Shown: positions 1 to 64,000 of the stretch, one piece after another
How positions within the stretch are numbered: position 1 is the first letter of the stretch
Layout of the letters: each line of letters begins with the position of its first letter
Assembly: GCA_900101355.1 (NCBI GenBank)
Contig: FMUV01000003.1
Coordinates: 62,001-126,000, forward strand
Direction of reading: 5' to 3'
Length of the DNA: 64,000 nt
Source: Ruminococcus sp. YE282
Lineage (GTDB): Bacteria > Bacillota > Clostridia > Oscillospirales > Acutalibacteraceae
Notes under the pieces: generated by a model
What the model was told of the DNA's origin: nothing
Seen by the model: only the letters and a program-made list of their open reading frames with translations
Databases searched by the model: none
Position numbers and translations under genes: made by a program

Positions 1-791
1 ATAACTATAAGCCAAATCCAAAGGCAAAGTTAAGATTGTTCTGCTTCCCGAACGGTTTCAGAAGCGCCGATATGTTTGACGAATGGCAGAAAAAGCTTGG
101 TGATGATATTCAGGTTTGTGCAATTATGATTCCCGGACTTGACATTCAGAGAATAAAAGAAAATGCGCCTACCGACGTTAACAAATTTGTTGAAAAACTT
201 GAAAAGGTATTGGAAGACGCTGGATTGCTTGACGTTCCGTGTTCATCTTTCGGACACAGCTGGGGTTCCCTGTTCTCTTACAGACTGGGATACAAGCTTT
301 CACACAATCCAAAGGCTGATTACAGAAAGCTGTTTATATCGGGTTACACAAGTCCGCAAATTAAAAACTCAAGTATAGTTAAAATTCTTAATGAGATTAA
401 ACCGCAGGGCTTTAACCGTATTCCTGAGTATAGAGAAGTCAGAGACGACCCTAAGGCAATTGACGTTATTGCAAAAGCGTACCAAAAGGTTTGGGATTAC
501 GACGAGAGCAGCACAAAGGCAATATTGCCGCTTCTGCTGTCGGCTTGCTGCATTATTGACAGATATGAGCATAATCCCGATGAGAAATTTGAAGTGCCGA
601 TTGTAGGTTTCCACGGCATTGACGACTATATTGTAGACATTGATGAAATGAATGCATGGGAGAATATTACTTCGGATTCGTTCAAACTTTACACAATGGC
701 AGGCGACCATCAGTTTGTTAATGAGAACCAGTCCGAAGACAGATTGATAGGGCTTATCAGGCAAGAAATTGACGAATTTGTTTCAGATTAA
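1..791 (+). CDS. Thioesterase (type II-like or C-terminal TE domain of a megasynthase), 5' partial
   Basis: An alpha/beta-hydrolase thioesterase of the GrsT/type II TE kind. The nucleophile motif G-H-S-W-G lies at 252-266, a late acidic residue sits in GIDDYIV, and the catalytic His in MAGDHQF. The frame is open to base 3 and reads NYKPNPKAKLRLFCFPNG before the first possible start (TTG at 36). That is the usual N-terminal strand of this family, so the gene begins left of the window. It is either a stand-alone editing thioesterase that removes stalled acyl groups from carrier proteins, or the chain-releasing domain of the last PKS/NRPS module. Its position before the accessory PKS genes fits both. 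Family call is firm; the choice between the two roles needs upstream sequence. Confidence 0.85.
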   Translation, partial: NYKPNPKAKLRLFCFPNGFRSADMFDEWQKKLGDDIQVCAIMIPGLDIQRIKENAPTDVNKFVEKLEKVLEDAGLLDVPCSSFGHSWGSLFSYRLGYKLSHNPKADYRKLFISGYTSPQIKNSSIVKILNEIKPQGFNRIPEYREVRDDPKAIDVIAKAYQKVWDYDESSTKAILPLLLSACCIIDRYEHNPDEKFEVPIVGFHGIDDYIVDIDEMNAWENITSDSFKLYTMAGDHQFVNENQSEDRLIGLIRQEIDEFVSD

Positions 792-997
792 TTGCATATA
801 TTTTTCGCAAATATTTTTCCAAATACTATATCATATTTTGTTTTAATATGGTATAATAAGTCTGCATTATTCGTTCTGTTTTTTAATTAAGTACACAAAA
901 TGTTTACGGCAAAACAAGGGAGAATTTTTATATAATTTGCTTTTTTGTGTTTTCTTACAAATAATGTGGAACGGGTTACTTGAATGGAGGTAATATA

Positions 998-1924
998 GTG
1001 TCGAACTATGTGTTAAAAACAACAAACTTATGTAAGTGTTTTAAATCATATAAGGCCTTGGACAATGTATCTGTTACTTTGGAAAAAGGAAAAATCTATG
1101 GTTTAATCGGAAAAAACGGTGCCGGCAAAACAACTCTTATGAGAATTGTTTCGGGACTCAGTTATGCAACCGAAGGCACAATTGAATTGTTTGGTGCTTC
1201 AAGCGCCAAAGAATACAACAAGCAACTGTCGAAAATCGGTACGCTGATTGAATATCCGAGCCTTAACGGAAGAATGACCGCAAAGCAGAATATTAAGCTT
1301 GTTAAAATTATGAGAGGCATAAAAGACAAGTCGGTTGATGACGAACTGCTTGAAATGGTCGGACTTGGCAGTGTTGACCCAAAGAAAAAGGTTAAGGATT
1401 TTTCCCTTGGTATGAGGCAAAGACTCGGAATTGCAATTGCAATGCTGACAAACCCCGAACTTTTGATTTTGGACGAACCTGTAAACGGTTTGGACCCGGT
1501 TGGTGTTGTTGAGATACGAAATCTTATCAAAAAACTTAACCAGGAAAAGAATATTACGGTTTTGATTTCAAGCCATAATTTGCCGGAACTGTATCAGACC
1601 GCAACAGATTATATTATTATTGACAAAGGCGTTATAAAGCAAACATTAACGCTTGACGAACTTGAAAAGAAATGTGAGCATTATCTTTCAATTACTTGTG
1701 ACGATCCCGATAAGGCAATAAAGGTAATTGAAAATGAACTCGGAACAAAGAAATACAAGAGAATGCAGGATGGAAGCATAAGACTGTATGACTTTGTGGA
1801 CGAGAAGCAGAAGGTATCGGATGCTTTGTTTAATAATCACATAAAGGTTTATGAATTCTCACGCCTTGGTGAGACTTTGGAAAATTACTTTTTGAGCGTT
1901 ATAGGAGAGAGCGGAAATGTTTAA
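998..1924 (+). CDS. ABC exporter ATP-binding subunit (BcrA/lantibiotic-exporter type)
   Basis: 308 aa nucleotide-binding protein of an ABC-2 exporter. Walker A GKNGAGKTT, the signature FSLGMRQ, Walker B LLILDEP and an H-loop SSH are all present, followed by a C-terminal extension of about 90 residues typical of bacitracin/lantibiotic-immunity ATPases. The GTG at 998 is preferred because GGAGGT at 986-991 lies 6 nt upstream; the longer TTG frame from 980 would bury this ribosome binding site inside the gene. It overlaps the start of its permease by 8 nt, so the two are translationally coupled. Within this cluster it probably exports or gives immunity to the polyketide product; the substrate is unknown. 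Confidence 0.9.
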   Translation: MSNYVLKTTNLCKCFKSYKALDNVSVTLEKGKIYGLIGKNGAGKTTLMRIVSGLSYATEGTIELFGASSAKEYNKQLSKIGTLIEYPSLNGRMTAKQNIKLVKIMRGIKDKSVDDELLEMVGLGSVDPKKKVKDFSLGMRQRLGIAIAMLTNPELLILDEPVNGLDPVGVVEIRNLIKKLNQEKNITVLISSHNLPELYQTATDYIIIDKGVIKQTLTLDELEKKCEHYLSITCDDPDKAIKVIENELGTKKYKRMQDGSIRLYDFVDEKQKVSDALFNNHIKVYEFSRLGETLENYFLSVIGESGNV

Positions 1925-2714
1925 TTTAATTAAAGCAGAGCTTTATAAAATGTCTAAGATGACATCTATATATATCAGTTTTTTGATATGCTGTGTTAGT
2001 GCGATAGGCGTTACATATGTTTTGTACGGAATTAACCAGGGAACATTTGAGCTTGAGATGAGCACAAACGTTTCATTGCTTGGAGACAGTATGTTGGTTT
2101 CCTTGTTGGGAGGTATTTTGTCGGGTGTTTTAATTGCCGGAGACTTTACCAACAAGAACATTCACAGCCAGATTGTTTGCGGCAAGGGAAGACTGGCAAT
2201 TATTTTGTCTAAGTTCTTTGCCTTTGCAATCGGAATGGTATTTATCACTCTGCCTTATGTAATCACATCTGTTATTGGTTTTGCTACCGAAATGGATTGT
2301 CACGACCTTATCGGTGTTCCGTCTCAGTTTATGGACGTTTTGACAAATGCCGACGGAGTAGAGGTTAACGGCGGTCACATAGCAAAAGCTGTTCTTGTCG
2401 TTTTACTTATAGTATTTCTCTATATTGCAAGGCTCAGCATCTGTATTCCGGTTGCATTTAAGACCAAAAAGACTATCCCGGTAATTATCACCGGATTTGT
2501 ATCGGCATTCTTGTTTGACATTATTTCTTCTGCCGTTAGCAGTGTTGACGGAATTTCAGATTTCTTCTCGGCTTTGCCGTACTCAATGATGACAGAGTGT
2601 ACAATGAGTGTTGACACAGAGGGAGTAATTAAGATATTAATCAGCGGCATTGTATTTACAGCAGCAATGCTTGCAATTACATTTGCAATGTTCCGTAAGG
2701 ACGAAGTAAAATAA
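1917..2714 (+). CDS. ABC-2 type permease subunit
   Basis: 265 aa hydrophobic protein with about six membrane segments (for example near residues 18-38, 60-78, 95-120, 155-180, 185-205 and 240-258). The N-terminus MFNLIKAELYKMSKMTS is typical of ABC-2 permeases that pair with BcrA-like ATPases. The ATG lies inside the last codons of the ATPase gene. It forms the membrane half of the exporter with the preceding gene. Confidence 0.85.
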   Translation: MFNLIKAELYKMSKMTSIYISFLICCVSAIGVTYVLYGINQGTFELEMSTNVSLLGDSMLVSLLGGILSGVLIAGDFTNKNIHSQIVCGKGRLAIILSKFFAFAIGMVFITLPYVITSVIGFATEMDCHDLIGVPSQFMDVLTNADGVEVNGGHIAKAVLVVLLIVFLYIARLSICIPVAFKTKKTIPVIITGFVSAFLFDIISSAVSSVDGISDFFSALPYSMMTECTMSVDTEGVIKILISGIVFTAAMLAITFAMFRKDEVK

Positions 2715-2769
2715 TTTTAATCTCGTTTAAATTTAAATGAATTATTTTTAACAGTTGGGAGGGAGTTTT

Positions 2770-3582
2770 ATGAAAAGAGTACATTGGTTTGAATTTATGG
2801 ATTTTAAATGGTTTCCGAATTTCCTGCGCGATATCATTACGGACACAATAAAAGTCAGCGACAAAAATCCGATGTTTGACAGAATTGTTCCTGTTATAGT
2901 TAATGCGTTAGACCAAAGCAAGACAAACACAGTTGTTGACCTTTGCTCTGGCGGCGGTGGTCCTTGGTTTCGTCTGTTCAATTTAATCAAGGCAGAAAAG
3001 CCTGATTTTGAATTGGTATTAACAGATTTGTATCCGAATAAAAAAACAATAGACAGTATTCCGGCAGAATTTAAAGAAAAAGTTGAGTACATAACAGAAC
3101 CTGTTGATGCAACCGACGTTCCTGCGTCGCTAAAAGGTGTTCGTACTTTCTTCGGAAGCTTCCACCACATGCGCCCGCAACAGGCAAAGCAGATTCTTGA
3201 ATGTGCTGCAAAAGAAAATAACGGAATTGTTGTTGGCGAGGCGGCTATGTTTCCGCGTGAAAAATCTTGGCTTATATTGATTTTGCAGATTGTGTTCTTT
3301 CCGCTGTATTTAATTATGTATTGGGTCATGGCTGCAAAAGCAATTAAGGGCAGCGTTCTAACCAAAATTCTTAGATTTATTTTAGTATATCCTATCCCTT
3401 TGATTCCGCTTATTATGATGTGGGACAGTGCGGTTTCTGCAATGAGGGTGTACACAAAAGAGGATTTGGATAATCTTATAAAAGATATCAAGGTTGACGG
3501 TTATATTTTTGAAGCAAAGAAAATTCCGTCTTATCGGGACAAACCGGCAATACATTATTGTGTCGGTTATCCTTGTGATTAA
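2770..3582 (+). CDS. Class I SAM-dependent methyltransferase-like protein with hydrophobic segments
   Basis: 270 aa. A glycine-rich SAM-binding loop (VVDLCSGGGGPW, residues about 54-65) follows an N-terminal helix region, and an acidic motif (VLTDLYPN) ends the second strand as in Rossmann methyltransferases. After the core there are two hydrophobic helices (around residues 163-183 and 198-215), suggesting membrane association. The ATG at 2770 follows GGGAGGG at 2757-2763; the frame's TTG at 2755 overlaps that site and is unlikely. It sits between two exporter pairs in the PKS cluster, so tailoring of the polyketide is possible, but the substrate cannot be seen. Confidence 0.65.
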   Translation: MKRVHWFEFMDFKWFPNFLRDIITDTIKVSDKNPMFDRIVPVIVNALDQSKTNTVVDLCSGGGGPWFRLFNLIKAEKPDFELVLTDLYPNKKTIDSIPAEFKEKVEYITEPVDATDVPASLKGVRTFFGSFHHMRPQQAKQILECAAKENNGIVVGEAAMFPREKSWLILILQIVFFPLYLIMYWVMAAKAIKGSVLTKILRFILVYPIPLIPLIMMWDSAVSAMRVYTKEDLDNLIKDIKVDGYIFEAKKIPSYRDKPAIHYCVGYPCD

Positions 3583-3647
3583 ATATAATTTTATGATTAC
3601 TAACTAACAAACTAAAAATATAATTTAAATGTTTGGAGGCAAATTGT

Positions 3648-3860
3648 ATGTTTGGTAAAAAAAGTTCACAGGAAAAGGCAAGCTACGTTGTTCAGGTAAA
3701 AGAAGACGGAAGCATTGTTTTGCCAAAGGAAGCAATGGATATGTTCGGTATTGTTCCGGGCGATAACGTTGCAGTTTTGGGCGAAAAATCTAAGGGCGGC
3801 TTGGTTATCATCAAAAATGATATGATGGTAAAGATGCTTATGAAAGGTCAGGCGAATTAA
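3648..3860 (+). CDS. AbrB/SpoVT-type DNA-binding regulator
   Basis: 70 aa swapped-hairpin AbrB family protein. The core has the usual layout: VVQVKEDGSIVLPKEAMDMF, then GIVPGD and a final strand GGLVII. It is a likely transition-state-type transcriptional regulator. ATG 3648 is set by GGAGG at 3635-3639. It lies 2 nt before an ABC exporter ATPase, so it probably controls that exporter and perhaps the whole cluster; the target is inferred from position only. Confidence 0.8.
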   Translation: MFGKKSSQEKASYVVQVKEDGSIVLPKEAMDMFGIVPGDNVAVLGEKSKGGLVIIKNDMMVKMLMKGQAN

Positions 3861-3862
3861 GG

Positions 3863-4591
3863 TTGAATTCAATTGAAATTAAGAACTTGACGCGCAAGTT
3901 CAAGACAAGAACCGCTGTTGATTCTTTGAATCTTGAAATTGGCGAGGGTGAAATGTTTGCTTTGCTCGGACAGAACGGTGCCGGCAAATCAACAACAATC
4001 AATATGCTTTCGTGTATATTGATTCCTACTGACGGAGATGCATTTATCTACGGACACAGTATTAAGAACGATTATGAAAAGGTTAAGGAAATAATCAACG
4101 GTTCTCCTCAGGAAACAGCCGTTGCACCGAAGCTTACCGTAAAAGAAAACCTTGAGCTTATTGCAAGAATATACGGCTGTGACAAGGAAGAAGCCGAAAA
4201 ACGTGCTAATGAGATGATGACACAGTTTAAACTTGCTGACAGAGCAAACGACAAGGCAAAGTCTTTGTCGGGCGGTATGCAGAGAAGACTGAGCATTGCA
4301 ATGGCATTGATTTCTGACCCAAAGGTTCTGTTCTTGGACGAACCTACACTCGGTCTTGATGTAAGAGCAAGAAAAAATCTTTGGGAAGCTATTGCTGAAC
4401 TTAAGGGTAAGATTACAATAATACTTACAACACATTATCTTGAGGAAGCAGAAAACTTGGCCGACAGAATCGGAATAATGAATAACGGAAAGCTCAAAGC
4501 CCTTGGTACGGTTGATGAAATTCTGAAAATTACAAATAAGACTAAGTTTGAAGATGCTTTTCTGAGTTTGACCGATACGGAGGTAGAATAA
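3863..4591 (+). CDS. ABC-2 exporter ATP-binding subunit (DrrA type)
   Basis: 242 aa ATPase: Walker A GQNGAGKST, signature LSGGMQRR, Walker [13 protein letters not shown] and the H-loop TTHYLEEAENLADR, which is typical of drug-resistance DrrA/CcmA-like subunits. It starts with TTG at 3863 just after the regulator gene; AGGTCAGG about 10 nt upstream is the best ribosome binding site. The permease follows without a gap. This is a second exporter in the PKS cluster, different in subtype from the one at 998-2714. Confidence 0.9.
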   Translation: MNSIEIKNLTRKFKTRTAVDSLNLEIGEGEMFALLGQNGAGKSTTINMLSCILIPTDGDAFIYGHSIKNDYEKVKEIINGSPQETAVAPKLTVKENLELIARIYGCDKEEAEKRANEMMTQFKLADRANDKAKSLSGGMQRRLSIAMALISDPKVLFLDEPTLGLDVRARKNLWEAIAELKGKITIILTTHYLEEAENLADRIGIMNNGKLKALGTVDEILKITNKTKFEDAFLSLTDTEVE

Positions 4592-5326
4592 ATGAGATTT
4601 TTAAACTTTTCTTCAAGAAACCGTAAAGAAATTTTAAGAGACCCTTTGAGTTTGGTTTTCGGTATAGGATTTCCTGTAATAATGTTGGCACTGTTTTCTG
4701 TGCTTTCTAACAGTATTCAGGGAATGCCAAAAGAGATTTTTTCAATTTCAAACTTTGCTCCCGATATGGTTGTGTTTGGATTATCATTTATAACACTGTT
4801 CTTGGGAACATTGATGGCTAACGACAGAAAAAGTTCATTCCTTACAAGACTTTTTTCATCTCCTCTTAAAAAGAGAGATTATGTTTGGGGATACCAGTTC
4901 CCAATGGTAATAATGGCTATTTTGCAGGCTATTGTATGCTTTATTGCATCATTAATTTTCGGCTTGGAATTTACACCAAGGATTTTCCTTGCACTTGTTG
5001 TTATTATTCCAGTAAGTCTTTTGTACATTTCATTCGGTCTGTTACTTGGAACTTTCTTTTCACCTGAACAGGTTGGCGGTATGGGTTCAATGATTGTCAG
5101 TGTATCAATCATTTTGAGCGGTACATTCTTTGATTTGGACACAATGGAAGGCGGCTTTGCTACTTTCTGTAATATCCTTCCTTTCAGACACGCTGTTGAC
5201 TCAATTCAGTATACATTGTCCGGAGATTATAAAGAAGTAATTATAAATCTTATTTGGGTACTTGTGTATGCAGGTGTTATAAGAGGAGTTGCAACCGAGT
5301 TCTTTGGCAAACAGATGAGATATTAA
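4592..5326 (+). CDS. ABC-2 exporter permease (DrrB type)
   Basis: 244 aa membrane protein with about six hydrophobic segments and the ABC-2 family pattern. A cytoplasmic loop LFSSPLKKRDYVWGY follows the second membrane segment, and LLLGTFFSPEQVGGMGSM is a typical ABC-2 signature region. The ATG follows directly on the ATPase stop codon, so the pair is coupled. A hairpin at 5338-5379 follows. Confidence 0.88.
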   Translation: MRFLNFSSRNRKEILRDPLSLVFGIGFPVIMLALFSVLSNSIQGMPKEIFSISNFAPDMVVFGLSFITLFLGTLMANDRKSSFLTRLFSSPLKKRDYVWGYQFPMVIMAILQAIVCFIASLIFGLEFTPRIFLALVVIIPVSLLYISFGLLLGTFFSPEQVGGMGSMIVSVSIILSGTFFDLDTMEGGFATFCNILPFRHAVDSIQYTLSGDYKEVIINLIWVLVYAGVIRGVATEFFGKQMRY

Positions 5327-5337
5327 TTTCAATTAGG

Positions 5338-5379
5338 TATTGCATTCGTCAATAGTTAAATTTATTGGCGAATGCAATA
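5338..5379 (+). terminator. Long hairpin after the second exporter
   Basis: A 17-bp inverted repeat (arms 5338-5354 and 5363-5379, 8-nt loop, one G-U pair) follows the permease. No T-run follows it, so it may be a weak or factor-aided terminator or an mRNA-stabilising stem rather than a classic intrinsic terminator. It divides the exporter genes from the biosynthetic genes starting at 5542. Confidence 0.5.
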
Positions 5380-5541
5380 TAACTTGAATTACTGCAATTT
5401 TTTGAATGATAACAATCGGTTCTGTCGGTTGGTGTTAAGACCGTACCGGATAATTAATGTGTTTTTGTTTTGTTTTGTTAATTATGCGGTTTTGTCTTAA
5501 ATGCAAATAATTTTAATAATAACAAGGTGTGTTGAGTTTTT

Positions 5542-6267
5542 GTGGACGCTTTTTTAAAAGAAATTGACTATGACAATAATATTCATAAAATCGGAGTGTC
5601 ATTTATTGATTTTAATGAGATAAATTATGATAATTCAGAGCTTAGCAAAATGCTGTCTATGAAAGAATATCTTGAACTTCAAACAATGAAATTCGAGAAG
5701 AGAAAGCACGATTATGTTTTGGGAAGACTTTGCTCAAAAATTGCTGTTCAGCAGATTTATCCCGAATTAAATTACAGTCAGATTGATGTTTCAAACGGAG
5801 TTTTTAATCAGCCTGTGGTTAACATACCAAACAACAGTATTCAAATTTCGCTGTCACATTGCAACGATTACGGAATTGCAATTGCGTTTGACGAATCTAT
5901 TCCGATGGGTATAGACATTGAGGAGATAAAAGAAAGAAACTATAAGGTTATTAAGAGTCAACTTACGCAGGGCGAAATGAATATAATAGATGAAGACGAA
6001 AACCCTTGGTTGTTTACTGCTTTTTGGGCACTAAAAGAAGCAATATCAAAAGCCCTTAAAACGGGTTTTTTGACACCTATCGAAGTTTATGAAATTTCAG
6101 AATATAAGATTGATGAAAATATGCTGACTTGCGAGTTTAAAAACTTTCCTCAGTTTGCAAGCACTGCGTATGTAACCGAAAACTATGTTACTGCGGTTGT
6201 GTTCCCAAATCGAATTGAAAACGAGTTTGGAATTGACTTTTTTAAGAATTTAAAAACTTTGTGTTGA
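5542..6267 (+). CDS. Sfp-type 4'-phosphopantetheinyl transferase
   Basis: 241 aa. It converts apo to holo carrier proteins by moving phosphopantetheine from CoA onto the ACP/PCP serine. The Sfp-family motifs are clear: SLSHC (residues 103-107), MGIDIEEI (122-129, Mg-binding Asp125) and FWALKEAISK (161-170, with W162, K165, E166). Length fits the broad-specificity Sfp class rather than the ~120 aa AcpS class. The start is a GTG with only a weak ribosome binding site. It is placed before the PKS accessory operon, so it most likely activates the megasynthase and the dedicated ACP at 13150. Confidence 0.9.
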   Translation: MDAFLKEIDYDNNIHKIGVSFIDFNEINYDNSELSKMLSMKEYLELQTMKFEKRKHDYVLGRLCSKIAVQQIYPELNYSQIDVSNGVFNQPVVNIPNNSIQISLSHCNDYGIAIAFDESIPMGIDIEEIKERNYKVIKSQLTQGEMNIIDEDENPWLFTAFWALKEAISKALKTGFLTPIEVYEISEYKIDENMLTCEFKNFPQFASTAYVTENYVTAVVFPNRIENEFGIDFFKNLKTLC

Positions 6268-6281
6268 TTTGAGAGGAATCA

Positions 6282-6959
6282 ATGAAAAAAAGTTGCAGCG
6301 TATACATTATAAGAACAACCAATTTAAATATTATCAACTATTGTTATGTTGTCATTGACAATGAAACCAAAAAAACAGCCCTGATTGACCCGTCTTGGAA
6401 TATTGATTCAATAATAAAGGTGGTCAATAACATTGGCGGCTTGGTTGAAAAGGTGTTTTTAACACATTCGCATATTGACCATATTAATTTGGCAGATGAA
6501 TGTGCCGAGCGGTTTAATGCTCAAATATATATGAGTGAAATTGAGATAAATACATATGGCTTCAGCTGTAAAAACCTTTTGGGAGTAAGGGACAGACAAA
6601 TTGTAAACATAGGTAAAACCAACGTTCACTGCATTTCCACTCCGGGACATACGGCAGGAAGTATGTGCTTTTACTGCGACGGCAATTTTTTTACCGGAGA
6701 TACGGTCTTTATCGAAGGTTGCGGAATGTGTGATTTTCCCGGTGCATCGCCCGACGATATGTATCACAGCCTGCGGAAAATCAAGAGTATTATACCGAAA
6801 GATACGATAATATATCCTGCTCACAGTTACGGTGAAAAAGTGGGCAAGCCGTTTGGGTATTTACTTAACAATAACGTGTATTTTAACATTGACAATAAGG
6901 AACATTTTATAAAATTCAGAATGAGGAAAGACCAAAAAGGCCTGTTTGATTTCAAGTAA
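6282..6959 (+). CDS. PksB/BaeB-like metallo-beta-lactamase-fold hydrolase
   Basis: 225 aa. Zinc ligands of the glyoxalase II-like MBL fold are all present: THSHIDH (H62, H64, D66, H67), PGHT (H123), TGD (D140) and PAH (H181). The segment GCGMCDFPGASPDDMY is also the style seen in bacillaene-cluster PksB/BaeB proteins. ATG 6282 has GAGAGGA upstream. Proteins of this type are common companions of trans-AT PKS clusters; hydrolysis of acyl thioesters is the usual suggestion, but the exact role here is inference. Confidence 0.8.
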   Translation: MKKSCSVYIIRTTNLNIINYCYVVIDNETKKTALIDPSWNIDSIIKVVNNIGGLVEKVFLTHSHIDHINLADECAERFNAQIYMSEIEINTYGFSCKNLLGVRDRQIVNIGKTNVHCISTPGHTAGSMCFYCDGNFFTGDTVFIEGCGMCDFPGASPDDMYHSLRKIKSIIPKDTIIYPAHSYGEKVGKPFGYLLNNNVYFNIDNKEHFIKFRMRKDQKGLFDFK

Positions 6960-6986
6960 TTACAAATTTTCAAGTAGGGTGAATAT

Positions 6987-7943
6987 ATGGGGAGCAAGTA
7001 TTTTTTGTACTCCGGACAGGGTTCTCAATATATGAATATGGGCAAAAAGCTCTATATGGAGGATGAGACCTTTTCAAAATATATGAGATATCTGGATGAT
7101 ATTGTTATTGATGAAACAGGAGATTCCGTTATTGAGTATATGTACAACGAACCGCTGATGACTTACAAGATTTTCGATAACATTATTTTTACACACCCGG
7201 CTATATGCATGGTTGAGTATTCAATGACAAAGACGCTGAATAAACGCCGGATTATACCTGACGGATTGATTGGGTGCAGCTTGGGCGAATACACCGCAAT
7301 GGCTGTTGCGGGTGTTGTTGATATAGAAGAACTTATGCTTATAATTATAAAGCAGGCAAGGCTGCTTAGTCAAAGCAATATTTCAGGCGGAATGCTTGCA
7401 ATTATTGACGATTTTTCAAGGTATCAAAAATCTTATTTTGAAAGAATCGGTTTGCAGATTATATCTGTAAATCATAACAGCCATTTTATTGTTTCGGGAG
7501 ACAGAAACAGCATAGATAAATTGATTTATGATTTAAAAGGTAAAAATATAAATTATTTTGACTTGCCGGTAAAATACGGATTTCATTCAAGTAATATTGA
7601 GCCGTTTTACGATGTGTTTATGAATGAAGTGGCTGACATCACATTGAAAAAAGCAAAGATTCCGGTTTATTCCTGTTCACAGTGCAGACCGGTTAGCGAG
7701 TATACCAAAGATATGCTTTGGAATGTGGTGAGAAACAATATTATGTACAGAGAAGTTTTACAAAAGTATGTAAAAGAAAATGATGTACTTATTGATGTCG
7801 GTCCACAGGGCACACTTGCGGGTTTCAGCAAAAAAATTCTCAACAGAACATCGGGCATATTCAGCACAATGACTTTATTTAATCAAGAGCAAAAAGCCAT
7901 ATCTCAAATTGAAGATTATGTTAACAATAATAAGGCAAATTAA
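6987..7943 (+). CDS. Acyltransferase-like protein lacking the malonyl-binding Arg (candidate proofreading acyl hydrolase)
   Basis: 318 aa FabD-fold protein with the N-terminal GQGSQ motif (residues 10-14), an active-site serine in GCSLGEY (Ser98) and a catalytic His in GFHSS (His200). Aligned without gaps to the AT of the next gene, the usual G-H-S-L-G has become G-C-S-L-G. The Arg that clamps the malonyl carboxylate (Arg112 in the neighbour) is Gln123 here. Loss of that Arg argues against malonyl-CoA as substrate. It fits the AT-like acyl hydrolases of trans-AT clusters (PedC type) that clear wrongly loaded acyl groups from ACPs. Alternatively it transfers a different acyl starter. Confidence 0.8.
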   Translation: MGSKYFLYSGQGSQYMNMGKKLYMEDETFSKYMRYLDDIVIDETGDSVIEYMYNEPLMTYKIFDNIIFTHPAICMVEYSMTKTLNKRRIIPDGLIGCSLGEYTAMAVAGVVDIEELMLIIIKQARLLSQSNISGGMLAIIDDFSRYQKSYFERIGLQIISVNHNSHFIVSGDRNSIDKLIYDLKGKNINYFDLPVKYGFHSSNIEPFYDVFMNEVADITLKKAKIPVYSCSQCRPVSEYTKDMLWNVVRNNIMYREVLQKYVKENDVLIDVGPQGTLAGFSKKILNRTSGIFSTMTLFNQEQKAISQIEDYVNNNKAN

Positions 7944-7972
7944 TAAATACATTTGATTTTAGGAGGAAGGTT

Positions 7973-10249
7973 ATGTTAGCTTATGTATTTCCCGGACAGG
8001 GGTCTCAGGTTGTCGGGATGGGAAAGGATTTGTTTGACGAATTCAAAGAATATGTTGACGCAGCAGACGAGATCTTGGGATATTCAATAAAGGAACTTTG
8101 TTTGGAAGACCCTAACGGAGTTCTTGGATTAACACAGTATACTCAGCCTGCTTTGTATGTTGTAAATGCGCTTACATATTTAAAAGAGGTAAAAACCACA
8201 GGTGTTAAACCTGATTTTGTTGCCGGACACAGCCTTGGTGAATACGATGCGCTGTTTGCGGCAGGTGTTTTTGATTTTGCAACGGGACTTAAACTTGTCC
8301 AGAAGCGCGGCGAGCTTATGTCACAAGCCAAGGGCGGCGGAATGGCTGCGGTTCTTGGACTTAAGGAAGAAGAAATCAGAAAGGTTTTAAAAGAAAAAAA
8401 TCTTTCATCTATCGACATTGCAAACCTCAACTCACCAAGCCAGACGGTTATTTCGGGTTTGAAAGAGGACATTGAGGCTGCCCAGACGATTTTTGAAGAG
8501 GCAGGAGCATTAAGATATGTTGTTTTAAAGGTTAGCGGTGCTTTCCATTCAAGATATATGAAAGAGGCTCAGGAAAAATTCGGTGAATTTATGAACCAGT
8601 TTGAGTTTAAAAAGCCTGAGATTACCGTTATTTCAAACCTTTATGCCCGTCCTTATAAAGCAAAGAACCTCAGAGAAACTTTGCTCGGACAGATTACTTC
8701 GTCGGTAAGATGGACTGAAACAATAAGATATATATGGGGCAAGGACGAAAATGTTGATATTGTTCAAATTGGCCCCGGCAATGTGCTTAAGGGACTCACA
8801 CGAGGCATAAAAAGAGATTGTCAGCCGTTGATTGTAAATGACGAAGACGATTTTGATGATACAGATGATGCAATTGAAGAGAGCGGCGTTGAGATTGAAG
8901 AGCTTAACAGCAGCAATTCATTGGGCAGCAAACTGTTTAAAGAAAGATACGGTTTGAACTATGCTTATGCGGCAGGTCCTATGTATTGTGAGATTTCATC
9001 AAAAGAATTTGTTGAAACAATGGCAAAGTCAAGAATGCTCTCGTTCTACGGCACGGCAGGTGTTGAGCTTAGCAAAATTGAAGAAGCATTGGAATATCTT
9101 AAGAAGAATATCGGCGACAAGGCTTCATACGGCGCTAACATTATGCCTGACATAATGAACGGTGAAAGAGAAGGCAAAATTGTAGACTTGCTTCTTAAAT
9201 ATGATGTTAAGACAGTACTGGCTTCGTTTTACATTAATATGACTCCGGAGCTTATAAGATATAAGGTAAACGGATTAAAGAGAGATTCGTCGGGCAAGGT
9301 TGTATCTACTAACAGAGTTATTGCAAAGCTGTCACGTCCTGAGGTTTTGAACTCGTTTTTGTCTCCGATTCCGTCTGAAATTCTCAGCAGTCTGTTGTCG
9401 GAAAACAAGATAACCAAGGAGCAGTTTGATATGGCACAGAATATTCCTGTTGCCGATGACGTTTGCGTAATTTCCGATTCAGCCGGAAATACAGATATGG
9501 GCGTTGCCTACACTATGATTCCTACAATGGTTAATCTTAGAAACGATTTGGTAAGCAAACACAATTACAGCAACTATGTTTGCATTGGTTGTGCCGGAGG
9601 AATCGGAACTCCTGACGCAATTGTTGCTGCTGTTATGCTTGGTGCGGAATTTGTTATGACAGGTTCAATCAATCAGTGTACGGTAGAAGCCAAAACAAGC
9701 GACACTGTTAAAAATATGCTTCAGGAAGCAGAGATTCAAGACACGGAATATATTGTGTCGGGCGATAATTTTGAATTTGGAACAAAGTCTCAGATTTTCA
9801 GAAAAGGCGTTTTGTTCCACGTTCGTGCAACAAAGCTTTATGAAACATACAAGCTTTATAATTCAATTGACGAGATTGACGATTATACCAAGAAGCAGAT
9901 TGAAGAAAGATATTTCCAAAAAAGCTTTGAACAAATTTATGATGAGATAAAAAGCACCTGCTCTCCGATTCAGCTTGAACGTATGCAGAGCAATCCGAAG
10001 TATAAAATGTCTATGATATTCAAGTGGTACTTTGACAACGGAACAAAGCTTGCTTTGAGCGGCAACGAGGACAGAGTTGTGGATTATATGATTAACTGCA
10101 GTTCTGCTATGGGTGCGTTTAACACATATGTTAAGGGTACAAACCTTGAAAACTGGCATAACAGAAATGCCGACGTAGTCGGAAAGCTGTTGATGGATCA
10201 GGCAGACTATTTATTAAAAAGAAAAATATCGGCTCTTAAAATGAATTGA
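7973..10249 (+). CDS. pksE: Trans-acting malonyltransferase fused to an FMN enoylreductase (PksE-like AT-ER)
   Basis: 758 aa bifunctional protein. Residues 1-285 are a complete AT: GQGSQ, GHSLGEY with Ser87, the malonyl-binding Arg112 in QKRGELM and His192 in GAFHS. A strongly acidic linker (about 285-310) leads to a PfaD/PksE-type FMN-dependent enoylreductase, with SFYGTAGVEL near 360 and the VCIGCAGGIGTPDAI phosphate-binding stretch near 540. It loads malonyl units in trans onto an AT-less megasynthase and reduces enoyl intermediates. This architecture is a hallmark of trans-AT clusters. AGGAGGAAGG precedes the ATG. The symbol refers to the Bacillus homologue. Confidence 0.92.
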   Translation: MLAYVFPGQGSQVVGMGKDLFDEFKEYVDAADEILGYSIKELCLEDPNGVLGLTQYTQPALYVVNALTYLKEVKTTGVKPDFVAGHSLGEYDALFAAGVFDFATGLKLVQKRGELMSQAKGGGMAAVLGLKEEEIRKVLKEKNLSSIDIANLNSPSQTVISGLKEDIEAAQTIFEEAGALRYVVLKVSGAFHSRYMKEAQEKFGEFMNQFEFKKPEITVISNLYARPYKAKNLRETLLGQITSSVRWTETIRYIWGKDENVDIVQIGPGNVLKGLTRGIKRDCQPLIVNDEDDFDDTDDAIEESGVEIEELNSSNSLGSKLFKERYGLNYAYAAGPMYCEISSKEFVETMAKSRMLSFYGTAGVELSKIEEALEYLKKNIGDKASYGANIMPDIMNGEREGKIVDLLLKYDVKTVLASFYINMTPELIRYKVNGLKRDSSGKVVSTNRVIAKLSRPEVLNSFLSPIPSEILSSLLSENKITKEQFDMAQNIPVADDVCVISDSAGNTDMGVAYTMIPTMVNLRNDLVSKHNYSNYVCIGCAGGIGTPDAIVAAVMLGAEFVMTGSINQCTVEAKTSDTVKNMLQEAEIQDTEYIVSGDNFEFGTKSQIFRKGVLFHVRATKLYETYKLYNSIDEIDDYTKKQIEERYFQKSFEQIYDEIKSTCSPIQLERMQSNPKYKMSMIFKWYFDNGTKLALSGNEDRVVDYMINCSSAMGAFNTYVKGTNLENWHNRNADVVGKLLMDQADYLLKRKISALKMN

Positions 10250-10272
10250 CATAATTTAAGGATGTGAACACA

Positions 10273-11538
10273 ATGGGCAAAGTTAATGTTGGAATCGAAG
10301 CAATTAATTACTACGGCGGTTCGGCATATGTTAATGTAAAAAAACTTGCAGAGTTAAGAAATTTGGATAATAACAGATTTGAAAACCTTCTTATGAAAGA
10401 AAAGTCCGTTCCTCTCAACTATGAGGATCCGATTTCGTTCGGCGTAAACGCCGCAAAGCCGATAATCGATTCTCTGAGTGATGAGGACAAGGACAGAATA
10501 GAGATGTTGGTTACCTGCACGGAGTCCGGAATAGATTTTGGTAAATCTATAAGTACATATATTCACCACTATCTCGGACTTAACAGAAATTGCAGATTGT
10601 TTGAGCTGAAAAACGCTTGTTTTTCCGGTTCGGCAGGATACCAAAACGCTTTGAATTTCGTTGCTTCTCAGGTAGCTCCCGGTGCAAAGGCATTGGTTAT
10701 TGCTACCGATATGATAAAATTTGCCGCTGCCGACGGCGGAGAGGCTCTTACAGCAGACTGGTCATTTGCAGAGTTAAGCGGAGGCGCAGGCGCAGTTGCT
10801 ATTTTGGTCAGCGAACAGCCTGATATTTTGGTTTCCGACTTTGGCGCAAACGGCTCTTACGGATATGAAATTATGGATACTTGCAGACCTATTACAAACG
10901 GTGAAGCAGGTAACGCAGATCTTTCGCTGATGTCATATCTTGACTGCTGCGAAGCTGCTTTTAAGGAGTATTGCAAGAGGGTTGCGGACGTTGATTATGT
11001 TAAGACATTTGACTATCTTGTGTTCCACACTCCGTTTGGCGGTATGGTAAAGGGTGCTCACAGAACAATGATGAGAAAGCTTTATAAGGCAAAGCCCGCT
11101 GTAATAGCCGAGGACTTTGACAAGAGAGTATTTCCCGGAATGCAGTATTGTATGCGTGTTGGCAATTCCTGCGGCGCTACTATTTTCCTTAACCTTATAA
11201 GCACAATATGTCACGGCGATTTTACAGAGCCAAAGCGTTTGGGCTTTTTCTCATACGGTTCCGGCTGTTGTTCGGAATTTTACAGCGGCGTTGTTACCAA
11301 GGAAGGTCAGGAAAAGCTGTTAAAGATGGATGTTAATAAGACGCTTGACGACAGATATGAGCTTTCTATGGACCAGTACGAGTTGATTTTGAGAAACAAC
11401 GGTTCGGTTGAATTTGGAACAAGAAATGCAGACATTGACTTTAATCTTGTGCCTGAGCCTTTTGAAAAACTGAAGGGCAAGGGAATACTTGTTTTAAACA
11501 AGATTAATGAATATCACAGGGAATATATCTGGGTATAA
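10273..11538 (+). CDS. pksG: HMG-CoA synthase homologue of the beta-branching cassette (PksG-like)
   Basis: 421 aa. It catalyses aldol-like addition of an ACP-bound acetyl unit to a beta-ketothioester on the PKS, the first step of beta-branching. The HMG-synthase triad is visible: Glu84 (TCTESG), Cys116 (KNACFSGSAG) and His252 (FHTPFGGM). ATG 10273 is chosen over the GTG at 10264 because AAGGA ends at 10262, right for 10273. It is a PksG-type enzyme by context, since it is directly followed by both ECH genes, the ACP and the decarboxylating KS; a mevalonate-pathway enzyme would not have this company. Confidence 0.92.
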   Translation: MGKVNVGIEAINYYGGSAYVNVKKLAELRNLDNNRFENLLMKEKSVPLNYEDPISFGVNAAKPIIDSLSDEDKDRIEMLVTCTESGIDFGKSISTYIHHYLGLNRNCRLFELKNACFSGSAGYQNALNFVASQVAPGAKALVIATDMIKFAAADGGEALTADWSFAELSGGAGAVAILVSEQPDILVSDFGANGSYGYEIMDTCRPITNGEAGNADLSLMSYLDCCEAAFKEYCKRVADVDYVKTFDYLVFHTPFGGMVKGAHRTMMRKLYKAKPAVIAEDFDKRVFPGMQYCMRVGNSCGATIFLNLISTICHGDFTEPKRLGFFSYGSGCCSEFYSGVVTKEGQEKLLKMDVNKTLDDRYELSMDQYELILRNNGSVEFGTRNADIDFNLVPEPFEKLKGKGILVLNKINEYHREYIWV

Positions 11539-11541
11539 TCA

Positions 11542-12300
11542 ATGGAAATCAATTTAAACGAATTTAAAGCGCTGAAAGTTTCCTTTAAGGACAAGATTTG
11601 CAGAATACAGTTTAATCGCCCCGAAAGCAAAAATACAATTGATTCGCAAACGGTAATTGAGCTTACGAAGATTTTGAATTATTGCGAAGACAAAATGAAC
11701 ATTGTAGTTTTAGAGGGCAATGACGAGGTCTTTTGCTTTGGTGCGGACTTTAAGCAGGAAAGCTCTTCCGACTCAAAAAAGCGTGAGCCTGGAGTGCTTT
11801 ACGACTTGTGGAAAAAGCTTGCCTGCGGTTCGTTTGTATCAATAGCATATGTCAAGGGCAGAGCAAATGCCGGAGGTATGGGGTTTGTTGCCGCAAGTGA
11901 TATTGTTATTGCCGGTGAAAATGCGATGTTCAGTCTTTCTGAACTGCTTTTCGGATTGTATCCTGCAATGGTGATGCCGTTTTTAATAAGAAAAATCGGT
12001 TTTCAAAAGGCTAAATATATGGCTCTTACAACAAAACCCGTTAATGTTCAAACAGCTTTTGAATGGGGAATAGTTGACGCCTTTGGCCCAAAAAGCGATA
12101 TGATTTTGGGACAGCATTTGGCAAGGCTTACCAAAATTCCCAAGTCAGCGGTTGTTGCTTATAAGAATTATATGAATAAACTTGATTTGTCTATTGAAAA
12201 TTTGGAAAGCGTTGCGGTGTCTGAAAATTTGAAAATGTTTTCTGATAAAGAAAATATGGAAAGAATCAGCCAATTTACGAATACAGGACAGATTTTATAA
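11542..12300 (+). CDS. pksH: Enoyl-CoA hydratase-like ECH1, dehydratase of beta-branching (PksH-like)
   Basis: 252 aa crotonase-fold protein. Strand/turn CFGADFKQES carries the first oxyanion-hole region, and GRANAGGMGF (about residue 112) the second. In HCS cassettes ECH1 dehydrates the HMG-ACP-type intermediate to a glutaconyl thioester. It starts 3 nt after the synthase stop. ECH1 rather than ECH2 is assigned from gene order and because the following gene has the distinctive ECH2 features. Confidence 0.85.
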   Translation: MEINLNEFKALKVSFKDKICRIQFNRPESKNTIDSQTVIELTKILNYCEDKMNIVVLEGNDEVFCFGADFKQESSSDSKKREPGVLYDLWKKLACGSFVSIAYVKGRANAGGMGFVAASDIVIAGENAMFSLSELLFGLYPAMVMPFLIRKIGFQKAKYMALTTKPVNVQTAFEWGIVDAFGPKSDMILGQHLARLTKIPKSAVVAYKNYMNKLDLSIENLESVAVSENLKMFSDKENMERISQFTNTGQIL

Positions 12301-12330
12301 TATTTTTATTGAATGGAATGAGGGAGTACT

Positions 12331-13095
12331 TTGCAGGAAAAAGTGATTTTTTTATCTGAGGTAAGACCCGGAGTTGCGTTAATTAAGATGGAGGACAGAG
12401 AAAACAAAAATCTTTTTACGCAGCAATTTATGAATGAGTTGTGCGCCGCCTTTGAAGAAGCGCAAAATGACGAAAAATACAAGGTTATAATTTTCACCGG
12501 ATTTGATAGCTATTTTGCAACCGGAGGAACAAAAGAAACTTTGCTTGCCATACAGCAGGGTAAGATGACGTTTTTGACAGAGGACGGAAAGAGCAATGTT
12601 TACAGCCTTCCGTTAGAGTGCAAGATACCCGTTATTGCGGCAATGCAGGGACACGCCATCGGCGGAGGACTTTCGCTGGGGCTGTTTGCGGATTTTGTGA
12701 TTATGTCTTTGGAGAGCATATATACCGCAAGCTTTATGAAGTACGGATTTACTCCGGGCTTTGGTTCAACATATATATTTCCCAAGAAACTGGGGATTCC
12801 CTTGGCAGAGGAGTTTTTGATTACAGCAAAAACTTTCAGAGGTCAGGATTTGATGAAGCGCGGAATACCGTTTGAGGTTTGCCGCAGACGAGAGGTTTTG
12901 GACAAGGCAATTGAGCTTGCAGAGTTGATTGCCGAAAAGCCGAGGACTTCACTGATTACGCTCAAGGACAATATGGTTGAAGAAATCAGGGCTAATCTTC
13001 CGCAGGCAATTGATAAGGAATTGGTTATGCACAACATTACATTCCATCAGCCGGAAGTCAAAGAAAAAATAATGGATTTATACGGTGAATCTTAA
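12331..13095 (+). CDS. pksI: Enoyl-CoA hydratase-like ECH2, decarboxylase of beta-branching (PksI-like)
   Basis: 254 aa crotonase-fold protein. The motifs YFATGGTKETLLAIQ and GHAIGGGLSLGLFADFV, then YTASFMKYGFTPGFG, are characteristic of PksI/CurF-type ECH2 decarboxylases, which remove CO2 from the glutaconyl intermediate to leave a beta-methyl (or exomethylene) branch. The start is TTG 12331 with GAGGGA at 12320-12325 upstream. It completes the dehydration-decarboxylation pair with the preceding gene. Confidence 0.9.
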   Translation: MQEKVIFLSEVRPGVALIKMEDRENKNLFTQQFMNELCAAFEEAQNDEKYKVIIFTGFDSYFATGGTKETLLAIQQGKMTFLTEDGKSNVYSLPLECKIPVIAAMQGHAIGGGLSLGLFADFVIMSLESIYTASFMKYGFTPGFGSTYIFPKKLGIPLAEEFLITAKTFRGQDLMKRGIPFEVCRRREVLDKAIELAELIAEKPRTSLITLKDNMVEEIRANLPQAIDKELVMHNITFHQPEVKEKIMDLYGES

Positions 13096-13149
13096 TTACT
13101 GAACAAGAGGTTTGGTATAAGAAATAAATTTTAGATAGGAAAATAAATT

Positions 13150-13395
13150 ATGAGCAAAGAAGAAATTTTTGAAATTATTAAAGAAAACATCTTAGACATT
13201 ATCCCCGAATTGGATTTGTCGGAAGTTACAATGAAAGACAGCCTTAAGGAAATCGGTGCAAACTCTGTTGACAGAGCCGATATTATTATGTTTACAATGG
13301 AATCTCTTAATATCAGAATACCTATGGTAAAATTCGGCAATGCCGCAAACATAGGCGATATTGTTGATATTATGTATGAGGCAAAGAATGAGTAA
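13150..13395 (+). CDS. acpK: Dedicated acyl carrier protein of the beta-branching cassette (AcpK-like)
   Basis: 81 aa ACP. The phosphopantetheine site is Ser39 in IGANSVDRADI, the N-S-V/I-D-R-A pattern typical of AcpK-type donor ACPs rather than the D-S-L of fatty-acid ACPs. It should carry malonyl and then, after KS0 decarboxylation, acetyl for the HMG-synthase homologue. The coding end overlaps the start of the KS gene by 8 nt. Confidence 0.9.
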   Translation: MSKEEIFEIIKENILDIIPELDLSEVTMKDSLKEIGANSVDRADIIMFTMESLNIRIPMVKFGNAANIGDIVDIMYEAKNE

Positions 13396-14665
13396 TGTTT
13401 ATATTACTGGAATGGGTTCAATTAATGCCCTTGGGCTTAATTGCCAAGAGTTTTCCGATTTATTAAAAAACGGAGTTAACGGAATTAAACGCAGCTCGTA
13501 CTTTTCTAAATTATCAGCGGACGTAAAAGTTGCGGCTGAAATCGGAGAATTCAAACTTTCAGAATATATAAAATCAAAGCCGATTGACAAAAGATTGCTC
13601 GAGGCGGTCAGACCCTTTAGAGGTTCCAGGACCACAATGGCAATTGATACTTTAATTGCTTCCGTTATGCAGGCATATGATATGGCAAAAATCAGCTGTG
13701 AAGATATGGAGCTGCACTCTGACAGAACTTCAATAGTTGTTGCAGGAAGTAATTTGAGCCAAAACAGAAATGATGAAATCAGAAACCGTTATTGCAATTC
13801 TAAAGAGTATGTAACTCCAAACTATGCAATTCAGTTTTTTGATACCAACTATGTTGGAATTTTAAGCGAGATATTTAAAATCAAAGGAGAGGGAATGACG
13901 GTTGGCAACGCCTCTGCAAGCGGTAATGCCGCTTTGATAAACGCTTACCGTATGGTAAAATCGGGCGTTTGCGACAGATGTGTTGTTGCGGCACCGATAG
14001 TTGATTTTTCTCCTTATGAATTGCAGAGCTTTAAAAATCTCGGAGCACTGGGCGGAGATGATTATGAGAATAATCCCGAACAAGCTTGCAGACCGTTTGA
14101 CGCTGCGCATAACGGGTTTATTCTTGGACAGGGATGCGGATGTATTATTTTAGAATCCGACAGGATTTTGGGAAATAATCGTTCAAAAGCTCTGGCTCAG
14201 GTTTTGTCGGGAAGCATAAAACTTGACGGAAATCGACTGTCTGACGCACGCTTGGACGGAGAATATTCTGCAATGAAAAATGCTGTTGAATATGCCGGTC
14301 TTAAAGCGGAGGACATAGATTATATCAACGCTCACGGAACTTCGACTCCTCTCGGAGACGATGTTGAATTATCGGCAATCAAGGAGCTTTTCGGGGCTGA
14401 TAACAATAACCTGAGGGTTAATTCAACAAAGGGTATGATTGGGCACTGTATGTTCTCGGCAGGCTTAATAGAGGCAATTGCCTGTGTTTTGCAAATGAAC
14501 GGCAATTTTGTTCACGGCAATGCCAATTTATCTAAACCTGTGGCGGAAGATGTACGGTTAGTCGGCAATAAGGCCGAGAATTATACTATTAAATATGCTT
14601 TGAATAATTCTTTTGGCTTTGGCGGAATAAATACTTCTGTTGTAATAAAAAATGTGAATATATAA
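13388..14665 (+). CDS. pksF: Decarboxylating ketosynthase KS0 with Cys-to-Ser active site (PksF-like)
   Basis: 425 aa thiolase-fold KS. The nucleophile position reads GNASASGN, so the usual active-site Cys is Ser176. His316 (INAHGTST) and His353 (MIGHCMFSAG) are kept. A Cys-to-Ser change with both His retained is the known state of HCS-cassette decarboxylases, which turn malonyl-ACP into acetyl-ACP and cannot condense. ATG 13388 has GAGG at 13378-13381 and overlaps the ACP stop; an earlier in-frame ATG at 13361 lies deep in the ACP and is unlikely. Confidence 0.92.
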   Translation: MSNVYITGMGSINALGLNCQEFSDLLKNGVNGIKRSSYFSKLSADVKVAAEIGEFKLSEYIKSKPIDKRLLEAVRPFRGSRTTMAIDTLIASVMQAYDMAKISCEDMELHSDRTSIVVAGSNLSQNRNDEIRNRYCNSKEYVTPNYAIQFFDTNYVGILSEIFKIKGEGMTVGNASASGNAALINAYRMVKSGVCDRCVVAAPIVDFSPYELQSFKNLGALGGDDYENNPEQACRPFDAAHNGFILGQGCGCIILESDRILGNNRSKALAQVLSGSIKLDGNRLSDARLDGEYSAMKNAVEYAGLKAEDIDYINAHGTSTPLGDDVELSAIKELFGADNNNLRVNSTKGMIGHCMFSAGLIEAIACVLQMNGNFVHGNANLSKPVAEDVRLVGNKAENYTIKYALNNSFGFGGINTSVVIKNVNI

Positions 14666-14691
14666 TACTTTATATGAATTGGAGGCATAGA

Positions 14692-15429
14692 ATGAGGTTA
14701 GAAGGAAAGACAGCTATTATTACCGGTGCTTCAAGGGGAATCGGCAGAGCAATTGCAATTAGATTTGCCCAAGAAGGCGCAAATCTTGCCCTGATATATG
14801 CAAGCAATGACGAAGCTATGAGAAATGTTTGCAATGAAGTTAGTCAGTATGGCGTTAAAGTTGAATCATATAAGTGTGATGTAAGCAACTATGAAGAAGT
14901 AAGCCAAACTGTAAAAAGTGTTAACGAGACATTCGGCGAAGTTGATATATTGGTTAACAATGCCGGTGTGGTTCGTGACGGAGTGGCTTTTTCAATAAAA
15001 GAAGAAGACTTTGACTTGGTAGTTGATACCAGCCTCAAAGGTGCCTTTCATATGATAAAGGCTTGCTACTACGGATTTATCCGCAGAAGATACGGAAAAA
15101 TTATTAACATTTCGTCAGTTTCGGGAATTTACGGAAACGCAGGACAGTCTAATTACTCATCGGCAAAAGCCGGCTTAATCGGTTTGACTAAGTCAATTGC
15201 TAAAGAGCTTGGCGTTCGCAATATTTGCTGTAATGCTGTTGCTCCCGGAATTATAGACACCGATATGACAAGCAATATTTCGTATGATGAAAAACGACTG
15301 GAGGCAATATCGCTGAGACGTATCGGAAAGCCTGAAGATGTTGCAAATGCAGTATTGTTTTTGGCAAGCAGTGAGAGTGATTACATAACAGGTGAAGTGC
15401 TTAAGGTTGACGGAAACCTTGCTATGTAA
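14692..15429 (+). CDS. Stand-alone 3-ketoacyl reductase (FabG-like SDR)
   Basis: 245 aa short-chain dehydrogenase. NADPH site ITGASRGIGRA (residues 9-19), NNAG motif (LVNNAGVVRDG) and the catalytic Ser-Tyr-Lys (ISSVSG, then NYSSAKAG) are all present. ATG 14692 follows GGAGG at 14681-14685; the in-frame ATG at 14674 lies before that site. As the last gene of the cluster operon it probably acts in trans as the ketoreductase of a module lacking one, or as a starter-unit enzyme; a fatty acid synthesis role is possible. Confidence 0.85.
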   Translation: MRLEGKTAIITGASRGIGRAIAIRFAQEGANLALIYASNDEAMRNVCNEVSQYGVKVESYKCDVSNYEEVSQTVKSVNETFGEVDILVNNAGVVRDGVAFSIKEEDFDLVVDTSLKGAFHMIKACYYGFIRRRYGKIINISSVSGIYGNAGQSNYSSAKAGLIGLTKSIAKELGVRNICCNAVAPGIIDTDMTSNISYDEKRLEAISLRRIGKPEDVANAVLFLASSESDYITGEVLKVDGNLAM

Positions 15430-15455
15430 GTTAATTAATCAGACTAATGTTTTAT

Positions 15456-15483
15456 GGAGCAGTCGGTTGGCTGCTCCTTTTTT
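15456..15483 (+). terminator. Intrinsic terminator of the PKS accessory operon
   Basis: 9-bp stem (15456-15464 with 15469-15477, one G-U pair) and GGTT loop, followed by a run of T (15478-15483). It lies 26 nt after the ketoreductase stop and marks the right end of the cluster. Confidence 0.85.
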
Positions 15484-15581
15484 ATGCTGTCATTGACTCA
15501 ACGGCAGACAATAGTATATAATTGTTTACAAAGGTCATTGTTTGACCGAGATTATATTTGTAAAAGGATTTATCAAGATAA

Positions 15582-16613
15582 ATGAAAAGACTTATTTGCA
15601 TTTTAATTATAACGGCTTTGTTGTTCAGCACTGCGGCGCTTGTTGGCTGTAATGTGTCAGGCAAGCCTGCCGAAGATTCTTTTGAAGCAATGGACACTTT
15701 TATGAGTTTTAAGGCTTACGGTGAAAACAGTGATTCGGTTGTGTCACAAATTCGGGAAAAAATTCTGCGGCTTGATTCGCTGTTTTCGACTACAAATTCA
15801 GACAGCGATATTTATAGGATAAACAAGAGAACCTCTGATTCAGTTAAGGTTGACGACGTGACCGCTGATGCGGTTTCAAAATCGCTTGAAATATGCAAAA
15901 GTGTTGACGGGGTACTTGATATTTCAGTTTATCCGATTGTAAGGGAATGGGGATTTATTGACAAGGATTATAAAATTCCCGATAAAAGCAGAATTGACGA
16001 GCTTTTGAAATGCGTAGATTATACTAAAGTTAGCGTTTCAGACGGTCAAATTACCCTTTTGCCCGATATGGAGCTTGACCTTGGCGCAGTTGCCAAGGGT
16101 TATGCCGCCGATGAGGCGATTGAAATTTGCAAAAGCAATAATACGTCATCCGCTTTGCTTAACTTAGGCGGTACTATTGCGGCGGTAGGCAAAAAACCTG
16201 ACGGTTCAAGCTGGAATATTGGAGTTGCAAACCCAAAAAACAGCGCAGATTACTTTGGTTATCTCAGTTGCTCGGATTGTGTTGCTGCAACTTCGGGCGG
16301 ATATGAAAGATATTTTGTCGGCGATGACGGCAAGACATATATTCATATTATCAATCCAAAAACAGGTTATCCGATTGATAATGAAATCAGTTCGGTTACG
16401 ATTGTTTCCAAAAACGGAATTAAAAGCGACGCTTTGTCAACTGCTTTGTTTGTTATGGGGATTGACAAAGCGGAGGAATATTGGAGAAACAGCGGAGATT
16501 TTGATTTTATAATTCTTGATAAGAACAATAAGGTGCATATAACCAAAAACATTGCCGACGATTTTAAACTTGCCGATGAAAATCAGGATATAAAAATCAA
16601 TGTTGTTGAATAA
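15582..16613 (+). CDS. apbE: ApbE-family FAD:protein FMN transferase lipoprotein
   Basis: 343 aa. A signal sequence with lipobox (LVGC, Cys near residue 23) predicts a membrane-anchored lipoprotein outside the cytoplasm. ApbE hallmarks follow: DLGAVAKGYAADEA, LLNLGGTIAAVG, SGGYERYF, HIINPKTGYPI and SDALSTALFVMG. Such enzymes attach FMN to Thr of extracytoplasmic redox proteins (RNF/NQR-type subunits and others). It has its own transcription unit after the PKS terminator and no clear partner in the window. Confidence 0.9.
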   Translation: MKRLICILIITALLFSTAALVGCNVSGKPAEDSFEAMDTFMSFKAYGENSDSVVSQIREKILRLDSLFSTTNSDSDIYRINKRTSDSVKVDDVTADAVSKSLEICKSVDGVLDISVYPIVREWGFIDKDYKIPDKSRIDELLKCVDYTKVSVSDGQITLLPDMELDLGAVAKGYAADEAIEICKSNNTSSALLNLGGTIAAVGKKPDGSSWNIGVANPKNSADYFGYLSCSDCVAATSGGYERYFVGDDGKTYIHIINPKTGYPIDNEISSVTIVSKNGIKSDALSTALFVMGIDKAEEYWRNSGDFDFIILDKNNKVHITKNIADDFKLADENQDIKINVVE

Positions 16614-16698
16614 ACGTCTTGGCTTTTATTTAAGGTGTAAAAAGATTTTAGATTTTGCGTTGCTTATATTGATTAAATTAATATTCTGTTTTTAAGCA

Positions 16699-16733
16699 TA
16701 AAAATGACCGGGCAGTCAAACGGCTGTCCGGTC
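16699..16733 (-). terminator. Terminator of the TetR/ABC operon
   Basis: A 12-bp stem with two G-U pairs (16706-16717 and 16722-16733, AAAC loop) is followed on the minus strand by a T-rich stretch. It lies 43 nt beyond the restored end of the permease gene (16776), which supports reading that gene through to 16776. Confidence 0.75.
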
Positions 16734-16775
16734 AATGTTATTATAAGGGAAAAGTTTGTTATGATGGAAAAACTT

Positions 16776-17912
16776 TTAGTCGAGCATAATTTCTTTAACA
16801 GATAGTTTTTCCATTTTCTTTGTATATGCAAACATAGTTGCCTCATAAAGTATGATAAAAGCTGCCAGGGTAATAAACATAGCGGTAAAACTGAATTTGT
16901 ATTCCGGGACATTTTCGACATCTTTGAATACAACTGAAATCATAATTCTTAATAATGAGTATTGATATACGGTTCCGACTGCAAACCCAAAATATGCCCA
17001 TGGGCGTTACCCGTTTAAAACAGCTTTAGAGCATTGCCTGGTGCTGTAACCGAATACTTTCATCATAGTAATGGTTTTTTTGTTTGCGTCAACAACCGAT
17101 GTTGTAGCGATAAACAATGTTACAACTGCAAGAACAATGCCTATTCCCATTATCATAATTGCCATCATTTTGCTTGCCAATTTGTCCATACAGGATGACA
17201 TTTGCATCATTGCCGAAAAACAGAACACAGCAAATGTAATAAAGAAAATCAGCGACTTCCTCTGTCGTACATTACTTTTTTCAAGTTCACGCAGAAATGA
17301 CATATCCGTATCTTTTTTTGCATGAACTACCTTCCGTGTTGATTGTCCCCTGATTAACCACAATGCAGGTATTTTTAACTTTATAAAACTGTAATAAACC
17401 GCCAGCAATGCAAAAAAGATTGTTGGAAGCACTACGAGTGCAAAACATAATCCCGGGTGGAATGAAATTGAAATATCAGGCAGAAGGCCTTCTTTATTTT
17501 GTAATTCATAAAGTTTTGGCATTAATAAGTGTGCGCCGGAATAACCAAGTGCAGTTCCGACAAATATGGGTAATCCGAATACCCAAAAGTTTTTTGCCAC
17601 GGTGATTCTTGAATATCCCAAGGCCTTTAGAATACCGAGCTGCTTTTGGTTTGTTTCAATATAATGTCCTATGTAAAAGCAAATAAGTACGACGGTGGTA
17701 AGAAGCAGGCAGCCGCCTGAAACTGCGCTGATTACTATTGATGTATTGCATTGTGCTTCATAGAATATTCTTAACACTTCATGTGTTATTTGGTCGTCTA
17801 TTGCAGATAAATCCAAATAATAATTTAAAAACATTGTACATACAATAACAGCGCAAAAGCTCACTATCAACATTCCGAGCATCTTGAAAATATCCTTGAT
17901 ACTTACTATCAT
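16776..17912 (-). pseudogene. FtsX-type ABC permease interrupted by an in-frame TAA
   Basis: The minus-strand frame runs from ATG 17912 and codes for two FtsX-like halves, with GILKALGYSR (first) and MMKVFGYSTRQCSKAVLNG (second). At 17007-17009 a TAA follows that glycine. The same frame then continues for 76 sense codons (RPWAYFGFAVGTVYQ... to ...KEIMLD) to a proper stop at 16776, just before a terminator. The expected residue at the stop is probably Tyr (TAC/TAT), so one base change would explain it. The short form (301 aa) would lack the final membrane helices. Either a natural nonsense mutation, a sequencing error, or readthrough. Confidence 0.8.
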
Positions 17913-17922
17913 ATGTTACCTC

Positions 17923-18615
17923 CTACCAAGCAATCTCATATGCTGACTTTGGCTTATCGTTGTAATACTGTTCTATGTTTTTTCCGCTGTTCATAGATAT
18001 AACGGTATCAGCCATTTCTGCAATGTTTTGGTTGTGAGTTACCATAACCATAGTAAATCCGATTTCTTTTTGCAGCCTGCAAATTAAATCCAGCACCAAT
18101 CTGCCGGTAGTCTCGTCAAGCGCACCTGTGGGTTCGTCCAAAAACAAAACTTTGGGTTGCTTTGCCAGTGCCCTTGCAATTGACACACGCTGCTGTTCAC
18201 CTCCGCTCAGTTCGTGAGGATATTTTTTTATTTTGTCCGAAAGTCCCACCGCTTTGATTAACTCTCGATAGTTTTTGTTTTTTGCCAAATCGGCACCCAT
18301 TTTAACATTTTTGTCTACATTAAGATTTGGCAGAAGAAAATATTGTTGAAAGACGTATCCTATGGTGTCTTTTCTGAAACTTGTGATTTCGGCGTCAGTC
18401 ATCTTGATAATGTTTTTGCCGTCATACAATACGGCACCCGAATCGGCAGGCTCCAATCCGGATATAATATTCAGAAATGTGGATTTTCCGGAACCGGAGG
18501 CACCGAGTATAACCATAAAATCTCCGTCTTTTATGTCTAATGTAATTCCTTTCAGCACTTCGTTTTTACCTTCGCCTGTGCCGTAAAATTTGTGCAGATT
18601 TTCAATTTTAATCAT
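17923..18615 (-). CDS. ABC transporter ATP-binding subunit (MacB/LolD type)
   Basis: 230 aa. Walker [10 protein letters not shown], signature LSGGEQQR, Walker [13 protein letters not shown] and H-loop VTHN, as in ATPases that pair with FtsX permeases. ATG 18615 follows GAAAGG and overlaps the TetR stop by 8 nt, so all three genes form one coupled operon. Its partner permease (next gene) is interrupted, so the transporter may be non-functional in this genome. Confidence 0.9.
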
Positions 18616-19189
18616 CTGTATTTCTACCTTTCTCAAATAACAGCAATCCCTTAAAGACCTCTGTCAGTCTTTCCTCAATTTGCTTTGCCGTATAGTTGCA
18701 CAATCCTGTGGAAAACATAGTTGCAATTCCGTGTGTGTATGTCCACAGATGCTGATAAATTCTTTCGGCGGTTTGACTGTCCAAGCAATACGGCTCCTGT
18801 ACCGACTTCAATATTTTTTCGTAGTTGTCATCAATACATGGCAGAATTGCAGAAACGTCTTTCTGCTCCTCTGAAGCTCTCATAAATAAAAGCTGAAACA
18901 ACTTTGGCTTTTCGGCTGCAAAACGAATGTATGCAATACCTACTCCTTTAAATGCCGGCTGCATTTTAAGTCCTGTTTCAACGTATTTTCCATACAATTC
19001 TTTTGCTTTCAGTATTACCGAATGTTTTATCTCGTCCATGCTTTCAAAGACGGTAAATATCGGTCTTGCTGAGCTGCCCAGCCGTTTGCCCAATTCTCTT
19101 GCTGTAACGGCGTCAATTCCGCTTTCCTCAGTTATGGATAGTGCCGTATTCAGAATTTCATCCTTTGTGAATTTTGCTTTTGGCGGCAT
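18608..19189 (-). CDS. TetR/AcrR-family transcriptional repressor
   Basis: 193 aa. The N-terminal helix-turn-helix (residues about 8-50: TKDEILNTAL ... GIDAVTARELGKRLGSSARPIFTVF) is of TetR type, followed by a helical ligand-binding domain. It is the first gene of an operon with an ABC ATPase and FtsX permease. A palindrome (19203-19234) between its promoter and start codon is the obvious autoregulatory operator, so it most likely represses the exporter until a ligand binds. Confidence 0.9.
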   Translation of the reverse strand: MPPKAKFTKDEILNTALSITEESGIDAVTARELGKRLGSSARPIFTVFESMDEIKHSVILKAKELYGKYVETGLKMQPAFKGVGIAYIRFAAEKPKLFQLLFMRASEEQKDVSAILPCIDDNYEKILKSVQEPYCLDSQTAERIYQHLWTYTHGIATMFSTGLCNYTAKQIEERLTEVFKGLLLFEKGRNTDD

Positions 19190-19202
19190 ATGAATCTCCT
19201 TA

Positions 19203-19261
19203 ATAAAACATGCGTTTTAAAACGTTAGTTTTATTATATGTGTAAAATTTCCGGGTGTCAA
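19203..19261 (-). promoter_or_regulatory. Consensus promoter plus palindromic TetR operator
   Basis: On the minus strand TTGACA (19256-19261), a 17-nt spacer and TATAAT (19233-19238) form a perfect sigma-A promoter. A 32-bp imperfect palindrome (19203-19234; half-site ATAAAAC-N3-CGTTTT, centre TTTT/AAAA) lies over the transcription start, where bound repressor would block initiation. Confidence 0.88.
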
Positions 19262-19353
19262 GCTCTTTATTTAAATTCTACAAGAGTTTCAGTTGATGAG
19301 GTAAAAATAAGCTCTAATTTTTAAATTAGGATAAAAATTTAATATTTTTTCTG

Positions 19354-19382
19354 AGATTGCATATTTTTATGCAATCTTTTTT
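19354..19382 (+). terminator. Intrinsic terminator upstream of the phage island
   Basis: 9-bp stem AGATTGCAT/ATGCAATCT with a 6-nt loop and a T-run. No plus-strand gene ends just before it, so it may insulate the phage genes from upstream transcription. Confidence 0.7.
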
Positions 19383-19523
19383 GTTTTTACAGGGGTGGCT
19401 GAAAGGAGTTTCGGTCAAGTGTTTCGGTATGATGTTGCATTCAGGTTTTAGAACTTGAGCTGCAGCAAACCAAACTTTTGCAAAGATGTTGTGCCGACCT
19501 TTCAAAATCGGAGGTGACAGAAT

Positions 19524-20003
19524 ATAGATAAAAAACTGAGTAACCGTGAAAAGAACTTTTGCTCTTGTTTTGCAGTTCTCGGTAATGCCGAACTGGCGGC
19601 AAAATGTGTAGGATTTTCTGATGACGCAAAGCAGACGGGTGAGAAGTTGCTTTGCAAAAAAGAGATTACCGACGAGATTTCAAGGCTGATTGCACAGCGA
19701 AGAAAAACTCTTGCCAATATGGCAACAGCAGGGTATTACAGGCTTGCGTTCGGAAACATTGCGGACGCTGTTTCACTTTTGTTTGAGGAGAATCCGACAA
19801 GGGAGAGGCTGGGCGAGATGGATTTGTTTTTGGTGTCGGAAATAAAACGACCTAAGGACGGCACTATGGAGATTAAATTTTTTGACAGGCTCAAGGCTCT
19901 TGAACATCTTGAAACCAAGACGGAGGAGGAAACAACTGCTATGGAATTTTTTGATGCAATAGGTGACAGTGCCCGAAATGCAGGTGAGAAAATTGGGGAT
20001 TAG
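19524..20003 (+). CDS. Phage terminase small subunit
   Basis: About 159 aa. N-terminal LSNREKNFCSCFAVLGNAEL AAK resembles the helix-turn-helix of TerS proteins (REK.FC...GN...AA), which bind the DNA packaging site; a helical oligomerisation region follows. The frame opens after a TGA at 19515, and no ATG, GTG or TTG lies before this conserved domain. An ATA at 19524 sits exactly 8 nt after GGAGGT (19510-19515), so it is the likely, non-standard start; a CTG at 19536 is an alternative. The first ordinary start (TTG 19647) would remove the DNA-binding part. Confidence 0.75.
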   Translation: MDKKLSNREKNFCSCFAVLGNAELAAKCVGFSDDAKQTGEKLLCKKEITDEISRLIAQRRKTLANMATAGYYRLAFGNIADAVSLLFEENPTRERLGEMDLFLVSEIKRPKDGTMEIKFFDRLKALEHLETKTEEETTAMEFFDAIGDSARNAGEKIGD

Positions 20004-21258
20004 ACCGTTTTCTGCCAAACAGCGCATTGTGCTTAACTGGTGGCATAAAAACTCAAGGTTTTCAGCACGGGACGCTATTATTTGTGACGGTGCGGTGCGA
20101 AGCGGAAAGACATTTTGTATGGTGCTTTCGTTTGTAATTTGGAGCTTTTACGAATTTAAAAATTCAGATTTTGCTCTTTGCGGCAAGACCATACGCTCGC
20201 TTAGGAGAAATATGGTTACTCCTGCAATACCGATTCTGAAATCTCTCGGATTTGAATGTGAAGAAAAGCTGTCGCAGAATATCCTGAATGTGCGCCGCAA
20301 CGGAGTTGTCAACAGGTTTTACCTGTTCGGGGGCAAGGACGAGTCCTCTGCGGCACTGATTCAGGGAATGACGTTGTCGGGAGTGCTGTTTGACGAGGTT
20401 GCTCTTATGCCTCGTTCGTTTGTTGAACAGGCTATGGCAAGATGTTCTGTTGCGGGTTCACGGTTCTGGTTTAACTGCAATCCCGAACACCCCGAGCACT
20501 GGTTTTATCTTGAATGGATAAAAAAGGCTGATGACAAAAACGCTTTGTATCTTCATTTTATTATGGACGATAATCCGTCTCTCAGCGAAAATGTTAAGCG
20601 CAGATACGAAAATCTGTATACGGGAGTGTTTTATGAACGCTTTGTCAAGGGCAGGTGGGCGGCGGTTTACGGTGCAGTTTATCCGTTTATGATTGATGAG
20701 AAAATGTATTGCAATGTGCCCTGTGATGAGTTTTCAAGGTATGCGATTTCCTGTGACTACGGAACGGTGAATCCGTCTTCGTTTGGCTTGTGGGGCAGGC
20801 ATAACGGAGTGTGGTACAGGATTGACGAATACTACTTTAACTCACGAACAGAAGGCTTTCAAAAAACCGATGAGGAGCATTACAAAGCTCTGTGTGCGCT
20901 TGCAGGCGACAGAAATATTGAAAGCGTTGTGGTTGACCCGTCGGCGGCAAGTTTTATTGAGACAATTCGCCGACACGGAAAATTCAGGGTTATCCCTGCA
21001 CAAAACAACGTTGTAAACGGGATACGAAAAGTATCTCAGATGTTAAAGGACGGAAGCGTGAAAATCTGTAAAAACTGCAGGGCGGCAAAACGTGAGTTTG
21101 CAATTTACAGGTGGGACAACAAAAAGGGCGATGACAGTCCCCTAAAGGAAAACGACCACGCTATGGATGAAATAAGGTACTTTGTTACAACTATAATAGG
21201 CGGCGGTTCAAGAACGTTTGCACTTGCCGCTGAAAGACAGGAGGAAAACCTAGTTTGA
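19978..21258 (+). CDS. Phage terminase large subunit
   Basis: About 426 aa, PBSX/Terminase_3-like. The ATPase has Walker A AVRSGKT and Walker B GVLFDEVALM; the nuclease half has SCDYGTVNPSSF and VVVDPSAASF as metal-binding acidic sites. It packages DNA into the prohead with the small subunit. ATG 19978 is chosen (AGGTGA at 19961-19966 upstream), overlapping terS by 26 nt; a GTG at 19963 is possible. Confidence 0.92.
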   Translation: MQVRKLGIRPFSAKQRIVLNWWHKNSRFSARDAIICDGAVRSGKTFCMVLSFVIWSFYEFKNSDFALCGKTIRSLRRNMVTPAIPILKSLGFECEEKLSQNILNVRRNGVVNRFYLFGGKDESSAALIQGMTLSGVLFDEVALMPRSFVEQAMARCSVAGSRFWFNCNPEHPEHWFYLEWIKKADDKNALYLHFIMDDNPSLSENVKRRYENLYTGVFYERFVKGRWAAVYGAVYPFMIDEKMYCNVPCDEFSRYAISCDYGTVNPSSFGLWGRHNGVWYRIDEYYFNSRTEGFQKTDEEHYKALCALAGDRNIESVVVDPSAASFIETIRRHGKFRVIPAQNNVVNGIRKVSQMLKDGSVKICKNCRAAKREFAIYRWDNKKGDDSPLKENDHAMDEIRYFVTTIIGGGSRTFALAAERQEENLV

Positions 21259-22397
21259 AATTTGGAAGAAAAAAGCACGGCATAAAGTCTGTGGTTCAGA
21301 CCGTGCCCGGGGCCGTGCAAAGCGAAAGCCTTTTGTTTTCAAGGTATGAAGCTCAAAGCAAAGCCGAAAGAGAACTTTACCTGAGCTTGCGGGAGTCGGT
21401 TCCCGTTATTGACGCCGCAATTAACAAAATTGTCAGGCTTATAGGGAATTTCAGAATAGAAACGAGCGGAAGCGCATCTCAAAAACTTGCGGACGAGTTT
21501 GTTAAAAATGTAAAAACGAACGGTTCTTCGGGCGGTATGATGAATTTTGTTTACTGCTACCTTGACAGCCTGCTGACCTATGGAGCGGCAGTGGGTGAAA
21601 TGGTTCCCGACGCAGGCGCAAACGGCATTGCCGCACTGTATAACGCAAGTCTTGACGACGTTGAAATCCGAGCAGACAAAACGCCGCTTGACCTTGTTGT
21701 GTGCAAAAACGATATGGGGCAAATTGCGCCGGTTAAATATCAAAATTTGGTGTTTGCAACCTTGCTCAATCCCAAGTCGGGTACGGTGCACGGAACATCG
21801 GTTTTGAGCGGACTTCCGTTTGTCAGTTCAATTTTGCTGAGAATATTTCAATCGCTGAAAAACAATTGGGAAAGAGTTGGCGACGTGCGCTTTGCGGTTA
21901 CCTATAACCCCGGTGCAAACGAAACTTTCAGCGAGGAGAGCGCAAGACAGATTGCCGACGAGTGGAAAAAGGCGATGAGAAGCAGAAACGTATGTGATTT
22001 TGTTTCTGTGGGTGATGTGAGCGTTAAGGTTATCGGAGCGGAAAATCAGATTCCCGATTGCGAGATTCCTGTTCGCACAATAATGGAGCAGATTCTTGCA
22101 AAGCTTGGAATACCGCCGTTTTTGCTTGGGCTTTCGTGGTCAAGTACCGAGCGTATGAGCGAACAGCAGGCGGATATTCTTACGAGTGAACTTGAGTATT
22201 ACAGGGCGGTTGTGGAGCCTGTTGTGCGCAGGGCGGTTGAGTATCACCTTAGGCTCTCGGGATACAATGAAAAAATCAGGGTGATTTGGAACGACATAAA
22301 TCTTCAGGACACTTTGGAGCTTTCTCAGGCAAGGCTTAACAACGCCCGTGCGGTTCAGATTGAAAAAGAAATTGGTTTGGAGGTAGTTGATGAGTAA
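21255..22397 (+). CDS. Phage portal protein
   Basis: 380 aa. Position directly after TerL, length and the pattern ESVPVIDAAINKIVRLIGNF near the start, then ILAKLGIPPFLLGLS late, are typical of SPP1/PBSX-type portals, the dodecameric ring through which DNA enters. TTG start with GGAGG at 21239-21243; it overlaps the TerL stop (TTGA). Confidence 0.85.
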   Translation: MKFGRKKHGIKSVVQTVPGAVQSESLLFSRYEAQSKAERELYLSLRESVPVIDAAINKIVRLIGNFRIETSGSASQKLADEFVKNVKTNGSSGGMMNFVYCYLDSLLTYGAAVGEMVPDAGANGIAALYNASLDDVEIRADKTPLDLVVCKNDMGQIAPVKYQNLVFATLLNPKSGTVHGTSVLSGLPFVSSILLRIFQSLKNNWERVGDVRFAVTYNPGANETFSEESARQIADEWKKAMRSRNVCDFVSVGDVSVKVIGAENQIPDCEIPVRTIMEQILAKLGIPPFLLGLSWSSTERMSEQQADILTSELEYYRAVVEPVVRRAVEYHLRLSGYNEKIRVIWNDINLQDTLELSQARLNNARAVQIEKEIGLEVVDE

Positions 22398-23385
22398 AAA
22401 CAATGTGCGAAAGCAGGCTGTTTCGGGAACTGTGATTGACGGCGGTGCCGAAGGCGTAAGCGAGGAAGAACTTAAACTAATCAACGGCTACACAAGGCGA
22501 AAGCTTAGTGCGAACGAGGTATATGTTTTTTCGGTTGTACTGTGTGACAATGACATTGACCGTGACGGCGAACGCTTTACGGTGGAATCGCTTTTTGAAC
22601 TTGAAAAGCTGTTTGTAGGTAAAACAGGAATTTTTGACCATACTCCGAGTGCCAAAAATCAGACGGCAAGGATTTTCTCCTGCTCGGTGGAGGCTGTCGG
22701 AGGCCGCAAAACTGAGTTGGGTGATGATTATTTCAGGCTCAAAGCAAGGGCGTATCTGCCAAAAAGCCAAAAGAACGGCGACATAATTCTTGCGCTTGAC
22801 AGCGGAATTATCAAAGAGGTCAGCGTTGGCTGTGCGGTTGAAAAAGTTGTGTGCAGTGTTTGCGGCGAAGAAATCGGAATGTGCGCCCACAAAAAGGGCG
22901 AGATTTACGGCTCAAAGATTTGCTGTGGAGAGTTGACCAATCCGTATGATGCATATGAATGGAGCTTTGTGGCGGTGCCGTCACAGAGGGCGGCAGGCGT
23001 TACAAAGTCCTGTTGCGGAAAGGAATTGACAATGGAGAATATTTTAAAAAGACTTGAACTCGGAAAAGGCTTTGTGTTGGACGACAACGAATGCAGAAAA
23101 CTTGCAGATTATATTGACAACCTAAAAAAATCGGCTAAGGACGGAATAATTTACCGTGATAATCTTACAAGAGAAATGCTGAGGCTTGCCGCCTGCGTTC
23201 AACCCGAGATTTCAAGAGAAACCATGGAAAGTATTGCAAAAAATATGACTGTGTCTCAGCTTAAAGAATTTAAGACTGCGTTTGAAAAGCAGAAAAACGA
23301 GAGCATTGCGCCGATGATACAGCTTTGTTCGGATAAAAACAAAGGCATAAACAACACCGTTTTAAACGGTCAATTCAGAATTTAA
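22390..23385 (+). CDS. Prohead protease-like structural protein with a Cys/His cluster
   Basis: 331 aa. The N-terminal half (residues 1-200) has the HK97-type prohead protease layout: a catalytic His candidate in GIFDHTPSA and a Ser in KEVSVGC, followed by AYEWSFVAVPSQRAAG. Inserted before the end of this domain is C-x2-C...C-x-H...CC (VCSVCGEEIGMCAHKKG), which may bind zinc. The C-terminal third is helical and could be a scaffold. ATG 22390 is set by GGAGG at 22379-22383. Confidence 0.7.
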   Translation: MSKNNVRKQAVSGTVIDGGAEGVSEEELKLINGYTRRKLSANEVYVFSVVLCDNDIDRDGERFTVESLFELEKLFVGKTGIFDHTPSAKNQTARIFSCSVEAVGGRKTELGDDYFRLKARAYLPKSQKNGDIILALDSGIIKEVSVGCAVEKVVCSVCGEEIGMCAHKKGEIYGSKICCGELTNPYDAYEWSFVAVPSQRAAGVTKSCCGKELTMENILKRLELGKGFVLDDNECRKLADYIDNLKKSAKDGIIYRDNLTREMLRLAACVQPEISRETMESIAKNMTVSQLKEFKTAFEKQKNESIAPMIQLCSDKNKGINNTVLNGQFRI

Positions 23386-23398
23386 CGGAGGTAATTAT

Positions 23399-23734
23399 AT
23401 GAATGTAAACTTTAACGGCTACGGCGAAAACGTTGCGACTTTTGTTGCGGACAGCAGTTTGACTGCGGCAGGCGTGCCTGTGAAAATTACGGCTGACGGA
23501 ACCGTCGGCAAGTGTTCGGCAAACGATATATTTTGCGGAATTTGTGTTGGACTGCGTGACGGATACGCCGCTGTTCAGCTTTCAGGATATGCAAAGGTGG
23601 ACGTTACCGCCAAACTTACGCTCGGATATTCAAAACTTGCCGCGGCGGCAAGCGGCAAAGTGGCTGCAAACACTAACGGCAGGGATATTCTTGTTATTGA
23701 TTCCACAACGACAAGCGCAGGTATAATTCTTTAA
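23399..23734 (+). CDS. Phage head decoration-like protein
   Basis: 111 aa, beta-rich and alanine/glycine-rich (for example LAAAASGKVAANTNG). It lies between the protease and the major capsid gene, where capsid decoration or head-stabilising proteins are usually coded. GGAGGTAATTAT precedes the ATG. Function is from position and composition only. Confidence 0.6.
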   Translation: MNVNFNGYGENVATFVADSSLTAAGVPVKITADGTVGKCSANDIFCGICVGLRDGYAAVQLSGYAKVDVTAKLTLGYSKLAAAASGKVAANTNGRDILVIDSTTTSAGIIL

Positions 23735-23751
23735 TACAAGGAGGAGAAAAT

Positions 23752-24759
23752 ATGGCTAACTATGAAAATATAACAATTGAAAAGGGAATGTATCAGGGCA
23801 AGGGAAGCCTTACGGACGTACTTGAAAAGCTTGACCCGTCGGAAAATTATGTCGGTACATCGCTTGAGGGTCTTGACGCGTTTTCACGTCAGCTTAAGCG
23901 TTTTGACATCAAGGTGAGCGGCAGGGGCAGTGACTGCGTTGAAAAATTCTTTCAGAGTTCTGATTCTTCGGCTCTCTTCCCGGAATATGTAAGCAGAGCG
24001 GTATATCAGGGAATGGAACGTGCTGATGTGCTTTCAAATCTTGTGGCTACCGTAACCGATATTGACGGTATGGATTACCGCAGTATTGTGTCAAATCCGA
24101 GCGATGATGATAAGACACTTAAAGTTGTCAGCGAGGGTGCGGTTATTCCGCAGACAACCGTGAAGACAAGGGAGAACCTTGTGAAGCTTCACAAGAGAGG
24201 CAGAATGTTGGTGGCGTCTTATGAGGCTTTGAGATTTCAGCGACTCGATTTGTTTACGGTAACGCTTAATCAGATTGGCGCATATATTGCAAGAGCACAG
24301 CTTAAGGACGCAATTTCGGTAATTATAAACGGAGACGGTAACTCAAATCCGGCGGCAAATATTGAGGCGGCAGAAAGCGGCAAGCTGAGCTATGACGACA
24401 TTATCAAGCTTTGGGCAAACTTTTCTCCGTATGAACTCAATACGATTATTGCTCCGACTGAGCAAATGCAGAAAATTCTTTCGCTTTCTCAGATGCAGGA
24501 CGCAAATGCAGGCCTTGATTTTCAGGGTACAGGCAAAATGATTACTCCGCTCGGTGCAACTTTGATTCACGCTCCTGAGATTGCGGCAGGCAAAATTATC
24601 GGTCTTGACAAAAACTGTGCGCTTGAAATGGTTCGTGCAGGCGGAGTAACTACCGATTATGACAAGCTCATTGACCGTCAGCTTGAACGTGCGGCAATTA
24701 CCTGCACAGCAGGATTTTCAAAGATATTTACAGAAGCTTCCAAGACCCTTTCGTGCTGA
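23752..24759 (+). CDS. Phage major capsid protein
   Basis: 335 aa, HK97-fold type judged by place and pattern: SSALFPEYVSRAVYQGME, VVSEGAVIPQTTVKT, then the LHKRGRMLVASYEAL segment and a P-domain-like region ending GGVTTDYDKLIDRQLERAAI. AAGGAGG precedes the ATG. It would form the head shell with the protease and decoration protein. Confidence 0.88.
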   Translation: MANYENITIEKGMYQGKGSLTDVLEKLDPSENYVGTSLEGLDAFSRQLKRFDIKVSGRGSDCVEKFFQSSDSSALFPEYVSRAVYQGMERADVLSNLVATVTDIDGMDYRSIVSNPSDDDKTLKVVSEGAVIPQTTVKTRENLVKLHKRGRMLVASYEALRFQRLDLFTVTLNQIGAYIARAQLKDAISVIINGDGNSNPAANIEAAESGKLSYDDIIKLWANFSPYELNTIIAPTEQMQKILSLSQMQDANAGLDFQGTGKMITPLGATLIHAPEIAAGKIIGLDKNCALEMVRAGGVTTDYDKLIDRQLERAAITCTAGFSKIFTEASKTLSC

Positions 24760-24772
24760 CGGAGGTGATTGT

Positions 24773-25123
24773 TTGAACATTGCAAACGTAATGTCACGGT
24801 TTTCGGCATTGTCGGGAATTGAAAATTCTCAGCTTTATAAGTGGCATACGCTGATTGAAGACGCCTGTGCGTTTGTCAGCTCAAAATGCATAAAATCGGA
24901 GCTTGACGAAAATGATATTAAAAGACTTGAAATGCTGTGTGCGGTCTATGCGCTTAAAATGAGCAGTATGTGCAATGATGATAACATAACCTCGTTTACA
25001 GCCGGCGACGTGAAAATCACGTCGCCCGGCGGCAGCAATTTTGAAAAACTGTGGAGCGAGCTTGCGGCAAAGTCGGCGGATTTGATAAAGATTGACGGAT
25101 TTTTGTTTGGCAGGGTGATGTGA
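24773..25123 (+). CDS. Head-tail connector-like protein
   Basis: 116 aa, helical, follows the capsid gene as head-tail connector (gp6-like/XkdH-like) genes do. TTG 24773 is preferred because GGAGG at 24761-24765 is 7 nt away; an ATG at 24791 lacks such a site, and the much longer open frame upstream is only the shadow of the capsid gene. Confidence 0.55.
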   Translation: MNIANVMSRFSALSGIENSQLYKWHTLIEDACAFVSSKCIKSELDENDIKRLEMLCAVYALKMSSMCNDDNITSFTAGDVKITSPGGSNFEKLWSELAAKSADLIKIDGFLFGRVM

Positions 25124-25494
25124 TGGGCATTTTTAACTCTGTTAGAGAAACAATAAAAAAGTATGGCTCGTCAATCAATATAATCGACGGAGACAAAGTA
25201 ATTAAGTCAAAAGCCTTTGTTGAACCTTTGAGATACAAAAACAGGGTGTATATCGGCGGCGAATATCATTGCCTCGGCTTTTTTAAAAAAGAGAAATACC
25301 TGTATGTAGGAATTGCCGATAATAAGCTGACGGAAAACAGCACTGTAATAGAAACAAACGGCGAAAAATATATTGTTAAAAGGCGCGAAAAATATTATGT
25401 GAAAGACATTCCGATTTATGTGTGGGCAATTTTGCAGCCGTACGGGGAGGTGTTGGAGGATGATTATGACTCAGATACAGAAACAGCTGGATAA
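25123..25494 (+). CDS. Small head-completion protein
   Basis: 123 aa. I do not recognise a motif; it is rich in Lys/Tyr with beta strands (KNRVYIGGEYHCLG) and its C-terminus is acidic. It starts at the ATG that overlaps the stop of the preceding gene (GTGATG), with AGGGTGA as ribosome binding site. Position suggests a head-tail joining protein. Confidence 0.5.
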   Translation: MGIFNSVRETIKKYGSSINIIDGDKVIKSKAFVEPLRYKNRVYIGGEYHCLGFFKKEKYLYVGIADNKLTENSTVIETNGEKYIVKRREKYYVKDIPIYVWAILQPYGEVLEDDYDSDTETAG

Positions 25495-25897
25495 AATAAT
25501 TGTTGGGCTGAAACGCATCGAAACCCTGAAAAACGTCAGATTTGTGCGTGAATATGGCGCACACAAGGCGGAAGTACCGATAAATGATATGCTTGCTGTT
25601 GTTTCGGTTAAAGAAAGTGTTTTGTCAAACAGCTATATCGGGGGATATCTTTCATCTTCGGTCAGAGGCGACCAATATTCGGCAAATGCAGAGATTAGGG
25701 TTTATGCTCCCTCGGATAAAAGCGGAGCAGGTCTTAGCGAAACGGTGGGAGAAATACTTGCGGGACTGAAAACTGCCGATGAAAATAAAATAATCACGGA
25801 GTCAAGCGCAACTCCGATTGCCTTTGACTCTGATATGAATGCGGTGTACAGAACGGTAAAATTCGTGGTGGATTTTTGCCTTTGCGAGGAGGAATAG
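25466..25897 (+). CDS. Tail terminator/neck-like protein
   Basis: 143 aa. ATG 25466 is 6 nt after GGAGG (25455-25459), overlapping the preceding gene by 29 nt. Sequence shows an alternating alpha/beta pattern with SETVGEILAGLK in the middle and VYRTVKFVVDFCLC at the end, like minor capsid/tail-terminator proteins of Firmicutes phages. Role is inferred from order. Confidence 0.5.
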   Translation: MTQIQKQLDKIIVGLKRIETLKNVRFVREYGAHKAEVPINDMLAVVSVKESVLSNSYIGGYLSSSVRGDQYSANAEIRVYAPSDKSGAGLSETVGEILAGLKTADENKIITESSATPIAFDSDMNAVYRTVKFVVDFCLCEEE

Positions 25898-25898
25898 C

Positions 25899-26276
25899 TT
25901 GACGGAATTTAGATTTTTGAACGGCGGCGATACGGTTGTCAAACTTAACGGAGAAGTCTTGGGCGGAGTTAAAAAGGCGGTGTGTCGAAAAAATAATACG
26001 ATTAACAAAATTATGGAGTTTTTGAATGAAACTCCTGTTGCAAGTTTTGCAGAGAGCAGTTATGTTGTTGAGCTTGAAATGAATCTTGCGGACATACATT
26101 TTTTTGATGACAAAAATACTTTTGACAACATTGAATTTTTAAACAACCAAAAAAGTGTAAGATACTCCGATTGCTGTGTTGAGCAGATTGAGGGCATTGT
26201 TAATCCCGAGGGGAATGTTGATTACAGGGTGAAAATCGTAGCGGAAAGAAGGAGCGTTGGCAATAATGACAGCTGA
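25899..26276 (+). CDS. Small beta-rich phage structural protein (possible tube-like)
   Basis: 125 aa, TTG start after GGAGGAATAGC. Strands such as DTVVKLNGEVLGGVKKAV and YVVELEMNL and the C-terminal DYRVKIVAERR suggest a beta-barrel. It occupies the place where sheath, tube and tape-measure genes would stand in a contractile phage, but is too short for sheath or tape measure. A tail-tube-like role is a guess. Confidence 0.45.
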   Translation: MTEFRFLNGGDTVVKLNGEVLGGVKKAVCRKNNTINKIMEFLNETPVASFAESSYVVELEMNLADIHFFDDKNTFDNIEFLNNQKSVRYSDCCVEQIEGIVNPEGNVDYRVKIVAERRSVGNNDS

Positions 26277-26406
26277 AAATCTTATTAGGCTTGCCGAGGA
26301 AAGCACTCAGGGGTATAATGCCGAGGAACTTAGCGAGCTTTTTGAACAGGAGAGCAGGAGATACAGCAGAAAACTCACCGAAGAGGAGGAGGCAAAGCTA
26401 AGATGA
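26266..26406 (+). CDS. 46-residue acidic phage protein
   Basis: A short gene coding for MTAENLIRLAEESTQ... ending ...TEEEEAKLR. It overlaps the upstream gene by 11 nt and the downstream gene by 4 nt (ATGA), with AAGGAG at 26249-26254. It fills what would otherwise be the only gap in this run, which is strong evidence that it is real. It is helical and strongly acidic; function unknown, perhaps an assembly chaperone. Confidence 0.7.
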   Translation: MTAENLIRLAEESTQGYNAEELSELFEQESRRYSRKLTEEEEAKLR

Positions 26407-26918
26407 AACTTGTTCCTATGCGTTTTAAAGGAGTTGAATGGCACCACAATCCCAGAGAGATTTCGTTTGAGTGTGAAAAGGACATAAACGAATTAAGGTC
26501 GCCGTTCGGCAAAGCTTACATACAAAACACCGGAAGAAAAAATATGAAAATTACAGGTACTGGCGAACTTTTCGGTTATGACTGCCTGAGGCAGTTTGAC
26601 AGACTGCTCGCTTTGTTTAAACAAGGTGGCGACGGGATCCTTGCTATTCTGCAAATTACCCCGATTTACGCTGTGTTTGAGAGTATAAAAATTGTAGGTC
26701 AGCCAAAGCCCGACGTGCTTGTTTACAGCTTTGTTTTTCGGGAGGTTATGGAGAATAAGCAAAGTGACAGCAAGTGTTTTTGCATAACCAAAGAGGGTGA
26801 AAATCTTTGGGATATTTCTTACGCATACGGAATCGGAATAGATTCGTTGGTAAGTTTGAATTCGCACATCAAACGCCCCGATATTGTTGAGGACGGGAGT
26901 GTGGTGCGGTTGTGCTGA
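26403..26918 (+). CDS. LysM-domain phage baseplate protein (XkdP-like)
   Basis: 171 aa. Residues 1-115 match the N-terminal part of contractile-tail LysM proteins, and residues 125-171 are a LysM (CITKEGENLWDISYAYGIGIDSLVSLN ends with the typical xxNPxI-like turn, here NSHIKRP). In phages this protein sits in the tail hub and helps penetrate peptidoglycan. The start overlaps the small gene upstream. Confidence 0.75.
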   Translation: MKLVPMRFKGVEWHHNPREISFECEKDINELRSPFGKAYIQNTGRKNMKITGTGELFGYDCLRQFDRLLALFKQGGDGILAILQITPIYAVFESIKIVGQPKPDVLVYSFVFREVMENKQSDSKCFCITKEGENLWDISYAYGIGIDSLVSLNSHIKRPDIVEDGSVVRLC

Positions 26919-27850
26919 ATTTTAAGATTGTAAATACAAACGGTAGCGTAAAAAAGCTTGAAAAGATACTGACCGCTTCTCTTGACAGCGAAACCGATAT
27001 TCCTGCCGACAGCCTTGTGATTACCTGCCCTTTTGACAGCGGTATAAGCAAAAATGCCGACCGCATTATGGCTTTTGATGAGGACAAGCTTGTTTTTAAG
27101 GGGCAGATTGATGAAATAATCAACATCAAAAAGTCAGGCGGAGTAATTACAAAGCTGAGCGCAAGAAGTCCCGCTGCGGCACTGCTTGACAATGAAGCCG
27201 AGCCTATTACATATTTATCGCCTGCGCCGGTTCTTATATTTGACCGCCATCTCAAACCCTTTGGAATCACACAATATTTTGCCGACAATATTCCGTTTTT
27301 CGGCAGGCTTAAAATTGATAAGGGAATGTCACATTGGCAGGTGTTCAAAAATTTCTGCAAAAACCGTTATGGCTGTGAGCCGAGAATTTCGGGAGACGGC
27401 AAGGCATATTTTAACGGGTTCGGGCGCGATGAAATTATAAAATTCGGCGGTGCGGACAACATAGAGTATTATTCGCTAAAAGAAAACAGAATCAGGTGCA
27501 AAATCATTTCGCAGGTGAAGCTGAAGCTCACCGAGTTCGGCACATACAGTTCAGTTATTAATAATACTAATTTGCAAAGCAGGGACATTAACCACGTGCG
27601 TTATGTAAATGCCGCTGCTGACAATTCAACGGTTGAAACCGCAGATAAAATGATTGAGCAAAGCAATCTTGACAGTTACAGACTGACGCTTGAGTGCGTT
27701 GGTTGTTATCCGAATTTGTTGGGATGCCGTGCCGTTGTGGATGACGAAACTTTAGGCAAAGCAGATGGGCTCAGAATTATCAAGACGCTTTGCAAAATTG
27801 ACGGCAGCGGAGCAAGGACAACCGTTGTGCTGAGAAAGGAAGAATTTTAA
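26912..27850 (+). CDS. Tail hub protein (gpD/XkdQ-like)
   Basis: 312 aa. The start GTG overlaps the LysM gene by 7 nt. The sequence has the layout of late-control protein D/XkdQ hub proteins: an N-terminal beta domain (DSLVITCPFDSGI ... DKLVFKGQIDEI) and a middle segment KGMSHWQVFKNFCKNRYGCEPRI that resembles the XkdQ core. It would join tube, spike and baseplate. Confidence 0.7.
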   Translation: MLNFKIVNTNGSVKKLEKILTASLDSETDIPADSLVITCPFDSGISKNADRIMAFDEDKLVFKGQIDEIINIKKSGGVITKLSARSPAAALLDNEAEPITYLSPAPVLIFDRHLKPFGITQYFADNIPFFGRLKIDKGMSHWQVFKNFCKNRYGCEPRISGDGKAYFNGFGRDEIIKFGGADNIEYYSLKENRIRCKIISQVKLKLTEFGTYSSVINNTNLQSRDINHVRYVNAAADNSTVETADKMIEQSNLDSYRLTLECVGCYPNLLGCRAVVDDETLGKADGLRIIKTLCKIDGSGARTTVVLRKEEF

Positions 27851-28182
27851 TGTGGCTGATGAATTATATTACTCAAAATTCTATTACCGCACCTAATGCG
27901 GTAAAGGGTAGCGTGAACAAAAACAACAACGACGGCACGGCTGTCACATCGTCCGACGAACATAAGAATTTAAAGTCATGTTTCCCGTACGGAATTGTCA
28001 GCGTTGCACCGACAGGACAACGTGCTGTGGTACTGCCTCTTGACGACGGAGAAATCGGACTGGGCGTAATAGCCGACAGAGCAGAGCTTGAGGAGGGCGA
28101 AGTTATGCTGTATTCAAAGGGCGGCGCTTCTGTCATACTCAAAAACAACGGAAAGGTTTTAATTAACGGTGAGGAGTACTAA
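27850..28182 (+). CDS. Baseplate spike-like protein
   Basis: 110 aa with an OB-like, glycine-rich N-terminal half (PYGIVSVAPTGQRAVVLPLDDGEIG) and a C-terminal VMLYSKGGASVILKNNGKVLING repeat-like strand pattern, as in gpV/DUF2577-type spike proteins. The ATG shares a base with the upstream stop (TAATG). Confidence 0.65.
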   Translation: MWLMNYITQNSITAPNAVKGSVNKNNNDGTAVTSSDEHKNLKSCFPYGIVSVAPTGQRAVVLPLDDGEIGLGVIADRAELEEGEVMLYSKGGASVILKNNGKVLINGEEY

Positions 28183-28524
28183 ATGATTGACGCAAAAATT
28201 GAAAACGGCGACACTGTTGTGGACAGTTCGGGAAACGTAGTGATGATTTCCGATTCCGACGCTCTTTTTCAAAGAGCGGTTATGTGTATTTCCGCAAAGC
28301 TCGGCTCATTTATATACGATAGAAAACTCGGTTCCCGTCTTGCCGAATTTGACCTTACGGTAACTAACGCAAAGGGCAGGGCAGAGGTATTGGCAAACGA
28401 AGCGTTGGCTGACTTTGAAGATACATACGCAGAGGCGCTTGAACTTGGAGATAAATTGAAACTCAAAATAACCATAGACGGTGAAAGCAGAACAGAGGAG
28501 GTGCGTTTGGGTGGAAACATTTGA
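28183..28524 (+). CDS. Baseplate wedge protein (gp25/XkdS-like)
   Basis: 113 aa. LGSFIYDRKLGSRLAEF and RAEVLANEALADFE are typical of the gp25-like/XkdS family found next to gpJ. It starts directly after the spike gene stop and overlaps the gpJ start. Confidence 0.7.
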   Translation: MIDAKIENGDTVVDSSGNVVMISDSDALFQRAVMCISAKLGSFIYDRKLGSRLAEFDLTVTNAKGRAEVLANEALADFEDTYAEALELGDKLKLKITIDGESRTEEVRLGGNI

Positions 28525-29569
28525 CGAGATTTACGCAAGAATGAAAGCAAAGTATATTGAAGAAAGCGGAAGTGAATTTCTTGAAACAAGCGATATTGCA
28601 ATAAGGCTCAGAGTGCTTGCAGGCGAAATTTATAATGCGCAGACAAGCCTTGAATGGCTAAAAAAACAGATGTTTGTAAATACCGCAAGCGGAGAAAACC
28701 TGGATTATCTTGCTTCGGAGCGAGGCCTTAAACGCAAAGAAGCAACAAAGGCAAAAGGCGAGATTATGTTTATGATTCCCGAAGCCGTTGACCACAAGAT
28801 TACTATCCCAAAGGGTGCTGTTGTATCGACAAACGACAAAACGCCGATTCGCTTTTGCACAACCGAAACAGAAGAAATAGGCATTGGCGGAACATTTGTA
28901 AGCGTGTATGCAGAAGCTGAGCAGGCAGGCAGTAACGGCAATATTCAGCCAAACACCGCAACTGTTCCTGTGAGCGTTCCGGCTGAAATCGTCACTGTCA
29001 AGAACCCTGTGTTGTTTGAAGGCGGCGCAGACGAAGAGAGTGACGAAGAACTGCGAAGCCGAATCAAGGCGACATTCATCAGTCAGGCTAACGGTGCAAA
29101 CGCCGCTTATTATCAACAGCTTGCTTTGTCGGTGAGCGGTGTTAAAAAGGCAGGAGTAATTGCAAGGGTACGCGGTACAGGCACTGTGAACGTTTATGTG
29201 TGCGCAAACGGCGAGGCTGTGGACTCTGCAACCCTTGCCGAGGTTCAAAACTTATTGAATGAAAAACGTGAACTTGTGGTTGACGTTCAAGCTTTGAATG
29301 CAACTTTTATAAATTATGATTTAAAGGTAAATGTGGTTGCCAAGGCAGGATATGAAGATACCGAGGTCAAAAATCTTTGTACAAATGCGTTTAAGGATTA
29401 TCTTAATACAATTCCGATAGGCGGCAAGTTGTATCTTTCGGCATTGGGCAAAAGTTTGCTTGAAACCGGCTGCATTGAGAACTACGAGTTTGACACATTT
29501 ATGCAAAACCAGTCTGCCGCAAGCTCGCAATGCTTTAAGGCGGGAACAGTTACGATAGGAGTTGAGTAG
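28511..29569 (+). CDS. Baseplate J-like protein (gpJ/XkdT-like)
   Basis: 352 aa. The family pattern is clear: ASGENLDYLASERGLKRKEAT, then IPKGAVVSTNDKTPIRF and AVPVS-type strands, NPVLFEGGADEESDEELRSR (typical of baseplate J) and a C-terminal GGKLYLSALGKSLL. The GTG at 28511 is chosen because the upstream frame lies inside the gp25-like gene and GAGGAG stands before it. Confidence 0.88.
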   Translation: METFDEIYARMKAKYIEESGSEFLETSDIAIRLRVLAGEIYNAQTSLEWLKKQMFVNTASGENLDYLASERGLKRKEATKAKGEIMFMIPEAVDHKITIPKGAVVSTNDKTPIRFCTTETEEIGIGGTFVSVYAEAEQAGSNGNIQPNTATVPVSVPAEIVTVKNPVLFEGGADEESDEELRSRIKATFISQANGANAAYYQQLALSVSGVKKAGVIARVRGTGTVNVYVCANGEAVDSATLAEVQNLLNEKRELVVDVQALNATFINYDLKVNVVAKAGYEDTEVKNLCTNAFKDYLNTIPIGGKLYLSALGKSLLETGCIENYEFDTFMQNQSAASSQCFKAGTVTIGVE

Positions 29570-29570
29570 T

Positions 29571-30047
29571 TTGGACAGCTTTAGCTCAATGAAAAACAAG
29601 CTTAGTGCTATCGGAATATATAATATTGAAAACGGCTCAAATATTTATAATGAATTGAAAGCATATTCGGTGGAACTTGACAGAATATTTTCGGAGCTTG
29701 ACACTATGCTCAGAGAATATTTTATTGAAACTGCTCAAAGCTACGGAATTACATTGAGAGAGAAATTTTTGGGCAGAGAAAAGACCGAATATTCTCTTGA
29801 AAAACGCAGAGAGATGCTCAAAATTCAACAGCAGATGATGGGCGGAGAATGTACGCCGAAGTCGTTTGAAAAATTTTTGAAAGGCTGCGGACTTACAAAC
29901 GTACAGGTATCGGAGTCATTTGCAAGGCAAAGAATTGCCGTGAATATCAGCGACGAGCTTTCTTTGGCGGCAAAAAAGGAGATTGAAGAAAAGGTCAATG
30001 CGGAAGTACCCGCACAAATTCTTGTAACATTCAATTATTCTGAATAA
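29571..30047 (+). CDS. Baseplate gpI/XkdU-like protein
   Basis: 158 aa. It follows gpJ as XkdU/YmfQ (DUF2313) proteins do. The central RREMLKIQQQMMGGECTPKSFEKFLKGCG is in the style of that family. TTG 29571 has AGGAG at 29557-29561. It is the last gene of the island; the tail-fibre and lysis genes normally found next are absent and a terminator follows. Confidence 0.75.
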   Translation: MDSFSSMKNKLSAIGIYNIENGSNIYNELKAYSVELDRIFSELDTMLREYFIETAQSYGITLREKFLGREKTEYSLEKRREMLKIQQQMMGGECTPKSFEKFLKGCGLTNVQVSESFARQRIAVNISDELSLAAKKEIEEKVNAEVPAQILVTFNYSE

Positions 30048-30051
30048 AGTA

Positions 30052-30088
30052 AAACGGTCGGCGTAAACTTATGCGCCGACCGTTTGTT
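30052..30088 (+). terminator. Terminator of the phage island
   Basis: 12-bp GC-rich stem (30052-30063 with 30074-30085) and 10-nt loop, followed by TTGTT. It is 4 nt after the last phage gene. Confidence 0.85.
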
Positions 30089-30101
30089 ATGTTGATAAAG
30101 G

Positions 30102-30135
30102 TAAAGCAGCAGGCTCCTATATTCCTGCTGCTTTA
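30102..30135 (-). terminator. Terminator of enolase
   Basis: 12-bp stem (30102-30113 with 30124-30135), 10-nt loop. On the minus strand it is followed by a T-rich stretch, 52 nt after the enolase stop. Confidence 0.75.
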
Positions 30136-30187
30136 GATGAGGATTATGAAAATTCCTTAATGGCTGAAATGAATTAATGGAAGTATT

Positions 30188-31658
<1,471 letters not shown>

Positions 31659-31983
31659 CAATTTTTTTATTATCCGCAGTTTTTGCTCCGAACAAAGTTT
31701 TGTTTTGCTTGCAAGAAAAGCAAATCTTAAATTTATCGCAAGCAGAGCAGTAGAGCGTTAGCCCCTCAGGTTTTCAGCAGGGTATTATAAACTCAAATTG
31801 AAATTCTGGTGTAATAAAATACAAACCGCTTGCAAATCTCGGATACTGCCGATTTCAACTCATAATACGTCAGTTGATGTGCACAATGATTATTGAATAA
31901 ACTGTTTTTGCGTTTGATATATTTTTATTTCATTAATATTATGCACCGCTTTTTAACTTATATTCATTTTGCTTTATAAAAAT
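31659..31983 (+). other. Intergenic stretch without recognisable genes
   Basis: About 325 nt between the enolase promoter and the 3' end of the ZIP gene. I see no gene with a ribosome binding site, no RNA gene and no clear terminator for the ZIP gene here. Confidence 0.6.
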
Positions 31984-32775
31984 TTATCCGAGAACAACGT
32001 CAAGAATCATCATAACCGAAAATCCTATTGCAAAAAACACAGTGCCGATGTTTGAATGTGAGCCGTGTGACATTTCGGGAATCAGCTCCTCAACCACAAC
32101 GTATATCATTGCCCCGGCTGCAAATGATAAAAAGTATGGCATAACAGGCACAATTATGTTTGCAAGCATTATTGTTATAATTGCTCCCAAAGGTTCGACT
32201 GCACCTGAAATCACTCCGCCGAGAAACGCCTTTGATTTGCTCATTCCCTCGGATTTGAGCGGCATTGAGATAATAGCACCCTCGGGAAAATTTTGTATTG
32301 CAATTCCGACTGCAAGCGCAAATGCTCCCGCAACAGAGATTCCTGTGTTTCCGAGCATACATCCTGCATACACCGCTCCAACCGACATTCCCTCCGGAAT
32401 ATTGTGTATGGTTACGGCAAGCAAAAGCATTGTGGTCTTTTGAAAGTTGCTGTGCAGTCCCTCCGATTCACTGCTGAATTGGTGCAAATGCGGTACAAGC
32501 CTGTCGATGCCGTAAATAAATAGAATCCCTATCCAAAAACCAATTATAACCGGAACAATTGCTTGTGAACCGTTGTCTTTATTCATTTCAATTGCCGGAA
32601 TTATAAGACTCCAAACAGAAGCGGCAACCATAACTCCGGCTGCAAATCCCGTAAGAGCTCTTTGGACATTGTCTCCTATACTGTTTTTTAGCAGGAACAC
32701 ACAGGCTGAACCAAGTGAAGTTCCTAAAAACGGGATAAGTATTCCCACTGCTATTTCGGTATTTACTATAATCAC
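31984..32775 (-). CDS. ZIP-family divalent metal transporter
   Basis: About 263 aa with eight hydrophobic segments. The two ZIP metal-site motifs are present: HNIPEGMSVG in TM4 and QNFPEGAIIS in TM5; a His-containing loop (HLHQF) lies between TM3 and TM4. It probably imports Zn, Mn or Fe. The start is unclear: the GTG at 32775 overlaps the AAGGAG box, so translation may begin at ATA 32769, 5 nt beyond it. Expression is likely controlled by the palindrome at 32794-32809. Confidence 0.85.
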   Translation of the reverse strand: MIIVNTEIAVGILIPFLGTSLGSACVFLLKNSIGDNVQRALTGFAAGVMVAASVWSLIIPAIEMNKDNGSQAIVPVIIGFWIGILFIYGIDRLVPHLHQFSSESEGLHSNFQKTTMLLLAVTIHNIPEGMSVGAVYAGCMLGNTGISVAGAFALAVGIAIQNFPEGAIISMPLKSEGMSKSKAFLGGVISGAVEPLGAIITIMLANIIVPVMPYFLSFAAGAMIYVVVEELIPEMSHGSHSNIGTVFFAIGFSVMMILDVVLG

Positions 32776-32793
32776 TCCTTTAAATCAATTTAA

Positions 32794-32846
32794 GTTAGCA
32801 GTTGCTAACCGAGTTAATTATAATGCAGAAAAATTAATTTTGTCAA
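32794..32846 (-). promoter_or_regulatory. ZIP transporter promoter with the shared operator
   Basis: Minus strand: TTGACA (32841-32846), 18-nt spacer, TATAAT (32817-32822), then the palindrome GTTAGCAACTGCTAAC (32794-32809) 7 nt after the -10. Core and spacing are the same as before enolase, pointing to one repressor for both. Confidence 0.88.
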
Positions 32847-33008
32847 TATAAATTACGGCTGTTAAGTTGAGATATTCTTTAATAATTTTAAGTAATGCAT
32901 TTAAAACCTGCATGCCTAATTATGTATAATTATTCAATTTTATGCAAAAACAATTCATAGAATTGCATAATAATTAAATATAATATATGGAATTTTTATT
33001 TTATGCTC

Positions 33009-33037
33009 TTGACAATGCATAAGGTTTTTGATAAAAT
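33009..33037 (+). promoter_or_regulatory. Promoter of tRNA-Pro
   Basis: TTGACA (33009-33014), 17-nt spacer, TAAAAT (33032-33037), 16 nt before the tRNA 5' end. Confidence 0.8.
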
Positions 33038-33053
33038 ATTATTTGATATTTAT

Positions 33054-33130
33054 CGGGATGTAGCGCAGCTTGGTAGCGCACACGTCTGGGGGGCGTGGTG
33101 TCGCAAGTTCAAATCTTGTCATCCCGACCA
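33054..33130 (+). tRNA. tRNA-Pro (anticodon GGG)
   Basis: 77-nt cloverleaf with CCA coded at the end. The acceptor stem pairs CGGGATG with CATCCCG; the anticodon loop reads CTGGGGG with GGG as anticodon; the T-arm carries GTTCAAATC. It has its own promoter and terminator. Confidence 0.96.
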
Positions 33131-33165
33131 AAGAAGCAGTCATATTGGCTGCTTCTTCTTTTTTT
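33131..33165 (+). terminator. Terminator of tRNA-Pro
   Basis: Stem GAAGCAG/CTGCTTC (33133-33139 and 33149-33155) followed by a long T-rich run, directly after the CCA end. Confidence 0.88.
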
Positions 33166-33355
33166 GTTTTTTATTATCCTAAAATGTCACTTCCCGTGGT
33201 ATTGAGTCTTTGTAAAACTTAATAATCAGTATAAGATTGAAATATTTGGTAAATATTGTTAATATTTAATAAACATTTTTGATTGTTTTGTATATGTTTA
33301 AATATTGTTGTCAGATTGACTAAAAACATAAATTTTTTATTGTTAAATAAGCAGA

Positions 33356-33384
33356 TTGAATAAATTTACATAATTTGTTATTAT
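33356..33384 (+). promoter_or_regulatory. Probable amylase promoter
   Basis: TTGAAT (33356-33361), 17-nt spacer, TATTAT (33379-33384), 54 nt before the start codon. The 190 nt between the tRNA terminator and this promoter are AT-rich with nothing else I can name. Confidence 0.65.
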
Positions 33385-33438
33385 GTAAGTGTTAATGCAA
33401 ACGGGCATTTACGGTAAAAATTTTTAGGAGTGAGAATT

Positions 33439-36426
33439 TTGAAGAAGAGAATCACAAGTATTGTACTCTCAGCTTGCATGCTACTTTCTTGTGTTGCAGT
33501 CGGAAGTTTTTCAACTCAGGCTGCCGAAGTAACAAGCTCTGAAGCAGTATCATCAGGAAGTCAGGAACCTCTTGATCATATCCAGGGTGCCAACATCCTC
33601 CACTGCTTTGACTGGTCGTACAATTCAATCAAGGCAAACCTTAAGGACATTAAGGACGCAGGCTACACAGCAGTTCAGACATCGCCTGTTCAGACACCAA
33701 AAGATTACAGCGCAAGTTATAAGAAACAGAGTGATGAATGGTGGAAGCTCTATCAGCCAATATCATTTAACATTGCAGACGGCAACACTTGGCTCGGCAC
33801 AAAGGCTGAATTAAAAGAGCTTTGTACAGAGGCTGAGAATTACGGTATCAAGGTTATTGTTGATATCGTTGCAAACCATATGGCTGACGTTGACAGTTCA
33901 GGTAACACAAGAGGCAATATTTCTTCACAGATTGAAGCTGAAGTTCGTAACAACGACAGCAACTGGCATCTTAACAGTTCTTGGGCAAACAGTGACAACG
34001 ACAGATATTCCATGACCCAGGGTTCAATCGGTCAGCCTGACGTTAATACAGGTAGCAGCTATATTCAAAACAGAGTTAAAAATCTTTTGATTGATTGTAT
34101 CAATCAGGGAGTTGACGGTTTCCGTTTTGATACAGCTAAGCACATTGAGCTTCCGACAGACTCAGGTTTCGGCAGTCAGTTCTGGCCTACTGTTGTAAAC
34201 GGCTCACAGAGCTCAACAAGCAATAAGATTTTCTATTACGGCGAAGTTCTTAACGGCTGTGCAACAGATATTTCAAATTATACAAAGTACTTATCCGTTA
34301 CAGATAACTACTCAGGCGACACAAAGCTTTATGCCGCAAATACAGGCAATGCTAAGGGCCTTGCTGATTCTAACTATGCAAAGGGTGCAGGCGCAAACAA
34401 AACTGTACTTTGGGCTGAATCACACGATACATATATGGGTGGTACCGGTTCCAGCGGTTATCAAAATACAAAGAGTGTACCTGATTCATCAATTGTAAAG
34501 GCTTGGGCAATGGTTGGTTCAAGAGCTGACGCCTCTTCACTGTTCTTTGCAAGACCTGCTGCAAATATGGGTGACGCAAGTACAGATACAACATGGAAGT
34601 CAAAGGCAGTTGCAGAAGTAAACAAGTTCAAGAACTATTTTGACGGCGAGTCAGAGTATCTTTCATCATCAGGCAGTGTAGCTTATAACGAACGCGGAAC
34701 TTCAGGCGTTGTTATTGCAAAGCTTGACGGTGCAGGTTCTGTAAACATTTCTGCAAAGAGAATGAAAGACGGAACATATACAGATCAGGTTACAGGCAAC
34801 GAATTTAAGGTTTCAAACGGCAACATTTCAGGTATAGTTGGTTCAACAGGTGTAGCTGTCGTTTATAACGCAGTAACTCCTGGTCCTTCGGTAAGTGCTG
34901 TTCCGGGAACATCAAGCTATAAGACAGACACACTCACAATCACACTTAACTACAAGAACGGCGCAACAAGCGGTTGGTACTCAATTGATGGCAGCGATTA
35001 TAAGAGTTTTACTAACGGTGAGAAGATCACAATCGGCGCCGGTGTTGCATACGGTACATCTACAATATTAAATGTTAAGGCTTCAGACGGCACAACAACA
35101 TCTGATCCTATTTCCTATAAGTATACAAAGGTTGACCCAAGCGTAGTTCAGAAAATTTATTTTGACAACTCATCATACAACTGGTCATCTGTATACGCTT
35201 ACATCTATTCTGATAAAACCACAAAGAACGCTTCATGGCCGGGAGAAAAGATGACTTTGGATTCTTCAACAGGATATTATTCAATTGAAGTTCCTGACAA
35301 TCTTGCAGACGGTTATGTAATCTTTACAGAGACAAATAATGCAACAACTAACCGCTATCCTGCTGATATGCAGCCCGGACTTAGCCTTAACAGCAAAAAT
35401 ATGCTTTTCAAAGCAAACCATGAGTGGGTTGAATACAATGTTGTAGCACCAACAACTCCAACTCAGCCAACAACAGCAACTACCCCTTCAACAGCAACTG
35501 AGCCTACAACAACACCGACTCCTGTAATCAGAGTACTTATCGGTGACGTTGACAATGACGGTGTTGTTTCAATCAAAGACGCAACAATAATCCAGAGATA
35601 TATCAATGGCGTTAATACAATCAATGATACAGAAGAATTCAAGCTTGCTGCTGATACAAACGGCGACGGTAGCATTGATATTCTTGATGTAACAGCAATT
35701 CAGTATTACCTTGCTAACAACAGAGCAATGGCAGGCAACTGCGGAAAATATACAGGTGAAGAAGATCCTACAACACCTGCAACAGAGCCTACCGAAACAA
35801 CAGAGCCTACAACACAGCCAGCAAGCAATACAATTTACTTTAAGAATACAGGCAACTGGTCAAACGTAATGGCTTACTATTGGAGCGAAGATGATACTAA
35901 GATGACAACTTGGCCCGGCGAAGCAATGACAAGCGTTGGAGATAACGTATACAGCATTGATTTACCTTCAGATGCAACATATATTATTTTCAACAGCAAC
36001 GGCGGAGCTCAGACTGATGACATTAAACTTCAGGGATTTGGTAAAATTTATGAGAACGGAAGCTGGAGCGATTACAGCGGTTCTCCTGTACAGCCTACAT
36101 CTCCCGAAACTCCAACAAACCCGGATTCCGGTGACAACTACACAATTACATTCACAAACAACAGAAACTGGGGCAATGTAAACTGCTATTATTGGAGCGA
36201 GGCTGATACAACAATGACAGCTTGGCCGGGAACTCAGATGACTTACTCAACCACAAATGACTTTGGTGAAAAGATTTACACAATTGAGATTCCAAGTTCT
36301 GTTGACCATATAATTTTTAACGATGGCAGCGGTTCACAGACAGTTGACATTGCAGTAACAGGCAGTGCAAAATACTACATTTCAGGCGGTTCTGGTTCTG
36401 CCTGCACAGTTGAAACCTGGGAATAA
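33439..36426 (+). CDS. Secreted GH13 alpha-amylase with three CBM26-like modules and an internal dockerin
   Basis: 995 aa. Signal peptide (cleavage near TQA-AE, residue about 28), then the GH13 barrel: DIVANH (region I), GFRFDTAKH with nucleophile Asp231, YYGEVL with acid/base Glu269, and WAESHDTY with Asp330. A beta domain follows. A first CBM26-like starch-binding module lies at about 570-665, a Thr/Pro linker, a type I-like dockerin at about 697-765 with two Ca loops (DVDNDGVVSIKD, DTNGDGSIDILD), a second linker, and two more CBM26-like modules (about 797-882 and 899-994, each with WPG). It would dock on a cohesin scaffoldin and bind starch, as in R. bromii amylosomes. TTG 33439 is set by AGGAG at 33426-33430; the GTG at 33430 overlaps that site. 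Confidence 0.94.
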   Translation: MKKRITSIVLSACMLLSCVAVGSFSTQAAEVTSSEAVSSGSQEPLDHIQGANILHCFDWSYNSIKANLKDIKDAGYTAVQTSPVQTPKDYSASYKKQSDEWWKLYQPISFNIADGNTWLGTKAELKELCTEAENYGIKVIVDIVANHMADVDSSGNTRGNISSQIEAEVRNNDSNWHLNSSWANSDNDRYSMTQGSIGQPDVNTGSSYIQNRVKNLLIDCINQGVDGFRFDTAKHIELPTDSGFGSQFWPTVVNGSQSSTSNKIFYYGEVLNGCATDISNYTKYLSVTDNYSGDTKLYAANTGNAKGLADSNYAKGAGANKTVLWAESHDTYMGGTGSSGYQNTKSVPDSSIVKAWAMVGSRADASSLFFARPAANMGDASTDTTWKSKAVAEVNKFKNYFDGESEYLSSSGSVAYNERGTSGVVIAKLDGAGSVNISAKRMKDGTYTDQVTGNEFKVSNGNISGIVGSTGVAVVYNAVTPGPSVSAVPGTSSYKTDTLTITLNYKNGATSGWYSIDGSDYKSFTNGEKITIGAGVAYGTSTILNVKASDGTTTSDPISYKYTKVDPSVVQKIYFDNSSYNWSSVYAYIYSDKTTKNASWPGEKMTLDSSTGYYSIEVPDNLADGYVIFTETNNATTNRYPADMQPGLSLNSKNMLFKANHEWVEYNVVAPTTPTQPTTATTPSTATEPTTTPTPVIRVLIGDVDNDGVVSIKDATIIQRYINGVNTINDTEEFKLAADTNGDGSIDILDVTAIQYYLANNRAMAGNCGKYTGEEDPTTPATEPTETTEPTTQPASNTIYFKNTGNWSNVMAYYWSEDDTKMTTWPGEAMTSVGDNVYSIDLPSDATYIIFNSNGGAQTDDIKLQGFGKIYENGSWSDYSGSPVQPTSPETPTNPDSGDNYTITFTNNRNWGNVNCYYWSEADTTMTAWPGTQMTYSTTNDFGEKIYTIEIPSSVDHIIFNDGSGSQTVDIAVTGSAKYYISGGSGSACTVETWE

Positions 36427-36465
36427 TTAAAACAGAATTGCTTAATTTCAGCATTTAGTTTTATT

Positions 36466-36500
36466 GCTGAGGCTCTCAAATTGAGGGCCTCAGTTTTTTT
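36466..36500 (+). terminator. Terminator of the amylase gene
   Basis: 12-bp stem with a 3-nt loop (36467-36493) followed by seven T. Confidence 0.9.
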
Positions 36501-36618
36501 ACGCCGATTTTCACAATAATAAATATACAATTTATAAGATATAATATTAACTTGATTTAAAATATATGTTTTACATTCTGTTTGCGACTTTAATGTGTTT
36601 TAAGTCATATTTTAGATA

Positions 36619-36647
36619 TTGAAAAAAACATAGTAAAATGATATAAT
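36619..36647 (+). promoter_or_regulatory. Promoter of the thyX operon
   Basis: TTGAAA (36619-36624), 17-nt spacer, TATAAT (36642-36647), 50 nt before the thyX ATG. Confidence 0.8.
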
Positions 36648-36697
36648 AATTATATCTATGTAACGATATGTACTTTTTAGACGAAAGAAGGCATAAA

Positions 36698-37498
36698 ATG
36701 GCTATCAAAGTAACTTTGCTTACACATACTCCGAATCCTGAAAAGACTGTCGCTATGGCAGCAAAACTTTGTTATTCTCCGTCAGGAATAGAGGATATAA
36801 GCGAAGGTCTAACAGAAGAAAAAACAGCCTCTTTTATAAATATGCTTGCCGACCTCGGCCATGCAAGTCCTACCGAGCACGCCTCATTCACTTTTGGCAT
36901 TGAAGGTATTTCACGTGCTTGTTCGCACCAGCTTGTTCGTCACAGAATTGCCTCATACAGCCAACAGTCTCAAAGATATGTTGACGGTTCAAATTTTGAA
37001 TTTGTCACACCTCCTGCAATTGCTGAAAATGAGGAGGCGTTAGAGGCATATAATGTTGTTATTGATATGCAGGCAAAGGCTTACAAAAAAATCCGCAACG
37101 CACTTACGGCAGGTTATATAAAAGAATATTTGAATAATAATGTTGACGGCTCAGACGAGGAAATAATGGAGAAGTTTAAGTCTGAAAATAAGTCACAGTA
37201 TAACGCCTTTGTAAAAAAGGCAAATGAGGACGCTCGATTTATTCTTCCAAATGCTACCACAACCAAAATCGTGTGCACATTTAATGCACGCAGTTTGCAA
37301 AACTTTTTTGCTCATCGTTGTTGCAACAGAGCACAGTGGGAGATTCGCGAGGTTGCCGAACAAATGCTTTTGCAGTGCCTTAAGGTTGCACCGAACCTGT
37401 TTAAAAACTGCGGTCCGTCCTGCCTTTTCGGCCCTTGTCCCGAGGGAAAAATGTGCTGTGGCAAACAAAAAGAAATGCGTGAAAAATATGGCAGATAA
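36698..37498 (+). CDS. thyX: Flavin-dependent thymidylate synthase ThyX
   Basis: 266 aa. It methylates dUMP to dTMP using methylene-THF, FAD and NADPH. The ThyX motif [13 protein letters not shown] (residues 81-93) fits RHRxxS...S.R. The C-terminus has a Cys-rich tail ([18 protein letters not shown]), seen in some clostridial ThyX. ATG 36698 follows GAAGG; the earlier in-frame ATG at 36668 lacks a ribosome binding site. It is the first gene of a thymidylate/folate group with tmk and 5-formyl-THF cyclo-ligase. Confidence 0.95.
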
Positions 37499-37509
37499 CA
37501 GGAGTTTAT

Positions 37510-38181
37510 ATGAAAAGCAAACTTATAGTAATTGAGGGGCTTGACGGAAGCGGAAAGGCAACGCAGACAAAACTGCTTGCGGATAAGCTGACTTCAATGG
37601 GCAGGACCGTAAGAAAACTTGAATTTCCCGATTATGACAGCCCGAGTTCTTCTCTTGTAAAAATGTACCTCAACGGTGATTTCGGAAAAAATCCGGAAGA
37701 CGTAAATGCATATGCCGCTTCCGCATTTTATGCTGTTGACAGAGCTGCAAGTTATCTGAAAAATTGGAAAAACGATTGTAATAACGGTAGCGTGATTTTG
37801 TGCGACAGATATTGCACATCAAACATCATTTACCAGATGTCAAAGGTAAAGAATGATGAGCGTGACGGCTTTATTGAGTGGCAGAGCGATTTTGAGTATA
37901 ACAAGCTCGGTTTGCCTGTGCCCGACGCAGTAATTTATCTTGACGTTGACCTCGATGTTTCTCAAAGGCTTATGGAAAAGCGTTACGGCGGCGATAAGTC
38001 CAAAATGGACTTGCATGAACAAAATGTCAAATTCCTGCGTGAATGTCGTGAAAGCGCAGTTTATGCAACACAAAAGTGCGGTTGGATAAAAATTGATTGC
38101 TGTGAAAACGGCGATATAAAGTCTATTAAAAAAATAGCCGCAGAAATTGAAAAGGTAGTTTTTGATATTTTAAAACCATAA
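37510..38181 (+). CDS. tmk: Thymidylate kinase
   Basis: 223 aa, phosphorylates dTMP to dTDP. The P-loop is GLDGSGKATQ (Thr to Ala within the usual GKTTQ, as in several clostridial enzymes); LCDRYCTSNIIYQ is the DRx motif, and the lid region RYGGDKSKMD follows. It starts 11 nt after thyX, so the two consecutive steps of dTTP synthesis are coded together. Confidence 0.93.
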   Translation: MKSKLIVIEGLDGSGKATQTKLLADKLTSMGRTVRKLEFPDYDSPSSSLVKMYLNGDFGKNPEDVNAYAASAFYAVDRAASYLKNWKNDCNNGSVILCDRYCTSNIIYQMSKVKNDERDGFIEWQSDFEYNKLGLPVPDAVIYLDVDLDVSQRLMEKRYGGDKSKMDLHEQNVKFLRECRESAVYATQKCGWIKIDCCENGDIKSIKKIAAEIEKVVFDILKP

Positions 38182-38237
38182 CGAATATAATTGATTTTGC
38201 AGCGTAAAATCTGTATAGGTCAGAAAGGATGAAAAAT

Positions 38238-38777
38238 ATGTTTTATGTATTTCTTGCAGACGGATTTGAAGAGACCGAGGCAATAGCTCCAACAGACGTT
38301 ATGCGACGTTCAAAGCTTGATGTACAGACTGTCGGCGTAACCGGAATACAGGTAAAGAGCTCACACGGCGTTACAGTTACTGCCGATGTGTCGATTGATG
38401 ATATAACCTTTGACAATCTTGAGGGTGTTGTGCTTCCGGGCGGTATGCCGGGTACGCTCAACCTTGAGAAAAACAAAAAGGTGCTTGAGTATACTAAATA
38501 TTGTTTTAATAACGGTAAGATTGTAGCCGCAATTTGTGCCGCACCGTCAATTTTGGGACATCTCGGAATACTTAGAGGCAAAAGTGCAACGTGTTTTCCC
38601 GGATTTGAAAATGAGCTTGACTGCAAAGAATATACATCTGCCCACACCGAAACAGACGGTTTGGTGGTTACGGCAAAGGGTGCAGGCTGTGCAATAGAAT
38701 TTGGCCATGCAATCGTAAGTCTTGCGGCGTCAAAAGAGACAGCCGACAAGGTGATTGAGGATATGCAATGCCTCTAA
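38238..38777 (+). CDS. DJ-1/PfpI-family protein (YajL-like)
   Basis: 179 aa. The nucleophile elbow AAICAAPSILG carries the reactive Cys, and GFEETEA near residue 8 has the conserved Glu, as in DJ-1/YajL (often called deglycases or redox chaperones). ATG 38238 is 9 nt after AAAGG; an ATG at 38229 is too close to it. It overlaps the next gene by 10 nt. Confidence 0.9.
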   Translation: MFYVFLADGFEETEAIAPTDVMRRSKLDVQTVGVTGIQVKSSHGVTVTADVSIDDITFDNLEGVVLPGGMPGTLNLEKNKKVLEYTKYCFNNGKIVAAICAAPSILGHLGILRGKSATCFPGFENELDCKEYTSAHTETDGLVVTAKGAGCAIEFGHAIVSLAASKETADKVIEDMQCL

Positions 38778-39358
38778 AAAATATCAAAGAGCGCAAAAGA
38801 GAGCTGAGGGCTTACTACAAAAAGCTCAGGGCTGAATGCCCTCAGGATATAAAGCAAGACCTTGACAAAGAGCTTACTCAAAAATTTTTGTTGCTTGATG
38901 AGTACAAAAATTGTGACACACTTTTTGCGTTTGTGTCAATGCCGATTGAGTGTGATACATCTAAGATAATTGATAATGCTTTGCTTGATAATAAGCGTGT
39001 TGCTCTGCCAAAATGCAAAAACAAATCGGGCATAATGGATTTTTATTTTATCAATTCTAAGGATGACTTAAAAAAGGGAATGTACTCAATTTTTGAGCCT
39101 GACTCGGATAAGTGTAAGCTTGTAACGGACTTTTCGCACGGACTTTGCCTTGTTCCGGGTTTGTGCTTTGACTTTCAGGGCTATCGTCTTGGCTTTGGCA
39201 AGGGGTATTATGACAAATTCTTAAATGATTTCGGAGGAACATCTGTCGGAATCTGTTATTCAAGATATGTTGAAAAAAGCCTGCCGCACGGAATTTTTGA
39301 TAAGTATACGGATATTCTCGTAACTGAAAAATTTGTAAATCACAACCATAATGATTAA
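38768..39358 (+). CDS. 5-formyltetrahydrofolate cyclo-ligase
   Basis: 196 aa. It converts 5-formyl-THF to methenyl-THF. The family end motif LVPGLCFDFQGYRLGFGKGYYD is nearly perfect (split here as PGLCFD and RLGFGKGYYD), and the N-terminal RELRAYYKKLR is the usual first helix. It returns folate to the pool used by ThyX three genes upstream. Confidence 0.93.
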   Translation: MPLKNIKERKRELRAYYKKLRAECPQDIKQDLDKELTQKFLLLDEYKNCDTLFAFVSMPIECDTSKIIDNALLDNKRVALPKCKNKSGIMDFYFINSKDDLKKGMYSIFEPDSDKCKLVTDFSHGLCLVPGLCFDFQGYRLGFGKGYYDKFLNDFGGTSVGICYSRYVEKSLPHGIFDKYTDILVTEKFVNHNHND

Positions 39359-39371
39359 AGGATTGGTGTAA

Positions 39372-40730
39372 ATGAGCGTTGATAACTACGGTAATCACCC
39401 AAATCTTGAAGAAGAAAGACGCAAAAAAGCGGAAAACTTTCGCCTGAATATTCCTGACAGGGATAATTACGATGATTATAACTATATGGATGACTATGAC
39501 GACGAAACATCTGAGCTTAATTCTTACAGTGGAGAAGATGTCAGGCAGCAGATAGAGCGACAGTCCAGACATGCTTTAAAAAAGCAAAAACGTGCAGAAA
39601 AGAAAGAGCTGAGGGCAAAAAACAAACACAACAGAAGAATTTTTCGCCTTGTGTGGCTTTTTTCTGTTATTATCGTCGGCGCAATGGCTGCGGTGTTTAT
39701 AATTACAGGTGTGAATGATTTGCTTGCTATAAACCGCACAAGTTCAGATACCGTCAAAGTGAAAGTCCCAAAAGACCCAACAGTAGACCAAATCAGCGAC
39801 CTGCTTAAATACAACGGCGTAATTGATGAACCGCTTTATTTTAAGATGTTTGCAACGCTTACAAAATCTTCAGATGATTTTTCACAGGGTACATATGAGT
39901 TAAGAAAAAATATGGATTATCAAGCCATAATAACAAACCTTGAGGGTTCAGCCAGCCGTACAGATACGGTTTCGGTTACAATCATTGAAGGACAGAACGT
40001 GCTTGAAATTGCCAATACTCTCTATGATGAGGGTGCTCTTGAAGATAAGGATAAGTTCCTTGAACTTTGCAACTCAGACCAGTTTGACGATGATTTCAGC
40101 TTCATCAAGGCCATTGATAATAAGGCTGACAGATATTACAAGCTTGAGGGCTATCTCTATCCCGATAAATATGATTTCTATCTGAATGAAGAACCGGAAA
40201 GCGTTATCTACAAATTCCTTAATAACTACGAGTCCAAAATGAACGAGAAACAGGAATTTAGCGGATATGATAAGACCTATACAATCAATCAGATGATTGA
40301 AGAATCAGGGACAAGCTATTCTCTTGACGAGATTATGAGAATTGCTTCAATTATTCAGGCTGAGGCTGCCGACAAGGATGATATGTACTACATTTCCTCA
40401 ATTCTTCACAACAGACTTTCGGCTGATGAAAGTATGGGTGTTTCTAACCTTGGTCTTGATTCAACAAAATATTATCCTTACAGAAGTGCCGTTGATATTC
40501 CGTCAAATGTGGGAAGCGACTATGTGAGCAAGTACGAAACCTATGATAAGGCAGGCTTGCCGGCAGGCTCAATTTGTAACCCCGGTATGGATGCCATAAA
40601 AGCCGCTATCCTGCCAAAAGAAACGGATTATTACTTCTTCTGTCACGACAAGGACGGACAAGCCTACTACGCAACAACGTTGTACGGTCATAATCAGAAT
40701 TTGGAGAAAATAAGCAATGACGATGAATAA
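39372..40730 (+). CDS. mltG: Endolytic murein transglycosylase MltG
   Basis: 452 aa. A charged cytoplasmic N-terminus (about 95 residues, Asp/Glu/Arg-rich), one membrane helix (about 96-120), a LysM-like domain (VTIIEGQNVLEIANTLYD) and the YceG catalytic domain, with the catalytic Glu in IIQAEAADKDDM and the NLGLDST and GLPAGSICNPG motifs. It cuts nascent glycan strands near the division/elongation machinery. 13 nt separate it from the cyclo-ligase gene. Confidence 0.93.
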   Translation: MSVDNYGNHPNLEEERRKKAENFRLNIPDRDNYDDYNYMDDYDDETSELNSYSGEDVRQQIERQSRHALKKQKRAEKKELRAKNKHNRRIFRLVWLFSVIIVGAMAAVFIITGVNDLLAINRTSSDTVKVKVPKDPTVDQISDLLKYNGVIDEPLYFKMFATLTKSSDDFSQGTYELRKNMDYQAIITNLEGSASRTDTVSVTIIEGQNVLEIANTLYDEGALEDKDKFLELCNSDQFDDDFSFIKAIDNKADRYYKLEGYLYPDKYDFYLNEEPESVIYKFLNNYESKMNEKQEFSGYDKTYTINQMIEESGTSYSLDEIMRIASIIQAEAADKDDMYYISSILHNRLSADESMGVSNLGLDSTKYYPYRSAVDIPSNVGSDYVSKYETYDKAGLPAGSICNPGMDAIKAAILPKETDYYFFCHDKDGQAYYATTLYGHNQNLEKISNDDE

Positions 40731-41937
40731 ACCCGAAATATTGTCTCCGGCAGGAGATATGGAATGTCTCAATTCTGCGTTAAATTTCGGTGCAGACGCC
40801 GTGTTCCTTGCAGGAAAGATGTTTGGAATGCGTTCCGCACCAAAGAACTTTGATAATTCCGATTTAAAAAAGGCTTGTGAGCTTGCACATTCATTGGGCA
40901 GAAAGGTTCACCTGACCTGTAACATATTGCCACACAACAGTGAACTTTCTGCATTGCCCGACTTTTTGGCTTATGCTCAGGAGTGTGGCGTAGACGCATT
41001 CATTATTGCCGACTTGGGAATTTTTGAAGCGGCTAAAAAATATGCTCCAAAGGTTGCACGTCATATTTCCACTCAGGCGGGTGTGACCAATTATGCAACC
41101 GCAAATGTGCTGTATAATATGGGAGCGTCAAGAGTGGTTCTTGCAAGGGAAATTCCGCTTGACGAGATTGCCGAGATGCGTGCCAAGGTGCCGAGTAAAC
41201 TTGAAATTGAGTGCTTTGTGCACGGAGCTATGTGTGTTTCATTTTCGGGCAGATGTCTAATTTCAAGCTATATGACCGGCAGAGACGCAAATCACGGAGA
41301 TTGTGCTCAGCCCTGCCGTTGGAAGTATCATTTGTTTGAAGAAAACCGCGAGGGACAGTACTTTCCTGTTGAGGAAACAGGCGACGGAACATATCTTTAC
41401 AATTCACGTGACCTGTGTATGATTGAGCATATTCCCGAGCTTGTAAAGGCAGGAATCTCAAGCTTTAAGATAGAAGGAAGAGCAAAGTCGGCATATTATA
41501 CTGCCGTAACAACAAATGCTTATCGCCATGCTGTTGATGGTTATTTTGCAAATACCGAAAACTTTGTCTTGAAACCTTGGATAAAGGAAGAACTTGATAA
41601 AATAAGCCACAGGGAATACAACACGGGCTTTTACTTTAATCATGAACCCGGTCAGGTGACAGGAAACGGCGGATATATACGTCACTATGACGCTGTTGCC
41701 GTTTGTGAAAAATCAATTGATGACAGCACTTCAATAATCTCACAACGCAACAAGTTTTATGTAGGAGATACTCTTGATGTTTTACCTCCGAGCGGAATAC
41801 CGTTTTTGACTAAATGCCTGTCTCTTGAAAACAAGGACGGAATAATGGTTGAGAGCGCACCGCACCCAACAGAACGGCTGACTATGAAGTCAGACCACGT
41901 CATTCCTCAAAGTTCTGTAATAAGAAAGAAAAAGTAA
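40717..41937 (+). CDS. U32 peptidase-family protein (TrhP-like)
   Basis: 406 aa. The U32 signature ECFVHGAMCVSFSGRC followed by GDCAQPCRW supplies the four conserved Cys that hold an iron-sulfur cluster in TrhP/RlhA-type enzymes. These act in RNA hydroxylation (tRNA wobble uridine in TrhP) rather than as proteases. It overlaps mltG by 14 nt; an ATG at 40723 is an alternative start. mltG-U32 neighbourhood is common in Firmicutes. Confidence 0.85.
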   Translation: MTMNKPEILSPAGDMECLNSALNFGADAVFLAGKMFGMRSAPKNFDNSDLKKACELAHSLGRKVHLTCNILPHNSELSALPDFLAYAQECGVDAFIIADLGIFEAAKKYAPKVARHISTQAGVTNYATANVLYNMGASRVVLAREIPLDEIAEMRAKVPSKLEIECFVHGAMCVSFSGRCLISSYMTGRDANHGDCAQPCRWKYHLFEENREGQYFPVEETGDGTYLYNSRDLCMIEHIPELVKAGISSFKIEGRAKSAYYTAVTTNAYRHAVDGYFANTENFVLKPWIKEELDKISHREYNTGFYFNHEPGQVTGNGGYIRHYDAVAVCEKSIDDSTSIISQRNKFYVGDTLDVLPPSGIPFLTKCLSLENKDGIMVESAPHPTERLTMKSDHVIPQSSVIRKKK

Positions 41938-41944
41938 ATCAATC

Positions 41945-41972
41945 AAGGCGGTTGGCATAAGTCAGCCGCCTT
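41945..41972 (+). terminator. Terminator after the U32 gene
   Basis: 10-bp stem (41945-41954 with 41963-41972, one G-U pair) with an 8-nt loop, followed by a short AT-rich tail. It ends the thyX-U32 operon. Confidence 0.7.
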
Positions 41973-42084
41973 ATATATTGTGCATTGTCAGTATTATATG
42001 ATTATGCAAAATAATATCATAACAGCCTAACTATAAAATATGACAATGTCAGAATTCGGTATGACAAACAAAAGTATAATAATA

Positions 42085-42113
42085 TTGTAAAATAATAAAA
42101 TATATGGTATAAT
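42085..42113 (+). promoter_or_regulatory. Promoter of alr
   Basis: TTGTAA (42085-42090), 17-nt spacer, TATAAT (42108-42113), 45 nt before the start codon. Confidence 0.75.
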
Positions 42114-42158
42114 CACAAATATATGTTATGATGTCTAATATTGAAAGAGGTTTGGAAT

Positions 42159-43277
42159 TTGAGGAAACTGGCACAACGTACAGAAGCAGTGGTAAGCCTG
42201 CGTGCTCTTGAACATAATATAAATAATATAAAAAAACGTTTAAATAAAGATGTTGAAATTATGGCTGTATTAAAAGGTGACGGTTATGGTCATGGCGAAA
42301 AGGGAATATATCCGACCCTTAAAAAGTGCGGAATAAAGCGTTATGCCGTTGCCGTGTGGGAAGAAGGAGCGTCTCTGAGAAAAGCCGGAGCGGTTGAGCC
42401 CATACTTTTGCTGGGTGATACCTGTGACGGACAGCTTGAAAATCTCATAAAGTATAATCTTACTCCTGCCATATTTTCACTTGATACTGCCGAAAAACTT
42501 AATTTACTTGCAAAGTGGAATTGCACCGTTTGCCCGGTGCATATAAAAATAGACACCGGTATGAGTCGTATCGGTTTTACCTGTGACGATAATTCGATAG
42601 AGGTTATCAAGAAAATCTCAAAAATGGAGAACCTTAAAATTACAGGTGCTTTTACTCACTTTTCACGTGCAGATGAAGAGGACGGAAAAAGTGCTCACGA
42701 ACAATTCAAAAAGTTTAATGATATGATGGACAGGCTTGAAAAAGAGGGCGTGTCAATTCCGTTTAAACACGTTGCCAACAGCCCTGCCATTTTGCTTCGC
42801 CCTGAAACTCAGCTTAATGCCGTAAGAGCGGGTGATATTGTGTTTGGACTTTGCCCGATTGATGAAGATGATTGGGCTAAAGAGGATTTTGAGCAGGTTA
42901 TGCGTTGGTACACATATGTTGTTATGGTCAAAGAAGTTCCCGTGGGAACCGAGGTTGGCTACGGCGGAACGTTTGTAACCAAACGCCCCACAAAGATAGC
43001 AACTGTTCCTGTCGGTTTTGCCGACGGATACAGCCGCAAACTTTCAAACAAAGGAAAGGTTATAATCAACGGAAAAGAAGCCCCGATTATCGGAAGAATT
43101 TGTATGGACCAGTTTATGGTTGATGTAACCGATATCGGAGAAGTTAAGAGGGGCGATACGGTTTCGCTTCTTGACGACAAGCTCAGCGTAGTGTGGATGG
43201 CTGACTTGCTTGACAGTAATGTAGATGAAATAGTTTGCGGAATTTCAAAGCGTGTTCCGAGAATTTATGAGTATTAA
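42159..43277 (+). CDS. alr: Alanine racemase
   Basis: 372 aa PLP enzyme, L-Ala to D-Ala for the cell wall. The PLP Lys is Lys39 in AVLKGDGYGHG; the second catalytic Tyr is in VGYGGTF, and IGRICMDQFMVDVT is a family motif. TTG 42159 is chosen because AGAGG (42147-42151) is 7 nt upstream; the frame's TTG at 42141 has none. The next gene follows after 14 nt. The canonical ANAYGHG is GDGYGHG here, a modest divergence. Confidence 0.93.
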   Translation: MRKLAQRTEAVVSLRALEHNINNIKKRLNKDVEIMAVLKGDGYGHGEKGIYPTLKKCGIKRYAVAVWEEGASLRKAGAVEPILLLGDTCDGQLENLIKYNLTPAIFSLDTAEKLNLLAKWNCTVCPVHIKIDTGMSRIGFTCDDNSIEVIKKISKMENLKITGAFTHFSRADEEDGKSAHEQFKKFNDMMDRLEKEGVSIPFKHVANSPAILLRPETQLNAVRAGDIVFGLCPIDEDDWAKEDFEQVMRWYTYVVMVKEVPVGTEVGYGGTFVTKRPTKIATVPVGFADGYSRKLSNKGKVIINGKEAPIIGRICMDQFMVDVTDIGEVKRGDTVSLLDDKLSVVWMADLLDSNVDEIVCGISKRVPRIYEY

Positions 43278-43291
43278 TTGAGGTAGATTAA

Positions 43292-44323
43292 ATGGGAAAA
43301 TCGTATATTTTTAAGGTTATTGCCCACGCAAGCATCGGCAAGATGAACAGCGTAATTGACGAAGTTCACAAACGCTCCGGAAAAAGCAAGGCAAGCATCT
43401 TTTTTGATATGGCATACTGTGCCAAAAAATACGGCGCAGGTTACTATGATTATGAAATTTTTGCTTTTTATAACCTTAACAAACAGCAGCGTGCAACCTA
43501 TATGACGCGTATGATAAGCAAAAAGTTCAACACATTTATGAATAATTGGGATTATGCCCATTTTCTTGAAAACAAAGACGAATTTAACGAACTTTACCGA
43601 GATTATATCGGCAGAGATTTTATTGAAATGAATAAGGCAAGCAAGGAAGATATAAGAAAATTTGCCGAAAACCACGAGTACCTCTTCTGTAAGCTTCAGG
43701 ACAAAGAATGCGGAATCGGATGCGAGCGACTAAAAGTCAGCGATTTTGAAAGCTTTGATAAGCTTTATGATTACCTCAAGAAAAAAGAGTTCTGCACAAT
43801 TGAGGAAAATATCACGCAGCACCCGGCACTCAGCAAGCTGTATCCGAACGCTGTTAACAGTATGAGAATTATCACAGTGCTTGATAACAACAAGGTTGCG
43901 CACTGTTTGTATATTGTACAGAAAATGGGACTTGGCGGAAGCGTAATCGACAACAATTGTCTTTTTGCTCCTGTTGACCCTGAAACAGGCATAATTAAAT
44001 ATCCTGCACATTCGGGTGACACAACCAAGGGAATAGTGTATACCGAACATCCCGATACACACGTTAAAATTCAGGGATACAAAATTCCGTTTGTAAAAGA
44101 AGCGGTTGCAATGTGCCTAAAGGCTGCAACGGTTGTGCCGCAGATAAGATATGTGGGATGGGATGTTGCAATCACTCCCAATAGTCCTGCAATTATTGAG
44201 GGCAATACCTATTGTGCACACGATTTTTGGCAGCTTCCTCCGCATACTCCCAACAAAATCGGAATGCTTCCAACTATCAAAAAATATATACCTGAGTTTT
44301 TTGAGGCTAACCCAAAGCTATAA
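43292..44323 (+). CDS. Sugar-transfer-associated ATP-grasp protein
   Basis: 343 aa. The second half has ATP-grasp features (NSMRIITVL..., GWDVAITPNSPAIIEGNT with metal-binding Glu/Asn). The family is usually found with cell-envelope polysaccharide genes. It is co-transcribed with alr, which suggests a wall-related ligase, but the substrate is unknown. Confidence 0.7.
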   Translation: MGKSYIFKVIAHASIGKMNSVIDEVHKRSGKSKASIFFDMAYCAKKYGAGYYDYEIFAFYNLNKQQRATYMTRMISKKFNTFMNNWDYAHFLENKDEFNELYRDYIGRDFIEMNKASKEDIRKFAENHEYLFCKLQDKECGIGCERLKVSDFESFDKLYDYLKKKEFCTIEENITQHPALSKLYPNAVNSMRIITVLDNNKVAHCLYIVQKMGLGGSVIDNNCLFAPVDPETGIIKYPAHSGDTTKGIVYTEHPDTHVKIQGYKIPFVKEAVAMCLKAATVVPQIRYVGWDVAITPNSPAIIEGNTYCAHDFWQLPPHTPNKIGMLPTIKKYIPEFFEANPKL

Positions 44324-44353
44324 ATTTGTTAATGTAAATTGTTAATAATAAAA

Positions 44354-44381
44354 AGGGCAGACCGCATTTGCAGTCTGCCCT
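44354..44381 (+). terminator. Terminator between convergent genes
   Basis: 9-bp stem AGGGCAGAC/GTCTGCCCT (44354-44362, 44373-44381), 10-nt loop. It serves the alr operon and, as a preceding A-run gives a T-run on the other strand, probably also the Cys-rich peptide gene. Confidence 0.8.
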
Positions 44382-44420
44382 CGGTATATTTAAACGTCAA
44401 TGGTCAGCGGATAGCTTTGT

Positions 44421-44540
44421 TTAGCCGCAGCAGCCGCAACCGTTGTTGTTGTCTCCGTTGTTACCGCAGCAACAACTGAGGATAAGAAGCAAAACAATAA
44501 TGCCGCAGCAGCTGTTGTTATTTCCAAACCAGTTACACAT
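44421..44540 (-). CDS. 39-residue Cys-rich hydrophobic peptide
   Basis: A small gene with a perfect AAAGGAGGA ribosome binding site and ATG at 44540. The peptide has nine Cys (positions 2, 11, 12, 23-25, 35, 37, 38). A hydrophobic core IIVLLLIL is flanked by CCG and SCCCG, and the tail NNGDNNNGCGCCG is Asn/Gly-rich. It looks like a membrane-inserted or metal/cluster-binding micropeptide. I do not recognise a named family. A longer frame on the same strand (44650-44390) lacks this ribosome binding site. Confidence 0.75.
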   Translation of the reverse strand: MCNWFGNNNSCCGIIVLLLILSCCCGNNGDNNNGCGCCG

Positions 44541-44656
44541 GAGTTTTCCTCCTTTCGTTTACAATACATACTATTGCAACTTTTAAATTTTGTTACAAAA
44601 ACAATATTGAATTTGATTCTTTTCTGATTTTTCAATATCAAAACAGGCAATAAATA

Positions 44657-44684
44657 TTGCGATTTAAAAATACTGTGATATAAT
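44657..44684 (+). promoter_or_regulatory. Probable promoter of the glycosyltransferase gene
   Basis: TTGCGA (44657-44662), 16-nt spacer, TATAAT (44679-44684), 125 nt before the ATG at 44810. Confidence 0.6.
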
Positions 44685-44809
44685 TAACATATAAAATTGT
44701 TGTTTGTAACTGTTTCATAAATGGATTATTACCTGCATTGTTTAATTATGGAAAATAACAAACAGATTGTGCTTGCAGATGTCAAATAAACTTTGTTCAG
44801 GAGTTAAAT

Positions 44810-46525
44810 ATGAAAATCAGCAGTAAAACCTCAAGGATAGTCCTTGTGTTTATAATTGTTCTCAGTCTTGCGATAAGCACCTTATTTATGGTTAACAAGC
44901 AGGGATTTCATGAGGACGAACTTCTTACATATAACCTTGCAAATTCATCAAAACAGCTCTCAACAAACGGCGAATGGAATACTCCCGAGGATTTTAATGA
45001 GTATTTGTCCGTAAGTGAAAACAACAGGTTCAATTACGCACAAGTATATCAAAATCAAATCATTGACGCTTCTCATCCGCCGTTTTATTATGCCTTGGTT
45101 CACACTGTCTGTTCGCTGTTTCCGGGCGTTTTCAGCAAGTGGCTCTCCTATTCAATCAATGTAATTGCAATGGTTGGCGTATTAATTCTGTTATATAAAA
45201 TAGGGCAGAGGGTGACAAACAATAATTTATATGCGCTGATTGGTGTTGGAGCGTATGCTTTGAGCATAGCCTGTGTTACCACCACAATTTACCTTCGTAT
45301 GTACGCAACTCTCACATTCTTTGTACTGGCATTTTTATATATGTCACTTAAAATGTATGACAAAAAGAATACGGTAAACTTTGGTGACTGCATTTTGCTT
45401 ACTCTAATTGTAATTCTCGGCGTGCTCACCCAGTATTACTTCATACTTTTTGCCGCACTTGTGGGATTGACATTTCTTGTATTTAAAATTAAAGAAAAAT
45501 GTTTTAAAGACTTAATAAAGTATATTATTTCGGCAATAATCGGCGCAGGGATTGCACTATGCATTTATCCGTACATAATTTCAAATGTCCTTGGCGGCAA
45601 CAGGGGCTTTGGCTCTCTGAGCTTTTCAATTGACGTAATTACGGCGGTAACATACATAATCTATAAGCTTTGCACATATGTTCAGATTTTGTCCAAAGAT
45701 ATGTTCCTAAATAAGATTTGGCTGCTTGTGCTCTGTGCTGTATGCGTATTGGGTTTTGGAGTTTATTTAAGATTTTTCAAAAAACAGAAACTCAGTCGAA
45801 AGGCAACCATTATAGCAGTGCCTGCCGTGGTATTCTTCATAGGAATCTCGCTTGTATCGCCGTTTAACAGTGATCGATATGTAATGGCTTCGCTTCCGCT
45901 GATTGCAATGCTGTTTGCTTTTGCTTTCATCAAGATTTTAACCACGCTGAACATAAAAAGGGTAAACGTAATTGTACCTGTGAGTGTGTTGCTTGCAAGC
46001 ACAATTGCATTTATTACCGTAAAACCATACTATACCTACGGAAAGACAAATCTTTATGAGCCGCAAACCGACAACTGCATCTTTGTGGGAACGGCAATGC
46101 TTGAGTGGAACAAGTGCATTGATAAATTTATGCAATACGACGGTACTATGATTGTTCAGACTTCGCAAATGTCAACAACCCTCGGCGATGAACTTGAAAA
46201 TTTTGCCACGAAGCGCGGAATTATTACAAACGGAAAAATTAACGAGCTTGCCGGCGCATATATGAACAACGGCGATGTGAACAGGCAGAAGACCGACAGC
46301 ATATCGGCTATAAAAACTGACGAAAAGCTTAACACTCTTAACAGTGTTACTGTTTATATTTCACGCCTTGCCGATAACTATGCGGTAATTAATTACATTA
46401 CACACAATACGAAATTTAAAAATTATGATTTGATACAGGCTGATTACAGCTTTTACGAGTTTTACAATTGGTATGACTACTTTGTTGAAACCGAATCATA
46501 TTGTAATGTTTACAAGTTTTATTGA
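44810..46525 (+). CDS. GT39/ArnT-like polytopic membrane glycosyltransferase
   Basis: 571 aa. An N-terminal membrane helix is followed by the acidic motif GFHEDELLTYNLA and the loop ASHPPFYYALVH, both typical of GT-C enzymes that use polyprenyl-phosphate sugars (PMT/ArnT type). About ten further hydrophobic segments run to residue 400; the C-terminal ~170 residues form an extracytoplasmic domain. The acceptor is unknown (wall polymer or glycoprotein). Confidence 0.8.
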   Translation: MKISSKTSRIVLVFIIVLSLAISTLFMVNKQGFHEDELLTYNLANSSKQLSTNGEWNTPEDFNEYLSVSENNRFNYAQVYQNQIIDASHPPFYYALVHTVCSLFPGVFSKWLSYSINVIAMVGVLILLYKIGQRVTNNNLYALIGVGAYALSIACVTTTIYLRMYATLTFFVLAFLYMSLKMYDKKNTVNFGDCILLTLIVILGVLTQYYFILFAALVGLTFLVFKIKEKCFKDLIKYIISAIIGAGIALCIYPYIISNVLGGNRGFGSLSFSIDVITAVTYIIYKLCTYVQILSKDMFLNKIWLLVLCAVCVLGFGVYLRFFKKQKLSRKATIIAVPAVVFFIGISLVSPFNSDRYVMASLPLIAMLFAFAFIKILTTLNIKRVNVIVPVSVLLASTIAFITVKPYYTYGKTNLYEPQTDNCIFVGTAMLEWNKCIDKFMQYDGTMIVQTSQMSTTLGDELENFATKRGIITNGKINELAGAYMNNGDVNRQKTDSISAIKTDEKLNTLNSVTVYISRLADNYAVINYITHNTKFKNYDLIQADYSFYEFYNWYDYFVETESYCNVYKFY

Positions 46526-46546
46526 TATCTCAGATAAGGAAAACAG

Positions 46547-47446
46547 GTGACTATTGTGGAAAACAAAGACAGAAAGGATGCAATCGGCATTGCTTTTTCG
46601 GGTGGTGGATTGCAGGGAATTGCACATATCGGCGCAATAAAGGCACTGTATGAGCTTGGTATACGTCCTCAATACGTTTCCGGTACAAGCTCGGGAGCTG
46701 CTATGGCGGCAATTATTGCAATGGGATTTGAAGCTGACGAAATGAAAGCAGTTGCCAAAAAACATTGGAAGACGCTTGCTGAAATTGATAACGGCTTAAT
46801 TTTTAAATCACTTGCACAGTTGATTTTAAATAAAAAGATAAAAAAGGACGGAATTAAGTCCGGTGAACTAATTTCCGACGTTATCAGCTCTATAATGGCA
46901 GAAAAGGGAATAAAGGGCTTTGAAGATTTGCCGATTAATCTTTCAATTGTTACTGTGGATACCCTGACAACAGATGAATGTATATTCACCACAAAGGACG
47001 AACACCTGCAAAATGACCATGTTCATTACATAACAGGTGCGCCGCTTGACCTTGCGGTCAGGGCAAGTATGTCCTTTCCTGCAATATACACCACATGCAG
47101 TTATAAAAACTATAACTTTATCGACGGCGGCTCAAAGGATAATTTGCCTGTAAAGGTTCTTAAGGATATGGGTGTCGGCAAGGTGCTTGCCATTGGATTT
47201 AATATTATAAATTATAATCCGGACGCAGGACTTGGCGGATTAATCAAGGTTATTTGGAGAGCTCTTGACGTTTACTCAATTGATGGAACAAGAGAGTCAA
47301 TGAAGATGGCGGATTATGCGGTAGAAATTAACAACGAGAATACGCAGTTGTTTTCGATGGACAGCGTTGACGAAACCATTCAGGAGGGCTATGATGCAAT
47401 AATGGCCAATAAGGCTGAAATCATCAGGATATTTGGAAAAAGTTAG
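46547..47446 (+). CDS. Patatin-like phospholipase
   Basis: 299 aa. Oxyanion loop SGGGLQG, nucleophile GTSSG (Ser48) and the DGG of the catalytic dyad in FIDGGSKDN are complete, so it should be an active lipid acyl hydrolase. GTG 46547 has AAGGA 6 nt upstream; a GTG at 46556 is also possible. It lies 21 nt after the glycosyltransferase and is probably co-transcribed. Confidence 0.88.
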   Translation: MTIVENKDRKDAIGIAFSGGGLQGIAHIGAIKALYELGIRPQYVSGTSSGAAMAAIIAMGFEADEMKAVAKKHWKTLAEIDNGLIFKSLAQLILNKKIKKDGIKSGELISDVISSIMAEKGIKGFEDLPINLSIVTVDTLTTDECIFTTKDEHLQNDHVHYITGAPLDLAVRASMSFPAIYTTCSYKNYNFIDGGSKDNLPVKVLKDMGVGKVLAIGFNIINYNPDAGLGGLIKVIWRALDVYSIDGTRESMKMADYAVEINNENTQLFSMDSVDETIQEGYDAIMANKAEIIRIFGKS

Positions 47447-47583
47447 CTTATTGTTGCTTATTGGACTTATGGTATAATCGGTATTACCTTGCAAAAAATT
47501 ATATGCTATTATTTATTGAAAACAACACGGATATAGTTTTTTGCTGAGTGAGAATATAGTTATAACAATTTTTGTTGATATAC

Positions 47584-47617
47584 AAAAAGCAGACTTCAAT
47601 CGAAGTCTGCTTTTTTT
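47584..47617. terminator. Bidirectional terminator
   Basis: 14-bp stem with AATC loop, A-run on the left and T-run on the right, lying between the convergent patatin and surface-protein genes. Confidence 0.9.
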
Positions 47618-47647
47618 AGTGCTTAAATTTGGTTTCTGTAATACTAA

Positions 47648-48499
47648 TTATTTGTATCGTCTGCCGCCGTTTTTGTAACGCTTACCGCTTGAATTTTTAG
47701 GAACGTGAACTTCAGCGGTATTATATTTTCTGCTGCGCTCAAGTTCCTTTTCCTGCGCTTTTTGATATGATCTGTAAGCGGCATCATTATGATTGCTTTG
47801 CGGACGGTGGGCAACTGCGTTGCGTGATTTTACTCTGCCCGGCATTTTGCGGTGACTAAAACCTCCAACGGTTACGCCCTTGCGTTGCTTTATAATTTCT
47901 ATAACAACGTAAGAAATTCCTGCAATGCTTAGGATAATTAAAGCAATTCCCAAGAACAACATCCAGTCGCCGTTATTAAGCTTGCTGTCGTTATTCTTGA
48001 TGAAGCTAAAGTCATCGTCCCCCGAATTTGAATCTCCTGCGTTATTTAAGCTTGCCTGAATGTCTTTCCAGTCCTTGCTTGAAAGCACGCTGTCGTCAAT
48101 TTTTTTGCTGTCAACATCGTATACCGGAACAGAAGCAGCCGTGCTTGCAGGCGGGTCATATGTCTGTCCGCCGCCTACATAAAGTTCAGAACTCTGACTG
48201 TTATCATTATAATCATAATCGTTGCTTGAATAATAGTCAGGTTCACTATAATAATTTGAACTGTTATTATAATCAGGATTATATTGGGGGGGGTCGGATG
48301 AAACGTCGGATTGTGAGCTTTGTGGGTCAGACTCAACCGGTGGAGCATAGGTTGGAGGTTCTATGATACTTGAAGTATCGTCACCGCCTGACGGTTGGTC
48401 TCCGGTGTTTTCTCCGACTGCATAAGCGGTAAAACTAAACGCAGTAATACAAAATATAAATGTTAAGAGAGCTGTAATCAGCCTGTGTTGCTTAATCAT
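47648..48499 (-). CDS. Membrane-anchored extracytoplasmic protein of unknown function
   Basis: 283 aa. Signal peptide (MIKQHRLITALLTFIFC... to AYA), a long low-complexity Ser/Pro/Asp/Tyr/Asn-rich region (about 35-150), one membrane helix (around 182-205) and a basic Arg/Lys-rich C-terminus of about 75 residues, predicted cytoplasmic. ATG 48499 has AAGGAG 6 nt upstream. I do not recognise the family. It is transcribed with the foldase-like lipoprotein upstream. Confidence 0.7.
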   Translation of the reverse strand: MIKQHRLITALLTFIFCITAFSFTAYAVGENTGDQPSGGDDTSSIIEPPTYAPPVESDPQSSQSDVSSDPPQYNPDYNNSSNYYSEPDYYSSNDYDYNDNSQSSELYVGGGQTYDPPASTAASVPVYDVDSKKIDDSVLSSKDWKDIQASLNNAGDSNSGDDDFSFIKNNDSKLNNGDWMLFLGIALIILSIAGISYVVIEIIKQRKGVTVGGFSHRKMPGRVKSRNAVAHRPQSNHNDAAYRSYQKAQEKELERSRKYNTAEVHVPKNSSGKRYKNGGRRYK

Positions 48500-48531
48500 A
48501 CAATTCTCCTTTCTCAGAAAGTGCACTGTGA

Positions 48532-49734
48532 TTATTCGTCGGCAGTTGTTGTGGATGCTGAGGTAGTAGGTTCAACTGCCTTAAAGAACATCTTAGGATT
48601 ATAAGAATCAATTACACCGGTATTAGCATCATAATCAAGGTCTTTTGTAAGGTCCTTGATGTAATCATTGAATTCGTCCTGCTTCATTGCCGAAAGAACC
48701 GAACTCTTTTGTGATGCATCGTCAAAATATGTTACTGCAGTGTCTTTAATATCATTTTTGTATATAAGGTAGTAAATTGCTGAGTCGCCTGAGCCAACTT
48801 TAATTGTTGTTGCTTTGCCGCCGTCAAGCTTCTCAACAGCTTCTTTAAGCTCATCACCGGCTGAGAATTTCTCAAGTGCTTCAATAGAAGATTTGGACGG
48901 ATCTGTGTCAATGCTGTTTTTATCCATATATTTCTCTACGGCACCCTCAAACTTCATATCCGACTTGTTGATAGCGTCTGCATAGCCGTCGAGTTCATCG
49001 GTTATCTTCTTTGCATCGTCATCAGAAAGAGCAGTGTTAACTGACTTGCCTGATTCATCGGCAGATGAAGTATAAAGATTTACCGGCAAATATTTATAAT
49101 CAACATAGTTTTCGGTGAAGTACTTTGTCAGCTCGCTGTCAGAAACTTCCTTTGAGCCGCCTTTTCCGTAAAGTGCATTAAACAATGCAGATTGCTTTGT
49201 TGAATACTCTGTTGTGCAGTATTTAAAACTTTCAAGAGATATGCCAAAAGGCTCTAAGTCATCTTTCATCGGCATAACATAACCGTACTGAGCGTACTGG
49301 CCAACGTTCCAATATGTTTCAGCCTGGTCATCGGCACTTTGCATTGTAGCTTCGTCAACGCTTGCACCCTCTTTGTCAAGCTGCTGGTCTACAACAAGAA
49401 AGCTCAGGCACATTGTTTCAGCCTGCTCCTTAATCCAATCCTTAGCAACCTTGGTGTTGCCGTCATCATCGGTGATTTCCATATCAAGCCAACTGTCCTT
49501 TGTGCTGTCGTAGTCGTCAAGCTTTTTTGCATATGTTTCAGCCTGACTGTAAGCAACATCAAGAGCGTAAATATAAACGCCGATAGAAAGTTCTTTGTCG
49601 CTTGTCTTGTATGACCATTCCTTGTTAAGGCTGCAGCCCGAAACAAAGACTGCAGAAAGAATCATTACAACTGCAAGCAGTAATGAACCGATTTTTACAC
49701 TTGGTTTCATAGTTTTCATACCATCCTTAATCAT
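48532..49734 (-). CDS. SurA/PrsA-like lipoprotein without a clear isomerase core
   Basis: About 400 aa. Signal sequence with lipobox (VSGC, Cys near residue 34), then a helical SurA-N-like region and a C-terminal half with KATTIKVGSGDSAIYYLIYKND, resembling a degenerate parvulin (PPIC) domain. It is probably a foldase or chaperone for secreted proteins. ATG 49734 has AAAGGA upstream; ATG 49719 would give a neater signal peptide. Confidence 0.7.
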   Translation of the reverse strand: MIKDGMKTMKPSVKIGSLLLAVVMILSAVFVSGCSLNKEWSYKTSDKELSIGVYIYALDVAYSQAETYAKKLDDYDSTKDSWLDMEITDDDGNTKVAKDWIKEQAETMCLSFLVVDQQLDKEGASVDEATMQSADDQAETYWNVGQYAQYGYVMPMKDDLEPFGISLESFKYCTTEYSTKQSALFNALYGKGGSKEVSDSELTKYFTENYVDYKYLPVNLYTSSADESGKSVNTALSDDDAKKITDELDGYADAINKSDMKFEGAVEKYMDKNSIDTDPSKSSIEALEKFSAGDELKEAVEKLDGGKATTIKVGSGDSAIYYLIYKNDIKDTAVTYFDDASQKSSVLSAMKQDEFNDYIKDLTKDLDYDANTGVIDSYNPKMFFKAVEPTTSASTTTADE

Positions 49735-49795
49735 TAAAATTTCCTTTGCAAACAAAATTGCAAACATACTCCAATATAAGTATACGTACTATATG

Positions 49796-49824
49796 ATTAT
49801 ACACAATAAATTCTCAATTGTCCA
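49796..49824 (-). promoter_or_regulatory. Promoter of the lipoprotein operon
   Basis: Minus strand: TGGACA (49819-49824), 17-nt spacer, TATAAT (49796-49801). Confidence 0.75.
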
Positions 49825-49896
49825 TATTTTGATAAAATTTTGTACAGATTTATTTTTTGTCTGTGTAAATCTTATACTTTCAGATGACTTTTTATA

Positions 49897-52800
49897 TTAT
49901 TGTATACTGAATATTTTTTTAAGGGTGTCAATTGACGAGTTTTCTGACGGGCAATTTACGGACAAATATGGTTTTGCTCCCGCATTAAGCATTGCCTTTC
50001 CGTTTAACGCAATCAACAAATCTGCAACGGCAGGGGACTTAATCTCTTTGACATAAAGCAAAAGTGTATTTCCGTTTTGCCTGATTTCGTAAATTCCCAT
50101 TGCATTTGCCTTGTTGCGGATAAGCGCAATATCAATAAGCCCGAGTACCGATTTTGGAATTTCGCCGAATCTGTCTTTAAGTTCGTCCTTTACATCGTTG
50201 CTGTCTTCAAGTGAACGAATGTCTGCAATTCTGCGATAAACATCAAGCCTAAGCGTCAGACTCTCAACATAGCTTTCCGGAATATGTGCGTCAACGGAAA
50301 TGTCAATGAGGCAATCCATATCCTTGGTTGTGGTAATTTCGCCTTTTTCTTCACTTACTGCCTCTTCAAGAAGTTTAAGGTACATGTCGTAGCCGACAGA
50401 TTCCATATGACCGTGCTGTTGTGCACCCATAATGTTGCCTGCACCTCTTAACTCAAGGTCACGCATTGCAATTTTGAAGCCGCTGCCAAATTCCGTAAAT
50501 TCACGAATGGCGGCAAGTCTTTTTTGCTGAATTTCGGTAAGCACTTTATTTTTGCGGAAAGTAAAGTAAGCATATGCTCGCCTTGAGCTTCTGCCGACTC
50601 TTCCTCTCAGCTGATGAAGCTGAGAAAGTCCCATTCTGTCCGCATTTTCTATTATAAGGGTGTTGGCATTCGGCAAATCCACACCTGTTTCGATTATTGT
50701 GGTGCAGACAAGCACGTCAATTTCTTGTGCAAGCATTTTTCGCCAAACTTCGCTCAATTCATTTTCACGCATTTTGCCGTGACCTATTCCGATCTTGGCT
50801 TCGGGAACAGCTTCAAGAATCCTGTTGGCTGTCGATTCAATGCTTTCTACATCGTTGTGCAGATAAAACACCTGACCGCCTCGCCTCAGTTCACGCCTGA
50901 TAGCTTCGTTGATTACTCCGTCGTCGTGTTCAAGCACATAGGTTTGTACCGGCTGGCGGTTCATCGGAGCCTCGGTAATAACGCTCATATCACGCAATCC
51001 GCTCATTGCCATATTAAGTGTTCTCGGAATCGGTGTTGCCGAAAGCGTAAGCACGTCAACATTTTTGCAAAGTTCCTTAAAATGTTCCTTTTGAGTTACG
51101 CCAAAACGCTGTTCCTCATCAATTATTGCAAGTCCCAAGTCTCTGAACTCAACATCTTTTTGAACAAGCCTGTGAGTACCTATAATAATATCAACTTCAC
51201 CGTGTTTTAGCTTTTTCAAAATTTCCTTTTGCTCTTTAGCTGTTTTAAAACGTGACAAAAGCTCAATTCTTACCGGGTATCCCTCAAATCGTTTGGTGAC
51301 GGTCTGATAATGTTGCCATGCAAGAATTGTTGTGGGGCATAGGAACGCACATTGTTTTGAATCGGCAACGCACTTAAACGCCGCCCTTAGTGCCACCTCG
51401 GTTTTGCCGAATCCTACGTCGCCGCACAAAAGTCTGTCCATCGGTGAAGTTTTCTCCATATCACGCTTGATTTCAGAGGCACAGGTAAGCTGGTCGGGAG
51501 TTTCTTCGTATTCAAACTTTGCCTCAAAGTCACGCTGCCACTCATTGTCACGTGAAAAGGCATAGCCCTTTGACTTCATTCTTGCCGAATATAGCGCAAT
51601 AAGCTCCTTGGCAATGTCTTTTACCGACGATTTTACCTTTGCTTTTGCCTTTTGCCAATCCTGAGAACCCAAACGGCTGAGCTTTACACGTGAGTTTTCC
51701 TGGGGACCAATATACTTAGCAACCATATCAAGCTGAGTAACGGGTACGTAAAGCACATCGCCCTTTGCATAGTCTATTTTGATATAGTCCTTTGTTATTC
51801 CGTGAGTATCAATTTTGCGTATTCCGCTGAAAACACCGATACCGTGAACGCTATGAACTACGTAATCGCCTGCTGAAAGCTCTGAAAGACTGTAAATTTC
51901 CTGGCCGTTCTTAGGCTTTTTGCGTTTTCGTGTTTCAACTTTGTACGCAGCCTGACCGTACGTTATCAGGAAAAATTTGTCACCCAACAGTTCAAAGCCT
52001 GAGCTCAGAGCACCGCTCGTGACAAATATCTTTCCGCTTTGAATCGAGTCTATATTTTCAGAGAAAACAGCGTTATATCCGTCTGACGTAAGGTTTTTAA
52101 CAAGGTTTTTTGCGGACTTGTCTGTTCCTGCAAGAATAACTCCGCACCTATCGGGGGCAAAAAGTCCCTGTAAATCTTCAGAAAGCTGATTGTATGAACC
52201 GTTCCAAGCAGCAAGCTTGTTTGATGAAAAACTTATAGATGTTCCGAGGTTCAACGGAATTGAGCCGTGAAGAAAGCTTTCAAGCACAATTGTTCCGTGA
52301 GCATTCAGCAAATCAATGCACTCATTGTGCGTAAGCGAAAAACGGTCAAAGCCCCTGCAAAGCGTTCCGTCCTCAAAGCATTGACCTATCATCTCGTTAT
52401 TTTGAAATTCGGTCGATTTCAGCCTGTCCTGTACTCTTGAAAATTCTGAAACAAAGAAAAGTGAATTTCTGTCAAAGTAATCAAACAGGCATTGGGGCTT
52501 GTCATATATTTGATTTATAAATTTGTCGCCGTTAGCAGGCATAGCGCCGCTTCGTATCAGCTCGGCTTCTTCATACAGCTTCTCACGTGCTTTTGGCGCA
52601 CCTCTGCCGCGCAGTAAACCTGCCTTGTGTGTGATTTTATCCGCAAGCGCTTCCCTATCGTCAATTATAATTTCGGTTGACGGTGTAAGCCTGATTTTTC
52701 CCGATTTTTTAAAACGCCTCTGAGTTTCAATATCAAAATAGCTTAAATCGGTTATCTCGTCGCCCCAAAATTCTGCCCTTACAGGATACTCGCTGTCGGG

Positions 52801-53358
52801 CATAAAGAAGTCAAGTATTCCGCCTCTGAGCGAAAACTGACCGCTGCCGTCAACTGCGTCAAAACGCTCATATCCAAGCAGAGTCAAGGCCTTGACTGCC
52901 TTTTCAAGCGCAATTTCCTTTCCCTCCTCAAGCTCAAGGGTGCTGTCAATCAATGTGCTTTCGGGAACTGTCAGCTGACAAGCCGCGTCTATGCACGCAA
53001 CAACAACGTCACATTCCTTTTCCGCAAGTTTCAAAAGGACCTTGAGCCGAGCGTGCTCATATTCATGAGATTTGCTTTGAATATCAATAAAGTTGTAGTC
53101 ACGCACCGGATAGAACAGTGCTTTTACCCCCATTGAACAAAGGTCGTTGCAAAGAATTTGCGCTTCTTTTTCGTCTGAGGCAACACAAAGAGCCGTGACA
53201 TTCCTGACACGGCACATTGAATAAATTATATACGCCTTGCTGACGGCTGTAAGACCGGACACGCAAAGTGATTTTCCTGTTTTGTCATTTTTGAGCAGAG
53301 TTTTAAAAGCGTCATTACCCTTTAAAACATCAATCAAAAAATTCATTTTATCGCTCAT
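49897..53358 (-). CDS. mfd: Transcription-repair coupling factor Mfd
   Basis: About 1153 aa. Order of domains: UvrB-like N-terminal region, RNA polymerase-interacting CarD-like domain (YVVHSVHGIGVFSGI), RecG-like helicase with Walker A GDVGFGKTE and DEEQ box IIDEEQRFG, TRG motif, and C-terminal regulatory domain. It removes stalled RNA polymerase and recruits UvrA. The start is uncertain: ATG 53358 is used, but a GTG at 53382 or the ATG at 53346 cannot be excluded. It follows pth, as in many Firmicutes. Confidence 0.95.
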   Translation of the reverse strand: MSDKMNFLIDVLKGNDAFKTLLKNDKTGKSLCVSGLTAVSKAYIIYSMCRVRNVTALCVASDEKEAQILCNDLCSMGVKALFYPVRDYNFIDIQSKSHEYEHARLKVLLKLAEKECDVVVACIDAACQLTVPESTLIDSTLELEEGKEIALEKAVKALTLLGYERFDAVDGSGQFSLRGGILDFFMPDSEYPVRAEFWGDEITDLSYFDIETQRRFKKSGKIRLTPSTEIIIDDREALADKITHKAGLLRGRGAPKAREKLYEEAELIRSGAMPANGDKFINQIYDKPQCLFDYFDRNSLFFVSEFSRVQDRLKSTEFQNNEMIGQCFEDGTLCRGFDRFSLTHNECIDLLNAHGTIVLESFLHGSIPLNLGTSISFSSNKLAAWNGSYNQLSEDLQGLFAPDRCGVILAGTDKSAKNLVKNLTSDGYNAVFSENIDSIQSGKIFVTSGALSSGFELLGDKFFLITYGQAAYKVETRKRKKPKNGQEIYSLSELSAGDYVVHSVHGIGVFSGIRKIDTHGITKDYIKIDYAKGDVLYVPVTQLDMVAKYIGPQENSRVKLSRLGSQDWQKAKAKVKSSVKDIAKELIALYSARMKSKGYAFSRDNEWQRDFEAKFEYEETPDQLTCASEIKRDMEKTSPMDRLLCGDVGFGKTEVALRAAFKCVADSKQCAFLCPTTILAWQHYQTVTKRFEGYPVRIELLSRFKTAKEQKEILKKLKHGEVDIIIGTHRLVQKDVEFRDLGLAIIDEEQRFGVTQKEHFKELCKNVDVLTLSATPIPRTLNMAMSGLRDMSVITEAPMNRQPVQTYVLEHDDGVINEAIRRELRRGGQVFYLHNDVESIESTANRILEAVPEAKIGIGHGKMRENELSEVWRKMLAQEIDVLVCTTIIETGVDLPNANTLIIENADRMGLSQLHQLRGRVGRSSRRAYAYFTFRKNKVLTEIQQKRLAAIREFTEFGSGFKIAMRDLELRGAGNIMGAQQHGHMESVGYDMYLKLLEEAVSEEKGEITTTKDMDCLIDISVDAHIPESYVESLTLRLDVYRRIADIRSLEDSNDVKDELKDRFGEIPKSVLGLIDIALIRNKANAMGIYEIRQNGNTLLLYVKEIKSPAVADLLIALNGKAMLNAGAKPYLSVNCPSENSSIDTLKKIFSIQ

Positions 53359-53440
53359 ATTTGAACTCTTTTCAATTGTCACATTGTATTTTGTGAATTT
53401 TAGTCGGTTATTGCAATTTGTGAAAAGATTTGTGCTAATC

Positions 53441-54034
53441 TTAGTTGTACAGGTTCATAGCCCTGTCGATTTTTCCTTCTGTAATTAGTTCAACTGCTCC
53501 CGAGGCGTTGTCAAACATCTTTTCAAGAAGTTTTTGCTCATCATCGGTAAAGCGTGAAAGCACCCAGTCGGCTAAATCCCATCCCGGATTTGGTTTTGCG
53601 CCTATTCCGATTTTGATACGAGGGAATTTATCGCTTCCGCTAAGATAAATTATGCTGCGCATACCCTTTTGACCGCCGTCGCTTCCTTTTGAGCGGATAC
53701 GCATTTTGCCTACGTCAAGTGAAATATCGTCAAATATAACGATGACGTTTTCAGGCGGAATTTTATAAAAATTCATAGCTTCAACAACAGCCTGACCGCT
53801 GTTGTTCATATAGGTTGTAGGTTTCATCAGCAAAACCTTTTTGCCGTTTATGCTGCATTCGCCGACAAAACTTTTGAATTTGATTCTGTTTACTTTGCAG
53901 TCAAGCTTTTCGGCAATATGGTCAAGGGCAAGCCAACCCGTGTTGTGACGTGTGTTTTCATATTTTTTATCAGGATTGCCGAGTCCGACAACAATATATT
54001 CTACCGAACCGCCGAATTTTTTATTTCCAAACAT
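53441..54034 (-). CDS. pth: Peptidyl-tRNA hydrolase
   Basis: 197 aa. VVGLGNPDKKYENTRHNTGW contains the catalytic His30, with LLMKPTTYMNNSGQAV and the DDISLDVGKMRIR and GGQKGMRSI motifs further on. ATG 54034 has GGGAG 5 nt upstream. It recycles peptidyl-tRNA dropped from ribosomes; pth-mfd is a conserved pair. Confidence 0.95.
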   Translation of the reverse strand: MFGNKKFGGSVEYIVVGLGNPDKKYENTRHNTGWLALDHIAEKLDCKVNRIKFKSFVGECSINGKKVLLMKPTTYMNNSGQAVVEAMNFYKIPPENVIVIFDDISLDVGKMRIRSKGSDGGQKGMRSIIYLSGSDKFPRIKIGIGAKPNPGWDLADWVLSRFTDDEQKLLEKMFDNASGAVELITEGKIDRAMNLYN

Positions 54035-54097
54035 AGTTGCTCCCACATTTATTTATTCTTTAGTTTTTATGTGCTTTTAATTGTGACTTTGTTATGA

Positions 54098-55335
54098 TTA
54101 CACTTTCCCGAACTCAAGCACTACCCAGTCGTCGTCGCCAAGGTGGTATGGGCTTTGGCAATAAGGACAGTTGTGCTCATGTGTTGCGTCAAAACTTGCT
54201 CCGCAGCTTTTACATTCAACTCTTTTAAGCGAGAAGTTCGGATTTTGCAGTGTGTGAATGTTTCGGCAAACCTTGATGTGAAGTTCGTCTCTTCTTTTGT
54301 GTACCGAATTATTTTTGTAAATATAATCGGTTATGTAGTAATTCATATCAACATAACAGTAGATGCCGTTTACATTAAATGAATTAAGCCTGATTACGCC
54401 CGAAAAATCAATGTCAATCACATTTTTTAATTTGTTTTGCATCGGCTGACCTTCATATATGGCAAGGTTTTCGTAATCGTCGCTGAAAATCATCATTTTT
54501 ATCAGGGCAAACATTTTTCCGACGAAATATTCGTATGAAAAATTACTGTCAATTTGTTTCATATATTTTGGCAGGTTGTGTTTTGCGGAGTACAGCCTGC
54601 CCATAGCGGGGATTGAGGCAAACGATTTAAAAAGTGTTTTTGCCATAAAACTAAAACCCCATAATACGTATCCGCCAAATGCACCTAAAAATATTCAGGC
54701 AATTACGCTGAACACCGTTTCCGGAGTTATTGCCGTGTGAGTGGTGTTGAACCAGTAATAAGCTGTAACCAAGATGGACGGTTTTCCCATCCATAAAAGC
54801 ACAAGCCTTTTGCCGCTCGGCAAACTTTTACTAAAGTCCTTGATAAAGAAGAAATTGGTTACCTTTGGAAAAAGGTCGGTGATAATAAACTTGGTTTTGC
54901 AGTGAGGGCATCCTCCGAGCAATGTTTTTATACTGCTTACGGCTCCGCAGTTCGGACAGCAGCACACTTCGTCACAGTTTTGGTCAAGCAGTCTGGTTAT
55001 CATTGCATAAAATGCCATTTTGTCTTTTTGGCTTGATATTTTTCCCCGTTTTTTAAATAAGTTTTTTTAACTTTATAATGTGCAACAGATGTTGTACTGC
55101 GGAATTTTCCGGAATCCCTGAGGCTTCCAAATGTGTAAATATCGTTAGGATTTTCGCCGTTTTGAACAAAATCATAGTTTACCGATAAACCGTATGACTT
55201 CATTCTTTTTTCCTGCAAGTCCATTGCGTAAATTAAATCAAGCGAAGCGGATTCGGGTTCTTTTCCGTCAAGTCCCCACTGTTTAAAATCACGTATAAAT
55301 TCGTTTAAAATTTCATTGCTGCTTTTTTCTTGCAT
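54098..55335 (-). pseudogene. Broken zinc-ribbon membrane protein gene (probable TIM44-like), two lesions
   Basis: Three minus-strand pieces read as one protein. Piece 1 (55335-55000) ends KTKWHFMQ; piece 2 (55018-54695) starts MAFYAMITRLLDQN. One missing T in the run at 55009-55012 would fuse them as KTKWHFYAMITRLLDQN. Piece 2 carries CPNC...CPHC and ends at TGA 54695-54697. The same frame then goes on IFLGAFGGYVLWGFSF into piece 3 (54646-54098), which has CKSCGASF...CPYC. Thus a frameshift and a nonsense codon break the gene, or the sequence has two errors. ATG 55335 has GAGGGAAAG. The TIM44-like call rests on general pattern and is tentative. Confidence 0.8.
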
Positions 55336-55373
55336 AACTTTCCCTCATAAACTCACACTTAAAAAACAGATAC

Positions 55374-55395
55374 GGCGGGTTAAAAATAACCCGCC
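55374..55395 (-). terminator. Terminator of prs
   Basis: 9-bp stem GGCGGGTTA/TAACCCGCC with a 4-nt loop, 112 nt beyond the prs stop; a T-rich run (CTGTTTTTT) follows a few bases later on the minus strand. Confidence 0.7.
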
Positions 55396-55507
55396 TGTCT
55401 ATATACTAATATTAAACAGAAAGGGTAAGACGTGCTCACTATTACTATTATATTAGCATTAATCTATTGTATTCCAAACCTACGGAATAATTTGTCATAA
55501 TAAGTTA

Positions 55508-56467
55508 TCAGCCGAATGCAGTTGTGAATGGCTTGTCGTTGTAAATTCTTGCGATTGCTTCTGCAAATGTCGGAGCAACAGGAAGAATTGTGAATTTGTC
55601 AATCATCTTTTCCTCAGGAACAGGAATTGTATCAAGCAAAACAACTTCCTTAATTGCGCTGTTCTTGATTCTTTCAACAGCAGGACCTGACAAAACTGCG
55701 TGTGTTGCACAGGCATAAACTTCTGTTGCGCCGCCCTTTTCAACAATTGCGTTTGCAGCGTTGCAAAGTGTTCCTGCGGTGTCAATCATATCGTCAACAA
55801 GAATAACCTTTTTGCCTCTTGCGTCGCCGATAATGTTCATAACTTCGCATACATTAGCCTTTGGTCTGCGCTTGTCAATGATTGCAAGGCTTGCGCCGAT
55901 TCTTGAAGCAAAGTTTCTTGAACGAGTAACCGAACCCAAATCCGGAGATACTACAACATAGTCGTCAGGATTTCCGCCGATTTTCTCACGCATGTGGTTT
56001 GCAAGAATAGAAGCACCCTTGAGGTGGTCAACAGGAATATTGAAAAATCCCTGAATCTGGTTTGCGTGGAGGTCCATTGTAAGCACACGGTCTGCGCCGG
56101 CAGTTGTAATTATATCGGCACAAAGTTTTGCAGAAATCGGATCTCTTGCCTTAGCTTTTCTGTCCTGTCTTGCATAGCCGAAATACGGCATAACTGCTGT
56201 GATTCTTGCAGCAGATGCACGCTTCATAGCGTCAATCATTATGAGCATTTCCATAAGATTGTCATTTACCGGTGTGCAGGTTGACTGAACGATAAAGCAG
56301 TCGCTTCCGCGAACTGATTCGTGAAGCGATACAGCAATTTCGCCGTCTGAGAAATGAGTGCAGTCGCTCTTGCCAAGAGGCAAGCCGAGACAGCCTGCAA
56401 TTCCCTGAGCTACGTCAACATTTGAATTGCCGGAAAAAATTTTGATGTCCTTACCGTGAAAATTCAT
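55508..56467 (-). CDS. prs: Ribose-phosphate pyrophosphokinase
   Basis: 319 aa, makes PRPP from ribose-5-phosphate and ATP. The PRPP loop VILVDDMIDTAGTL, the ATP flexible-loop region YARQDRKAKARDPISAK and TMDLHANQIQGFF are all present. CAAAGGAG precedes the ATG. glmU-prs-pth-mfd order matches Bacillus. Confidence 0.96.
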   Translation of the reverse strand: MNFHGKDIKIFSGNSNVDVAQGIAGCLGLPLGKSDCTHFSDGEIAVSLHESVRGSDCFIVQSTCTPVNDNLMEMLIMIDAMKRASAARITAVMPYFGYARQDRKAKARDPISAKLCADIITTAGADRVLTMDLHANQIQGFFNIPVDHLKGASILANHMREKIGGNPDDYVVVSPDLGSVTRSRNFASRIGASLAIIDKRRPKANVCEVMNIIGDARGKKVILVDDMIDTAGTLCNAANAIVEKGGATEVYACATHAVLSGPAVERIKNSAIKEVVLLDTIPVPEEKMIDKFTILPVAPTFAEAIARIYNDKPFTTAFG

Positions 56468-56625
56468 TGCAATAACTCCTTTGATTGTTTATATTGAATT
56501 CTTGTTTGACTGATTTATGATTATTCGATATGCAAAGCCGCAAAAGCTGTGCCTCGCATTTTGAATACTAAATAATATAATTTTCTGTAACTATGCAGCT
56601 ATAATACGTTTTATTAAATTTTAAA

Positions 56626-57381
56626 TCAAAGACTGCAGGTGTATCCTTTTTGCTTTGCAATTTGATTAAGCTCTTCAAGCTGAGCCGGGTCGTTTGCGCC
56701 GAGTACGGTATCACTGCATTCGGCAGTATAGGCTTCAACCTTCTTGCCGTCCGAAAGCAAAAGCTTTATTGCGTCGGGCAAATAATATTCTCCGGCTTTA
56801 TTGTTTGATTTAATTCTGTCAAGAACCGATAAAAGCAGCTGACAGTCAAACCAAAATCCGCCTGAATTAACCTCGTTGATTTTAAGAGTTTCTTCGTCAG
56901 CGTCCTTTTGTTCAACAATAGCTTTAAGACTTCCGTCTTCGCCTCTTACAATTCTGCCGTATCCGGTCGGGTTATCGACTTTTGCTGAGATAACGGTAGC
57001 CGAGCTTTGGCTTTCAATGTGCTTATCAAGGGATTTTTTAATTGTGTCGCTTGTCATAAACGGTGCGTCTCCGTTAAGAATTACAACGTTACCGCTGTGC
57101 TTTTTAAGAAATTCCTTGGCCATCATAACCGCATGACCGGTTCCGAGCCTTTCTGCCTGAAAAACGCTCTCAACTTCAAAGTCAAGTGTGTCGATAAAGT
57201 CTTCAATACATTCCTTTTTGTAGCCCTTAACAATGCAGATGTCATCAATTCCCGCACCCTTAAGCGCCGAGATAACCCACAAAAGCATAGGCTTGTTAAG
57301 TACCATAGAAAGGGTTTTTGGTTTGTCGGACTTCATACGTTTTCCCTCGCCGCCGGCAAGGATTATTGCACAATTGTTCAT
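56626..57381 (-). CDS. Single-domain GlmU-like nucleotidyltransferase
   Basis: 251 aa. LAGGEGKRMKSDKPK (NTP-binding loop), QAERLGTGHAVM and NGDAPFMT match the pyrophosphorylase half of GlmU (UDP-GlcNAc synthesis), and TGYGRIVR follows. The usual C-terminal left-handed beta-helix acetyltransferase (about 200 aa) is missing: the gene stops at 56626 and nothing like it is found in the 158 nt before prs. The position before prs is that of glmU. The acetyl step must be done by another enzyme, or this gene has a related sugar substrate. Confidence 0.85.
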   Translation of the reverse strand: MNNCAIILAGGEGKRMKSDKPKTLSMVLNKPMLLWVISALKGAGIDDICIVKGYKKECIEDFIDTLDFEVESVFQAERLGTGHAVMMAKEFLKKHSGNVVILNGDAPFMTSDTIKKSLDKHIESQSSATVISAKVDNPTGYGRIVRGEDGSLKAIVEQKDADEETLKINEVNSGGFWFDCQLLLSVLDRIKSNNKAGEYYLPDAIKLLLSDGKKVEAYTAECSDTVLGANDPAQLEELNQIAKQKGYTCSL

Positions 57382-57602
57382 TATAAAACCTCACAAACAG
57401 ATAAGATATGTATTAAATTTGTGCGTCAACTGCACAATAAGACACAATATTATTATCGCATAAAAATTACAAATTTCAAGTGAATTTTACAAAAACGCAC
57501 TAATTATGTGCATTTTAAACGATTTATACAATATTGATAAAATATATTTCTGTTTTTTATCAGAAAAATTTTTAAAAAAATGTAGCTATTTCATCAATTA
57601 TT

Positions 57603-57611
57603 TGTTATAAT
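57603..57611 (+). promoter_or_regulatory. Extended -10 promoter of ppdK
   Basis: TGT followed by TATAAT (57606-57611) forms an extended -10; no good -35 is seen 17 nt upstream. It lies about 90 nt before the ATG. Otherwise the 318 nt between the GlmU-like gene and ppdK show nothing I can name. Confidence 0.6.
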
Positions 57612-57699
57612 ATGGTTTAGGCTTATACAAGCTGGCAGAATTATGCATATTTCTGTCACAGCCATATATTATCAATTATATTATAGGAGGTTTACCGGT

Positions 57700-60327
57700 A
57701 TGGCAAACAAGTGGGTTTACCTTTTTACAGAAGGTAATGCTAACATGCGTGAGCTCCTCGGCGGTAAGGGTGCAAACCTTGCAGAAATGACAGGTTTGGG
57801 TCTTCCGGTTCCACAGGGCTTCACAATTACAACAGAGGCTTGTACTCAGTATTATGAGGACGGCAGAGAAATCAACGATGAGATTCAGGGACAGATTAAT
57901 GAATACATCGAAAAGATGGAAGAAATTACAGGCAAGAAATTCGGCGACAAGGAAAATCCTCTTCTCGTTTCTGTTCGTTCGGGTGCAAGAGCTTCTATGC
58001 CCGGTATGATGGATACAATCCTCAACCTCGGTCTTAACGAAACTGTTGTAAACGTAATTGCAGAAAAGTCAAACAACCCACGTTGGGCTTGGGACTGTTA
58101 CAGAAGATTTATTCAGATGTACTCCGACGTTGTTATGGAAGTTGGTAAGAAGTACTTTGAAGAGCTTATCGACAAGATGAAGGCTGAAAGAGGCGTTACT
58201 TATGACGTAGAGCTTACAGCTGACGACCTTAAGGAACTTGCTTCACAGTTCAAAGCTGAATATAAGGCTAAAATCGGCGTTGACTTCCCTGATGATCCTA
58301 AGGAACAGCTTATGGGCGCAGTTAAGGCTGTATTCCGTTCTTGGGATAACCCTCGTGCAAACGTATATCGCCGTGACAACGATATCCCTTATTCATGGGG
58401 TACTGCCGTTAACGTTCAGTCAATGGCATTTGGTAATATGGGCGACGATTGCGGTACCGGTGTTGCATTTACACGTGACCCTGCTACCGGTGAAAAGAAA
58501 CTTATGGGTGAATTCCTTGTAAACGCACAGGGCGAAGACGTTGTTGCCGGTGTTCGTACACCAATGCCTATCCAGAAGATGGCTGACGAATTCCCGGAAG
58601 CATTTGCTGAATTCCAGAAAGTTTGCAAAACACTTGAAGATCATTATAGAGATATGCAGGATATGGAGTTTACTGTAGAGAACAAGAAGCTCTATATGCT
58701 CCAGACAAGAAACGGTAAGAGAACAGCTCAGGCTGCTCTTAAGATTGCTTGTGACCTCGTTGACGAAGGTATGAGAACAGAAAAAGAAGCTGTTGCAATG
58801 ATCGACCCTCGTAACCTTGACACACTTCTTCACCCACAGTTCGACGCTGCTGCTCTTAAGGCTGCAACTCCTTTGGGCAAGGGTCTCGGTGCTTCTCCCG
58901 GTGCTGCTTGCGGTAAGGTAGTATTCACTGCTGAAGACGCTGAAGCTTGGAACGAAAAGGGCGAAAAGGTTGTTCTTGTTCGTCTTGAAACATCACCTGA
59001 AGATATTACAGGTATGAAGGCTTCACAGGGTATCCTCACAGTTCGTGGCGGTATGACATCTCACGCAGCCGTTGTTGCTCGTGGTATGGGTACTTGCTGC
59101 GTATCAGGTTGCGGCGATATCATTATGGACGAAGCTAACAAGCAGTTCACACTTGCAGGCAAGACCTTCAAGGAAGGCGACTATATTTCAATCGACGGTT
59201 CAACAGGTAACATCTACGAAGGTGCTATTGCTACAACAGACGCTAAGATTGCAGGCGAGTTCGGCAGAATTATGTCTTGGGCTGACAAGTACAGAAAGCT
59301 CAAAGTTAGAACAAACGCTGATACTCCTGCTGATGCTAAGAAAGCAAGAGAGCTTGGCGCAGAAGGTATCGGTCTTTGCCGTACAGAGCATATGTTCTTT
59401 GAAGAGGACAGAATCGCTGCATTCCGTGAGATGATTTGTTCAGATACAGTTGAAGAGAGAGAAGCTGCTCTTGAGAAGATTCTTCCTTATCAGCAGGGCG
59501 ACTTCAAGGCTCTTTATGAGGCTCTCGAAGGCAACCCGGTTACAATCCGTTTCCTTGATCCGCCTCTCCACGAGTTTGTTCCTACCGAAGAAGCTGACAT
59601 CAAGAAGCTTGCTGACGCTCAGGGCAAATCAGTTGAAGACATTAAGGCTATTATCGCTTCTCTCCACGAGTTCAACCCAATGATGGGTCACCGTGGCTGC
59701 CGTCTTGCAGTAACATATCCTGAAATTGCAAAGATGCAGACAAAGGCTGTTATCCGTGCTGCTATCGAAGTTCAGAAAGAGCATCCGGATTGGACAGTAG
59801 AGCCTGAAATTATGATTCCGCTCGTTTGCGAAGTTAAAGAGCTTAAGTATGTTAAGAAGATCGTTGTTGAAACTGCTGATGCTGAGATCAAGGCTGCCGG
59901 CGTTGACCTTAAGTACGAAGTAGGTACAATGATTGAAATTCCTCGTGCTGCTCTTACAGCTGACGAAATTGCTACTGAAGCTGACTTCTTCTGCTTCGGT
60001 ACAAACGACCTTACTCAGATGACATTCGGCTTCAGCCGTGATGATGCAGGTAAGTTCCTCAATGCATATTATGATGCTAAGATTTTTGAAAACGATCCGT
60101 TTGCAAAGCTCGACCAGACAGGCGTTGGCAAGCTTATGGAAACCGCTATCAAGATTGGTAAGCCGGTTAATCCAAAGCTCCACGTTGGTATCTGCGGTGA
60201 GCACGGCGGCGACCCATCTTCAGTAGAGTTCTGCCACAAGATTGGTCTTGACTATGTATCATGCTCACCATTCCGTGTGCCGATAGCTCGTCTTGCTGCT
60301 GCTCAGGCTGCCGTTGCTGAAGATTGA
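57700..60327 (+). CDS. ppdK: Pyruvate, phosphate dikinase
   Basis: 875 aa. It interconverts pyruvate, ATP and Pi with PEP, AMP and PPi, a PPi-linked glycolytic step common in anaerobic Clostridia. The phospho-carrier His is His455 in GGMTSHAAVVARG, the nucleotide-binding N-terminal domain has GGKGANLAEMT, and GICGEHGGDP supplies the active-site Cys832. ATG 57700 is set by AGGAGG; upstream in-frame codons are leader. With enolase in this window it marks PEP metabolism. Confidence 0.97.
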   Translation: MANKWVYLFTEGNANMRELLGGKGANLAEMTGLGLPVPQGFTITTEACTQYYEDGREINDEIQGQINEYIEKMEEITGKKFGDKENPLLVSVRSGARASMPGMMDTILNLGLNETVVNVIAEKSNNPRWAWDCYRRFIQMYSDVVMEVGKKYFEELIDKMKAERGVTYDVELTADDLKELASQFKAEYKAKIGVDFPDDPKEQLMGAVKAVFRSWDNPRANVYRRDNDIPYSWGTAVNVQSMAFGNMGDDCGTGVAFTRDPATGEKKLMGEFLVNAQGEDVVAGVRTPMPIQKMADEFPEAFAEFQKVCKTLEDHYRDMQDMEFTVENKKLYMLQTRNGKRTAQAALKIACDLVDEGMRTEKEAVAMIDPRNLDTLLHPQFDAAALKAATPLGKGLGASPGAACGKVVFTAEDAEAWNEKGEKVVLVRLETSPEDITGMKASQGILTVRGGMTSHAAVVARGMGTCCVSGCGDIIMDEANKQFTLAGKTFKEGDYISIDGSTGNIYEGAIATTDAKIAGEFGRIMSWADKYRKLKVRTNADTPADAKKARELGAEGIGLCRTEHMFFEEDRIAAFREMICSDTVEEREAALEKILPYQQGDFKALYEALEGNPVTIRFLDPPLHEFVPTEEADIKKLADAQGKSVEDIKAIIASLHEFNPMMGHRGCRLAVTYPEIAKMQTKAVIRAAIEVQKEHPDWTVEPEIMIPLVCEVKELKYVKKIVVETADAEIKAAGVDLKYEVGTMIEIPRAALTADEIATEADFFCFGTNDLTQMTFGFSRDDAGKFLNAYYDAKIFENDPFAKLDQTGVGKLMETAIKIGKPVNPKLHVGICGEHGGDPSSVEFCHKIGLDYVSCSPFRVPIARLAAAQAAVAED

Positions 60328-60391
60328 TTTTAATATTATAATAGTTATAGTATTAATCAATTTGCGTAATTGCATAACATTATAATTAATT

Positions 60392-60422
60392 ATGGGCGTT
60401 CTGTTTGGAACGCCCATTTTGT
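60392..60422 (+). terminator. Terminator of ppdK
   Basis: 10-bp stem ATGGGCGTTC/GAACGCCCAT with 6-nt loop and T-run. Confidence 0.9.
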
Positions 60423-60480
60423 TGTTGTGATATTCAAGTTTTATGATAAATATCTATTGCAAAATTAAAAGGTGACAATA

Positions 60481-60936
60481 ATGAAAATCGTAGACGGAAA
60501 GCCGTATATCGCAGATATTAGTGAATTGATTAAGGAATATTATCAAAGGCTTGGAAGAGATTTGTCTTTTCAAAATATTGATGATGAGCTTAAGAATCCT
60601 GCAAAAAAATATATTCCACCCGAAGGTGAGATTTTGGTGGCAATTATTGACAACAAAGTTGTCGGTATGGTGGCGTATCATCGCCTGACCGATACCTGTT
60701 GTGAGATGAAACGCCTTTATGTTAAATCTGAGTGCAGAGGAATGAAGCTTGGCGAGAAGTTGATTCAAAACATCATAAGTAATTCTGTTAAGGCAGGTTA
60801 CAAGGAAATGGTTTTGGATACAATAAAACCGTTGAAATCTGCAATTTATTTATATAAAAAATTTGGATTTGTTGAATGTAAGCCTTATTATAATAATCCT
60901 ATGGACGATGTGATTTATTTAAAAAAGACCTTGTAA
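60481..60936 (+). CDS. GNAT-family N-acetyltransferase
   Basis: 151 aa. Motif A of the acetyl-CoA site is CRGMKLGEKLI (R-G-x-x-L-G-like), preceded by CCEMKRLYVKSE and followed by LYKKFGFVE, the usual GNAT end. Substrate unknown. AAGGTGA precedes ATG 60481. Confidence 0.88.
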   Translation: MKIVDGKPYIADISELIKEYYQRLGRDLSFQNIDDELKNPAKKYIPPEGEILVAIIDNKVVGMVAYHRLTDTCCEMKRLYVKSECRGMKLGEKLIQNIISNSVKAGYKEMVLDTIKPLKSAIYLYKKFGFVECKPYYNNPMDDVIYLKKTL

Positions 60937-61014
60937 TTTTAAGGCTTATTTGTGCTTTTGACTTTAATTCCAAATCAAATTGTTGAAAACAATGCAATAA
61001 CAATTGAGATATAC

Positions 61015-61050
61015 AAAAGGAACACTCCGTGCGGAATGTTCCTTTTGTTT
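61015..61050. terminator. Bidirectional terminator
   Basis: 10-bp outer stem AAAAGGAACA/TGTTCCTTTT plus 3 inner pairs and a 4-nt loop, between the convergent GNAT and DUF896 genes. Confidence 0.85.
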
Positions 61051-61271
61051 TATTTATTCTCTTTTTTCTTATATGCTTCCTTAAACGGAACAACGCTGCC
61101 GTCCTTTTCCTTGACACTTACTCCGTCAAGAGTTTGGTCAAACTGAGCGCGAATGTCGCCGAGATATATTTTGTAAAGTTCCTTTTGTTCAGCTTGTTCC
61201 TCAGGTGTAAGTCCCTGTTCACGTTTCTTTTTTGCAAGTTCGTTTATTCTTGTTAAAAGGTTTTCTGCCAT
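61050..61271 (-). CDS. DUF896 family protein (YnzC-like)
   Basis: 73 aa, helical: ENLLTRINELAKKKREQGLTPEE then QKELYKIYLGDIRAQFDQTLDGV, the conserved core of DUF896. Function of the family is unclear. ATG 61271 follows GGAG with a 9-nt gap. Confidence 0.9.
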   Translation of the reverse strand: MAENLLTRINELAKKKREQGLTPEEQAEQKELYKIYLGDIRAQFDQTLDGVSVKEKDGSVVPFKEAYKKKENK

Positions 61272-61280
61272 AAATATCAA

Positions 61281-61516
61281 CTCCGATTGTGTAGTAATAT
61301 CAGCTTTATAATCATAGCACAGAGGTTTGCCGATTTTAAGACAGTGGGGAATAATAGGGGGCTTAATACCTTAATGAATCTCTGAAAAGTTACGCCCTTT
61401 TGCGTTGCTTGAAATCGGTTAAAAGCTCTGCTTAAAATCTGATATTAACTGCATTATATCACAATAGTTTTGTGATGACAATATTGTGTTTGGCTTAAAA
61501 ATATATTTCAAATCTA
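61281..61516 (+). other. Intergenic stretch without recognisable genes
   Basis: About 235 nt between the DUF896 gene and the ArsR promoter. I see no gene, RNA gene or clear terminator here. Confidence 0.6.
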
Positions 61517-61575
61517 TTGACAATACTATATTTGTATGTTATATTAATATCAACATATGAACATATATTCATATG
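61517..61575 (+). promoter_or_regulatory. ArsR promoter with SmtB/ArsR-type operator
   Basis: TTGACA (61517-61522), 17-nt spacer, TATATT (61540-61545). A 22-bp palindrome (61554-61575; half-sites CATATGAA / TTCATATG) follows, very like the known ATATGAAC-N-TTCATAT operators of zinc/cadmium ArsR-SmtB repressors. Confidence 0.88.
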
Positions 61576-61609
61576 AACAAACGAAAATTTGTTAGGTGGG
61601 GCTACTGAA

Positions 61610-61942
61610 ATGGAAAATATAGCAAAAGACAGTAACACAAAAAATACTAAAAAGGATATACCTGATTTGGATGTGTTGTTTGAGCTTGCAGACCTGTTTA
61701 AGGTTTTTGGCGATTCAACAAGGCTAAGAATTATGTATATAATCTCAGACACGGAAATGTCTGTTCTCAGCATAGCCGAATCGCTTAATATGGAGCAAAG
61801 CACAATTTCACACCAACTTAGAGTACTACGACAAAACAAACTTGTGAAAGTAAGGCGTGAGGGCAAACAAATTTATTATACGCTTGACGATGACCACGTA
61901 AAGCGCATTATAGAAATGGGACTTGACCACGTGCTTGAGTAA
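61610..61942 (+). CDS. ArsR/SmtB-family metal-sensing repressor
   Basis: 110 aa winged helix: LFKVFGDSTRLRIMYII, then the recognition helix NMEQSTISHQLRVLRQNKLV. The C-terminal helix has D-x-H-x10-H-x2-E (in DDDHVKRIIEMGLDHVLE), matching the alpha-5 zinc site of CzrA/SmtB type with Glu in place of the last His. ATG 61610 follows AGGTGGGG. It most likely represses this operon until Zn or Cd binds. Confidence 0.92.
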   Translation: MENIAKDSNTKNTKKDIPDLDVLFELADLFKVFGDSTRLRIMYIISDTEMSVLSIAESLNMEQSTISHQLRVLRQNKLVKVRREGKQIYYTLDDDHVKRIIEMGLDHVLE

Positions 61943-61954
61943 ACGAGGTTTGGT

Positions 61955-62563
61955 ATGAAAGTTGAGTTTTGGAATAAGTACGCACCATTTTACAATCTGT
62001 TTATGAAAAAAGACGAAAAAATGTATCGTGAAATGTTCAGTCTGATACGCAGACAGGTGATGGGGAAAACCGTTCTTGAGGTTGCGACCGGAACCGGATT
62101 GATTGCAAAGAACATTGCGGATTGTACCAAAAGAACTGATGCAACCGATTATTCAGAAAAAATGATACAACAGGCAAAGAAAAATTGTAATTCAAAGAAT
62201 TTGACATTCTCGATTCAAAATGCATATCATCTTACATTTGCCGATGAGTCCTATGACGTCGTAGTAATTTCAAATGCTTTGCACATTATGACAGATCCTG
62301 AAAAGGCATTACAGGAAATCGGAAGAGTTTTAAAAAAAGACGGATTGCTTATCGCTCCGACCTTTGTCCAGGGAAATATAAACGTGTTTCAGTCTTTACT
62401 TTTAAATCTGATGCATATTATCGGTTTTACACCAAATAAATGGACAGCAAAAGAATATTTAGATTTTTTGCAGAGAAATGGTTGGAGAATAAAAAAGTAT
62501 AAAAAGACAGGCGGTTGGTTTCCGCTTGCATATGTTGAATGTATATACAATAAGGGGGAATAG
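61955..62563 (+). CDS. Class I SAM-dependent methyltransferase
   Basis: 202 aa, UbiE/ArsM-like fold: VLEVATGTGLIAKNIA (motif I), DATDYSEKMIQQA, then VVVISNALHIMTDPEKALQEI. It is inserted between a metal sensor and a metal-efflux ATPase. It lacks an obvious set of conserved arsenic-binding Cys pairs, so arsenite methylation is not supported; the substrate is unknown. Confidence 0.85.
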   Translation: MKVEFWNKYAPFYNLFMKKDEKMYREMFSLIRRQVMGKTVLEVATGTGLIAKNIADCTKRTDATDYSEKMIQQAKKNCNSKNLTFSIQNAYHLTFADESYDVVVISNALHIMTDPEKALQEIGRVLKKDGLLIAPTFVQGNINVFQSLLLNLMHIIGFTPNKWTAKEYLDFLQRNGWRIKKYKKTGGWFPLAYVECIYNKGE

Positions 62564-62566
62564 AGT

Positions 62567-64000
62567 ATGAAACATTCATATACTATTGAAAATCTTAATT
62601 GCGCTCATTGTGCAGGAAAGATAGAGCAAAAAATTGCCAATACCGAGGGCTTTGAAAATGTAAGCTACAATTTCGCGACAAAACAGCTTAATTTTCGCTC
62701 CGAAAAGAAAAATCCGGTAGCAGAAATTCAGAGTATTTGTGACAGCATAGAGGACGGTACCCATGTTGTTGATAATGCGGCTAAAGTTAAGAAATCCGAT
62801 GATGAAGAAAAGAAGTTTGGCTTAGATAAAATATTCTTAATTATTTCTATTGTTCTCGGTTTAATTTCAATCGTACTTGAATATACCGTTGCAGATACAA
62901 CAACCTGGGGAAAATATGTATTGTTTGTTCTTTGCCTTGCGGCTACGGTTCTTGCAGGATATGAGGTATTCATTGAGGGATTTAAGAATATTATCAAGCT
63001 TAGAATTGATGAAACCACGCTTATGTCGGTTGCCGTAATTGCGGCGTTTTGTCTTGGACAGTTTGTTGAAGCCGCAATGGTTGCAATCCTATTCTCACTC
63101 GGTGAGTTCATTGAGGACAAAGCCGTTAATACTTCCCGCAGAGATATTGAGAAACTTGCAAAAATTCGCCCCGATACCGCAATAATTTTGTCAAACGGCA
63201 ATGAAAGAACAGTTGCAGCCGAGGATGTTCAGATTGGCACAACAGTTGTTGTAAAACCATATGAAAGAATACCTCTTGACGGTGTTGTGCTTTCGGGCAA
63301 AACAACAGTAGATACATCGGCTCTTACCGGAGAAAGTTTGCCTGTTGAAGTTGAGGAGGGCAGCGAGGTAATGAGCGGCTCAATCAACGGAAACGGACTT
63401 ATTCACATAAAAACAACAAAGGTATTCGGTGACAGCACAGCCACAAGAATTTTAAATCTTGTTGAAGATGCCGCTGCTCAAAAGGGTAAAAACGAAAAAC
63501 TCATTTCTCGTTTTGCATCTGTTTATACGCCGATAGTAATCGCAATTGCGGCATTAATTGCAATTGTTCCGCCTCTGCTCGGATTAGGCGCATTTTCGGA
63601 ATGGCTTTACAGAGCGCTTGTTTGTTTGGTTGCTTCCTGTCCATGCGCTATCGTAATTTCAGTACCACTCTCTTATTATTCCGGAATCGGTGCGGCTTCA
63701 AAGGTCGGCGTGCTTGTTAAGGGAGGCAAATATCTTGAAGCCTTAGCTGAAGCAGACGCATTCGTATTTGATAAAACAGGAACGCTCACAAGCGGCAAAC
63801 TCAGAGTTGACAAAGTAAACGCAACATCAAATTACTCGGAAGATGAAGTTCTTGCATATGCGGCTGCTTGCGAAAAATATTCAACTCACCCGATTGCAAT
63901 TGCAATAAAAAATAAAGCAAAGAATCTCAACATTCCCGAGTTATCGGATTATGAAGAGAATGCAGGTCACGGAACAGCTGCCAAGCTTAACGGCAAAACA
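62567..64000 (+). CDS. Heavy-metal P1B-type ATPase (Zn/Cd exporter), 3' partial
   Basis: 478 codons seen, open at the right edge. N-terminal HMA domain with NCAHC (residues 11-15), membrane helices from about residue 85, TGES actuator motif (SALTGESLP), the CPC metal site in SCPCAIVIS, which is the Zn/Cd/Pb type, and the phosphorylation motif DKTGT at Asp402. It should pump Zn, Cd or Pb out of the cell, under control of the ArsR protein. ATG 62567 has AAGGGGGAA upstream. Confidence 0.93.
   Translation, partial: MKHSYTIENLNCAHCAGKIEQKIANTEGFENVSYNFATKQLNFRSEKKNPVAEIQSICDSIEDGTHVVDNAAKVKKSDDEEKKFGLDKIFLIISIVLGLISIVLEYTVADTTTWGKYVLFVLCLAATVLAGYEVFIEGFKNIIKLRIDETTLMSVAVIAAFCLGQFVEAAMVAILFSLGEFIEDKAVNTSRRDIEKLAKIRPDTAIILSNGNERTVAAEDVQIGTTVVVKPYERIPLDGVVLSGKTTVDTSALTGESLPVEVEEGSEVMSGSINGNGLIHIKTTKVFGDSTATRILNLVEDAAAQKGKNEKLISRFASVYTPIVIAIAALIAIVPPLLGLGAFSEWLYRALVCLVASCPCAIVISVPLSYYSGIGAASKVGVLVKGGKYLEALAEADAFVFDKTGTLTSGKLRVDKVNATSNYSEDEVLAYAAACEKYSTHPIAIAIKNKAKNLNIPELSDYEENAGHGTAAKLNGKT

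Follow-up and report, generated by a model that had tools for sequence, protein, structure and literature searches.

We report that five adjacent genes of Ruminococcus sp. YE282 constitute a beta-branching HMG-ACP synthase (HCS) cassette and that a trans-AT polyketide synthase (PKS) with 15 ketosynthase (KS) domains lies next to it. The five genes most likely place a single methyl or exomethylene branch on the chain held by the tandem acyl carrier proteins (ACPs) of PksD, at what we predict to be module 8 of 15. This reading builds on the gene content, the catalytic residues, the Trp flags of the ACPs, the grouping of KS9 and the collinearity with a cluster of Paenibacillus apiarius, all of which are directly observed. 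The window denotes the whole stretch of 64,000 nucleotides analysed here, whose features are collected in Table 1.

Table 1. Features of the window, with the matches on which their annotation is based
Feature	Position	Strand	Evidence
C-terminal thioesterase (TE) of PksG, the last PKS protein	3..791	+	PF00975; GHSWG motif; 56% to P. apiarius TE, 51% to S. buecherae TE
ABC transporter ATPase and membrane protein	980..2714	+	PF00005
Methyltransferase (MT)-like protein (by eye)	2770..3582	+	45% to P. apiarius, where the counterpart lies between ECH2 and fabG
Small AbrB-like protein, ABC ATPase, membrane protein	3633..5326	+	41%, 60% and 38% to P. apiarius; PF00005 (ATPase)
Phosphopantetheinyl transferase (PPTase)	5542..6267	+	PF01648, 49.9 bits
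Metallo-beta-lactamase-fold (MBL) hydrolase	6282..6959	+	PF00753; 47% to P. apiarius
Free-standing acyltransferase (trans-AT)	6987..7943	+	PF00698, 116 bits
Acyltransferase-enoylreductase (AT-ER; FabD-like + PfaD-like), trans-acting	7973..10249	+	fabD 367 bits, pfaD_fam 535 bits, both above cut-off
HCS, HMG-ACP synthase of beta-branching	10273..11538	+	PksG 609 bits, CurD 606 bits; E87/C119/H255 invariant
ECH1, dehydratase	11542..12300	+	PksH 259 bits; PRK07112 326 bits (cut-off 250)
ECH2, decarboxylase	12331..13095	+	PksI 308 bits, CurF 219 bits; PRK07110 'polyketide synthase' 346 bits (cut-off 215)
Donor ACP	13150..13395	+	PRK07117 93.7 bits (cut-off 79)
KS0, decarboxylating ketosynthase, Ser for Cys	13388..14665	+	PRK07103 440.6 bits; Ser185 conserved
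FabG-like reductase, directly after KS0	14674..15429	+	65% to P. apiarius, 58% to S. buecherae

The HCS cassette

The genes of HCS, ECH1, ECH2, the donor ACP and KS0 follow one another in unbroken order on one strand (10273-14665), with intergenic gaps of at most 54 bases and, if KS0 starts at its first ATG, an 8-base overlap with the ACP gene. The HCS frame, which we start at an ATG, is also open from a GTG at 10264. The cassette has a dedicated donor ACP, which exceeds the cut-off of its curated model and has no Pfam match at E 0.001 in a profile search. KS0 scores slightly below the PRK07103 cut-off of 445 bits and carries Ser185 at the nucleophile position, as in Cys-to-Ser KS proteins of such cassettes.

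By sequence comparison, the HCS belongs to the PksG/CurD type, with the Glu-Cys-His residues that we take to be catalytic (E87, C119 and H255, numbered from the GTG) invariant in an alignment of 18 sequences. Among solved structures, its best matches are Bacillus subtilis PksG (an HCS, not the PKS protein of that name described below) and CurD, followed by 8s81, an 'HMG-CoA synthase-like protein', with 420 bits. HMG-CoA synthase Pfam domains also match it, as they would if it were a housekeeping mevalonate enzyme flanked by unrelated crotonases. That explanation is virtually without credit: it is refuted by the 440-bit gap between PksG and the top mevalonate-type enzyme among solved structures (169 bits), by a score of 222.6 bits on the mevalonate model TIGR01835 (cut-off 360.35) and by the full cassette with its PKS neighbours. 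The earlier note had named a grouping of the HCS with mevalonate enzymes as a counter-argument to its reading, and these bit scores speak against such a grouping.

The roles of the ECH1 and ECH2 residues are taken from work on PksH and PksI (PMC7501309). D69 and E134 of ECH1 align with D68 and E137 of PksH, and H234 of ECH2 aligns with H230 of PksI, so that both the predicted dehydratase and the predicted decarboxylase have their catalytic residues. Like Ser185 of KS0, each of these residues is kept in at least 95% of the sequences of its own alignment, made of the window and 68 of 71 (ECH1), 57 of 60 (ECH2) or 50 of 69 (KS0) matching loci, with low-identity or short matches left out. The coordinates, curated models and conserved residues thus bear out the initial description of a complete cassette.

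ECH2 has a Thr where PksI has K80, together with a loop insertion, so the sequence does not fix the choice between methyl and exomethylene. We considered the missing Lys as a broken residue and rejected this, since among the four PksI mutants described in PMC7501309 K80A had wild-type activity and only H230A was compromised. An intact cassette with such a variant ECH2 might nevertheless yield something other than a plain methyl, namely an exomethylene, a further-modified or a carboxylated branch. Nine of 61 ECH2 sequences share an insertion of at least three residues past the K80 position, eight of them without the Lys; they come from the window, P. apiarius, five Streptomyces loci, one Phytoactinopolyspora and one Paenibacillus dendrobii locus. 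However, loss of the Lys is common (30/61), the equivalent of the PksI residue that matters is kept, and ECH2 is closer to PksI than to CurF. We therefore regard a non-methyl branch as possible but somewhat doubtful.

The upstream megasynthase

Leftward extension of the contig, proposed in the earlier note as a check, revealed a trans-AT megasynthase directly upstream of the cassette, with seven PKS proteins and 15 KS domains over 62 kb. The whole PksG gene spans contig positions 58115-62791, and the remaining PKS genes (461-58090) lie to the left of the window. No AT domain was found in a profile search of the 18 inter-KS segments, and two AT genes of the window, coding for the free-standing AT and the AT-ER protein, act in trans; the modules are thus AT-less and served in trans, as in other trans-AT systems. 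In the terminal module, borne by PksG, a single dead AT relic is visible by alignment and shows a deletion relative to P. apiarius; this module also harbours a DH-like domain.

The Cys-His-His (CHH) triad is present in all 15 KS domains, and by the same test six of 103 KS domains in the comparison set lack it, all of them in the bacillaene, kalimantacin and difficidin systems. All PKS frames are open, the longest of 6641 residues. The contig ends 460 bases beyond PksA, so more genes to the left are possible; collinearity with P. apiarius argues against a missing PKS gene.

The acceptor ACPs and the predicted branch site

PksD is a free-standing ACP-ACP protein, both domains of which have the sequence GLDSIIGVEWIRS, with a Trp at Ser+6. 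These are the tandem ACPs with the branching Trp that had been anticipated. Trp at Ser+6 occurs in two of 22 ACP-like sites here, 2/15 in bacillaene, 7/14 in kalimantacin, 2/17 in P. apiarius, 3/15 in S. buecherae and 0/12 in macrolactin. The flag is not universal, being absent from the 13 sites of the difficidin stretch and the 12 of the Lachnotalea stretch (neither stretch is certain to be complete), and in virginiamycin ACPs a Phe takes this position (PMC10006238). A further match to the Trp pattern at residue 719 of PksE was rejected as a flagged ACP; it falls within a DH region, and the ACP model does not count it.

The KS that follows PksD, KS9 of PksE, groups with the bacillaene KS downstream of flagged ACPs (tree support 0.81), in agreement with the expectation of a KS clade for beta-branched substrates. 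Its top matches are KS9 of P. apiarius (66%), the bacillaene KS after flagged ACPs (63%) and KS8 of S. buecherae (62%), likewise placed after flagged ACPs; the next one is at 49%. The KS next in line after the flagged acceptor ACPs is thus one of the branching clade.

We infer that the PKS proteins work in the order C-B-A-D-E-F-G, because the P. apiarius cluster is collinear and its equivalents of PksB, PksA and PksD form one protein. The branch site would then likely be module 8 of 15. The PksA and PksD genes are separate and divergently transcribed, and their products presumably pair.

Other genes of the window

The PPTase is predicted to activate the ACPs, and the FabG-like protein is possibly a trans-acting ketoreductase for KR-less modules. 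The AbrB-like protein (an assignment by eye, with no match in a Pfam search), ABC ATPase and membrane protein encoded at 3633..5326 are possibly a regulator and an exporter; in P. apiarius, too, their genes come after that of the TE, with the order unchanged. The MT-like protein has no Pfam match at E 1e-5, and the MBL hydrolase reaches 176 bits on the SolJ model, under the cut-off of 350.

Host and distribution

The host belongs to the Ruminococcus bromii group. Its pyruvate phosphate dikinase (PPDK) is 99% identical to that of a MAG named R. bromii and another protein is 95% identical under the same name, so we place it at the level of the group; a dockerin/CBM26 amylase is encoded in the same window. 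In the human colon, R. bromii is considered a keystone species of starch degradation, and anaerobes of this sort have received little attention as sources of complex polyketides.

Only one of the 161 genomes searched from the window's own genus, Ruminococcus, has the HCS. For the neighbouring apbE gene, matches were found in 34 of 60 genus genomes including the window's own, the others being weak (the best by E-value is 67% over 440 bases). Absence of the HCS from the other 160 genomes, together with Paenibacillus as the nearest named relative, might point to an assembly chimera or a binning error that joined a foreign cluster to a Ruminococcus contig. However, the cluster shares a single 143-kb contig with genes of R. 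bromii type (the PPDK and the dockerin amylase), the G+C content does not shift at the join, and the nearest relatives of the proteins are 89% identical versus 71% for Paenibacillus, which makes such an artefact very improbable.

The rarity of the HCS in the genus and the deletion in the dead AT of PksG would also fit a silent or decaying pathway, an acquisition kept by chance that makes no product. We consider this unlikely, given the catalytic triads of all KS domains, the open PKS frames, and the existence in other assemblies of relatives, one of them 89% identical and several 70-74%. The G+C content of the cluster (0.406, versus 0.410 in the rest of the window) likewise gives no sign of recent arrival.

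Proposed pathway

By analogy with the enzymes of bacillaene and curacin biosynthesis, we propose a substrate, a role for every enzyme and a mode of release. An AT would load malonyl onto the donor ACP and KS0 would decarboxylate it to acetyl-ACP. The HCS would then attach the acetyl carbon at the beta-keto group of the PksD-bound chain, after which ECH1 would take off water and ECH2 CO2. KS9 of PksE, whose clade is found after such ACPs, would move the chain on via PksE, PksF and PksG, and the thioesterase of PksG would release it.

Comparison with known systems

The closest known system is the trans-AT cluster of wheat-associated P. apiarius MW-14 (NZ_JAFFHZ010000001), which has 15 KS domains in the same order, a flagged ACP pair before KS9 and a dead-AT terminal module with a TE. 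Among 75 reference KS, each of the 15 KS domains finds its best match in P. apiarius, and nine of them (1, 2 and 9-15) find it at the equivalent position of the assembly line; tree support for the pairs is low in places (0.09 for KS15, 0.10 for KS11). The KS types 3-8 are distributed 2+1+3 there versus 2+2+2 here. The flagged ACPs form the C-terminus of one protein covering PksB, PksA and PksD, and the next protein covers PksE and PksF. Eighteen window genes were compared, and 15 of them have their own place in P. apiarius (TE, AbrB-like protein, one ABC pair, PPTase, MBL, AT, AT-ER, ACP, KS0, HCS, ECH1, ECH2, MT and FabG), the HCS being only 70% identical. In contrast, apbE and the first ABC pair are unmatched: the ATPase of that pair corresponds to the position where the other ABC ATPase lies, and its membrane protein has no match.

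Streptomyces buecherae AC541 has a shorter relative, with 13 KS domains versus 15. Three flagged ACPs precede the KS that pairs with KS9, and the terminal-module KS is 62% identical. Matches were found for HCS, ECH1, ECH2, ACP, KS0, AT, AT-ER, FabG and TE, with AT and KS0 encoded on the opposite strand; no KS pairs with KS1 or KS2, and the MBL, PPTase, MT and ABC genes have no match in the 74-kb stretch. For neither the P. apiarius nor the Streptomyces cluster did a literature search turn up a named product.

We tentatively suggest, as a rather unlikely but attractive idea, that the whole beta-branched pathway, from PKS to exporter, is common as one unit to a Paenibacillus associated with wheat and a rare relative of R. 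bromii in the gut, is shorter in Streptomyces, and makes a new class of bioactive polyketides released by a conserved terminal module in which the dead AT and the DH-like domain are repurposed. The collinear Paenibacillus cluster allows a search for the product in a more easily grown aerobe, for which the branch would provide a clear mass and NMR signature. The 60-kb assembly line can also be compared module by module across three lineages.

The bacillaene pks/bae system of Bacillus has the same cassette genes (HCS, ECH1, ECH2, ACP and KS0) and a flagged tandem ACP with a KS of the same clade after it, but a different assembly line with non-CHH KS domains. Bacillaene synthase contains NRPS parts. 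No condensation or adenylation domains were found in the 18 inter-KS segments, and identity with that synthase was rejected on architecture, including the CHH triads. The HCS of B. halotolerans is 71% identical, which led us to consider aurantinin. The art system has C-methyltransferase domains in its PKS and Trp-flagged ACPs in its modules 3 and 4 (PMC8302727); this candidate was also rejected, the PKS here having no methyltransferase match in the 18 inter-KS segments and Trp flags only in PksD.

The earlier note had deemed such a product unusual for a starch-degrading gut anaerobe. This holds within the genus, but trans-AT lines of 13 and 14 modules from gut Ruminococcus MAGs have been known since 2021 (Helfrich et al., PMC7930024). 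They come from the same host group, are of about the same length and possibly represent the same or a sister cluster; the section of that paper on gut Ruminococcus lines mentions neither a branching cassette nor a relative or product of them. Judging from that section, this kind of system was already known, and what is new here is its anatomy, its branch site and its relatives.

A beta-branching cassette beside a trans-AT PKS line

The cassette of Ruminococcus sp. YE282 is real, and its interpretation as a beta-branching cassette is supported. The genes for HCS, ECH1, ECH2, the donor ACP and KS0 follow one another on one strand in the order that an earlier note had claimed, each with a family match. 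The catalytic residues claimed are also present: E87, C119 and H255 in HCS (which we take to be its catalytic residues), D69 and E134 in ECH1, H234 in ECH2 and Ser185 in KS0. Among solved structures, bacillaene enzymes come closest: PksG for HCS, PksH for ECH1 and PksI for ECH2. The roles of the ECH residues were taken from PMC7501309, in which PksH E137A and PksI H230A cause strong impairment, PksH D68A is impaired and PksI K80A is not. ECH2 has a loop insertion common to nine of 61 alignment rows, i.e. the window, Paenibacillus apiarius, five Streptomyces, one Phytoactinopolyspora and P. dendrobii (locus L086), the last being the sole one of the nine with the lysine of PksI K80. According to profile matches, the cassette flanks encode a PPTase, a metallo-beta-lactamase-fold (MBL) hydrolase, an AT, an acyltransferase-enoylreductase (AT-ER) and a fabG-like reductase (FabG), which are needs of a trans-AT pathway.

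The trans-AT megasynthase anticipated to the left was found: the first 62 kb of contig FMUV01000003.1 (C52), of which the window spans C52:62001-126000, hold seven PKS genes, here named PksA to PksG, with 15 KS domains, all 15 with Cys-His-His. The 2.54-Mb genome has 22 KS matches, comprising these 15, KS0 and six elsewhere, in two 413-residue single-KS proteins (contigs C56 and C42) and in proteins of 790 and 776 residues (C36 and C60) with two matches apiece. At E 0.001, the 18 inter-KS segments matched ACP, KR, DH and one TE, and no AT, methyltransferase, condensation or adenylation domain.

Locations of the features
Feature	Location	Strand	Remark
PksA	C52:461-20386	-	
PksB	C52:20404-26367	-	
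PksC	C52:26598-32729	-	
PksD	C52:33610-34470	+	
PksE	C52:34467-51137	+	
PksF	C52:51254-58090	+	
PksG (this line)	C52:58115-62791	+	end at window 3-791
Beta-branching cassette	window 10273-14665		
ECH2	window 12331-13095		
Prophage	window 19647-30047		
Dockerin-CBM26-amylase gene	window 33430-36426		
PksA tail	L001:541-865		past last KS

Module organization and branch site

The module layout was inferred from KS positions, domain scans between KSs and sequence motifs. KR is missing from modules 3, 6, 7 and 8, where FabG and AT-ER would be candidate trans-acting enzymes.

Inferred modules in the working order C-B-A-D-E-F-G
Module	Organization	Remark
M1	PksC KS-KR-ACP-ACP	
M2	PksC KS / PksB KR-ACP	
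M3	PksB KS / PksA ACP-ACP	
M4	KS-DH-KR-ACP-ACP	
M5	KS-DH-KR-ACP	
M6 and M7	KS-(DH relic)-ACP-ACP	
M8	PksA KS / PksD ACP-ACP	both ACPs flagged
M9 and M10	PksE KS-DH-KR-ACP	
M11	KS-DH-ACP	
M12	KS-DH-KR / PksF ACP	
M13	KS-ACP	
M14	KS-ACP-KR	glycine motif degenerate
M15	PksG KS-(dead AT)-(DH-like)-ACP-TE	

The AT of the terminal module is dead in every aligned homologue: the catalytic Ser of GHSxG is replaced in 38/38 (39 matches, one without this region). A dead domain conserved this broadly may serve in structure or docking. In the C-terminal tail of PksA, ITLDSP occurs two times and LYPK/LTPK three; these repeats may be short linear motifs by which PksA docks to PksD.

Tandem ACPs with the branching Trp signature, which the earlier note had proposed to look for, are present in PksD, whose two ACPs have identical cores (GLDSIIGVEWIRS) and both carry the published flag, i.e. 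Trp at Ser+6. That the flag lies exactly at Ser+6 is our assumption, with which the reference clusters analysed here agree. In an ACP-model census in which some sites are weak matches, this line has Trp there at 2/22 sites, P. apiarius at 2/17, S. buecherae at 3/15, bacillaene at 2/15, kalimantacin at 7/14 and macrolactin at 0/12. Difficidin (0/13) and Lachnotalea (0/12), from possibly incomplete stretches, are evidence against a universal flag. The names of the Bacillus and Pseudomonas clusters are presumed from organism and protein sizes. The HCS-bearing trans-AT cluster of Lachnotalea glycerini (L105-L107) has tandem ACPs with Met/Ile at the flag position (LGVDSINGIEM and LGIDSINGIEI), a possible natural exception. 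According to PMC10006238, the flag is a good predictor of branch sites, yet is argued not to fix specificity.

A branching KS clade was likewise recovered: PksE opens with KS9, whose partners are KSs that follow flagged ACPs (P. apiarius KS9, 66% identity; the post-flag bacillaene KS, 63%; the post-flag S. buecherae KS8, 62%), and the next-ranked match drops to 49%.

Host and distribution

HCS was found only in the window's own genome among 98 relatives, 161 genomes of the genus and 394 genomes drawn from the order. The PPDK is 99% identical to that of a MAG named Ruminococcus bromii. The G+C content of the PKS genes (0.406) nearly equals that of the window right of the cluster (0.410); composition is thus no mark of foreign origin. 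To the right of the cluster, at a distance of about 4 kb and ahead of an enolase gene, lies a prophage, recognized by a terminase (PF03237) and, by eye, structural-looking genes. No FabH was recognized in this genome or 40 further ones of the genus: the model TIGR00747 exceeded its cut-off in none of these 41 and in 8/14 control genomes; at E 1e-3, it matched 2/41 versus 13/14.

Comparison with known systems

From MAGs that were assigned to Ruminococcus, PMC7930024 describes two lines related to each other, with 13/14 modules, and counts them among those with unprecedented clade composition; the YE282 cluster may be one of them. A literature search for gut trans-AT lines with branching found nothing closer among the matches listed, including the accessible text of PMC12282076.

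We scanned for HCS relatives with one genome per species, keeping the best 80 of 366 stretches (79 distinct loci). Among these 79, only P. apiarius MW-14 had the full set of PPTase, MBL, AT, AT-ER, ACP, KS0, HCS, ECH1, ECH2, a methyltransferase-like protein and FabG, a count bounded by locus length (at most 21 kb, many shorter). In a 49-sequence HCS tree with midpoint root and rough FastTree supports, the window groups with eight metagenome proteins, of which P0002 comes closest (89%). At the root, three groups branch without resolved order: this one, one of Streptomyces, and one in which P. apiarius sits close to the base and bacillaene far within. Among named organisms, HCS identity is 70-71% for P. 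apiarius, 61-67% for Streptomyces and ~63% for bacillaene.

P. apiarius likewise has 15 KSs, but in four PKS proteins, with the counterparts of PksB, PksA and PksD fused in one chain and those of PksE and PksF in another; S. buecherae has a relative of the line with 13 KSs. Among 75 reference KSs, the best match of all 15 is a P. apiarius KS, at the identical position for nine; KS3, 4, 7 and 8 match inside its repeated group, and KS5 and KS6 both match its KS5. The lines are therefore alike, but not identical mid-line, where KS types run 2+2+2 here and 2+1+3 in P. apiarius. In both clusters, AbrB-like and ABC genes come after the TE gene. The cluster has an unusual host, a likely branch site and a collinear relative, the last of which makes it testable.
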